Source of the DNA: a virus
Reading direction: 5' to 3' (one strand)
Virus record (IMG/VR): IMGVR_UViG_3300030012_001302
Coordinates: 1-27,732 of that record
Length of the DNA: 27,732 nt
Shown in pieces: positions 1-27,732 of the stretch. A program made the translations under genes and the position numbers. Numbering within the stretch: the stretch's first letter is position 1; each line of letters starts with the position of its first letter. Below the pieces are notes generated by a model. That model searched no databases and was not told the DNA's origin. It was given only the letters and a program-made list of their open reading frames with translations.

Positions 1-101
1 ATCACATCGTTGTGCCAAAACTCTTTGACCTCAGGCATCTCCTCCATCCACATTATAAGGTTGCCAAGTATAGCAGAGAACTCCATAATGTTGGCCTCGT
101 T
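1..101. repeat. Terminal direct repeat, left copy (genome circularises)
   Basis: These 101 bases are repeated at 27632-27732 with one difference, C here at position 3 against T at 27634. The repeat lies inside the minus-strand gene and the reading frame continues correctly across the join, so it is best read as the overlap of a circular or circularly permuted phage genome of about 27,631 bp. The mismatch is synonymous (GTG versus GTA, both Val), so it could be real population variation or a contig-end read error. Confidence 0.93.
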
Positions 102-281
102 AGCATTTATGCCAAGCATTGAACAAACAAGTCGCACATTGTTCTTTACGATGTTCTCTTCGTCTCCTTGTGCGAAAGGCGCAATACGTTCCTTGTAATA
201 CGTGTAACTTACTTCGTGCCAACCTGATGGTAACTTAACGGTCTGCTGTCCGTCTAATGTAGTGATCTCCAATGTGAACAT
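1..281 (-). CDS. Tail-assembly-chaperone-like protein, N-terminal part (continues at 27732)
   Basis: This is the first 93 codons of the only minus-strand gene, starting at ATG 281 and running off the left end. Because the window is circular it continues without a break at 27631 and ends at 27202 (frame 0, 236 aa) or at 27131 (-1 frame, 260 aa). The N-terminus reads MFTLEITTLDG and then an LPSGWHEVSYTYY motif. That W-x-E-V-[ST] opening, followed by a helical region, resembles the front of tail-assembly chaperone-like proteins of Bacteroidota phages; this is pattern recognition, not a search. The gene is divergent from the early operon starting at 360, and the 78-nt gap probably holds both promoters. 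See the entry at 27131-27732 for the C-terminal part and the frameshift. Confidence 0.75.
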   Translation of the reverse strand, partial: MFTLEITTLDGQQTVKLPSGWHEVSYTYYKERIAPFAQGDEENIVKNNVRLVCSMLGINANEANIMEFSAILGNLIMWMEEMPEVKEFWHNDV

Positions 282-310
282 ACCTAAAGATAATTTTTTT
301 TTAGTTAGGT

Positions 311-341
311 GTTGCATATTTAAATACAATGTGTATATTCG
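311..341 (+). promoter_or_regulatory. Candidate Bacteroidota-type promoter for the early operon
   Basis: GTTG at 311-314 is followed after 19 nt by TATATTCG at 334-341. This fits the Bacteroidota -33 TTTG / -7 TAnnTTTG pattern with one mismatch in each box and the usual spacing. It sits 19 nt upstream of the first early start (360) in the 78-nt gap between divergent genes. The rest of the gap (282-310 and 342-359) is very A/T rich. No equally good match was seen for the minus-strand gene. Confidence 0.45.
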
Positions 342-359
342 TGTTAAATTATTAACATT

Positions 360-689
360 ATGTATTATTTAAATTCTATTGAATTACACAAAGAGAGAGA
401 CTACATAGTCAATTACTCTCACCTTGGTTACGACTCACCTCACCAAGTTGTCATTACAGTAAATGGTGACGAGTTCGAGGAGTGGTATTACGACCTTGAA
501 AATGTTGCTTGGGATAGTTACAAAGAAATGGCCAACGACAGCACAGGATTGTTTATGTATATGCACAAGTACTTTGTATGGCTTGATGAGCAAGAGCAAA
601 ACGATGAAGGCGATGGCCAAGATGTAGACGATGGCGATTGGTCTGTCTGTCCTTACGATGAATTACGTGACTCACAACAAAACAATTAA
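360..689 (+). CDS. Highly acidic small early protein
   Basis: This 109-aa protein is the first gene of the plus-strand early operon, 19 nt after a candidate promoter. I do not recognise the family. About 26 residues are Asp or Glu against about 5 Lys or Arg, and the C-terminal third is especially acidic (NDEGDGQDVDDGDW). It has no membrane segment or signal peptide. Aromatic and acidic residues are interleaved (EFEEWYYDLENVAW). Being first in the early transcript and strongly negative, it could be a DNA-mimic type inhibitor such as an anti-restriction protein, but that is speculation from charge and position only. Confidence 0.8.
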   Translation: MYYLNSIELHKERDYIVNYSHLGYDSPHQVVITVNGDEFEEWYYDLENVAWDSYKEMANDSTGLFMYMHKYFVWLDEQEQNDEGDGQDVDDGDWSVCPYDELRDSQQNN

Positions 690-691
690 TT

Positions 692-880
692 ATGGATTTG
701 ATAAATAACAATTGCAGTCCTGAAGCAAGACGTATTGCAGAAGCGTTGCAAGAAGATATGCACGTTGAGGACTTTGCAAAATATACTGCTGAAGTATTGC
801 GTAACGAGTACGGAAGTCATAACTTCCTGCCATTTATTACTAAACTTATTAATGAATTAGAAGATGACACTATTGGATAA
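692..880 (+). CDS. Small hypothetical early protein
   Basis: This 62-aa protein starts 2 nt after the previous stop and overlaps the next gene by 17 nt, so it belongs to the same coupled transcript. It is predicted helical and acidic (SPEARRIAEALQEDMHVEDF) with no cysteine cluster, signal peptide or membrane segment. The function is unknown. Confidence 0.72.
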   Translation: MDLINNNCSPEARRIAEALQEDMHVEDFAKYTAEVLRNEYGSHNFLPFITKLINELEDDTIG

Positions 881-1085
881 ACTAAACCCTGAGCAAGTAA
901 CAACCTTGTTACTAAAGAAAGACGAGCGACCTATGCACTACGAGCGCGCAATGGTTGCCCTGACAAATAACGACAACGTGTTTCAGCTGACTGTTGGCGA
1001 TGCGATTTGCGTTATTGATATGTGTGAGCTTGACGATTGTGCAAGTGGATTATATGACCTTTATAAATATTTTAAAAATGACTAA
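864..1085 (+). CDS. Small hypothetical early protein
   Basis: This 73-aa protein has an ATG at 864 inside the end of the preceding gene (17-nt overlap), and its stop overlaps the start of the Rad52-like gene by 8 nt. It begins MTLLDKLNPEQVTTLLL, a likely amphipathic helix, and is acidic towards the end. I do not recognise a family. The tight overlaps on both sides argue that it is a real translated gene. Confidence 0.68.
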   Translation: MTLLDKLNPEQVTTLLLKKDERPMHYERAMVALTNNDNVFQLTVGDAICVIDMCELDDCASGLYDLYKYFKND

Positions 1086-1551
1086 TTACGAGATTCTAAG
1101 ACAACCGATACAGCCTAACGAAATCGAATGGCGTGTGCAAAGTGCGAAAGGTGGCAAGACTACGATCGTGCCATACATTACAAGTCGTGCTGTGATGAAT
1201 AGATTTGACGATGCCTTTGGCCCTGAGGGATGGAAGGACGAATACAGAGAGTGGAAAGGTAAAGGTGTTATGTGTACGCTGTCAGTAAAAACCGATGACG
1301 GATGGATTAGTAAAGAGGATGGTGCAGACGACACAGCAATCGAGTCTACAAAGGGCGGAATCAGCGATGCACTAAAACGTGCGGCTGTTAAGTGGGGAAT
1401 GGGCAGAGACCTTTACGAGTATCCGCTTGTACAGATAGAAGGCGAGATGAGATTTGTGCCTCGTGAGATACGTGGACGGCTTGACCAAATGACTACAATG
1501 ATTAACGACGGTCAGTTTACTCAGCAATATGTGTTAATCAAGAAGCAATGA
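1078..1551 (+). CDS. Rad52/Sak-type single-strand annealing protein
   Basis: This 157-aa protein probably anneals complementary single strands during phage recombination and replication. Signature regions of the Rad52/22 family are visible: IEWRVQ (16-21), a YITSRAVMNRFDDAFG block (33-48) followed by GW, then KEDGADD (79-85), and GGISDALKRAAVKWGMGRDL (93-112), equivalent to the conserved K-x-A-x-TDALKRA-x-x-x-G-x-x-LY segment. I chose the ATG at 1078 because it overlaps the previous stop by 8 nt and begins just before conserved sequence. The longer reading from 994 adds 28 residues that merely lie over the upstream gene. At 157 aa it is the core annealing domain without a long C-terminal tail. 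It is followed by a 4-nt ATGA overlap, in an operon with the helicase and SSB, its natural partners. Confidence 0.85.
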   Translation: MTNYEILRQPIQPNEIEWRVQSAKGGKTTIVPYITSRAVMNRFDDAFGPEGWKDEYREWKGKGVMCTLSVKTDDGWISKEDGADDTAIESTKGGISDALKRAAVKWGMGRDLYEYPLVQIEGEMRFVPREIRGRLDQMTTMINDGQFTQQYVLIKKQ

Positions 1552-1832
1552 GTTGGGAGTTTGTAACATACGACACAATTAATGACTTGCTAAATAGCAA
1601 GGAGGAAGCTCGTCAAATTAAGTACAATCAACTTATGTATCTTGAAAGGCTGTTGTCTACGTCAAGTTATGGCGAGGACAAAAGAGAGCAAATACTTGCA
1701 GAGGCAGAGGACGTTGATATGGTGGAAAGGCTTGTACTGATTAACAAAGCCAAACAGAATCAGCTTGACCCTATTTGCGAAAGGGATAGCTATTCAAGTA
1801 CACAAGCAGCAAAGCGTGCTGCCAACAGATAA
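1548..1832 (+). CDS. Hypothetical early protein
   Basis: This 94-aa protein starts in an ATGA overlap with the annealing-protein stop. It is charged and helical, with a KEEARQIKYNQLMYLERLL stretch (18-36) typical of a coiled or helical bundle, and a Lys/Arg-rich C-terminus (AAKRAANR). Its position between the annealing protein and the initiator genes suggests an accessory role in recombination or replication, but nothing in the sequence identifies one. Confidence 0.72.
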   Translation: MSWEFVTYDTINDLLNSKEEARQIKYNQLMYLERLLSTSSYGEDKREQILAEAEDVDMVERLVLINKAKQNQLDPICERDSYSSTQAAKRAANR

Positions 1833-1865
1833 TTATTATATATTCACGACCTAAATTATTTTATT

Positions 1866-2270
1866 ATGGATGCAAGACACGTTTTTAAACGTATAGAGGA
1901 GAACTATGAATTGAGCAAGGCACATCTTACTTGCTCAGACAGAAGCAAAAGGTTTATAGAAATGCGACAATTTATGTGCAACTTTCTAAGAGATGAATCG
2001 CCTATGAGCCTAAAGCAGATAGGCAGAGCATTGTGCCGTGATCACGCTACGATTATAAACTCAATCAAGAAGTTTAACGATAGGATGGACACAGACCAAG
2101 AGTACGCAAATAGGTATGCAGACTTTGTGTTTTATATGAAACGCAATGACAGCGATAAAGAGCGTGACAAGGCTTTAAAGATTTTAGAGTTGATAGAAAG
2201 CAAGCCAACGATAGGAGACCGATTACTTGTAATACAAAATCTAATTAGCGATGGCTCTGAAGTGGTTTAA
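1866..2270 (+). CDS. Stand-alone DnaA-domain-IV-like DNA-binding protein
   Basis: This 134-aa protein contains SLKQIGRALCRDHATIINS (48-66). This closely follows the DnaA C-terminal signature, in which an IG-x-x-FGGRDHSTV segment makes the sequence-specific contacts to DnaA boxes. Upstream helices (RSKRFIEMRQFMCNFLRD, 26-43) match the region that precedes the helix-turn-helix in DnaA domain IV. No AAA+ ATPase motifs are present, so it is a DNA-binding module without the motor. It overlaps the next gene by 20 nt and directly precedes the initiator-like and DnaB genes, so a role in recognising an origin or recruiting replication proteins is plausible. A transcription regulator with a similar fold is the alternative. 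Confidence 0.7.
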   Translation: MDARHVFKRIEENYELSKAHLTCSDRSKRFIEMRQFMCNFLRDESPMSLKQIGRALCRDHATIINSIKKFNDRMDTDQEYANRYADFVFYMKRNDSDKERDKALKILELIESKPTIGDRLLVIQNLISDGSEVV

Positions 2271-2835
2271 GTTCTATCCGCAGACGTGGATTACAGGTCG
2301 TATAATGTTAGAATCGCACACGGTCAAGGGTGTGTTTATTGATTGCTGTAACTTATTATTTACTCGTGAGTGTGATGTTGACGAGGAGATGCTTAGAGAG
2401 TATATCCGCAACGATAAGGCAATTGACCGATTGTTTAAGCGTGGCTTTATGCGTATTAAGAATGACCAAGTGGTTATTGATTGGATATGCGAGGAGGTAG
2501 AAGGTGCTGTAAATCGCACTAAGATTGCACAGGAAAAAGCACACAAGCGATGGAGCGGTAATGCTACGGCAATGCAACAGCATAGCCACGGCAATGCTAA
2601 AAGAAAAGAAGAGAATAAAACACAAAAGAAGTTTATTAAACCAACAGAGAAACAGGTCACAGAGTACTTTAAGGAAAATGGCAAATCTGCATCTGAGGCA
2701 TCTAAGTTTTATCTCTACTATGACTCACAAGGTTGGCTAAAGTCAAACGGCTTAGAGGTTAAAAATTGGAAGTCAACAGCACGTACTTGGTGGAGCAAAG
2801 AGGATAAGTCTAAACCTAATTATAAATTTGCCTAA
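2251..2835 (+). CDS. Phage replication initiator / helicase-loader-like protein
   Basis: This 194-aa protein sits immediately upstream of the DnaB-type helicase gene (1-nt overlap), the lambda O/P-like position. The N-terminal part (about 1-85, MALKWFKFYPQTWITG..., ending with VVIDWICEEVE) looks like a winged-helix initiator domain of the DnaD/DUF1376-like kind. A short polar linker (about 100-125) joins it to a C-terminal module (about 128-185) with the pattern KPTEKQVTEYFKENG, then KFYLYYDSQGW and NWKSTARTWW, seen in helicase-loading proteins of Bacteroidota phages. The DNA for the linker carries a tandem 11-bp repeat (2556-2599) that is out of step with the reading frame, as in initiators whose gene contains the origin. 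The exact biochemical role is inferred from position. Confidence 0.68.
   Translation: MALKWFKFYPQTWITGRIMLESHTVKGVFIDCCNLLFTRECDVDEEMLREYIRNDKAIDRLFKRGFMRIKNDQVVIDWICEEVEGAVNRTKIAQEKAHKRWSGNATAMQQHSHGNAKRKEENKTQKKFIKPTEKQVTEYFKENGKSASEASKFYLYYDSQGWLKSNGLEVKNWKSTARTWWSKEDKSKPNYKFA
2556..2599 (+). repeat. 11-bp iteron array inside the initiator gene; candidate origin
   Basis: Four tandem 11-mers run without gaps: CGGTAATGCTA, CGGCAATGCAA, CAGCATAGCCA, CGGCAATGCTA, followed at once by AAAGAAAAGAA. The 11-nt period is not a multiple of three, so it is not explained by repeated amino acids and suggests selection on the DNA itself. A related array plus the same purine-rich tail lies at 10125-10179. 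Iterons spaced about one helical turn apart within an initiator gene, next to an A-rich tract, resemble the lambda O-type origin. The origin function is inference. Confidence 0.6.
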
Positions 2836-4139
2836 TGAGACACGAGAAAATTGAGGTTATTGTATTAGGCTCTATCCTGATGGAGAAAGATGCGTATCAC
2901 GTTGTGTCAGGCATCTTACAACCTGATTACTTTACAGGATGGCACGAGGAGGTTTACACGGCAATTGTTGAAGTAAACGCTGATGCTAAGCCTATTGACT
3001 TGCTGACGGTATGCGAAAAGCTAAAAGCAAAGCGTAGTAATGTTAAAGCCTTTGACGTTGCATCTTTAACTAACAAGCTTGGAAGCTCTGCTAATATCGA
3101 GGCACACGCTTGGATACTTAAAAACAGAGCGATTAAACGAGAACTTGAACTGATGGGTTTAATGATCGCACAAGAGGCCGACAAAGACAACGTATCGGTC
3201 AATGAATTACTTGAAAAGGTGCAACAGCGAGTTAACGCAATGACTACAAGTTTTGAGCAGGTAAAGCCTGAGCGACTTGCTACAATTATGAATCGTGAAC
3301 TTGCCGAGCGTAGCACAAGAGAGGGCGGTATGTTGGGAGTGCCGACAGGACTGCATAAATGGGACAAGGCAATCGGAGGATTGTATACAGGAGTTCACGT
3401 AGTTGCAGCACGTCCTGCAATGGGTAAGACTGCCTTTGCCGTTAGTATTGCGGTAAATGCGTGCAGGGAGTTGCCTGTTTGCTTTTGGAGTGGCGAAATG
3501 ATTAGAGACAAGATTGCACTACGTGTGGAATCGTATTTAAGCGGAATACAGACAGAGCGGTTACGACTTAACAGAATAAACGACTCTGAGCGTATGAAGT
3601 ACGATCAAGCACACACTACAATGCAGGACTTAGACTTTGAGGTTGACGATACGCCAAGCATTAACTTTGCTCAGTTGCGTATTAAGTGTCTAAAGTGGAG
3701 AGCCAAGTACGGCAAGTTTATACTTGTAATGGATTACCTTGGGCTTATGGACGATGGCGGAGACGAGTACAGAGGCGTTACGCAGAACTCTAAAAACATA
3801 CACGCAATGGCAAACGAGTTAGACATACCAATTGTGTTGTTGCATCAGTTAAGTCGAAGCGTTGAGTCACGATCAGACAAAGTGCCACAGCTTAGTGATC
3901 TTCGTGCATCAGGAGGTATTGAGCAGGATGCTGACACGGTAACCTTTCTGTATCGACCTGAGTATTATGAGCTAATGGAAGACCCAATAAGAGGAGGGGA
4001 GACCGAGAAAGGCAAGGCATACGGCATTATTAAGAAGAATCGAGAAGGCGAATGTTTAGTGTGTGACTTGCGGTTTGTCGGCCAAAGTAGTCGTTATGAT
4101 AATTGGGATGTGGACAATGTGGACTTTACACCATTTTAA
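2835..4139 (+). CDS. dnaB: Replicative DNA helicase, DnaB family
   Basis: This 434-aa protein is a hexameric 5'-3' helicase that unwinds DNA at the phage fork. The N-terminal domain (about 1-110) has the DnaB-N layout with an LGSILMEKDAY start. The RecA-like domain carries Walker A RPAMGKT (193-199), a Walker B-like FILVMDYLGLM, the arginine-rich LHQLSRSVESR segment (motif 3 region), and LRASGGIEQDADTVTFLYRP, the classical DnaB motif 4. The length is slightly below the 450-470 aa of bacterial DnaB, as is usual for phage copies. Its start shares one nucleotide with the stop of the initiator-like gene, implying coupling and a matched loader-helicase pair. SSB follows 485 nt downstream. The phage has no polymerase or primase gene that I can see, so it presumably uses host enzymes for synthesis. 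Confidence 0.95.
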   Translation: MRHEKIEVIVLGSILMEKDAYHVVSGILQPDYFTGWHEEVYTAIVEVNADAKPIDLLTVCEKLKAKRSNVKAFDVASLTNKLGSSANIEAHAWILKNRAIKRELELMGLMIAQEADKDNVSVNELLEKVQQRVNAMTTSFEQVKPERLATIMNRELAERSTREGGMLGVPTGLHKWDKAIGGLYTGVHVVAARPAMGKTAFAVSIAVNACRELPVCFWSGEMIRDKIALRVESYLSGIQTERLRLNRINDSERMKYDQAHTTMQDLDFEVDDTPSINFAQLRIKCLKWRAKYGKFILVMDYLGLMDDGGDEYRGVTQNSKNIHAMANELDIPIVLLHQLSRSVESRSDKVPQLSDLRASGGIEQDADTVTFLYRPEYYELMEDPIRGGETEKGKAYGIIKKNREGECLVCDLRFVGQSSRYDNWDVDNVDFTPF

Positions 4140-4158
4140 AATTTATTAAATTAGGAAT

Positions 4159-4431
4159 ATGCTTGACACATACGAAACAATAGCCGAGGGATACTTGCAC
4201 TTGTTTGAGAAACGAGTTTGCGAGTACTTGGTTACAGGAAACATTAACGCTTTACGAGAGGCACACGATGAGATTTTTGGACTTGAGGTTGACAAAAACT
4301 ACTTTGAATGGTCACGCCTTGAGGACTACCTTACGATTGTTGGCCAATTGTTGTATGCGTTTGACTCTAAGAATGAGAAGATTTTAAAAATGAAGCAGGC
4401 ACAGTTACTTAGATTTTGGAACAATGTATAA
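4159..4431 (+). CDS. Hypothetical early protein
   Basis: This 90-aa protein begins 19 nt after the helicase stop, behind an A/T-rich leader, and overlaps the next gene by 8 nt. It is predicted to be all helical and mildly acidic (YETIAEGYLHLFEKRVCEYL) with no metal-binding or membrane motifs. I do not recognise the family. Its place between helicase and SSB suggests a replication-associated accessory role. Confidence 0.7.
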   Translation: MLDTYETIAEGYLHLFEKRVCEYLVTGNINALREAHDEIFGLEVDKNYFEWSRLEDYLTIVGQLLYAFDSKNEKILKMKQAQLLRFWNNV

Positions 4432-4627
4432 GTACAGCGAGAAGAGAAACACCTTGACCTGCATCTGTGGCGAATGGAAATGCGACACGTCAGAGAAAGG
4501 TATTAAGATATGCGATTGTGGCAAGTTTACTTACACATACGCAACAAGACCACACAGCTGTGGATGTAGGGGTAAAATGGAGGACGTTAAGAGCGTCAGT
4601 TATGACAAAGTAAAAGATTATTTATGA
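4424..4627 (+). CDS. Cys-rich zinc-ribbon-like mini-protein
   Basis: This 67-aa protein has seven cysteines: C13, C15, C20, C30, C32, C46 and C48. They sit in CxC pairs (CIC, CDC, CGC) with glycine following, as in zinc knuckles and ribbons. The C-terminal 19 residues are charged and carry no cysteine. It overlaps the preceding gene by 8 nt and the SSB gene by 4 nt (ATGA), so it should be co-translated with them. It probably binds zinc and a nucleic acid or protein partner, but the fold cannot be assigned from the spacing alone. Confidence 0.72.
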   Translation: MYKYSEKRNTLTCICGEWKCDTSEKGIKICDCGKFTYTYATRPHSCGCRGKMEDVKSVSYDKVKDYL

Positions 4628-4998
4628 ACAAGCAGTTATTATTAGGAAGGGTTGGACAACAGCCTGAGATCGTTGATGCAAATACGACAATTTGCAAGTT
4701 TAGTGTTGCAACGTCAGAGCGTTGGACTAAGAACGGAGAGAAGCAGGAGCGCACAGATTGGCACAACATCGTAGCGTATGGCAAGACAGCCGAGACACTA
4801 CACAAATACGTAAACAAAGGCGATCAACTTTACATAGAAGGCAAGACTCGACACCGTAAATACCAAGACAAAAACGGAATCGACAGGTACGCAGTAGACG
4901 TAGAGGTTACAAGCTTTGAGTTTGTTGGCAGTAGCAAGTCAGAGACAAAGGCAGAGCCTGTTGCTGATGTAGGGTACAACGACAAATTACCATTCTAA
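4624..4998 (+). CDS. ssb: Single-stranded DNA-binding protein
   Basis: This 124-aa OB-fold protein coats single-stranded DNA during replication and recombination. The family pattern is clear: MNKQLLLGRVGQQPEI at the start, KFSVATSERW (26-35), ERTDWHNIVAYGKTAETLHKYV (42-63) and GDQLYIEGKTRHRKYQDKNG (66-85). A short linker leads to a C-terminal tip DKLPF, close to the D-D-x-x-P-F tip that binds replication partners. It is compact (about 175 aa in E. coli) because the linker is short. It sits in the replication operon with 4-nt and 1-nt overlaps to its neighbours and is a likely partner of the Rad52-like protein. Confidence 0.95.
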   Translation: MNKQLLLGRVGQQPEIVDANTTICKFSVATSERWTKNGEKQERTDWHNIVAYGKTAETLHKYVNKGDQLYIEGKTRHRKYQDKNGIDRYAVDVEVTSFEFVGSSKSETKAEPVADVGYNDKLPF

Positions 4999-5216
4999 TG
5001 GGACTACGACAGAAAATCAAGGACGCTGTACCTCAGGACATTGACCACGCTCTTGTAGTGTACGTCAATCGTAAAGGAGTAGTCACAGCAGGTATGCACG
5101 GAGACGCTAACAAGTGCGCAGAGGGATTACTTGCATTAATGAAGAACGATGAGGTGGTGGAGAAAATACTCACAGCAGTCGTTAAAACCTATGCAGAGTC
5201 AGAAGGAGCTGTTTGA
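4998..5216 (+). CDS. Hypothetical protein after SSB
   Basis: This 72-aa protein's start shares one nucleotide with the SSB stop. A central stretch alternates beta-type residues (ALVVYVNRKGVVTAGMHG, 18-35) and then helices (GLLALMKNDEVVEKILTAVV). Short proteins with this layout (a strand pair around a glycine, then two helices) occur next to SSB in other phages, but I cannot name a family. It has no cysteines beyond one and no membrane segment. Confidence 0.7.
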   Translation: MGLRQKIKDAVPQDIDHALVVYVNRKGVVTAGMHGDANKCAEGLLALMKNDEVVEKILTAVVKTYAESEGAV

Positions 5217-5463
5217 GTTTGTTTGGGCAACACGTGAACACGTAAGCGAGGTATCAGGTAAGCCGTTACTTCCACGCCACGATTACCGATGGCATTGGCA
5301 GTTTGCACACATACTAAGCAAAGGGCAGTATCCTTCGTTTAAGTTAAACCCTGACAACATTATGTTAATGCTACCTGAGGAACACGAGAAGCAGGAGCGA
5401 TATGATTTATTTAATGAACGCAAAGAAGCGTTGAAACGACAGTATTATGAAGATAAGAATTGA
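5191..5463 (+). CDS. HNH-endonuclease-like protein
   Basis: This 90-aa protein has the H-N-H arrangement: WQFAH (H40), a loop ILSKGQYPSFKLNPDN with N56, then PEEHEKQERYD with H65. This matches small phage HNH nucleases of the NinG type that act on recombination or replication intermediates. The zinc-binding cysteine pairs found in many HNH proteins are absent. I chose the ATG at 5191 because it reduces overlap with the previous gene to 26 nt and puts MQSQKELFEFVW at the front; a longer reading from 5149 adds 14 residues lying entirely over the upstream gene. It overlaps the next gene by 17 nt. The catalytic role is inferred from the motif. Confidence 0.7.
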   Translation: MQSQKELFEFVWATREHVSEVSGKPLLPRHDYRWHWQFAHILSKGQYPSFKLNPDNIMLMLPEEHEKQERYDLFNERKEALKRQYYEDKN

Positions 5464-5644
5464 CATTGAGTACAACGGAGAGATGACTACATTGTTTTGC
5501 AGGGGCACAGAGGTTACTGAGTTGAGCAAGATGATTAGAGGAGGCAGAGACACAGGATTCTTCTACGTTAACCCTAACGGAAGTGTGGTGTTAATTGGTA
5601 GCGATGTGATCAACGGAGGTATCATAACCGTGTGTGAGGCGTAA
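5447..5644 (+). CDS. Small hypothetical protein, end of early block
   Basis: This 65-aa protein overlaps the HNH-like gene by 17 nt. It is predicted to be mostly beta (MKIRIDIEYNGEMTTLFCRG ... GSVVLIGSDVINGGIITV), so it probably forms a small beta sheet. It is the last gene before a short A/T-rich gap (5645-5667) leading to the endolysin. The function is unknown. Confidence 0.68.
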   Translation: MKIRIDIEYNGEMTTLFCRGTEVTELSKMIRGGRDTGFFYVNPNGSVVLIGSDVINGGIITVCEA

Positions 5645-5667
5645 ATTTTTTTAATTATTTTTAAATT

Positions 5668-6558
5668 ATGATAGTATTATATCAAGGATGCACAGGAGAC
5701 AATGTGCGAGTTATTCAAGAAGCACTTGGAATTGACGTTGACGGCATATTTGGGCCGATCACAGAACACTTCGTAAAGGAGTATCAAAAGAACAAAGGAC
5801 TATGGTCAGACGGCATTGTTGGCCCTAAGACTTGGACAATGTTGCAACTTGCAACAACAGACAAGCAAGAGGCGGATACACAGCCTGAACACTTTGCAGA
5901 CTTAGACATTAGAAACCATTACTTGCCAAAAGGCGAGTATTTGGAAGGGCCTACAAAAAAGGAGTACGTGTTTCTACATCACACAGCAGGATGGCACAAT
6001 CCTTACAAATGTATAGACAATTGGGGACGTGATAAGCGAGGACGGATTGCAACCGAGTTTGTTATTGGTGGGCCGTCAATCTTCAACACAGACTTTGAGT
6101 ACGATGGCGAGATCGTAAAGTGTATACCTGACGGTGGTTATGCTTGGCACTTAGGCAAGAATGGTAACCAATCAATGCACACAGATAGCGTTGGTATTGA
6201 GGTGTGCAACTTTAGCTACATCGTAAACGGCAAATGCTACGCAGGGTACAAAGTGCACGAGGAGCAGATTGTAAAGCTTGACAAGCCGTTTAAAAACAAG
6301 CAGTATTGGCACAGATACAGCGACAAGCAACTGAATGCACTAAAGCACCTTATTGAGTTTATAGGTAACCGAGACAACATTGACGTTAGAAAGGGATTGC
6401 CTGAGCTTGTAAAGGACAAAGGTGCAGCAGCCTTTGAGTGGAACGTTGATGCGTACTATGGCAGAGTCAAAGGTCTATGGACACATAGCAATACCAACAA
6501 GTACAAAAGCGATATGTTTCCACAGCAGGAGTTGCTTGATATGTTAATGAGTTTGTAA
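5668..6558 (+). CDS. Endolysin: PG-binding domain plus amidase_2 (N-acetylmuramoyl-L-alanine amidase)
   Basis: This 296-aa lytic enzyme cuts the amide bond between MurNAc and the peptide stem. Residues 1-60 form a peptidoglycan-binding_1 domain (GCTGDNVRVIQEALGI, then DGIFGP and WSDGIVGPKTW repeats). The amidase_2 domain occupies about 95-290: FLHHTAGW (102-109) with the first zinc histidine, YAWHLG (158-163), SVGIEVCNFS (174-183), and a C-terminal WTHSNTNKYKSDMFP in which H273 and D282 fit the later zinc-ligand and K-x-D-P-x-P positions. It has no signal peptide, so a holin should be needed for release; one is found at 25082, far away on the linear map. The stop overlaps the next start (TAATG). 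It begins after a 23-nt A/T-rich gap. Confidence 0.9.
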   Translation: MIVLYQGCTGDNVRVIQEALGIDVDGIFGPITEHFVKEYQKNKGLWSDGIVGPKTWTMLQLATTDKQEADTQPEHFADLDIRNHYLPKGEYLEGPTKKEYVFLHHTAGWHNPYKCIDNWGRDKRGRIATEFVIGGPSIFNTDFEYDGEIVKCIPDGGYAWHLGKNGNQSMHTDSVGIEVCNFSYIVNGKCYAGYKVHEEQIVKLDKPFKNKQYWHRYSDKQLNALKHLIEFIGNRDNIDVRKGLPELVKDKGAAAFEWNVDAYYGRVKGLWTHSNTNKYKSDMFPQQELLDMLMSL

Positions 6559-6626
6559 TGGACGAGGTTTTTATTATAACAGGAACAATACTAATATTAT
6601 GGTTTGTCGTTATGCAATCGTGTTAA
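6558..6626 (+). CDS. 22-residue hydrophobic peptide between two lysis genes
   Basis: An ATG in a TAATG overlap with the endolysin stop opens a 22-codon reading frame: MDEVFIITGTILILWFVVMQSC. Two acidic residues are followed by an uninterrupted hydrophobic span long enough to cross a membrane. It overlaps the M23 peptidase start (6599) by 28 nt. The position between two cell-wall enzymes would suit a tiny membrane lysis factor or a leader coupling translation of the next gene. There is no homology basis, and it could be chance. Confidence 0.35.
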   Translation: MDEVFIITGTILILWFVVMQSC

Positions 6627-7126
6627 TGCTATTGTGGGCATTTACCGCAACAGCACAGATACACATTAAACCTGTAAACCTGCCGAGCAAGGCAACAATA
6701 CAGATAACAGATATGCACTTCCCTGTGGATGGTGTCTTAGTTAGTGGACACGGATGGCGTAATGGTCGTATGCACCACGGACTTGATATATCACATAACA
6801 ACAGGGACACAGTAAGAAGTGCTTGGTCAGGTCGTGTTAGATACGCTAAGAAAGGACACAACGGAGGATATGGCTATCTTGTTATCTTAACACACCTCAA
6901 CGGACTAGAAACGTACTACGCACACCTTAGGGAGTTGCTTGTAAAAGATGGCGAGTGGATAAGGAAAGGCAGACCTGTGGGCATAGTAGGTAGCACAGGA
7001 CATTCATCAGGGCCACACCTACACTTTGAGGTTAGATACAAAGGACTGTCTATTAACCCTGAGGACGTTGTTGACAAACGCATACTAAACCTAGAGCTAA
7101 GTAACAATATATTTAAGGTACGATGA
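6599..7126 (+). CDS. Secreted M23-family peptidoglycan endopeptidase
   Basis: This 175-aa protein begins with a signal peptide (hydrophobic core about 5-17, cut probably after ATA at 17-19). The zinc peptidase domain follows: MHHGLD (58-63, HxxxD), GYGYLVILTHLNGLETYYAHL with the YAH at 107-109, and SSGPHLHFE (136-144) containing the HxH motif. These are the complete catalytic elements of lysostaphin/M23 enzymes that cleave peptide cross-links. The signal peptide means export by the host Sec system rather than through a holin. It could act late in lysis, or be incorporated near the virion or cell envelope. It overlaps the ParB-like gene by 4 nt (ATGA). Confidence 0.9.
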   Translation: MVCRYAIVLMLLWAFTATAQIHIKPVNLPSKATIQITDMHFPVDGVLVSGHGWRNGRMHHGLDISHNNRDTVRSAWSGRVRYAKKGHNGGYGYLVILTHLNGLETYYAHLRELLVKDGEWIRKGRPVGIVGSTGHSSGPHLHFEVRYKGLSINPEDVVDKRILNLELSNNIFKVR

Positions 7127-7650
7127 ACACTACAATAATGAAGCTGTCTGCGATTAAGCAGAATCCTAATAACCCACGAAGCATAAACAAGGACAAGTTT
7201 GCTAAGTTGGTAAAGTCAATCGAGGAGTTCCCTCGTATGCTTGAGCTTAGACCTATTGTACTAAACAAGGATAACATTGTACTTGGTGGCAATATGCGAC
7301 TTAAGGCGTGTAAGCACATAGGACTAAGTGAAGTGCCTGTTGTTTACGCTGATGATCTAACAGAGGAAGAGCAACGGCAGTTTATTATTAAGGACAACGT
7401 TGGCTTTGGCGATTGGGATTGGGAACTGCTTGCAAATGAGTGGGAGGTTAGTGACCTAAACGATTGGGGATTAGATGTGCCACAAGTACTTGACGAGGCG
7501 TTCGAACAGCCTGAAGAGGAGCAAGAAAAACATTCAACAATAAAGATTACCTTTGAGAGTGCAGAGCAATTACAGAAGGCCGAGGTTGACATACAAGAAC
7601 TTATCGACAGAAAGTATAGCGGTGCGTACTTCGTAACAACAGCAATATGA
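7123..7650 (+). CDS. ParB/Srx-fold domain protein
   Basis: This 175-aa protein has an N-terminal ParB-like nuclease domain (about 5-90): IKQNPNNPRSI, LVKSIEEFP, RPIVLNKDNIVLGGNMRLKA (43-62, including the GxxR box) and VYADDLTEEEQRQFIIKDN. The following DWDWELLANEW (97-107) segment is a common continuation in phage copies. It has no helix-turn-helix for centromere binding, so it is not a partition ParB. Such proteins often sit beside terminase and methyltransferase genes in phages. A nucleotide-dependent clamp, nuclease or DNA-modification role is possible but unproven. The start could also be ATG 7138. It shares an ATGA overlap with the terminase small subunit gene. Confidence 0.8.
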   Translation: MNTTIMKLSAIKQNPNNPRSINKDKFAKLVKSIEEFPRMLELRPIVLNKDNIVLGGNMRLKACKHIGLSEVPVVYADDLTEEEQRQFIIKDNVGFGDWDWELLANEWEVSDLNDWGLDVPQVLDEAFEQPEEEQEKHSTIKITFESAEQLQKAEVDIQELIDRKYSGAYFVTTAI

Positions 7651-8009
7651 CAAAAAGTGACATCAACAAAAAGGCAATGGTCGAGGCAATGGAGAAGTCT
7701 CTAGGCATTGTAACAAGTGCTTGCAAGGCTGTCGGCATTAGCAGAGAGACACACTACCGATGGATGCGAGAGGACAACAACTACAAGTCAGCCATTAAGG
7801 ACGTGGAGGATATAGCATTAGACTTTGCAGAGTCAAGCCTACACAAACAGATAAAGGACGGCAATACAACGGCAACGATCTTCTACCTAAAGACCAAAGG
7901 CAAGAAGAGAGGGTATGTTGAACGCCAAGAGATAGAGAACACAGGAGAGCCACAAATTGTGATACAACCAATGTCACAGATTGCAATGGACGTACTGCAT
8001 AACATTTGA
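7647..8009 (+). CDS. terS: Terminase small subunit
   Basis: This 120-aa protein recognises phage DNA for packaging. The N-terminal helix-turn-helix is visible: MVEAMEKSLGIVTSACKAVG, then ISRETHYRWMRED (31-43), the pattern of phage terminase small subunits of the HTH type. A helical oligomerisation region (IALDFAESSLHKQIKDG ... ATIFYLKTKGKKRGY) follows, then a short tail. It directly precedes and overlaps the large subunit (TTGA), which supports the call. Confidence 0.85.
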   Translation: MTKSDINKKAMVEAMEKSLGIVTSACKAVGISRETHYRWMREDNNYKSAIKDVEDIALDFAESSLHKQIKDGNTTATIFYLKTKGKKRGYVERQEIENTGEPQIVIQPMSQIAMDVLHNI

Positions 8010-9160
8010 GAACAACATCAGCATTTGGGCAAGTAGGCGAGGCAATACAGGACGATGGTCGGATTGTTATTGTACAAGGCGGAACGTCAGCAGGTAAGAC
8101 GTATGCAGTCCTACAATACCTAATTTTAGCAGCACACAAGAACAGCCTTGAAGGATTGATAAGCATTGTATCGGAGTCATTGCCGCATCTAAGGCGTGGT
8201 GCGATGCGTGACTTCTTCACTATCCTAACGTCTAACGATATGTACAGGGAACGGCAACACAACAAGTCAAGCCATACGTACAACATCAAGAAGGCAACGT
8301 TTGAGTTCTTTAGTGCAGACCAAGGCGATAAGCTGAGAGGTGCAAGGCGTGACTACCTGTTTATCAACGAGGCTAACAACATCAGTTACGAGGCGTGGTC
8401 GGAGTTGTTTATTAGGACAAGAAAGTGGTCAATCATTGACTTTAACCCTGTTGCAGAGTTTTGGGCACACACCGAGTTACTCGGCCATCCTGAGCAAGAC
8501 TTTAGAGATAAGGTGCGATTTGTCAAACTAAACTACACACACAACGAAGCACTTGACCAAGTTACGATTGACAACATAGAAAGCAGAAAGCACGACCCTG
8601 ATTGGTGGCAAGTGTACGGACTTGGTGAGGTAGGTACACCGACAGGCGTTATTTTCCCTCCATCTGTTTGGTCAGTTGGTGACTTGCCTGAGAATGCAAG
8701 ATACATCTGCTCAGGAATGGACTTTGGAGAGTCTAACCCAACAACACTAATTGACCTATGGCAACACGATGGTGTGGACTACTATGACGAGATACACTAC
8801 GAGGCAGGCTTTGGCTTTAACAAGCTAATGGCTGTAATACGTGCAGGAGACGTTAGGCGTATGGTTGTGGCTGACCCTTCACACGAGACTGTTATCCGTC
8901 AGTTAGGACAACACGGTGTACAGATAATGGGAGTCAAGAAGTTCAGAGGATCAGTTGATGGTGGACTTGCTTTGATGAAGGCAAAGCCGTTTGTAGTCAC
9001 TAAGCGGTCAATCAATCTAATCAAGGAGTTACGCAACTATGTCTATGAGCGTACACGGTCAGGCATACTACTTGACACGCCACGCAAGTACTTAGACCAC
9101 GCTATTGATGCAAGCAGGTACGCCAAGCTGCACAGCAGTAGAGCGTTTAGCATAAAGTAA
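8006..9160 (+). CDS. terL: Terminase large subunit
   Basis: This 384-aa protein is the ATP-driven packaging motor with nuclease. Walker A is GGTSAGKT (25-32), Walker B is DYLFINEA (116-123) and the coupling segment is WSIIDFNP (141-148). The RNase H-like nuclease domain has MDFGESNP (238-245), VVADPSHE (287-294) and a late LDHAIDASRYA motif. The frame starts with TTG at 8006, which overlaps the small-subunit stop (TTGA). No ATG or GTG lies between it and Walker A, so TTG is the likely start. The length is somewhat shorter than typical large terminases (420-600 aa), mainly in the linker, but all motifs are present. Confidence 0.94.
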   Translation: MRTTSAFGQVGEAIQDDGRIVIVQGGTSAGKTYAVLQYLILAAHKNSLEGLISIVSESLPHLRRGAMRDFFTILTSNDMYRERQHNKSSHTYNIKKATFEFFSADQGDKLRGARRDYLFINEANNISYEAWSELFIRTRKWSIIDFNPVAEFWAHTELLGHPEQDFRDKVRFVKLNYTHNEALDQVTIDNIESRKHDPDWWQVYGLGEVGTPTGVIFPPSVWSVGDLPENARYICSGMDFGESNPTTLIDLWQHDGVDYYDEIHYEAGFGFNKLMAVIRAGDVRRMVVADPSHETVIRQLGQHGVQIMGVKKFRGSVDGGLALMKAKPFVVTKRSINLIKELRNYVYERTRSGILLDTPRKYLDHAIDASRYAKLHSSRAFSIK

Positions 9161-9164
9161 GAAT

Positions 9165-9926
9165 ATGATACAACTACACAAAGGCGATTGCTTAGAAGTG
9201 ATGCAGGAAATTGCAGACGGCTCTGTTGATGCAATTATAACTGATCCTCCATACGGCACGACAGCTTGCAAGTGGGATAGCGTGATACCTTTCGAGCCTA
9301 TGTGGGAGCAACTAAATAGGGTTATAAAGCCAAACGGAGCAATTGTCTTATTTGGCTCTGAGCCTTTTAGTAGTGCTTTAAGAATGAGTAATATCAAAAA
9401 TTATAAATATGAGTTAATATGGAAAAAATCAAAGTGTGGTAGTCCTCTGACTGCAAAGTATAAACCGTTAACAAAGCACGAAAATATATCTATATTTGAA
9501 AAAAGAGGTAAAAAAACAACATATAATCCTCAAATGATAGAAGGTACACCATATAAAAGGACTTCTAAAGTTGGTAAAGATAATAATATGGAATATGGTG
9601 CAAAATGTGGGTTTGAGTATGGTTCAGAGAATGGTTTACGACATCCTGATTGTATTTTAGATTTTCCTCAAAAATGGAGAAGACAAGACCAAGTTCATCC
9701 TACACAAAAGCCTGTGCCATTAATGGAATACCTAATTAAAACCTACACCAACGAAGGCGAGGTTGTACTTGACTTTACTATGGGTAGCGGCTCAACAGGC
9801 GTGGCTTGCGTAAACACCAAACGCTCGTTTATCGGCATCGAACAAGATGACAAGTACTTTGCTATTGCTCAAGATCGCATTGACAATGCACAACGTCAGT
9901 CGTTGATTGATTTCCCTACCCAATAG
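9165..9926 (+). CDS. DNA methyltransferase, beta-class (N6-adenine or N4-cytosine)
   Basis: This 253-aa protein has the catalytic motif IV DPPYGT (27-32) near the N-terminus and the SAM-binding motif I DFTMGSGSTG (203-212) near the C-terminus, with HPTQKPVPLMEYLI (178-191) between. That order defines the beta class. No restriction enzyme is next to it, so it probably protects phage DNA from host restriction. The two ends match the base and codon use of the neighbours, but the middle (about 9380-9700, residues 72-178, the target-recognition area) is much more A/T rich, suggesting the recognition domain was exchanged. After the stop, another frame stays open for about 24 codons (see 9927-10000). 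Confidence 0.9.
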   Translation: MIQLHKGDCLEVMQEIADGSVDAIITDPPYGTTACKWDSVIPFEPMWEQLNRVIKPNGAIVLFGSEPFSSALRMSNIKNYKYELIWKKSKCGSPLTAKYKPLTKHENISIFEKRGKKTTYNPQMIEGTPYKRTSKVGKDNNMEYGAKCGFEYGSENGLRHPDCILDFPQKWRRQDQVHPTQKPVPLMEYLIKTYTNEGEVVLDFTMGSGSTGVACVNTKRSFIGIEQDDKYFAIAQDRIDNAQRQSLIDFPTQ

Positions 9927-10000
9927 AATATACCAAGTATCCAAATGGTGCAGATGGTTATGATAAAGATGCTATTCCAATCCATACGTTAAAGGTATAA
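9927..10000 (+). pseudogene. Possible frameshifted C-terminal remnant after the methyltransferase
   Basis: Directly after the methyltransferase stop, the frame one base behind (codons in phase with 9998) reads IEYTKYPNGADGYDKDA and continues PIHTLKV to a TAA at 9998-10000. It has no start of its own and is open back to a TGA within the methyltransferase end. The composition looks protein-like, and adding one base in the run near 9912-9915 would fuse it to the methyltransferase (reading ...DFPYPIEYTKYPNG). It may be a relic of a longer methyltransferase tail, or a scar of gene replacement. The evidence is weak. Confidence 0.3.
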
Positions 10001-10030
10001 AAAAAGCCCCAACCAATTAAGGCTGAGGCT
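9999..10030 (-). terminator. Rho-independent terminator, minus direction
   Basis: Read on the minus strand, AGCCTCAGCC (10030-10021), loop TTAATT and GGTTGGGGCT (10014-10005) form a 10-bp stem with two G-U wobbles, followed by seven Ts (10005-9999, the first closing the stem). Read on the plus strand the wobbles become C-A mismatches and there is no T tract after the stem, so it points to minus-strand transcripts. No minus-strand gene is seen nearby. Confidence 0.6.
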
Positions 10031-10060
10031 ATGAACCAAACACAAGATATCCTTCTATAA

Positions 10061-10082
10061 GTCTAAGATACAACTCTTAGAC
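10061..10082. promoter_or_regulatory. Perfect 8-bp inverted repeat
   Basis: GTCTAAGA (10061-10068), spacer TACAAC, TCTTAGAC (10075-10082). It is a perfect dyad in the main intergenic region. It could be an operator for a dimeric regulator or an origin-associated hairpin. There is no T tract after it, so it is not a terminator. Confidence 0.45.
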
Positions 10083-10124
10083 ATTTATCCAAATGCTATC
10101 CTTGCAAAGTGTTGATATCTATAC

Positions 10125-10168
10125 GTTCTATGCCGTAGCAATGCCGTAGCAATGCTGTTGCAATGCTA
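10125..10168 (+). repeat. Second 11-bp iteron array
   Basis: Tandem 11-mers GTTCTATGCCG, TAGCAATGCCG, TAGCAATGCTG and TTGCAATGCTA share the GCAATGC core and 11-bp spacing of the array in the initiator gene, and end in the same AAAGAAAAGAA (10169-10179). The last 19-20 bases of both arrays (GCAATGCTAAAAGAAAAGA...) are identical. All reading frames through it are short, so here the array is non-coding. Confidence 0.65.
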
Positions 10169-10257
10169 AAAGAAAAGAATAGAAAAGAAAAGAACATAAG
10201 TTATTAGTGCAAAATGACTTTGAAATTTATTGTCTATATTTAGGGCAAACGTAACCA

Positions 10258-10626
10258 ATGGCAATTAAGACACTATTCATACCGCTTGACCAAGTAGAAA
10301 GCAAAAGCGAAAAACAAAACATAAGAGACAAATACGACAGGATTGAAGAAAAGACTAAGAAGTTCGACGATGCTCAGGTAACACGAATGAACTCAGGACT
10401 TGATTCTGTTATCTCTACCCTTGACAGTTACCTCAACCCGCACCATCTAATTAACAATCCAAACGGAGGTTACTCAATCGTATCTGTAACGCCTGTATTA
10501 GGCACAGAGACAGAGAAGGTTGACAAGGACGAGCCTATGTTGCCGTTAGTGCATACGACAGGCTTTATGGTTATCTTACACAAAGACGGAGCATCAGGAG
10601 GATTACAACCTGTCTTAAACCCTTAA
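10258..10626 (+). CDS. Hypothetical protein, first gene of the tail/neck block
   Basis: This 122-aa protein opens the long morphogenesis block after the intergenic region. The N-terminal half is charged and helical (QVESKSEKQNIRDKYDRIEE), followed by a beta-type half (GGYSIVSVTPVLGTETEKV, GFMVILHKDG). There is no recognised family. Its place before neck-type genes suggests a structural or assembly role. The ATG follows an A/C-rich leader without a Shine-Dalgarno site. Confidence 0.7.
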   Translation: MAIKTLFIPLDQVESKSEKQNIRDKYDRIEEKTKKFDDAQVTRMNSGLDSVISTLDSYLNPHHLINNPNGGYSIVSVTPVLGTETEKVDKDEPMLPLVHTTGFMVILHKDGASGGLQPVLNP

Positions 10627-10635
10627 CAATATACA

Positions 10636-11109
10636 ATGTCAACAGGCTCACTATCCAAAGTTAAAAACAGACTTGAACACGCCTTTAGTGCAAATGGCAT
10701 AACGTCATACGGTTACATATGGGACGAGAGCGAGTTGAACAAGCTTGCTAACCAAACAATGCCGTATTACGGAGTAATGTTGCAAAACGCTAATATTGCA
10801 GACGTAGAGTACACAGGCGGTCAATACATCCGTTATCAAGTTGTGCTGTTGTTGGCTGATAACCTGCATCAAGCAGACCAAACAGTAACAGCCGTAAACC
10901 GATGGGACTATTGGTGGACTAAGATGAACGGATTTGAAACCTTGACCTTTACCTTGCTTGACAATGTAAGCGAGTATCCTGAGACACAAGTCACAGGCGG
11001 ATTAGATATGCGACACATACCTTACAGCTCACAACTCAACTTGTGTGCTTTATATGTAACATTCAACGTTGATGTTGAAACAGACTTCTGTGTACACAAT
11101 GACGATTAA
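10636..11109 (+). CDS. Putative tail terminator / neck protein
   Basis: This 157-aa protein is followed by an HK97-gp10-like gene, the usual place for a tail-completion protein. Its features are a helical N-terminus (SKVKNRLEHAFSANG), a YYGVMLQNANIADVEYTGG segment, then strands with a WDYWWTKMNGFETLTFTLLD stretch. The size and mixed alpha/beta look fit tail terminator proteins (lambda gpU-like) but no diagnostic motif exists, so the call rests on size and neighbours. Confidence 0.5.
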   Translation: MSTGSLSKVKNRLEHAFSANGITSYGYIWDESELNKLANQTMPYYGVMLQNANIADVEYTGGQYIRYQVVLLLADNLHQADQTVTAVNRWDYWWTKMNGFETLTFTLLDNVSEYPETQVTGGLDMRHIPYSSQLNLCALYVTFNVDVETDFCVHNDD

Positions 11110-11551
11110 CGTTGACAAAATAGCACAGGAGATCATTAGTGGCCTAAAGGCTACAATGAGCGAAAAAGGCCGTACTGCAACAGGTCAGAGTAACGCCACA
11201 TTGTACTCAGAGTATGACGAGGGCAATATGGTGCTGTCTATAATGGGAGCAGACCATTGGAAGTTTATTGAGAAAGGCAGACCCGCAGGAGGTGAAAAGC
11301 CACCTTATGCACGCATACTTGAATGGTGTATTGCGAAAGGTATACCACAACAAGCAGCTTGGGCAATACGCACTAACATTGCCAAGTATGGCTCACCAAG
11401 ACAAAAAGATTCAACGTCTATTGACCAAAGTAAGTTAGGAGTCGTGGCAGACACCTTAAAGGCAGTCGAGCCTTTTATATTGCGTGAATTAGACAAACAA
11501 GTAGAGGCTTCATTTGAGGCCACAATAGGGAAAGAATGGCAATCACTATAA
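11099..11551 (+). CDS. HK97 gp10-like neck / head-tail joining protein
   Basis: This 150-aa protein shows the family pattern: a helical start (VDKIAQEIISGLKATM), WKFIEKGRPAGGEKPPYARI (about 58-77) and a helix-rich KGIPQQAAWAIRTNIAKYGS (about 83-102). The WxFIExGRPxG...PPY..I..W arrangement is typical of HK97-gp10-like proteins in Bacteroidota phages and prophages. I start at ATG 11099 (11-nt overlap with the upstream stop, as also seen at 24883 and 25082). The longer reading from 11069 adds ten residues lying over the previous gene. It overlaps the next gene by 16 nt. Confidence 0.7.
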   Translation: MTINVDKIAQEIISGLKATMSEKGRTATGQSNATLYSEYDEGNMVLSIMGADHWKFIEKGRPAGGEKPPYARILEWCIAKGIPQQAAWAIRTNIAKYGSPRQKDSTSIDQSKLGVVADTLKAVEPFILRELDKQVEASFEATIGKEWQSL

Positions 11552-12861
11552 CAGACCAACCAACAACAGACAAGTTCTTTAGTACTGAGTATCCGCTTGT
11601 AATAAAAGCAACAAGCAACAACGCAAGTATTAAGTACCTCAAGTTTACTATCACAGACACAGCAACAACAGGACTTAATATACCATCGTACTATGCGCCA
11701 CAGATTAACAGCGAGTTCACCTTTAACGTGAGCGACTATATGAACGCATACCTGTCAATCATACGTGACGATTTAGTAAGTTACGATGCAACGCCTAGTA
11801 TACACGTATACACCAACCTTACGCAGGACGTACAGATTGACATAAGGGAAATAGAAACAGATGGTACAACAGCAGCACAAGCACAAAGCAACGACTTCTT
11901 TCTTTGCAAGTTTAAGCATCAGCTATACAACGGCGACGGCACAGCAGAGGAGTACATCGACAACAGATACTTTCTAACCACGTTACCATACTTTAGAAGT
12001 ACAGCACTTGGTGACCCTGTATCGTTCTTCTTAACAGATGGCAGACAGACGGTCAATATGTTGACGGATTACAGCCGTGTTTGCTTGTTTAACCGACACG
12101 ATGCAAGCATAAGCTCTGACCTAACCGTTACAGCAACAAGCCTTGACAATGTAATTATAGCAACAGCCACTATCGACTTAGCATCTTCCTTTGTATCGCA
12201 AGAGGAGATTATTGGCATACCTGTAAACATTGACGATGTGCAAGCATTAAGTGTAGCCTCAGGACAATCAGGATTTAACCTACTTGGAACGCCTGTGTCA
12301 ACGTCTACAATAAAGTCCACTTACAAAAAGATTAGAGCAATTATAGGTGACACGCCTGACCAAAGCACAGCAACCATAGAGTTCCTAAACCCTAGCCTCT
12401 TTGGTAAATGCCCTAAGACATTTATATATATGAATCGCTTTGGTGTTCACGAGGTGCTAACGCTAAACACTAAAACTAACGAGTCTGTTGTTAGCAGTCG
12501 AGATAATGCGACACTTGTCAATACTGACCCATTTGGTGCTAATACTAATGACTTAGGCCGTTACCTTTTGACGGGTGCAAGACAAAGAGCAATAAACCCC
12601 AAGAGCGAGTTTGAATTTCAGGTAAACAACACCTTACCCTATCCACCTGAGCAAGCACGAGAGATTGCGCTTGACTTCTTTGCAAGTCCTGTGCATTATT
12701 GTGTGGATGTAGATACTGCTTACGGAACTTTTGACATATTACATCCTGATACAGGGACAGAAAAAATACGTAGAATAACAATAAACGATGGTAAGGTTGA
12801 CGTGATCAAGAACAACAGGGCACAACGCTTATCTTTTTCTTACCGATATGCAGACGTATGA
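11536..12861 (+). CDS. Beta-rich tail structural protein
   Basis: This 441-aa protein, lying between neck genes and the large tail-tip gene, is likely a distal-tail or baseplate component. The N-terminus (MAITITDQPTTDKFFSTEYP) is followed by alternating strands (SIKYLKFTITDTATTGLNIP) and an NVSDYMNAYL segment that resemble tail proteins common in Bacteroidota phages, which begin with a two-strand motif and a 'pDISdyl' stretch. It is Thr/Asn/Asp rich with few Lys. I cannot assign a named family with certainty. It overlaps the next small gene by 4 nt (ATGA). Confidence 0.6.
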   Translation: MAITITDQPTTDKFFSTEYPLVIKATSNNASIKYLKFTITDTATTGLNIPSYYAPQINSEFTFNVSDYMNAYLSIIRDDLVSYDATPSIHVYTNLTQDVQIDIREIETDGTTAAQAQSNDFFLCKFKHQLYNGDGTAEEYIDNRYFLTTLPYFRSTALGDPVSFFLTDGRQTVNMLTDYSRVCLFNRHDASISSDLTVTATSLDNVIIATATIDLASSFVSQEEIIGIPVNIDDVQALSVASGQSGFNLLGTPVSTSTIKSTYKKIRAIIGDTPDQSTATIEFLNPSLFGKCPKTFIYMNRFGVHEVLTLNTKTNESVVSSRDNATLVNTDPFGANTNDLGRYLLTGARQRAINPKSEFEFQVNNTLPYPPEQAREIALDFFASPVHYCVDVDTAYGTFDILHPDTGTEKIRRITINDGKVDVIKNNRAQRLSFSYRYADV

Positions 12862-13037
12862 CAACAACAGAGTTAAAGATTATGTATCCCAAACTGCGCA
12901 AGGCGGACAACTACGTTTGTGTTACGTTTGACAACGAGGACGAGGCTACCTTTTCAATGGACTTAACCTATGACCAATGTGACGTGTTGGTTACTTGGTT
13001 AATTGACCAAATGGATTCAATGGACAAAATGCAATGA
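12858..13037 (+). CDS. Small hypothetical protein in the tail block
   Basis: This 59-aa protein lies between two tail genes, with ATGA overlaps at both ends (12858-12861 with the upstream stop; 13034-13037 with the downstream start). It begins MTTTELKIMYPKLRKADNYV and ends LVTWLIDQMDSMDKMQ, with strands followed by an acidic helix. The double stop-start coupling is good evidence that it is real. The function is unknown; it could be a small tail assembly factor. Confidence 0.75.
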   Translation: MTTTELKIMYPKLRKADNYVCVTFDNEDEATFSMDLTYDQCDVLVTWLIDQMDSMDKMQ

Positions 13038-15724
13038 GAGCTGCACAACTATACATAAAGGAGACAGGCAAGTACATACAACTTGGACAAGGTGGTGACT
13101 TTCCGTTTACGCTTAGCAAGTCAATTGCAGAGATACAGGACATAAGCAAACGCAATAAGACATTTAGTAAGTCGTTTAAGATACCTGCGACTGATGACAA
13201 CGTCAAGGCTCTAGGATACGCACACGTCATAGGGACAGACCTTGATGCCATAAACGTATACAAGCAACAATGCTTTATTATCGTTAACGGCAATGTCATA
13301 GATGACGGATATGTCTATATACTAAAGGCAAGACGCAACACAGACGCAGTAGAATTTGAGTGTCAATTTGTAGGTGGCAATGAAGCTTGGGTTGTGGCCT
13401 TACAATCGCTGAAGATGTCAGATATGACAACCAATACAAGTGGCACGGTTTTGCAACTTGACTACACCGATGCTAATATACTTGCACGTGTTGTGCCTGA
13501 CCCTCGCACAATGCTTGACCCAAGTTATGTCTTTGTCAATCCGTATATGTACAAGTTCAGCGACAGCGATGCAGACAACTACGACAGCACAGAAACATAC
13601 AACGGCACAAGTCGCAACGCAAGAGGCACAGACTTTTGGCCTGCATTTAGACTTGACTTTCTTATTGACGGCATATTTGGCACAGCAACAAATCCACTTG
13701 TTCAACAGGTGTTTGGCTTTGATTCTTTTAAGCTAGACAGCGACTTTCTAACGGACAACGCAACACACGGATTTTGGGACAACATATATTACAGCGACCG
13801 AAGCCAAGACGACTATCCTGACGTTACATTTGGAGCAACGGAAGATTGGCGTTTTTTCTTGCCAACTGATGTTACAATGCTTGACTTCTTTATGAATGTT
13901 TGCAAGACGTTTAACCTAATCTTTAGTTTTGACGGCATTACGCTAAAGGTTGAGCCACGACAGGAATGGACATCTTGGAACGGCACAACATACGATGGCT
14001 TTTACTCAGGCGATATTGATTGGAGTGAGAAGGTAAGCGTAAATCAAGAGGTGCAATACAAGACAAGCAATTACAAAAGGCAGGTGCGTATGTCTTGGGG
14101 TACTGAAAGCTATCCCATTGATGACAATATGTATCCGTTTATTACTGACGAAAACGTAAGTCAGCCTGAAGTGCGTTACATAATTGACCTAGACAGTAAC
14201 AACGAGGAAGGCATAACAGACATCAAGCTGCCATTCAACACAAGCCTTAGTAAGTTCTATCAAGCCAAGTTCGACAGAGTTCGCACACGAGGCTTTGTAG
14301 GCCCAATTACAGAAGACGAAGCAAACCAAGCGACATCAATAACGTTTGACCCTGACAACACCTATTCTAACCGATTATTTGTATTTAAGTCAGGCTCTGC
14401 CCCTATGGGTATGCCACGCCACGTTAATGCAATAAGTGGGGTAACAGGAAGATACACAGGATTAGAGGCCTACTTGTTCACGCCTACTTGGAGACAATGG
14501 GTATATGAACAAAGTGGAGGTACACTTAGCACACAGCTTGGTTATCCTTATATGTACAACTGTATGACGATTAATCCCTACGTACACACAGATGAAACAC
14601 TTGCATTAGGCGATGGCTCTTCGTTGTCAAGTATTGTAACTAAGGTATCTGACTTCGACACAATAGAGAACGTAGATGTTGCCGATGTAAGTGTAACAAG
14701 ACAGCCGTCAGATGCTACCGACTTAGGTCGATTGACAGACATTGCAAGCAATGACATTGATGACGTTAATCTTGGTATTTACAACGCTAACACGGTCACA
14801 ATGGTTGACGGTTTATACGAGCGATTTTGGAAGACTACACTTGAGAAGTTAATTACAACACGCACATTAGTCACGCAGGTGCTATTGAGTCGTAACGAGT
14901 TTGTGAATCTTGACATCTCTAAGTACTACACGCTAATGGGCCAACGCTTTATCCTAAACAAGGTTAAGGACTTTGACCCTATGCTTGACGAGCAGATGGT
15001 CGAGGTTGAGTTGTTGGCTGTCGATGCGTTTAGGTCAAGCGATGAGCAAGAAGGAGGAGAGAATATCGTAACGGACGGATTGATATTTAGAGTAGATGCA
15101 AATGACCCTGCAAGCTACGGAGGCACAGGCACAACGTGGACAGATGTTGTAAACGGCAATAACGGCTCAATACTTAACGGAGCAACATACAACTCAGCAC
15201 AAGGTGGTTACTTTGAGTTTGATGGTGTAGATGACCAAGTAGATTTTGACCAACCTGCAATCCTTGAGTCTTATCCATTGTCGATTGACATTTGGTTTTA
15301 TTCGTCTCATAACAATAGTGGTATTATCACAAAGGGACGAACGAGAGGCTCTTCATCGCAAAGAGATTTTGATATAACAGGTACAGGAACTAATATAAGA
15401 TTTTTGATAAGTCGTGGCTCAGGATATAATTTCATAATGGATAATACTTATCCATCTCTTAACGTATGGCATCACCTGAGCGTTTCTTGGGACGGAACAA
15501 CAGGAACAAATGGTGCTAAGATGTATCTTGATGGCGCACTATATGCACAAGCCACGGCAAGCTCTGCAAGTTTTGCCACATCGCACGATATCTTTGCAGG
15601 AGGTAACAGGTCAGGATTTATGATGAACGGACGTATATCAACTATTAAAATGTACAACAAAGCGTTAAGTGCAGCTGAAGCACTACAAAATTACAACGCC
15701 TCAAAAGCGAGATACGGATTATGA
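13034..15724 (+). CDS. Large tail-tip protein with C-terminal LamG-like domain (candidate receptor binding)
   Basis: This 896-aa protein's residues 1-120 contain FPFTLSKSIAEIQDISKRNK and TFSKSFKIPATDDN, a pattern of tail proteins in Bacteroidota phages. The central part is Tyr/Asp/Asn rich and beta-like. From about 681 onward (nt 15076) a new module begins: GLIFRVDANDPASY, FEFDGVDDQVDF, LSIDIWFYSS, NVWHHLSVSWDGT and IKMYNKALSAAEALQNYN. These are the sequential strands of a LamG/concanavalin-like jelly roll, a carbohydrate-binding fold. The link to the central part passes through a Glu/Gly-rich hinge (SSDEQEGGENIV). This end of the protein is therefore the best candidate for host-surface recognition. 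Part of the module (about 15280-15440) is more A/T rich than its surroundings, consistent with exchange. Confidence 0.72.
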   Translation: MRAAQLYIKETGKYIQLGQGGDFPFTLSKSIAEIQDISKRNKTFSKSFKIPATDDNVKALGYAHVIGTDLDAINVYKQQCFIIVNGNVIDDGYVYILKARRNTDAVEFECQFVGGNEAWVVALQSLKMSDMTTNTSGTVLQLDYTDANILARVVPDPRTMLDPSYVFVNPYMYKFSDSDADNYDSTETYNGTSRNARGTDFWPAFRLDFLIDGIFGTATNPLVQQVFGFDSFKLDSDFLTDNATHGFWDNIYYSDRSQDDYPDVTFGATEDWRFFLPTDVTMLDFFMNVCKTFNLIFSFDGITLKVEPRQEWTSWNGTTYDGFYSGDIDWSEKVSVNQEVQYKTSNYKRQVRMSWGTESYPIDDNMYPFITDENVSQPEVRYIIDLDSNNEEGITDIKLPFNTSLSKFYQAKFDRVRTRGFVGPITEDEANQATSITFDPDNTYSNRLFVFKSGSAPMGMPRHVNAISGVTGRYTGLEAYLFTPTWRQWVYEQSGGTLSTQLGYPYMYNCMTINPYVHTDETLALGDGSSLSSIVTKVSDFDTIENVDVADVSVTRQPSDATDLGRLTDIASNDIDDVNLGIYNANTVTMVDGLYERFWKTTLEKLITTRTLVTQVLLSRNEFVNLDISKYYTLMGQRFILNKVKDFDPMLDEQMVEVELLAVDAFRSSDEQEGGENIVTDGLIFRVDANDPASYGGTGTTWTDVVNGNNGSILNGATYNSAQGGYFEFDGVDDQVDFDQPAILESYPLSIDIWFYSSHNNSGIITKGRTRGSSSQRDFDITGTGTNIRFLISRGSGYNFIMDNTYPSLNVWHHLSVSWDGTTGTNGAKMYLDGALYAQATASSASFATSHDIFAGGNRSGFMMNGRISTIKMYNKALSAAEALQNYNASKARYGL

Positions 15725-15960
15725 GAACTTATGTGATAGTAAATGTAACGGACTTAGAACTGCTTGACTATGGTCAGCTAATGACAACAAGCATTGAGAC
15801 AACGATGCGTAATGTTAACAATGACAAAGCGGTCGTCAAGTACGAAGGTGCAATGCCGTCTACAATTGCAAAACTAGTCGATAAAACACTTTACGATCAC
15901 ACCGAGATATTAGGCATTTTACAAACCGATGAATGGCGAGGACAACCTGATGAAGAATGA
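15721..15960 (+). CDS. Small hypothetical tail-block protein
   Basis: This 79-aa protein begins in an ATGA overlap with the tail-tip gene. It has an alternating start (MRTYVIVNVTDLELLDYGQL) and an acidic end (LQTDEWRGQPDEE). It is followed by another small gene and then the tape measure, a place where assembly factors are often found. No family is recognised. Confidence 0.72.
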   Translation: MRTYVIVNVTDLELLDYGQLMTTSIETTMRNVNNDKAVVKYEGAMPSTIAKLVDKTLYDHTEILGILQTDEWRGQPDEE

Positions 15961-16130
15961 GGTACTACATATTTAACACAGAGAAAGAAGCACGAGAGGT
16001 AAGTCTTAGAGTGTACACCAATGGCATTGATTGGGTTGCAGAAGTTCCTGCATACGTACACGTTGACGAATTGAATAACAGAATTTGGTTGCTACCACAA
16101 GAGGCAACCGACTTAGGATACTTTGAATAA
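15957..16130 (+). CDS. Small hypothetical protein upstream of tape measure
   Basis: This 57-aa protein has an ATGA overlap with the previous stop and a TAATG overlap with the tape-measure start. It reads MRYYIFNTEKEAREVSLRVY at the front, then a Trp-containing segment (IDWVAEVPAYVHVDEL) and LPQEATDLGYFE at the end. It looks like a small alpha/beta protein. No frameshift-prone slippery run links it to its neighbours, so it does not look like the classical G/GT pair expected here. Confidence 0.75.
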   Translation: MRYYIFNTEKEAREVSLRVYTNGIDWVAEVPAYVHVDELNNRIWLLPQEATDLGYFE

Positions 16131-19015
16131 TGGCACAAACAATACTTGAATTACAACTTAAAGGAGTTGACGAAGCGAAGGCTAGTATGCAAGGACTGTC
16201 TGAGGAGATAGTCGAACAGAAGCTAAAACAAACAGAACTGAAAGGTGCATTAAAGGAAACAAAGAAAGCACTTGATGCAGGTACTATAAGTGAGAAGGAC
16301 TACACTAAAGCAGTAGCTCAGAACAACATTGAAATGGAGAAATCCAAGAAGATTGTTCGTGAAAACTCTGCAACGCTTAGACAGAATATCAAGGTATTAG
16401 ATGCCCAAGAAGGTAGCCTTGACCAAATGCGAGCATCTCTCAACTTGCTACAAAAGGAGTTTGGTCAACTTGATCAAAGCACACAAGAGGGTGCAATGGC
16501 AGCCGATGCAATGAAGCAACGTATCCAAGCATTAGACACAGCCGTCAAAGCACAAGAGGAAAGTATAGGAGACCACAGACGAAGTGTGGGAGACTACGGT
16601 AAAGCATTACAAGGACTTGGTCAGTACTTTCCTATACTAGGTGCAAACATTAGCGCAGCAGCTCCGTTCCTTGGTGACTTTGGTGAGAAGATAAACAAGT
16701 TCGCACCATTGATAAATGTAATGGGTCAGAACTTAGGTTTTGCAGGTGGCAAGATGAACGAGTTCGTATCCTCTGCAAGTGAAGGCCCAAGCGTACTAAA
16801 ACGAACACAGGACACAATAAGCAAAATGCCTAAAGGCTTAAAGGCGTTAAAGGCGGGTTTTCAAGCAGCGGCAGGAGGAATATACGGAGCAGTTAAGGCA
16901 AGTCTTGCGTTTCTTGCAACACCGATTGGATTGGCATTGGCAGCAGTTGCAGCAGCCACAGCAGGAGCGATTGCATTGTTTAGTCGGGCTAAAAAGAAAG
17001 CAGCAGAAGAAACAAGACAAGCAGCGGCAGAACTTGCAGCCGCAGAACAAGAAACTAAAAGAATAGCTAAACAAATGAATGATTCCTTAGCTGATTCTTT
17101 AATACTTGGAGATGCACAAATTGCAGGATTAAAAAGAAGCTTTGTTGATGCATTTGCAGAATTAGATTCTTTATTTGAAACCGCAGGAAAAGATGGCGGT
17201 GAGCAATATGGTGATGCCTTTAACGAAAAGGTTGACGCAGCACTTGGCAGGTCACAGGAGACTATAAAATCTCAGTATGAAGCAGAGCGTGCCGTTTTGG
17301 CAAAACTTACAAAAGAGGCACAAGAAACTGCAAAAAAATTGTCTGTTGCTTCTAGGTCAGATTTAACAGATATTTCAATAGATTTTGCAGATGAATATTC
17401 ACAAACCATAGTTGCAGCAGCAGGCTCAAAATTTGTAGCTGAAGACCTTAACAAATATCTTATTCCACAACGCGAAGGCTTTGAACAAGCTTTTTCTGCT
17501 GCTCAATCGTATGGTAAAAAATTACAAGAACTAGACCAAACATTTAAGTTTGATATCGCACTATCTAAGGAGCTTGCCGAACAAACTAAAAAAACAGCAG
17601 AAAGCTACGATGGCACTACTAAGTCAGTTGAGGATTTAGCAGAAGAGGAGGATAAACTTAAAAAAGAAAGAGAAGCACGTGCAGAAGCAAGAAGGAAAAG
17701 ACGAGAGGAAGAAAGGAAAGCAGAAGAGGCAAGAAAGAAAATGATTGATGACCTGATTGATAAGGAATCAGAGCGTACACTAACAGAGGAGGAGTTAATT
17801 GACAAGAGGTTTTACGACAAGCTCAGAGAGTTAGAGTTGGACGGTGACATTACCAAGATGACCGAGAAGGAGCTTGAATTGCGTACTGCGTTATATGCAA
17901 AGTATAACGATGACTTAAAAGACCTTAGAGACAAGAACGAAGCTGATGCAGAAAAAACAGCAAAAGAATCGTTTGACAAAAGCCTAAAGTTATTAGAGGA
18001 TAATTTAGCAATGGACATCCTTGTCAGGGAGACGGCAATGCTCGAGAAGCTACGAAATGAAAAACTAACTGAAGAGCAAAAGTTAAAACTACAAAAAGAC
18101 TTTCAGGACGAATCTCTTGAACTGCAACGAGAGGCTTTAGTTAAGCAGATTGCACTTATTGAGGGTACACTTGGCGAAGGCAAAACATCGGCACAGCTCG
18201 AGCAATTACGCAACGCACTTGCAAAACTTGGCGTAGAGATACAACAAGCAGGCATAGACCCTGAGACAGGAGAGCATAAGACACTTGCCGAGAGGCTTGG
18301 ATTAAGCGAAGAGCAAGTTGACAAAATTAACAAAGGTGTTGCAGGCGTAGAGGCAGGATTGGATGCAATGAGCCAAATGACACAAGCACAAGCTGCGGAG
18401 CGATTAGCTAACGTTGACCAAATGTTACAACAAGGCGTGATAAACGAAGAGGAGGCAACACGCAAGAAGGAGCAAATACAAAGAGAGGCAGCACGTAAAC
18501 AACAGAAAATTGATATTACACAAGCTGTAATAAACACAGCCAAGGCGGTTACCTCTGCACTTAACACACAGCCTTTCTTGCCTGCAGGATTAATAATGGC
18601 AGGAATTGCAACAGCACAAGGTGCTGCACAGATAAAGATGATTAGGTCACAGAAGTTTAGTAAAGGCGGAATGCTAAGCGGCCCAAGTCACGCACAAGGC
18701 GGAATACCTATGTTCAGCAAGGGAGGTGCGTTCTATGGCGAGGCAGAAGGCGGTGAGGCTGTACTAACTAAAGGAGTAATGGCAAATCCTGCACTTGCAC
18801 GAATGGCATCAGCAATAAACGTTGCAGGTGGTGGTGTGCCTTTCTTTGCTAATGGTGGTGTTCTTGACCCTATACAATCAGCAACGCCAACAGACCGAGC
18901 AGCAGACATAATTGCATCAGGATTAAAATCACGACAGCCTGTATTGGTTGTTGAGCAACTGCGAGATCGTGAGAATAGTGTAGACGTTATTGAATCATTA
19001 AGAACAATCGGATGA
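16130..19015 (+). CDS. Tail tape measure protein
   Basis: This 961-aa protein sets tail length and is ejected with the DNA. Long charged heptad regions dominate (about 1-130 and 480-640), separated by a hydrophobic stretch around 254-284 (KASLAFLATPIGLALAAVAA...) typical of tape measures. A glycine-rich C-terminal part includes FSKGGMLSGPSHAQGGIPMF, a repeat common near the end of these proteins. It is the longest gene in the genome. With the known rough ratio of 0.15 nm per residue the tail would be near 145 nm, consistent with a siphovirus. The segment around 17040-17660 is more A/T rich than its flanks and uses different codons, suggesting a recombined internal block. Confidence 0.92.
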   Translation: MAQTILELQLKGVDEAKASMQGLSEEIVEQKLKQTELKGALKETKKALDAGTISEKDYTKAVAQNNIEMEKSKKIVRENSATLRQNIKVLDAQEGSLDQMRASLNLLQKEFGQLDQSTQEGAMAADAMKQRIQALDTAVKAQEESIGDHRRSVGDYGKALQGLGQYFPILGANISAAAPFLGDFGEKINKFAPLINVMGQNLGFAGGKMNEFVSSASEGPSVLKRTQDTISKMPKGLKALKAGFQAAAGGIYGAVKASLAFLATPIGLALAAVAAATAGAIALFSRAKKKAAEETRQAAAELAAAEQETKRIAKQMNDSLADSLILGDAQIAGLKRSFVDAFAELDSLFETAGKDGGEQYGDAFNEKVDAALGRSQETIKSQYEAERAVLAKLTKEAQETAKKLSVASRSDLTDISIDFADEYSQTIVAAAGSKFVAEDLNKYLIPQREGFEQAFSAAQSYGKKLQELDQTFKFDIALSKELAEQTKKTAESYDGTTKSVEDLAEEEDKLKKEREARAEARRKRREEERKAEEARKKMIDDLIDKESERTLTEEELIDKRFYDKLRELELDGDITKMTEKELELRTALYAKYNDDLKDLRDKNEADAEKTAKESFDKSLKLLEDNLAMDILVRETAMLEKLRNEKLTEEQKLKLQKDFQDESLELQREALVKQIALIEGTLGEGKTSAQLEQLRNALAKLGVEIQQAGIDPETGEHKTLAERLGLSEEQVDKINKGVAGVEAGLDAMSQMTQAQAAERLANVDQMLQQGVINEEEATRKKEQIQREAARKQQKIDITQAVINTAKAVTSALNTQPFLPAGLIMAGIATAQGAAQIKMIRSQKFSKGGMLSGPSHAQGGIPMFSKGGAFYGEAEGGEAVLTKGVMANPALARMASAINVAGGGVPFFANGGVLDPIQSATPTDRAADIIASGLKSRQPVLVVEQLRDRENSVDVIESLRTIG

Positions 19016-19191
19016 CAGACAACATACGTAAGATGATCAACACAGGTGCGTTTGTGCCTATCAATGTAAAGCAAATTGCAAAGGCTTATTATCGTGAGCG
19101 TTTACAGATACACGGAGAATCTATGAAGGCGTACAAAGAGACTGCACAGAAGTTTGGACGGTCTTCTGAATGGGTTAGAAAAATAATGTAA
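19012..19191 (+). CDS. Small helix-turn-helix-like protein
   Basis: This 59-aa protein overlaps the tape-measure stop by 4 nt (ATGA). The C-terminal 20 residues (YKETAQKFGRSSEWVRKIM) have the spacing of a helix-turn-helix (a helix with A-x-x-F-G, turn, then S-x-x-x-V-R-x-I). The upstream YYRERLQIHG is basic and helical. It sits at the boundary between tail and head blocks, 32 nt before the protease gene, so a regulator of head-gene expression is conceivable. A structural role cannot be excluded. Confidence 0.62.
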   Translation: MTDNIRKMINTGAFVPINVKQIAKAYYRERLQIHGESMKAYKETAQKFGRSSEWVRKIM

Positions 19192-19223
19192 AAAATACCA
19201 ATGGTTTTGCGTATCGTTGCAGA

Positions 19224-20744
19224 ATGCCAATAAACCCTGACAAGCCTGCGTTAACGCAAAGCGAATACGACAGGTTTGACTTTGCTTATGCCAAAGACCT
19301 TAAGGATAACTATCCACGTATTTGGAAAGCAGGAGGCAACATAAGAGGCAATGAGGCTTTTGAGTACTACACCAAGTACAGAGAAGGCGAGAGAACAGAG
19401 GGGACGTTGCAATGGGTATCGGAAAGGGAAGCGTGGTGTGCAAGACACTTCGAGGACGGCAGTCAATTTAAAGACGATACAAGTCCTAACCTTGCCAACA
19501 TTGCAGGAGTTGTTGCTCAAATCAAATGGGCGTGTGTTGGCACATTAGGCGAAAAGCGTATGAAAGAAGTAATCAATACAGTAAAAGCTAAAATCAGCGA
19601 CTCGTCACTTACACAGATAACCAACAAAGCAGAAGGCGTGGAAGTAGTGCTTTCAGGCGAGGTTGGTAATTGGGACGTATCCGCAAGACAGATTGCTGAT
19701 GCAATCGAAAATAAAACAGGTGTGCCTTTGACCATTAAGATCAACTCAGTTGGTGGTGATGTGTTCGAAGGCTTTGCACTTTACAATGCAATTAAAATGC
19801 ACGAAGGGCCAACAACGGCAATTGTAGAGGGATTAGCAGCAAGTGCTGCAAGTCTGTTTGCAATGGCTGCCGATGTTGTTGTTATGCGACCTGCTTCAAT
19901 GATGATGGTTCACAATCCTCACACCGTTGCAGCAGGCGAATCTAAAGACTTACGACAATCAGCTGACGTACTCGACAAAGTCCGAGACATTATGGTTCAG
20001 CGATATAAAACTAAAACAGGTCAACCTGAAGAATCCTTAATTGAAATGCTTGATGCTGAGACTTGGCTAACGCCTGAGGAAGCAGTAGAGCTAGGCTTTG
20101 CCGACAAAGTAGATTACAGCGAGGAACAAGTTGGCGGTTTACATTCATCTTTAATCACTAAAATCACAGCAATGTTTAAGACTAAAAGTCAAATAGTTGA
20201 GGCGTTAACGTCCAACGAAATCAAAGACCTTGCACTTGGTTTAGATGTATCTGCTAAACTTGAACTCATTAAGGCACTTGCCGACAATGTAGAAGGAGTT
20301 GAGGAGGTATGCGTTAAACTTGGTGAAGGCGAAGAGAAGTATATGTCTTCTCCTGAGGTTGCAGTTATCCCAATGGAGGGACACGCTATGTTAATCGCTT
20401 TAGGCGTATTGGAAGAGCGTACTGCTGAAGCTATGGACGAGGAAGAGGAAGAACTTTATTCTCAAGAAGAAGAAGAGGAGGAAGAAGTAGCAGCAATGAC
20501 TGAGGAAGAAAAAGAAGAACTTGAGGCTCAAGAAGAAGAAGAAGAAGAGGAAGAAGTTCCTGCTTCTAAGAAAAAGTACAATAGAGAGGTTAAGACCTTA
20601 TTGGCTGCTGTTTCTGAACTTAAAGCTCAAATGGAAGAAATCAAAGAAGAGCGTGCTGCTATGAAAGTACACACTCCTGACAATAAAGCAAGCAAAGTAG
20701 ATTGGAAAGAGCTTGCAATTCAAAATGCCCTAAATAAAAAATAA
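19224..20744 (+). CDS. Head maturation protease (ClpP-like) fused to a scaffold-like C-terminus
   Basis: This 506-aa protein has three parts. Residues 1-125 are a separate N-terminal domain (NYPRIWKAGGNIRGNEAF, QWVSEREAW, GVVAQIKWACVGTLGEKRM) found ahead of proteases in Bacteroidota phages. Residues about 135-300 are a ClpP/S14-type serine protease: INSVGGDVFEGFALYNAI, GLAASAAS with the probable nucleophile S207, MMVHNPH with H230, and TWLTPEEAVELGFAD. Residues about 390-506 are an extreme Glu-rich stretch (encoded by a purine tract at about 20430-20560) followed by a coiled coil (VKTLLAAVSELKAQMEEIKE). This resembles an internal scaffold that the protease would remove during capsid maturation. 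No separate scaffold gene is seen before the capsid gene. Confidence 0.88.
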   Translation: MPINPDKPALTQSEYDRFDFAYAKDLKDNYPRIWKAGGNIRGNEAFEYYTKYREGERTEGTLQWVSEREAWCARHFEDGSQFKDDTSPNLANIAGVVAQIKWACVGTLGEKRMKEVINTVKAKISDSSLTQITNKAEGVEVVLSGEVGNWDVSARQIADAIENKTGVPLTIKINSVGGDVFEGFALYNAIKMHEGPTTAIVEGLAASAASLFAMAADVVVMRPASMMMVHNPHTVAAGESKDLRQSADVLDKVRDIMVQRYKTKTGQPEESLIEMLDAETWLTPEEAVELGFADKVDYSEEQVGGLHSSLITKITAMFKTKSQIVEALTSNEIKDLALGLDVSAKLELIKALADNVEGVEEVCVKLGEGEEKYMSSPEVAVIPMEGHAMLIALGVLEERTAEAMDEEEEELYSQEEEEEEEVAAMTEEEKEELEAQEEEEEEEEVPASKKKYNREVKTLLAAVSELKAQMEEIKEERAAMKVHTPDNKASKVDWKELAIQNALNKK

Positions 20745-20750
20745 AATAAA

Positions 20751-21929
20751 ATGGCTAATATTACATTAAACAGTTCGACATACGCAGGATATTTTAGCGA
20801 TGTCACTCTTGCCGCCTCAGTATTAGGAGCAAGAACAATCGAGCAAGGATACGTTACCTTGCACACAAATGTAGATGACAAGTACACCGTTGTATTTGCT
20901 GACTCTGATGTTGCAATCGAGGATGCTAACGGTACATTCTCTTCATCTTCAACTGCTGACCTTTCTGAGATTAAGTTTGATTTAGGTAAGTATATGATCA
21001 ACGCAGAGATTGACTACAAGAATCTTGACAACTTTTGGTTAGCATCACAGCAACCACGAGGAGCAGCAGGAGACTACGTTGCACCTGCTTCTTTAGAAGA
21101 TGCTCTTAACGCTCACTTTGCTCAAAAGGCTTCTTTGTTCGTTGGTGCTTCTATTTGGAGTGGTTCTGCTTTAGCGGTTTCTCAGTTTGGTTCTTCTCAA
21201 GGAATCTCTCAGGGTGGTTCTAACGCTGTAACAGGTCTTATCGACACAATGCTTGCTGACTCAACAGTTAATGACATTGCTATTGGAGGTACTTACAAGC
21301 AGAGCATCACAGGCGCAAGCGAAGCATCTTCTGCTGTTATTGGAGTAGGTGACGCCTCTGACTATGCTGTTGGGGACAAAGTAACTTTTGAAGGACTTGC
21401 AGGTGGTACTTGGGATACTCAAGACGGCAAGACTTTTACAATTACTGCTATTGCTACTAACGATATCACAATTGATCTTAACTCAACATCTTTAGGTACT
21501 TGGTCAGCAGGTACGTTAACTTGTATCAATAAGAACAACGTTATACCTGCCTTAGAAGAAGTATACCGCAATATGGCAGACTCTATTCGTCTTGCTCCTG
21601 ACACGGTTTTCTACGTTCCTTCACGTATTGCTGCTGCTTACAAATTACAACAAGCAGAGGCTGCTTACTCTCCTAACGTTTACTCTCAAGATTATGAGTT
21701 GGCGTTTTTAGGCTATCGAGTTCTTGAGATTCCTGAGATGCGTAACAACGCTATCGTTTGCTCTCGAATTGCAAGTATGCACTTTGCAACGCCACTTATC
21801 AGCGACCTTAACCAAGTATTGATTGTTGACCAATCAACTGCTTCTGCAAGTCGCACTATCCGTTATCGCTTAGACTTTGCCTTTGATGTTGCTATCTCTG
21901 ATGGTAAAAGCATTACACTTCTAAGCTAA
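20751..21929 (+). CDS. Major capsid protein with inserted beta domain
   Basis: This 392-aa protein immediately follows the protease-scaffold gene. The pieces of an HK97-type capsid protein fit: an N-terminal arm, KFDLGKYMINAEIDYKNL (75-92), a long helix region (LEDALNAHFAQKASLFVGAS), and a C-terminal part with LFVP-like VFYVPSRIAAAYKLQ and HFATPLISDLNQVLIVDQS. Residues about 182-260 look like an inserted beta domain (GVGDASDYAVGDKVTFEG, GKTFTITAIATNDITIDL) of the kind that decorates capsid surfaces. The gene uses many Ala GCT and Ser TCT codons, unlike neighbours that favour GCA and AGC. This marks it as the most strongly expressed structural gene. Confidence 0.88.
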   Translation: MANITLNSSTYAGYFSDVTLAASVLGARTIEQGYVTLHTNVDDKYTVVFADSDVAIEDANGTFSSSSTADLSEIKFDLGKYMINAEIDYKNLDNFWLASQQPRGAAGDYVAPASLEDALNAHFAQKASLFVGASIWSGSALAVSQFGSSQGISQGGSNAVTGLIDTMLADSTVNDIAIGGTYKQSITGASEASSAVIGVGDASDYAVGDKVTFEGLAGGTWDTQDGKTFTITAIATNDITIDLNSTSLGTWSAGTLTCINKNNVIPALEEVYRNMADSIRLAPDTVFYVPSRIAAAYKLQQAEAAYSPNVYSQDYELAFLGYRVLEIPEMRNNAIVCSRIASMHFATPLISDLNQVLIVDQSTASASRTIRYRLDFAFDVAISDGKSITLLS

Positions 21930-21956
21930 TTTTTAACCCTTTAAAATAGCATAGAA

Positions 21957-22547
21957 ATGGCATTATCAAGTTTAACAGTAGACAAGTGTAACAGAGTAGC
22001 AGGCGGTATTAAGCGTCTTCTTATCTGTGACCTTGCAAAAATTTCAAGCATAACGTTTGACGTAACTGCGTCTAATCACGCTGTAACAGACATTGACTTT
22101 GCTGCCACAGGTGCAGGTGAAGGCTTTGTTGAATTTACCTTTAAGAAAGGCGAAGCACGTTACGAGTCTAATACAGAGCGTCAGGACAACGGAGTAGACG
22201 TTACAACCGTCAACATCTTTATGAACGTTCCTGCACCTACATCTGCACAGCTTTACTCTTTAGAGCAATTGCGTGACACTTGTGAGTTGGTTGCAGTTGT
22301 ACAAGAGTTTGGTTCAACTACCTTGCTTCGTGTATTAGGTGCTGACCAAGCAGAAAATGGAACACTTGAGTTTAACTCATTAAATGGTGGTTCAGGTTCT
22401 GTACGAACAGATGCTAACACTTTTGAATTAAACATAATGGGAATGCAAGAGCAGCCTCCATTTGTTTTAACGTCATTAACGACAGGCAGTGGATCAACTA
22501 CTGACCAAGCCGAAATGATTGCAGAGTTGTTAACACCAACTGAATAA
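21957..22547 (+). CDS. Major tail (tube) protein
   Basis: This 196-aa protein starts 27 nt after the capsid gene behind an A/T-rich leader. It begins SLTVDKCNRVAGGIKRLLIC, then ISSITFDVTASNHAVTDIDF, YESNTERQDNGVDVTTVNIF, LVAVVQEFGSTTLLRVLGAD and SGSVRTDANTFELNIMGMQE. This is the strand pattern of tail tube proteins of Bacteroidota siphophages, where the unit opens with a 'GG...' turn and ends with a domain against the neighbouring subunit. The codon use shares the GCT/TCT/CGT preference of the capsid gene, consistent with high expression. Its place next to the capsid gene and not beside the tape measure is unusual. Confidence 0.7.
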   Translation: MALSSLTVDKCNRVAGGIKRLLICDLAKISSITFDVTASNHAVTDIDFAATGAGEGFVEFTFKKGEARYESNTERQDNGVDVTTVNIFMNVPAPTSAQLYSLEQLRDTCELVAVVQEFGSTTLLRVLGADQAENGTLEFNSLNGGSGSVRTDANTFELNIMGMQEQPPFVLTSLTTGSGSTTDQAEMIAELLTPTE

Positions 22548-22548
22548 T

Positions 22549-22938
22549 ATGTCTTGCAACTGCAAGGTAAAATCACAATACAGAGGTAAGTCTGTCTCCT
22601 TAATTGGGGACAGGCTAACCCTTGTATTTCCCTTAGATGGCTCAAATCCCTACAATGAAGAAACCTGTAAACAATACCCTAAATTCTTTGAATGCCTTTC
22701 AGATACTAAACCTGCTAGACGAAAGTCACGAAAAGCCGACAATGGGGTCGGAGATAGTGGGGTATCGAGGGACAAAGTGGATAAAGTGGGGAGAGGACGG
22801 AAACGCAGGTCTGTTTCCTCAGAGGATAGCGGAAGCGTATCAGAACAGCAAAACGCTGAGAGCAGTCCTAACGCAGAAGAGCAACCTAGTAGCGTCCGAC
22901 CTGAAGACGGAGAACGAGAGCCTACAAAAGAAGATTGA
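22549..22938 (+). CDS. Small protein overlapping the portal gene out of frame
   Basis: This 129-aa reading frame starts 1 nt after the tail-tube stop. The N-terminal half (MSCNCKVKSQYRGKSVSLIG, then FPLDGSNPYNEETCKQYPKF) looks like an ordinary small domain with cysteines at 3, 5 and 40. From about residue 55 it is a low-complexity Lys/Arg then Ser/Glu-rich tail. The last 302 nt are also the start of the portal gene in the +1 frame, so either the tail is truly dual coding or only the first part is functional. No ATG in the portal frame avoids the overlap completely, and the conserved portal start lies inside it. The function is unknown. Confidence 0.62.
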   Translation: MSCNCKVKSQYRGKSVSLIGDRLTLVFPLDGSNPYNEETCKQYPKFFECLSDTKPARRKSRKADNGVGDSGVSRDKVDKVGRGRKRRSVSSEDSGSVSEQQNAESSPNAEEQPSSVRPEDGEREPTKED

Positions 22939-24223
22939 TAAGTTTACAAGTCCTAAGACTCATTACGATCTTAGACAACTTATCTATCGCGTTGCTTTAG
23001 ACGTACAACTACACGGAGAGGGCTTTATTAAAGAAGTCAGATACATAGAGTACGCAGGCAACACACCAATTAAGGAACGTAGCTTTGCAATGCACTTAGA
23101 TGCAAGTCAAGTACGTTTTGCGTCCGATGTTGACGAATACCTTGAGCCAACAGGCGTATGGGTTTCTAAGAATTGGGCGCACTATTCACGCAACGAGTAC
23201 CGACCTTATAGACTACCTTTATCAGGGTATGGCTATGAGGATTTTTACGATGAGCAAGACCGAGTGTTTAAGAAGGTTTGTGTGCATCGTGTAGGTGACT
23301 ACGAGCCTGCAATGCAAGTATATGGCCGAGCCAATTGGACAGGTGCGTATTACGATGCAATCCTTGAGAATCTATTGCCTCGTTTCAATTACACGCATTT
23401 ACAGAACTCTATACATCTAAGTGGTATCCTAAACGTAGAGATGCCGTTCACACCTGATGACGATACTGCAACAGAAATTCGTGACCGTATCCGTGAGCAA
23501 CTTAAAGGCGAGTCTGCATTTGGGCCGTCTACACCTGTGAACATTTCAGGAGGCGATGGTAAGTTGTCACTTGTACAATACAACCTACCTACTGACGGAG
23601 CATTTAAGGACTTAGGTCGTACTTGTGAGCGTAACATTATAATGGCAGCAGGATGGCATCCGTCACTTATGGGCGTTGAGGAAGCAGGCAAACTTGGCAA
23701 TACACGTGAAATAGAGAATCACCACAGACGAGTGATGCAATACGAAATCGAGCCATTACAAGAGAAGATACTGCACACCTACCTGCACACCTTAGAAGGC
23801 ACGGAGTACTACGAACTTGCAGAGCAGTCTCCAATTATGTTTGAGAACAAGCCAATGTTTACAGCACTTGACTATGTAAGCCAAGCCAAGATTGACCTTG
23901 CTGTTCCTGTTGAGGAAGTGCAAAGAGAACTTGGATATGTTGCTGAAGGCGAAGATGAAGAGCCTGCGGTAGGTGCAATGTCTCTTGAAGATGTCAGACG
24001 ATTACTTGAGGTTTATGGTACAGCAGTACGTGCAGGAGGTGTCACGCCAAATGTAGCAGACGAAGCAGCATTGCGTAAGTTAATGAACTTGCCGCAGATG
24101 AATGGCGATGTGCGACAAGGATGGATTGACGAGAAAGGTGTACGTAAACCAACAACGCTCAAGAGTCCAAGCCAAAACGTTGAGGAGGTAAGTGATGAAG
24201 CAACAGAACAAAACGAAGAGTAA
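22637..24223 (+). CDS. Portal protein
   Basis: This 528-aa protein forms the dodecameric ring through which DNA enters the head. Recognisable stretches are EIVGYRGTKWIKWGEDGNAG (38-57), RAVLTQKSNLVASD, LIYRVALDVQLHGEGFIKEV, a YDAILENLLPRFNYTHLQNS helix, and NIIMAAGWHPSLMGVEEAG (about 334-352) followed by GNTREIENHHRRVMQYEIEP. These are the usual portal core of Bacteroidota phages. The start at 22637 may be replaced by ATG 22742, just ahead of the conserved IVGYRG; both lie within the upstream gene. The C-terminus is acidic (VEEVSDEATEQNEE). It overlaps the next gene by 1 nt. It is found downstream of the capsid gene and not between terminase and protease. Confidence 0.88.
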   Translation: MAQIPTMKKPVNNTLNSLNAFQILNLLDESHEKPTMGSEIVGYRGTKWIKWGEDGNAGLFPQRIAEAYQNSKTLRAVLTQKSNLVASDLKTENESLQKKIDKFTSPKTHYDLRQLIYRVALDVQLHGEGFIKEVRYIEYAGNTPIKERSFAMHLDASQVRFASDVDEYLEPTGVWVSKNWAHYSRNEYRPYRLPLSGYGYEDFYDEQDRVFKKVCVHRVGDYEPAMQVYGRANWTGAYYDAILENLLPRFNYTHLQNSIHLSGILNVEMPFTPDDDTATEIRDRIREQLKGESAFGPSTPVNISGGDGKLSLVQYNLPTDGAFKDLGRTCERNIIMAAGWHPSLMGVEEAGKLGNTREIENHHRRVMQYEIEPLQEKILHTYLHTLEGTEYYELAEQSPIMFENKPMFTALDYVSQAKIDLAVPVEEVQRELGYVAEGEDEEPAVGAMSLEDVRRLLEVYGTAVRAGGVTPNVADEAALRKLMNLPQMNGDVRQGWIDEKGVRKPTTLKSPSQNVEEVSDEATEQNEE

Positions 24224-24681
24224 TGGCATTAATGACAGCATCCGATATAGTAACAGAAGCGTTTTACGCTAACTTTGATCCTGCCGACATTAAGGCACGA
24301 TTCATTGACTTGATTGAGGACAACACGATTAAGCCTATTCTTGGCGATACGTTGTATGCCTCTGTAAGCGGTGGGAGTCCATCTGCTGACGAAATAACGC
24401 TAAGGGATACCTACGTCAAGCCTTTGCTTGCTTATGGCGTTAAATCGCTTGTATTGGCTAATAACAGCCCACGCATCAGCAACGTTGGTGCAGCATATCC
24501 AAACACACCAAACGCAACCGCAACCAATGAAGCAAGAATGGTTGCACACAAACAAAACGAAACCTTAGTTCAGCAACTACGTCAACGACTAATTGACTAC
24601 CTACGTGACAATGCAAACACGTATGGATGGTCTGAACAAAACAATTCCGATTTTATCACCAATTCAATATTTGTAGTATGA
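24223..24681 (+). CDS. Head-tail adaptor (gp6/gp15-like connector)
   Basis: This 152-aa protein's start shares one nucleotide with the portal stop. It is predicted helical: TASDIVTEAFYANFDPADIK, then IKPILGDTLYASVSGG, LLAYGVKSLVLANNSPRISN and QQLRQRLIDYLRDNANTYGW. The IKPxLGDxLY and YLxxNxxxYx motifs are those of connector proteins of Bacteroidota phages that bind under the portal. The context next to the portal supports this. It is followed by an ATGA overlap. Confidence 0.72.
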   Translation: MALMTASDIVTEAFYANFDPADIKARFIDLIEDNTIKPILGDTLYASVSGGSPSADEITLRDTYVKPLLAYGVKSLVLANNSPRISNVGAAYPNTPNATATNEARMVAHKQNETLVQQLRQRLIDYLRDNANTYGWSEQNNSDFITNSIFVV

Positions 24682-24893
24682 GTTCATTAATAGAATTTAT
24701 CCAAGTTTGGGGATGGCAGATTGCCACTATCCTCCTAGGTGCTGTCGTGTTCTATGACCGATACATTGCACCATTAACTAAAACCAAGAAAGACGATGAG
24801 ATACTTGAGCGCATACTTGAGCTATTGCCTGATGCAATCGAGGAACGTCTATTTGTAGAAAAAGAGGAGGAGGACAAGAAGAGTGCTGAGTAA
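24678..24893 (+). CDS. Small single-pass membrane protein
   Basis: This 71-aa protein has a short N-terminus, one membrane-spanning segment (about 9-26, QVWGWQIATILLGAVVFY), then a charged helical tail (KTKKDDEILERILELLPDAIEER). It begins in an ATGA overlap with the adaptor gene and ends with an 11-nt overlap with the next gene. It is the first gene of a block leading to the holin, so it may be a spanin- or antiholin-like partner. No family is assigned. Confidence 0.72.
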   Translation: MSSLIEFIQVWGWQIATILLGAVVFYDRYIAPLTKTKKDDEILERILELLPDAIEERLFVEKEEEDKKSAE

Positions 24894-25092
24894 GTTTCTT
24901 GCCTCGATTATAGAGTTCTTTGCAGGAATTGGTAAGGCTCTGCCAACAATAGCAGACAACCAAAGAACACGCTTAGAGATTAAGCGACCTGCAAAAGAAG
25001 CACGTGCTAAACTACGTGCAACTCGAATCAAGAGGAGGCAATTACGAGCAGACCGTAAACTTCGCAAACGTGCAAAGAAGAGTGATACATAA
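24883..25092 (+). CDS. Small basic protein before the holin
   Basis: This 69-aa protein uses a GTG start at 24883 that overlaps the previous stop by 11 nt; no ATG is available. The first 22 residues (MLSKFLASIIEFFAGIGKAL) are amphipathic-hydrophobic. The rest is a strongly basic helix (AKLRATRIKRRQLRADRKLR) with over 20 Lys/Arg. Membrane-active plus cationic is a common layout for lysis accessories, but this is only a description; no family is recognised. Confidence 0.6.
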   Translation: MLSKFLASIIEFFAGIGKALPTIADNQRTRLEIKRPAKEARAKLRATRIKRRQLRADRKLRKRAKKSDT

Positions 25093-25462
25093 AGGCATAC
25101 TTACAACGATACTTACAGCAATTGGATGGTTCTTGCTACCTATTGCGTGGTATCTTGTATTTACTATTGCCTTAGTGTTTGCTGATCTTTACACAGGATG
25201 GCGTGCATCTAATATGCGCTTTATTAGTCGAGGTGTGCGTAAAAGCATTGACAAGGCCATTGCTTATTTTATTGCTATATTAATTGCACACGCATTTGAC
25301 CTTTTGTATTTGCCTGATGGCAGACTAATCGTATCATTTGCAGTTAGCAGTATAATCGCATCGACTGAGATGCTTAGTGTTTATGAGAACATACAACGGC
25401 ATACAGGGACAGGGTTACTATCAGCAGTCAAAAAGTATCTCAATGGTAATCCTAAATCCTGA
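25082..25462 (+). CDS. Holin (phage_holin_4-like)
   Basis: This 126-aa protein has two or three hydrophobic spans: GWFLLPIAWYLVFTIALVFA (15-34), AIAYFIAILIAHAFDLLYL (about 59-77) and LIVSFAVSSIIASTEML. FADLYTGWRASNMRFISRGV (33-52) with RKSIDKAIAY matches the D-x-x-TG...A...SRxxRxxxxKxxxY core of phage_holin_4-type holins. I take the GTG at 25082 as the start because it gives the same 11-nt overlap seen at 24883 and 11099 and leaves a clean N-terminal helix. A longer reading from 25004 adds 26 residues lying over the upstream gene. It would open the membrane for the signal-less endolysin at 5668. Confidence 0.75.
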   Translation: MIHKGILTTILTAIGWFLLPIAWYLVFTIALVFADLYTGWRASNMRFISRGVRKSIDKAIAYFIAILIAHAFDLLYLPDGRLIVSFAVSSIIASTEMLSVYENIQRHTGTGLLSAVKKYLNGNPKS

Positions 25463-26024
25463 GGGTGGAGGTACTATTGCAGGCCTATATAATGGAAAAC
25501 ACTCTCCTGAGTTTAGACACGGTATCCTTAACGGTGGTAATTTTAGTCGTTGGATATGCAATGATCTTCAAAGAGAGTTAGATTACGAGGCAATACATTA
25601 CACGAGCATCTGCCCTGAACTAAGCAACGTGTCAGAGTGTACACGTGTACAGCGTTTAAACAGCTACACAATGGCATACGACACCTTTGCCTTATCTATC
25701 TATACAGGAACACACGAACGTTCAGGAATACGCATCTTAGGCAACATCCGTGAACGTAGCGAAGAAATAGGCGAGTTGCTTTATGAAGAGATGTCTATAA
25801 ATATGGAAGGTTGGCAAATGCCTGTGGACAAAGTTTGCTATGATTTGGAACACGAGCATTCTATTTTAAAGAAACCAAAATGTGCGTCTTTTGTTATATA
25901 TGCAGGAAGTGTTGACCTATACTATGATTATAGTCGAATGATTAACTTGCAGTTTCAGGAGTCGCTTGTTGGTGCATTATTTAATACAATCAAAACTATA
26001 TGTCAGAAATCAGGCCAAGACTAA
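25443..26024 (+). CDS. Amidase_3-like protein lacking catalytic residues
   Basis: This 193-aa protein follows the layout of N-acetylmuramoyl-L-alanine amidase type 3: a first strand VILNPEGGG (2-10) where active members have LDPGHGG, then GKHSPEFRHGILNGGNFSRW (18-37) where the zinc-binding Glu is expected, and TFALSIYTGTH (81-91) where they have LSIHxN. The late 'vE.gF.sN' strand is FVIYAGSVDL. So all three zinc ligands and the catalytic Glu appear replaced. It may be a cell-wall-binding pseudoenzyme or a regulator of lysis. I use ATG 25443 (20-nt overlap with the holin) because it begins at the first conserved strand. The family assignment is by pattern and moderately certain. Confidence 0.6.
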   Translation: MVILNPEGGGTIAGLYNGKHSPEFRHGILNGGNFSRWICNDLQRELDYEAIHYTSICPELSNVSECTRVQRLNSYTMAYDTFALSIYTGTHERSGIRILGNIRERSEEIGELLYEEMSINMEGWQMPVDKVCYDLEHEHSILKKPKCASFVIYAGSVDLYYDYSRMINLQFQESLVGALFNTIKTICQKSGQD

Positions 26025-26710
26025 GCGGACAACGCAGGAAAGCATTTGAAAATCTAACACGTGATGAACGAAGGATTCTTGTTATTGGAGACATACACGA
26101 GCCATTTTCTCTTGATGGATATTTGGGATTTTGTCAAGACGTTTATAATAGGCACAATTGCAATCAAGTTATATTTATTGGAGATATTATAGATAACCAC
26201 TATGCCTCGTATCACGAGACAAGTCCTAATGGATTAGGTGGAGGCGATGAATTGCAATATGCTATTGACAGAGTAAAGGATTGGGCAAATGCTTTTCCTG
26301 TTGCTGATGTTACCGTGGGCAATCACGATCGGATTGTAATGAGGCGTGCATTTAGTAGTGCAATTCCGCAACAATGGATAAAGTCATACAATGAGGTGCT
26401 TGGCACAAATTGGAATTGGACAGACAGAGTAGTTTACGACAACGTTCAGTACGTACACGGTGAAGGAGGTACGGCACGAACACGAGCCAAGAATGATATG
26501 CAGTCAACCGTACAAGGACACATACACACACAAGCTTACACCGAGTGGATGGTTGGCAACAAGTTTAAGATATTTGCAATGCAAGTAGCTTGTGGCATAA
26601 ATCGTGAAAGCTATGCTATGGCATACGCTAAAAACTACAAGAAGCAAGCTATTGGTTGTGGTGTTGTTATCGGAGGACACACAGCGATTAATTGTTTGAT
26701 GGATTTGTAG
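26000..26710 (+). CDS. Calcineurin-like metallophosphoesterase
   Basis: This 236-aa protein's dimetal motifs are complete: GDIHEP (30-35), GDIIDNH (61-67), GNHDR (107-111), a later VHGEGG and GHIHTQ. These coordinate two metal ions in phosphodiesterases and phosphatases. The N-terminus (MSEIRPRLSGQRRKAF) is basic. Substrates of phage members are uncertain: cyclic nucleotides used in host defence, nucleic acid ends or small phosphates are all possible. It overlaps the preceding gene by 25 nt and is followed after 13 nt by a nuclease-like gene. Confidence 0.88.
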   Translation: MSEIRPRLSGQRRKAFENLTRDERRILVIGDIHEPFSLDGYLGFCQDVYNRHNCNQVIFIGDIIDNHYASYHETSPNGLGGGDELQYAIDRVKDWANAFPVADVTVGNHDRIVMRRAFSSAIPQQWIKSYNEVLGTNWNWTDRVVYDNVQYVHGEGGTARTRAKNDMQSTVQGHIHTQAYTEWMVGNKFKIFAMQVACGINRESYAMAYAKNYKKQAIGCGVVIGGHTAINCLMDL

Positions 26711-26723
26711 TATATTTCGCCTA

Positions 26724-27134
26724 ATGCGTTTTGAAACAGACAAAGATTTACAACGAGAAGAAAAAGCGATACAACGCTTTGTCAGCCTGTTTGGTGGCAG
26801 TTACAACAAGCTAGGGCCGCACGATGTAGACTATGCAGTATACGACAAGCACGACAGGCTTATATCGTTTGTAGAGGTTAAAGGCAGAAACAAAACTATT
26901 GCACGAGCATTCCCTTTGCCTATTGCTTGTCGCAAAATTCAAAAGCTAAGACAAAAACAACTAAACCCTGTAATCATTTGGGATTGCCTTGACGGATACA
27001 TCTACGGCAAACTGAACCACATCAAAGGCGTGGAAAGGATAGGAGGCAGAAAGCCAAGAGAAGGTGCAACAAATGACATCGAGTGGATGACGTATTATTC
27101 TAATAAAAGTCAGTTTACGATCATTAAGCACTAG
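26724..27134 (+). CDS. PD-(D/E)XK-like nuclease
   Basis: This 136-aa protein has HDVDYAVYD (33-41) and FVEVKGR (49-55), giving the D-x(n)-E-x-K active-site arrangement (D34 or D36, E51, K53) of restriction-like nucleases. A helix with Glu (13) precedes it, as in the fold. The C-terminal half is basic (KIQKLRQKQL) and ends on a strand. The small single-domain size fits Holliday-junction or VRR-like phage nucleases. The stop codon shares the four bases CTAG (27131-27134) with the stop of the convergent minus-strand frame. It starts 13 nt after the phosphoesterase. Confidence 0.72.
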   Translation: MRFETDKDLQREEKAIQRFVSLFGGSYNKLGPHDVDYAVYDKHDRLISFVEVKGRNKTIARAFPLPIACRKIQKLRQKQLNPVIIWDCLDGYIYGKLNHIKGVERIGGRKPREGATNDIEWMTYYSNKSQFTIIKH

Positions 27135-27732
27135 AGACTACCTGAAGCGTATATCTGTCCGTATTTCATAAACTCTAAAAGACAAGCTTGATAGGTGTGT
27201 TCTATGACACTTCCTTGTTCAGCAGGCTTTGCAAATATACCTGCGGATGCAAGCCGAGCAACCATCGTAGTCCATCCAAAGTTATATTTGGGAGCAGACG
27301 AGTTGCTTTTTTCGTGAGTTCTGTCAAAGAAGGCAGGGTATCCTTCTTGAATGTGTGATTGAACAAAAGAAAAAAAAAGGAGGCGGATAGTATTGCGTCC
27401 ATATTGACATCCTTCCAATCTTCTAGTCTACGTGCAAACTCTACGTCATTAACTTCGACAGGGCCACGAGCAAACGCAGCCAACAAAAGGAGTCCTACAT
27501 CTGCATTGCTATTGCTATCGTACTCTGAATCTTGTAAAAACTTCATTGCATCGTTGGCATTTTCCCAATCTCCGACCGTCATAAACGGCTTGTCACCTGC
27601 TTGTGCTTTGCCTAACATTGGTATTTCATACATTACATCGTTGTGCCAAAACTCTTTGACCTCAGGCATCTCCTCCATCCACATTATAAGGTTGCCAAGT
27701 ATAGCAGAGAACTCCATAATGTTGGCCTCGTT
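27131..27732 (-). CDS. Tail-assembly-chaperone-like protein, C-terminal part, with -1 frameshift
   Basis: This is the continuation of the gene starting at 281. In frame 0 it passes MEFSAILGNLIMWMEEMPEV, YEIPMLGKAQAG, GDWENANDAMKF, LLLLAAFARGPVEV and AILSASFFF, then ends at 27202 (236 aa). At the T9 run (27378-27370 read on the minus strand) the -1 frame opens and continues to 27131: SFVQSHIQEGYPAFFDRT, then KYNFGWTTMVARLASAGIF and VIEHTYQACLLEFMKYGQIY, for a total near 260 aa. The FF stop-over followed by an FGW..LA..G segment is the arrangement of tail-assembly chaperones of the G/GT kind. Leu codons favour the -1 frame after the run (the frame-0 tail is rich in CTG/CTC, rare elsewhere here). 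The lone minus orientation and distance from the tape measure are unusual for such a protein, so the name is tentative. Confidence 0.65.
27370..27378 (-). promoter_or_regulatory. Candidate -1 frameshift (slippery) site
   Basis: On the minus strand the codons read TCC TTT TTT TTT CTT, a nine-T run that contains the T-TTT-TTT slippery heptamer in the correct phase (X XXY YYZ). Slipping back one base joins the frame-0 gene to the downstream -1 frame. I did not identify a stimulatory hairpin after it by eye. A one-base homopolymer error would give the same picture. Confidence 0.5.
27632..27732. repeat. Terminal direct repeat, right copy
   Basis: This repeats 1-101 with a single T/C difference at 27634 against 3. 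Removing one copy gives a circle of about 27,631 bp in which the minus-strand gene is continuous. Confidence 0.93.

Follow-up and report, generated by a model that had tools for sequence, protein, structure and literature searches.

Gene context of the in-gene array

We analyzed a stretch of viral DNA of 27,732 nt (IMG/VR record IMGVR_UViG_3300030012_001302, positions 1 to 27,732), hereafter referred to as the window. Its first and last 101 bp (1-101 and 27632-27732) form a terminal repeat with a single mismatch, as expected of a closed circle. The replication region of the window presents the following features:

1866-2270, + strand: gene of a small DnaA-domain-IV-like protein (PF08299, E = 1.3e-11), upstream neighbour and alternative binder of the array
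2251-2835, + strand: replication initiator or helicase-loader-like gene that holds the array (open reading frame; N-terminal domain at residues 1-101, linker, C-terminal helical domain)
2556-2599, + strand: in-gene iteron array, 4 x 11 bp (sequence, self-match at lag 11, conservation in nine homologues)
2600-2640, + strand: A-rich purine tract, candidate unwinding region (80% AT, instability)
2835-4139, + strand: next gene, DnaB-type replicative helicase (PF03796, E = 1e-66; PF00772, E = 1e-15)

An Erf/Rad52-type single-strand annealing protein is encoded at 1081-1551, and a ParB-like partition or nuclease-like protein at 7123-7650, near the terminase genes.

The array is located in the linker between the two domains of the product of 2251-2835. 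This protein had no Pfam match at E = 0.1 and did not match DUF1376 (PF07120) even at E = 10; it did not match Lin1244_N (PF14297) either, with a profile match that covered only 39 columns, and its PHROGs matches are families of unknown function. Aligned with hhalign, the family to which its N-terminal domain belongs shows a remote match to DUF1376 over 78 columns, among them the A..RW end (probability 67%, P = 5e-5). The predicted structure of the whole product was poor (pLDDT 46) and was set aside. The model of the DUF1376 N-terminal domain presents helices and a small wing and looks winged-helix-like (pLDDT 82). A fold search with this model returned no match at E < 0.001, its list being rich in winged-helix proteins that did not reach significance, and sequence searches of the PDB returned no relevant match.

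Sequence of the array and departure from chance

The first-pass annotation described four gapless 11-mers with a shared core. The period of 11, the absence of gaps and the location inside the open reading frame were all confirmed: the array spans 2556-2599 (CGGTAATGCTA CGGCAATGCAA CAGCATAGCCA CGGCAATGCTA) and is directly followed by AAAGAAAAGAA. The shared core applies to part of the array only. The cores read GTAATGC (2558-2564), GCAATGC (2569-2575), GCATAGC (2580-2586) and GCAATGC (2591-2597), and the full core GGCAATGC is exact in just two units (2568-2575 and 2590-2597). Unit 1 reads GGTAATGC instead, and unit 3 (CAGCATAGCCA) shares 7 of its 11 positions with CGGCAATGCTA. The array is best described as three good units with the core GCAATGC and one degenerate unit with the core GCATAGC.

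The self-match of the array at lag 11 is 23/33. Of 400 surrogates generated from the whole 27.7 kb with an order-2 Markov model, 2 reached this value, and none of 5000 versions of the gene 2251-2835 with shuffled codons did. Two exact GCAATGC words spaced by 11, 22 or 33 nt were found in none of the 400 surrogates. These codon tests uphold the earlier argument that the repeat, whose period is not divisible by three, is not a by-product of repeated amino acids. The array was absent from the output of Tandem Repeats Finder at a score of at least 30, and the evidence from this single genome is moderate.

The tract 3' of the array is 80% AT, and approximately 1% of the 40-bp windows of the record are equally or more unstable. 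It corresponds to the AT-rich region that adjoins the iterons of lambda-type in-gene origins. GC skew follows gene content in the window and is uninformative on the origin; the site of the array is not marked by it (detrended minimum at 458, maximum at 9634).

Conservation of the cores in related viruses

We compared nine related homologues of the gene 2251-2835, whose sites are not independent, and observed that 2 of the 28 core sites are variable against 10 of the 12 sites of the 4-nt spacers. This difference was also observed at third codon positions: 2 of 9 are variable in the core and 90 of 101 in the N-terminal, upstream coding part (Fisher test, P = 3e-5). None of the 19 first and second codon positions of the core vary, and even the degenerate core GCATAGC is unchanged in all nine homologues. 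The residues encoded by the spacers, on the other hand, differ among homologues (T/N, QQ/LT/RP, H/N/T/G and G/S). Alanine within unit 2 is encoded by GCA in every case. By contrast, GCT, GCA, GCC and GCG all occur for the alanine codon that has its third base in the first spacer. Changes from glycine to serine use AGC, which preserves the GC of the core, and one relative (L124) has several altered spacer residues but retains all cores.

The alignment that the first-pass annotation had proposed therefore gave the outcome it had looked for, with the 11-bp phase and the cores kept while residues change. The core is nearly frozen while the spacers and their residues vary, and this pattern favours selection acting at the DNA level. 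With this comparative evidence, the support for the array becomes strong.

A second array upstream of the structural operon

A second array, which the first-pass annotation missed, was detected in the non-coding DNA that separates a methyltransferase-like gene (9165-9926) from the gene that starts at 10258. This region comprises:

10130-10166, + strand: second array, core GCAATGC, in the non-coding gap (Tandem Repeats Finder, 3.4 copies, 92%)
10167-10195, + strand: AAAAG/AATAG tract of period 5, after the second array (listed by Tandem Repeats Finder as an AAAAG array at 10168-10194; invariant positions in nine sequences)
10205-10257, + strand: conserved block (GTGCAAAATGACTTTG...TATATTTAGGGCAAAC), possible promoter (kept in most of nine sequences)
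10258-10626, + strand: first gene of the structural operon (tblastn synteny in eight relatives)

The repeat unit given by Tandem Repeats Finder is ATGCCGTAGCA x 3.4, with exact cores at 10138, 10149 and 10160 and one partial core. The self-match at lag 11 is 26/33, stronger than that of the in-gene array, and was reached by none of 400 surrogates. A 20-mer, GCAATGCTAAAAGAAAAGAA, is exact in both places, at 2591-2610 and in the region of the second array and its tract. The conserved block 10205-10257 is possibly a promoter, and no sigma-70 match was found in it. No PHROG match was found for the gene 10258-10626.

In eight relatives, an array is present at the corresponding place (exact with three cores in most, a weaker copy in L131 and G007). 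The homologue of the gene at 10258 is always just 3' of it in the relatives that cover the place, and the gene upstream varies. Aligning nine sequences, we found the cores and the A tract of period 5 to be conserved but not the spacers. In 27 other records of at least 26 kb, allowing up to two mismatches, we found no second array at a distance above 1 kb, so that this feature is special to the group of the window. Just 5' of this array, an inverted repeat (GTCTAAGA...TCTTAGAC, 10061-10082) is kept in several relatives; two relatives present a different stem and a T run in its place.

Arrays in initiators sampled by their N-terminal domain

We collected initiators by their N-terminal domain only, ignoring repeats, which yielded an unbiased sample. 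Exact cores spaced by a multiple of 11 occurred at least twice in 13 of 72 DUF1376 linkers and in 10 of 24 Lin1244_N linkers; 630 permuted cores submitted to the same test gave means of 0.04 and 0.03, respectively. Self-similarity at lag 11 was detected in 23 of the 72 DUF1376 linkers, in no N-terminal control segment and in no codon shuffle, and none was found at lags 12 and 18 in DUF1376 linkers. Of 83 tracts located 3' of an array, 34 consist of a short-period repeat and 30 are poor in G or C, against 1/83 and 3/83, respectively, in the controls.

Some of the sampled linkers hold a period of 11 with another core, such as TTCAACG. The Cellulophaga phages Nekkels_1 (L494) and phi10:1 (L495), whose initiators are relatives of the window protein by their N-terminal domain, carry period-11 repeats of TTCAACA and AACCGAA at the linker position. 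Linker repeats of period 11 with other cores (TTCAACA, AACCGAA, TTCAACG and CCCAGTCG) were seen altogether in L494, L495, L336, L339, L340 and L376.

Recurrence of the motif in viruses and bacteria

At least 119 viral stretches contain the motif GCAATGC-N4-GCAATGC-N4-GCAATGC; its reversed form, used as a control, occurs in 10. Among the 121 arrays listed, 95 lie in sense open reading frames of at least 120 aa, 69 of which are non-redundant, although the non-redundant sets of these surveys still hold relatives and their members are partly related. The arrays in sense frames are mostly located right after the A..RW motif that ends the N-terminal domain, and several of the remaining arrays are antisense within initiator genes or adjoin them. 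Among the 61 array-bearing proteins listed (including those of the window and of L132), 36 match DUF1376 and 16 match Lin1244_N, and their PHROGs labels are primosomal or replication initiation O-like. Among isolated phages, the boxes were found in Vibrio phage 1.003.O and, in a weaker form, in Acinetobacter phage phiAC-1 and Flavobacterium phage morran9-1.

The search was extended to contigs of bacterial genomes, where 16 of the 62 listed stretches lie in recognisable initiators with a clear N-terminal match; these include initiators from Bartonella, Clostridium, Chryseobacterium, Paenibacillus and Quisquiliibacterium. Most of the bacterial matches lie in other contexts, which indicates that in chromosomes the pattern does not by itself prove an origin. 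When the spacing was left free, the core was also found at 12, 15, 18 and 21 bp, and these matches are probably coding repeats. A BLAST search of the array region of the window against phages yielded chance matches only, and no homologue was found among plasmids.

Many initiators present a second cluster of boxes approximately 170-230 bp upstream, in the codons of the N-terminal domain and often on the opposite strand (L028, L077, L087, L109; G016, G023, G027, G030, G033-G035, G037 and G038). Non-coding arrays of five GCAATGC units followed by AAGT repeats were seen near methyltransferase genes in L012, L079 and L099, with no initiator alongside within the available stretch.

Candidate binding proteins and alternative explanations

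The first-pass annotation proposed that the array is bound either by the product of its own gene or by the DnaA-IV-like protein. Our comparisons favour the first of these candidates: the initiator tracks the array, and the DnaA-IV-like and ParB-like proteins do not. The initiators of the phages morran9-1 and lillamy9-1 share their C-terminal part (243/249 nt) and differ in their N-terminal domain and linker, and of the two phages only morran9-1 has the boxes. This suggests that the box and the N-terminal domain were exchanged together. The product of 2251-2835 is the favoured candidate for the binder of the in-gene array.

The second candidate corresponds to an explanation in which the array is a DnaA-box-like cluster recognized by the DnaA-domain-IV-like protein of 1866-2270. 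The initiator gene starts within the gene of this protein, and PF08299 was found in all five records of the window family. However, only 3 of the 27 other array-bearing records contain this domain, a distribution that led us to reject the protein as a general binder. Moreover, the consensus DnaA box (TTWTNCACA) was found on neither strand of the window, which presents no cluster of such boxes, and in the relative L132 the DnaA-IV-like protein is only 31% identical, with a loader 63% identical, yet the cores are nearly unchanged. We consider this explanation unlikely. Another interpretation is that the arrays are operators rather than an origin, through which the 2251-2835 protein or another regulator would control early genes in cis and the late operon at 10130. 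This would fit the position of the second array, which lies directly 5' of the structural operon and of a promoter-like block in every relative covering the place. In most other phages, however, the sole array lies deep inside the initiator gene and away from a promoter (among the matches listed), and it carries a short-repeat tract, as origins do, which makes operators an improbable explanation as well.

Direct repeats of 11 bp are typical of some centromeres, and parC of plasmid R1 has such repeats. Since the window also encodes a ParB-like protein (7123-7650), the array could be conceived as a partition site bound by this protein. The distribution of the array argues against this: it is tied to initiator genes instead, and PF02195 (ParB_N) was found in only 5 of the 27 other array-bearing records. 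We conclude from the distribution of ParB_N that neither partition nor the ParB-like protein is associated with the array, and a centromere is very improbable here. Finally, the linkers of such initiators are low in complexity and many contain further simple repeats, as would be expected if the array resulted from functionless slippage in a disordered linker whose residues are merely tolerant. Slippage of this kind does not account for a core that is frozen at synonymous sites too while the spacers vary, for a non-coding copy with conserved cores, for an identical core in unrelated initiators, or for a period of 11 rather than a multiple of three. Homologues in which linker residues differ but the DNA cores and the phase of 11 persist, as observed here, refute it. 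It is the explanation to which we attach the least credit.

A putative in-gene origin of replication

The sequences show the arrays and where they lie, that they are conserved as DNA and that they recur in genes of initiators. These observations support the earlier reading of the array as an in-gene origin: the cores are kept while the residues of the spacers change, and iterons followed by a short-repeat tract recur in many unrelated phages. From these sequence comparisons, the best explanation is that the array 2556-2599 and the tract 2600-2640 form an in-gene iteron origin bound by its own initiator, with the second array (10130-10195) as a further binding site. We estimate the probability of this reading at roughly 0.75.

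We infer the identity of the binder, the melting of the tract, the loading of the helicase and the role of the second array as parts of the following mechanism. The N-terminal domain of the 2251-2835 product would bind the GCAATGC boxes, which are one helical turn apart and would all lie on one face of the DNA. Bound in a row, the initiators would melt the A-rich tract next to them, which is strand-biased, and their C-terminal domain would hand over the DnaB-type helicase encoded next door. At 10130-10195, the same protein may be bound before the structural operon, where the second array could be a second origin or a link between late transcription and replication.

A broader proposal is that arrays of GCAATGC-N4, together with the period-11 arrays with other cores, represent a common type of origin of DUF1376, Lin1244_N and related initiators, found in phages and prophages from several phyla of bacteria, that the box is swapped with the N-terminal domain, and that in the group of the window the initiator also occupies a second array, which couples replication with the switch to structural genes. 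We regard the odds of this proposal as about even.

The reading as an origin would give a function and a DNA target to DUF1376 and Lin1244_N, which are common uncharacterised phage families. It also provides a sequence rule, namely GCAATGC every 11 bp in the linker of the initiator followed by a short-repeat tract, which could locate origins in many uncultured phages. The second array makes a coupling between replication and late expression directly testable, and the isolated phages that carry the boxes (Acinetobacter phiAC-1, Vibrio 1.003.O and Flavobacterium morran9-1) open the way to bench tests.

Comparison with known systems

The "primosomal" or "replication initiation" proteins of the DUF1376 (PF07120) and Lin1244_N (PF14297) families include most of the array-bearing genes listed. 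Their genes share with that of the window the same order of N-terminal domain, A..RW motif, array, tract and C-terminal domain. In contrast to the members of these families, the window protein scores below the Pfam models of both, and a remote profile match is its only link to DUF1376. In the open-licence literature, we found no paper that gives DUF1376 or Lin1244_N an origin, and an earlier description elsewhere is possible. The same literature yielded nothing pertinent on GCAATGC or on origins associated with DUF4373 or DUF1376.

The Rac prophage of E. coli has a functional origin, oriJ (PMC3945230). The linker of the Rac gene ydaU (DUF1376) is likewise repetitive, with TGTTCAAACA-like words that recur and a repeat rich in A (L325:10120-10977), but it lacks GCAATGC boxes. 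It is possible that these linker repeats are related to oriJ. We set ydaU aside as an experimentally supported example, as its repeats are different and no map position of oriJ was found.

DnaD of B. subtilis, which loads the helicase, reads a single strand within the unwinding region of oriC (PMC10201434). Its recognition element offers a model for the strand-biased tract of the window, although it is part of the chromosomal oriC and is no 11-bp iteron array within the gene of DnaD.

In phage lambda, as well as in the Stx phages P27 and 933W, the origin consists of iterons in the middle of the initiator gene followed by an AT-rich unwinding region, and extra iterons lengthen the protein; the lambda iterons are imperfect inverted repeats of 19 bp (PMC7466680). 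The window resembles the lambda origin in gene O by an array in the middle of an initiator gene, an adjoining AT-rich tract and a helicase-related gene that follows. It differs by its non-palindromic core of 7 bp, by an initiator from a different family and by a second array before the late operon. Because its repeats are direct and of 11 bp, rather than inverted and of 19 bp, the array is not a member of the lambda-O type; by analogy of layout, we suggest that it works like the lambda origin.

Follow-up and report, generated by a model that had tools for sequence, protein, structure and literature searches.

The stretch of viral DNA analysed here (IMG/VR virus record IMGVR_UViG_3300030012_001302, 27,732 nucleotides, referred to throughout as the window) contains nine consecutive Ts within a single minus-strand gene. 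The question was whether this slip gene is decoded into two proteins by a -1 slip at that run. The slip had been proposed from the letters of the window, and comparison with relatives supported the proposal, with the run of nine Ts (T9), the -1 frame and both alternative tails all retained. On these comparative grounds the slip site, coding in the -1 frame and constraint on both tails were demonstrated.

Layout of the slip gene

The phage genome in the window is circular, with ends that repeat over ~101 bp with one mismatch, and the hosts of the phage appear to be flavobacteria-like. The slip gene crosses the contig junction on the minus strand, running from an ATG at 281-279 to stop codons in the 27131-27204 region (Table 1). 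This start codon is backed by the relatives, in which the upstream in-frame ATG runs into a stop. Frame 0 reads TCC TTT TTT TTT CTT across the run, and the two frames overlap at these codons in the slippery phase, as originally predicted. The predicted -1 frame of 79 codons was likewise confirmed and ends at the stop of the convergent gene, inside CTAG. Both tails are long, as had been pointed out (55 and 79 codons), and their length is conserved in relatives. Runs of at least nine A or T were observed twice in the window against 0.3 expected under an order-2 Markov model. The gene had also been described as alone on its strand; in 12 related loci all other window genes that could be mapped lie on the other strand.

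Table 1. Coordinates of the slip gene, its parts and the genes used as context in the window
Feature	Position	Strand	Remark
Slip gene 5' part, ahead of junction	1..281	-	ATG 281-279; resumes at 27631 once the repeated ends are merged
A-rich leader directly upstream of start codon	294..302	-	A9 in window; 7-9 A in relatives
Terminase large subunit	8006..9160	+	distant relatives: homologous gene directly after terminase
Tape measure protein	16130..19015	+	context: long-tailed phage
Convergent gene, PDDEXK endonuclease (PF24579)	26724..27134	+	
CTAG common to the stop codons of two convergent genes	27131..27134	.	
-1 tail	27131..27370	-	79 codons + stop (27131-27133); conserved GYP.FFDR and FGW motifs
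Frame-0 tail	27202..27369	-	55 codons + stop (27202-27204); apparently under constraint
Slip site T9	27370..27378	-	heptamer T_TTT_TTT in -1 phase; exact T9 in 13/13 close copies
Shared part, remainder down to run	27371..27631	-	first 181 residues, T run included

The PDDEXK gene was found in the window and in locus L012. At the remaining close loci reaching that far, the slip gene abuts a metallophosphoesterase gene, tail to tail. Elsewhere in the window a 129-aa ORF (22549-22938) overlaps the start of the portal gene (22637-24223) by ~300 bases in a different frame; the DNA is kept in 7 relatives, but substitutions in the overlap track the portal frame.

Slip site in close relatives

The close set consisted of 12 loci from a scan of viral contigs, to which two more records were added. 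Run-spanning copies numbered 13 with the window included, loci L012 and L014 being left out of the count. All 13 carried exactly nine Ts in the same phase, and neither eight nor ten Ts occurred in any of them. Identity of the -1 tail to that of the window was 65-99% among close copies, and in every uncut copy the frame-0 tail extended for 54-55 codons. An open frame 0 alone is unsurprising in the window clade (P 0.31-0.41). The slip gene was present in only 4 of 80 metallophosphoesterase loci, all 4 of the window clade. Isolated phages searched directly with the window gene gave no match, and the same was true of bacterial genomes searched with its profile.

Homopolymers are error-prone in sequencing and loci L012 and L013 start near the run, which would suit a sequencing or assembly error in a gene that is truly continuous. 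Against this, an identical T9 was found in copies from numerous different metagenomes as well as in the isolates P12024L and P12024S. Because 13/13 close copies have exactly nine Ts, error as the source of the run was refuted by the relatives and is left with a negligible probability. An uninterrupted homologue was not seen either: the split was kept in 44/44 distant copies, in 83/83 further loci and in the two isolates.

Selection on the two tails

Mean pS was 0.606 upstream of the run (frame 0), 0.204 in the overlap (-1 frame) and 0.629 past the frame-0 stop, with means taken from ten close copies (nine for the upstream part). Silent changes were thus ~3-fold rarer in the overlap than before the run or past the frame-0 stop, and both tails therefore appear to be under protein-level selection in the window clade. 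In codon permutations with nine copies, 0/20,000 gave a silent rate as low as that observed in the overlap. The best low-rate segment extended from codon -1 to codon 56 and the frame-0 stop lies at codon 55, so that the segment fits both the run and this stop within one codon. The +1 frame contained 2-4 stops over the same stretch. No antisense frame was open in all 12 copies over the overlap, and antisense coding was not supported as the source of the low silent rate. The few silent changes present showed no significant tendency to be conservative in frame 0 (4038/20,000 draws as good).

In the distant family described below, the silent rate dropped in 68/80 pairs with upstream pS of 0.02-0.6. 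The drop was weak in one clade, sites past the frame-0 stop were few and pS was also low there. For these reasons the comparative case for dual coding is firm for the window clade only.

Search for distant relatives

A terminase profile reached Bacteroidota phages ~39-45% identical in terminase, and the window frame-0 profile gave weak but repeated matches to one gene directly after terminase. With this profile, ORFs of the family ranked 1-8 of 6034 ORFs (hmmsearch), a ranking that may favour longer ORFs. The post-terminase gene carries T9 or T10 at its FF codons and is on the same strand as terminase. Among 75 loci, the gene could be demonstrated in 44, each with an open -1 frame and with T9 or T10, always in one phase. 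A scan with the family profile, in which the run was not used, yielded 80 viral and 3 flavobacterial MAG loci with T9 in 80/83 and T10 in 3/83. In the 80 of these loci uncut by a contig end, frame 0 extended 47-83 codons and the -1 frame 77-92 codons past the run, the viral loci having been ranked by how well they matched a complete frame-0 protein, a procedure biased towards long frame-0 tails. Both the 44 and the 83 distant loci, sets that have some contigs in common, combine homologous N and T parts with T9/T10 at the FF codons. Synonymous recoding of the -1 proteins rarely left frame 0 this long (18/18, P <1/3000 to 0.035). In one distant copy (L221, 5715-6506) the frame-0 tail exceeds the -1 tail (103 versus 92 codons from the run).

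Profiles of the distant family and of the window clade were compared with hhalign, giving E 0.00096 (probability 22%) and E 0.0051 (probability 7%), which are weak values; an unrelated control gave E 0.041. The profile alignment sets FFF of the window on FF of the family. In both groups the N part precedes the T part and a -1 slip site lies at nine Ts. From this alignment, the common order of parts and the matching slip, the window gene was judged likely to belong to the T9 frameshift family. If it does, the gene would have moved to the opposite strand in the window clade.

Phrog_32199, the function of which is not named, matched the shared N part of 6/6 distant frame-0 proteins scanned (E 4e-13 to 1e-21). 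The match stops near the slip site, so the T part is not covered, and unlike the distant members the window protein was not matched. Six Bacteroides, Phocaeicola, Parabacteroides and Flavobacterium phages were fetched; four scanned with profiles gave no credible homologue, and none of the six matched two weak PHROG leads.

Proposed products and slipping machine

One gene would give two proteins with ~181 residues in common. Ordinary decoding would produce a 236-aa protein with the 55-residue frame-0 tail, and a one-base slip at the T9 a 260-aa fusion with the 79-residue -1 tail. The pair would act like gpG/gpGT of lambda, in that an abundant chaperone would coat the tape measure protein and the rarer fusion would recruit the tail tube subunit. 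Two products of a T9 slip working as such a chaperone pair are considered probable; from the lambda analogy we infer both the chaperone role and the product ratio.

Two other readings concern whether the tails are used in this way. The -1 ORF could be an independent gene that starts internally, as it is annotated in Nonlabens phages P12024L and P12024S (gp40/gp41). In the distant family the point at which the -1 frame opens varies from 2 to 62 codons ahead of the run, which argues against one conserved start, and a separate gene is very improbable. Alternatively, frame 0 could stay open past the slip site only for ribosome coverage or for termination near the next start (translational coupling), with an inert peptide. 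In several distant phages frame 0 does stop only a few codons from the next gene, and the length of frame 0 varies from 51 to 103 codons from the run among the 44 loci. The window clade, however, has no downstream gene on that strand. Silent sites are moreover cut three-fold over the whole of its overlap, beyond what stop avoidance needs, as only 2/108 possible silent changes there would create a stop. Coupling with an inert tail was accordingly rated unlikely.

The two products could arise on the ribosome or through RNA polymerase slipping on the run, in which case mRNAs with an extra U would be translated normally into the -1 product. Both forms of slippage fit. The run is never shorter than nine in 13 + 44 + 83 + 2 copies (some shared between sets), which fits the need of polymerase slippage, while a heptamer needs seven; the window clade and the distant family also reach nine with different flanks. 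Slippage of bacterial RNA polymerase at nine A or T is reported in PMC5009743. A conserved downstream RNA structure was not detected: 1/46 pairs were compensated, and folding gave z of -0.4 to 0.9 in 4/5 copies and -2.2 in the window. A downstream structure as frameshift stimulator was not supported by compensation or folding z. On the other hand the codon phase of the run is fixed, and part of the excess of Ts is accounted for by the amino acids encoded, namely a hydrophobic residue ahead of FF and, in the -1 frame, Leu. Upstream Val codons use GTT and GTA about equally, yet a T invariably precedes the pair of Phe codons, which fits the need of the heptamer. This invariant T slightly favours the ribosome as the slipping machine, and polymerase slippage is put at somewhat below an even chance. 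The slip gene offers a case in which the ribosomal and transcriptional alternatives can be tested against each other.

Comparison with known systems

The products are most likely tail assembly chaperones, by analogy. A tape measure protein is encoded in the same genome as the slip gene. The WGWY motif is T-domain-like, and we take it to resemble known T domains. Pfam and PDB yielded no family at all, and PHROGs no known chaperones; the single PHROG matched, with no named function, was hit by distant members only. AlphaFold models were poor (pLDDT 36 and 55).

The chaperone analogy is based on lambda gpG/gpGT as treated in the review PMC5009743. As in lambda, a short phage gene would be read with a -1 slip close to its 3' end to give a long fusion in which a shared N part is followed by a T part, in a long-tailed phage with a tape measure protein. 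By sequence comparison, the upstream frame carries a slippery site close to its end, through which it is joined to the second frame. The window gene differs from gpG/gpGT in having no detectable sequence family, a slip run of T9 and apparent constraint on both tails. It also lies on the opposite strand and far from the tape measure gene, and not between the major tail protein and tape measure genes on their strand (281..27131, minus, versus 16130-19015, plus). The frame-0 product of such pairs typically, though not strictly, ends soon after the slip site; the mean distances from slip site to frame-0 stop reported in PMC10885494 are 26 nt for SEA-PHAGES and 36 nt for Xu phages, compared with 55 codons (165 nt) in the window gene.

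A search of open-access literature (titles and abstract starts) returned no paper on the T9 frameshift family. The chaperone reading would carry the gpG/gpGT principle over to a large set of flavobacterial phages with genes unnamed in Pfam and PHROGs. The family would also be a clean natural case of dual coding, with roughly 50-100 codons in two frames forming alternative ends of one protein and, in the window clade, selection apparent on both dual-coded ends. More speculatively, a big unannotated Bacteroidota-phage family may make two chaperones with both C-termini (~50-100 residues) functional and encoded by dual-frame DNA, the ratio being set by RNA polymerase slipping on a run that must contain nine or more Ts; this combined reading is possible but doubtful.

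The Nonlabens phages P12024L and P12024S are isolates from a marine flavobacterium host, and their gp40/gp41 were found by tblastn to be related to the distant family. They share the T9 in the same phase and the same place after terminase, but have a frame-0 tail of only ~25 codons. In P12024L, gp40 and gp41 (NC_018272.1 23946-24640, L227) are annotated as two hypothetical proteins and look like one -1 frameshifted gene.
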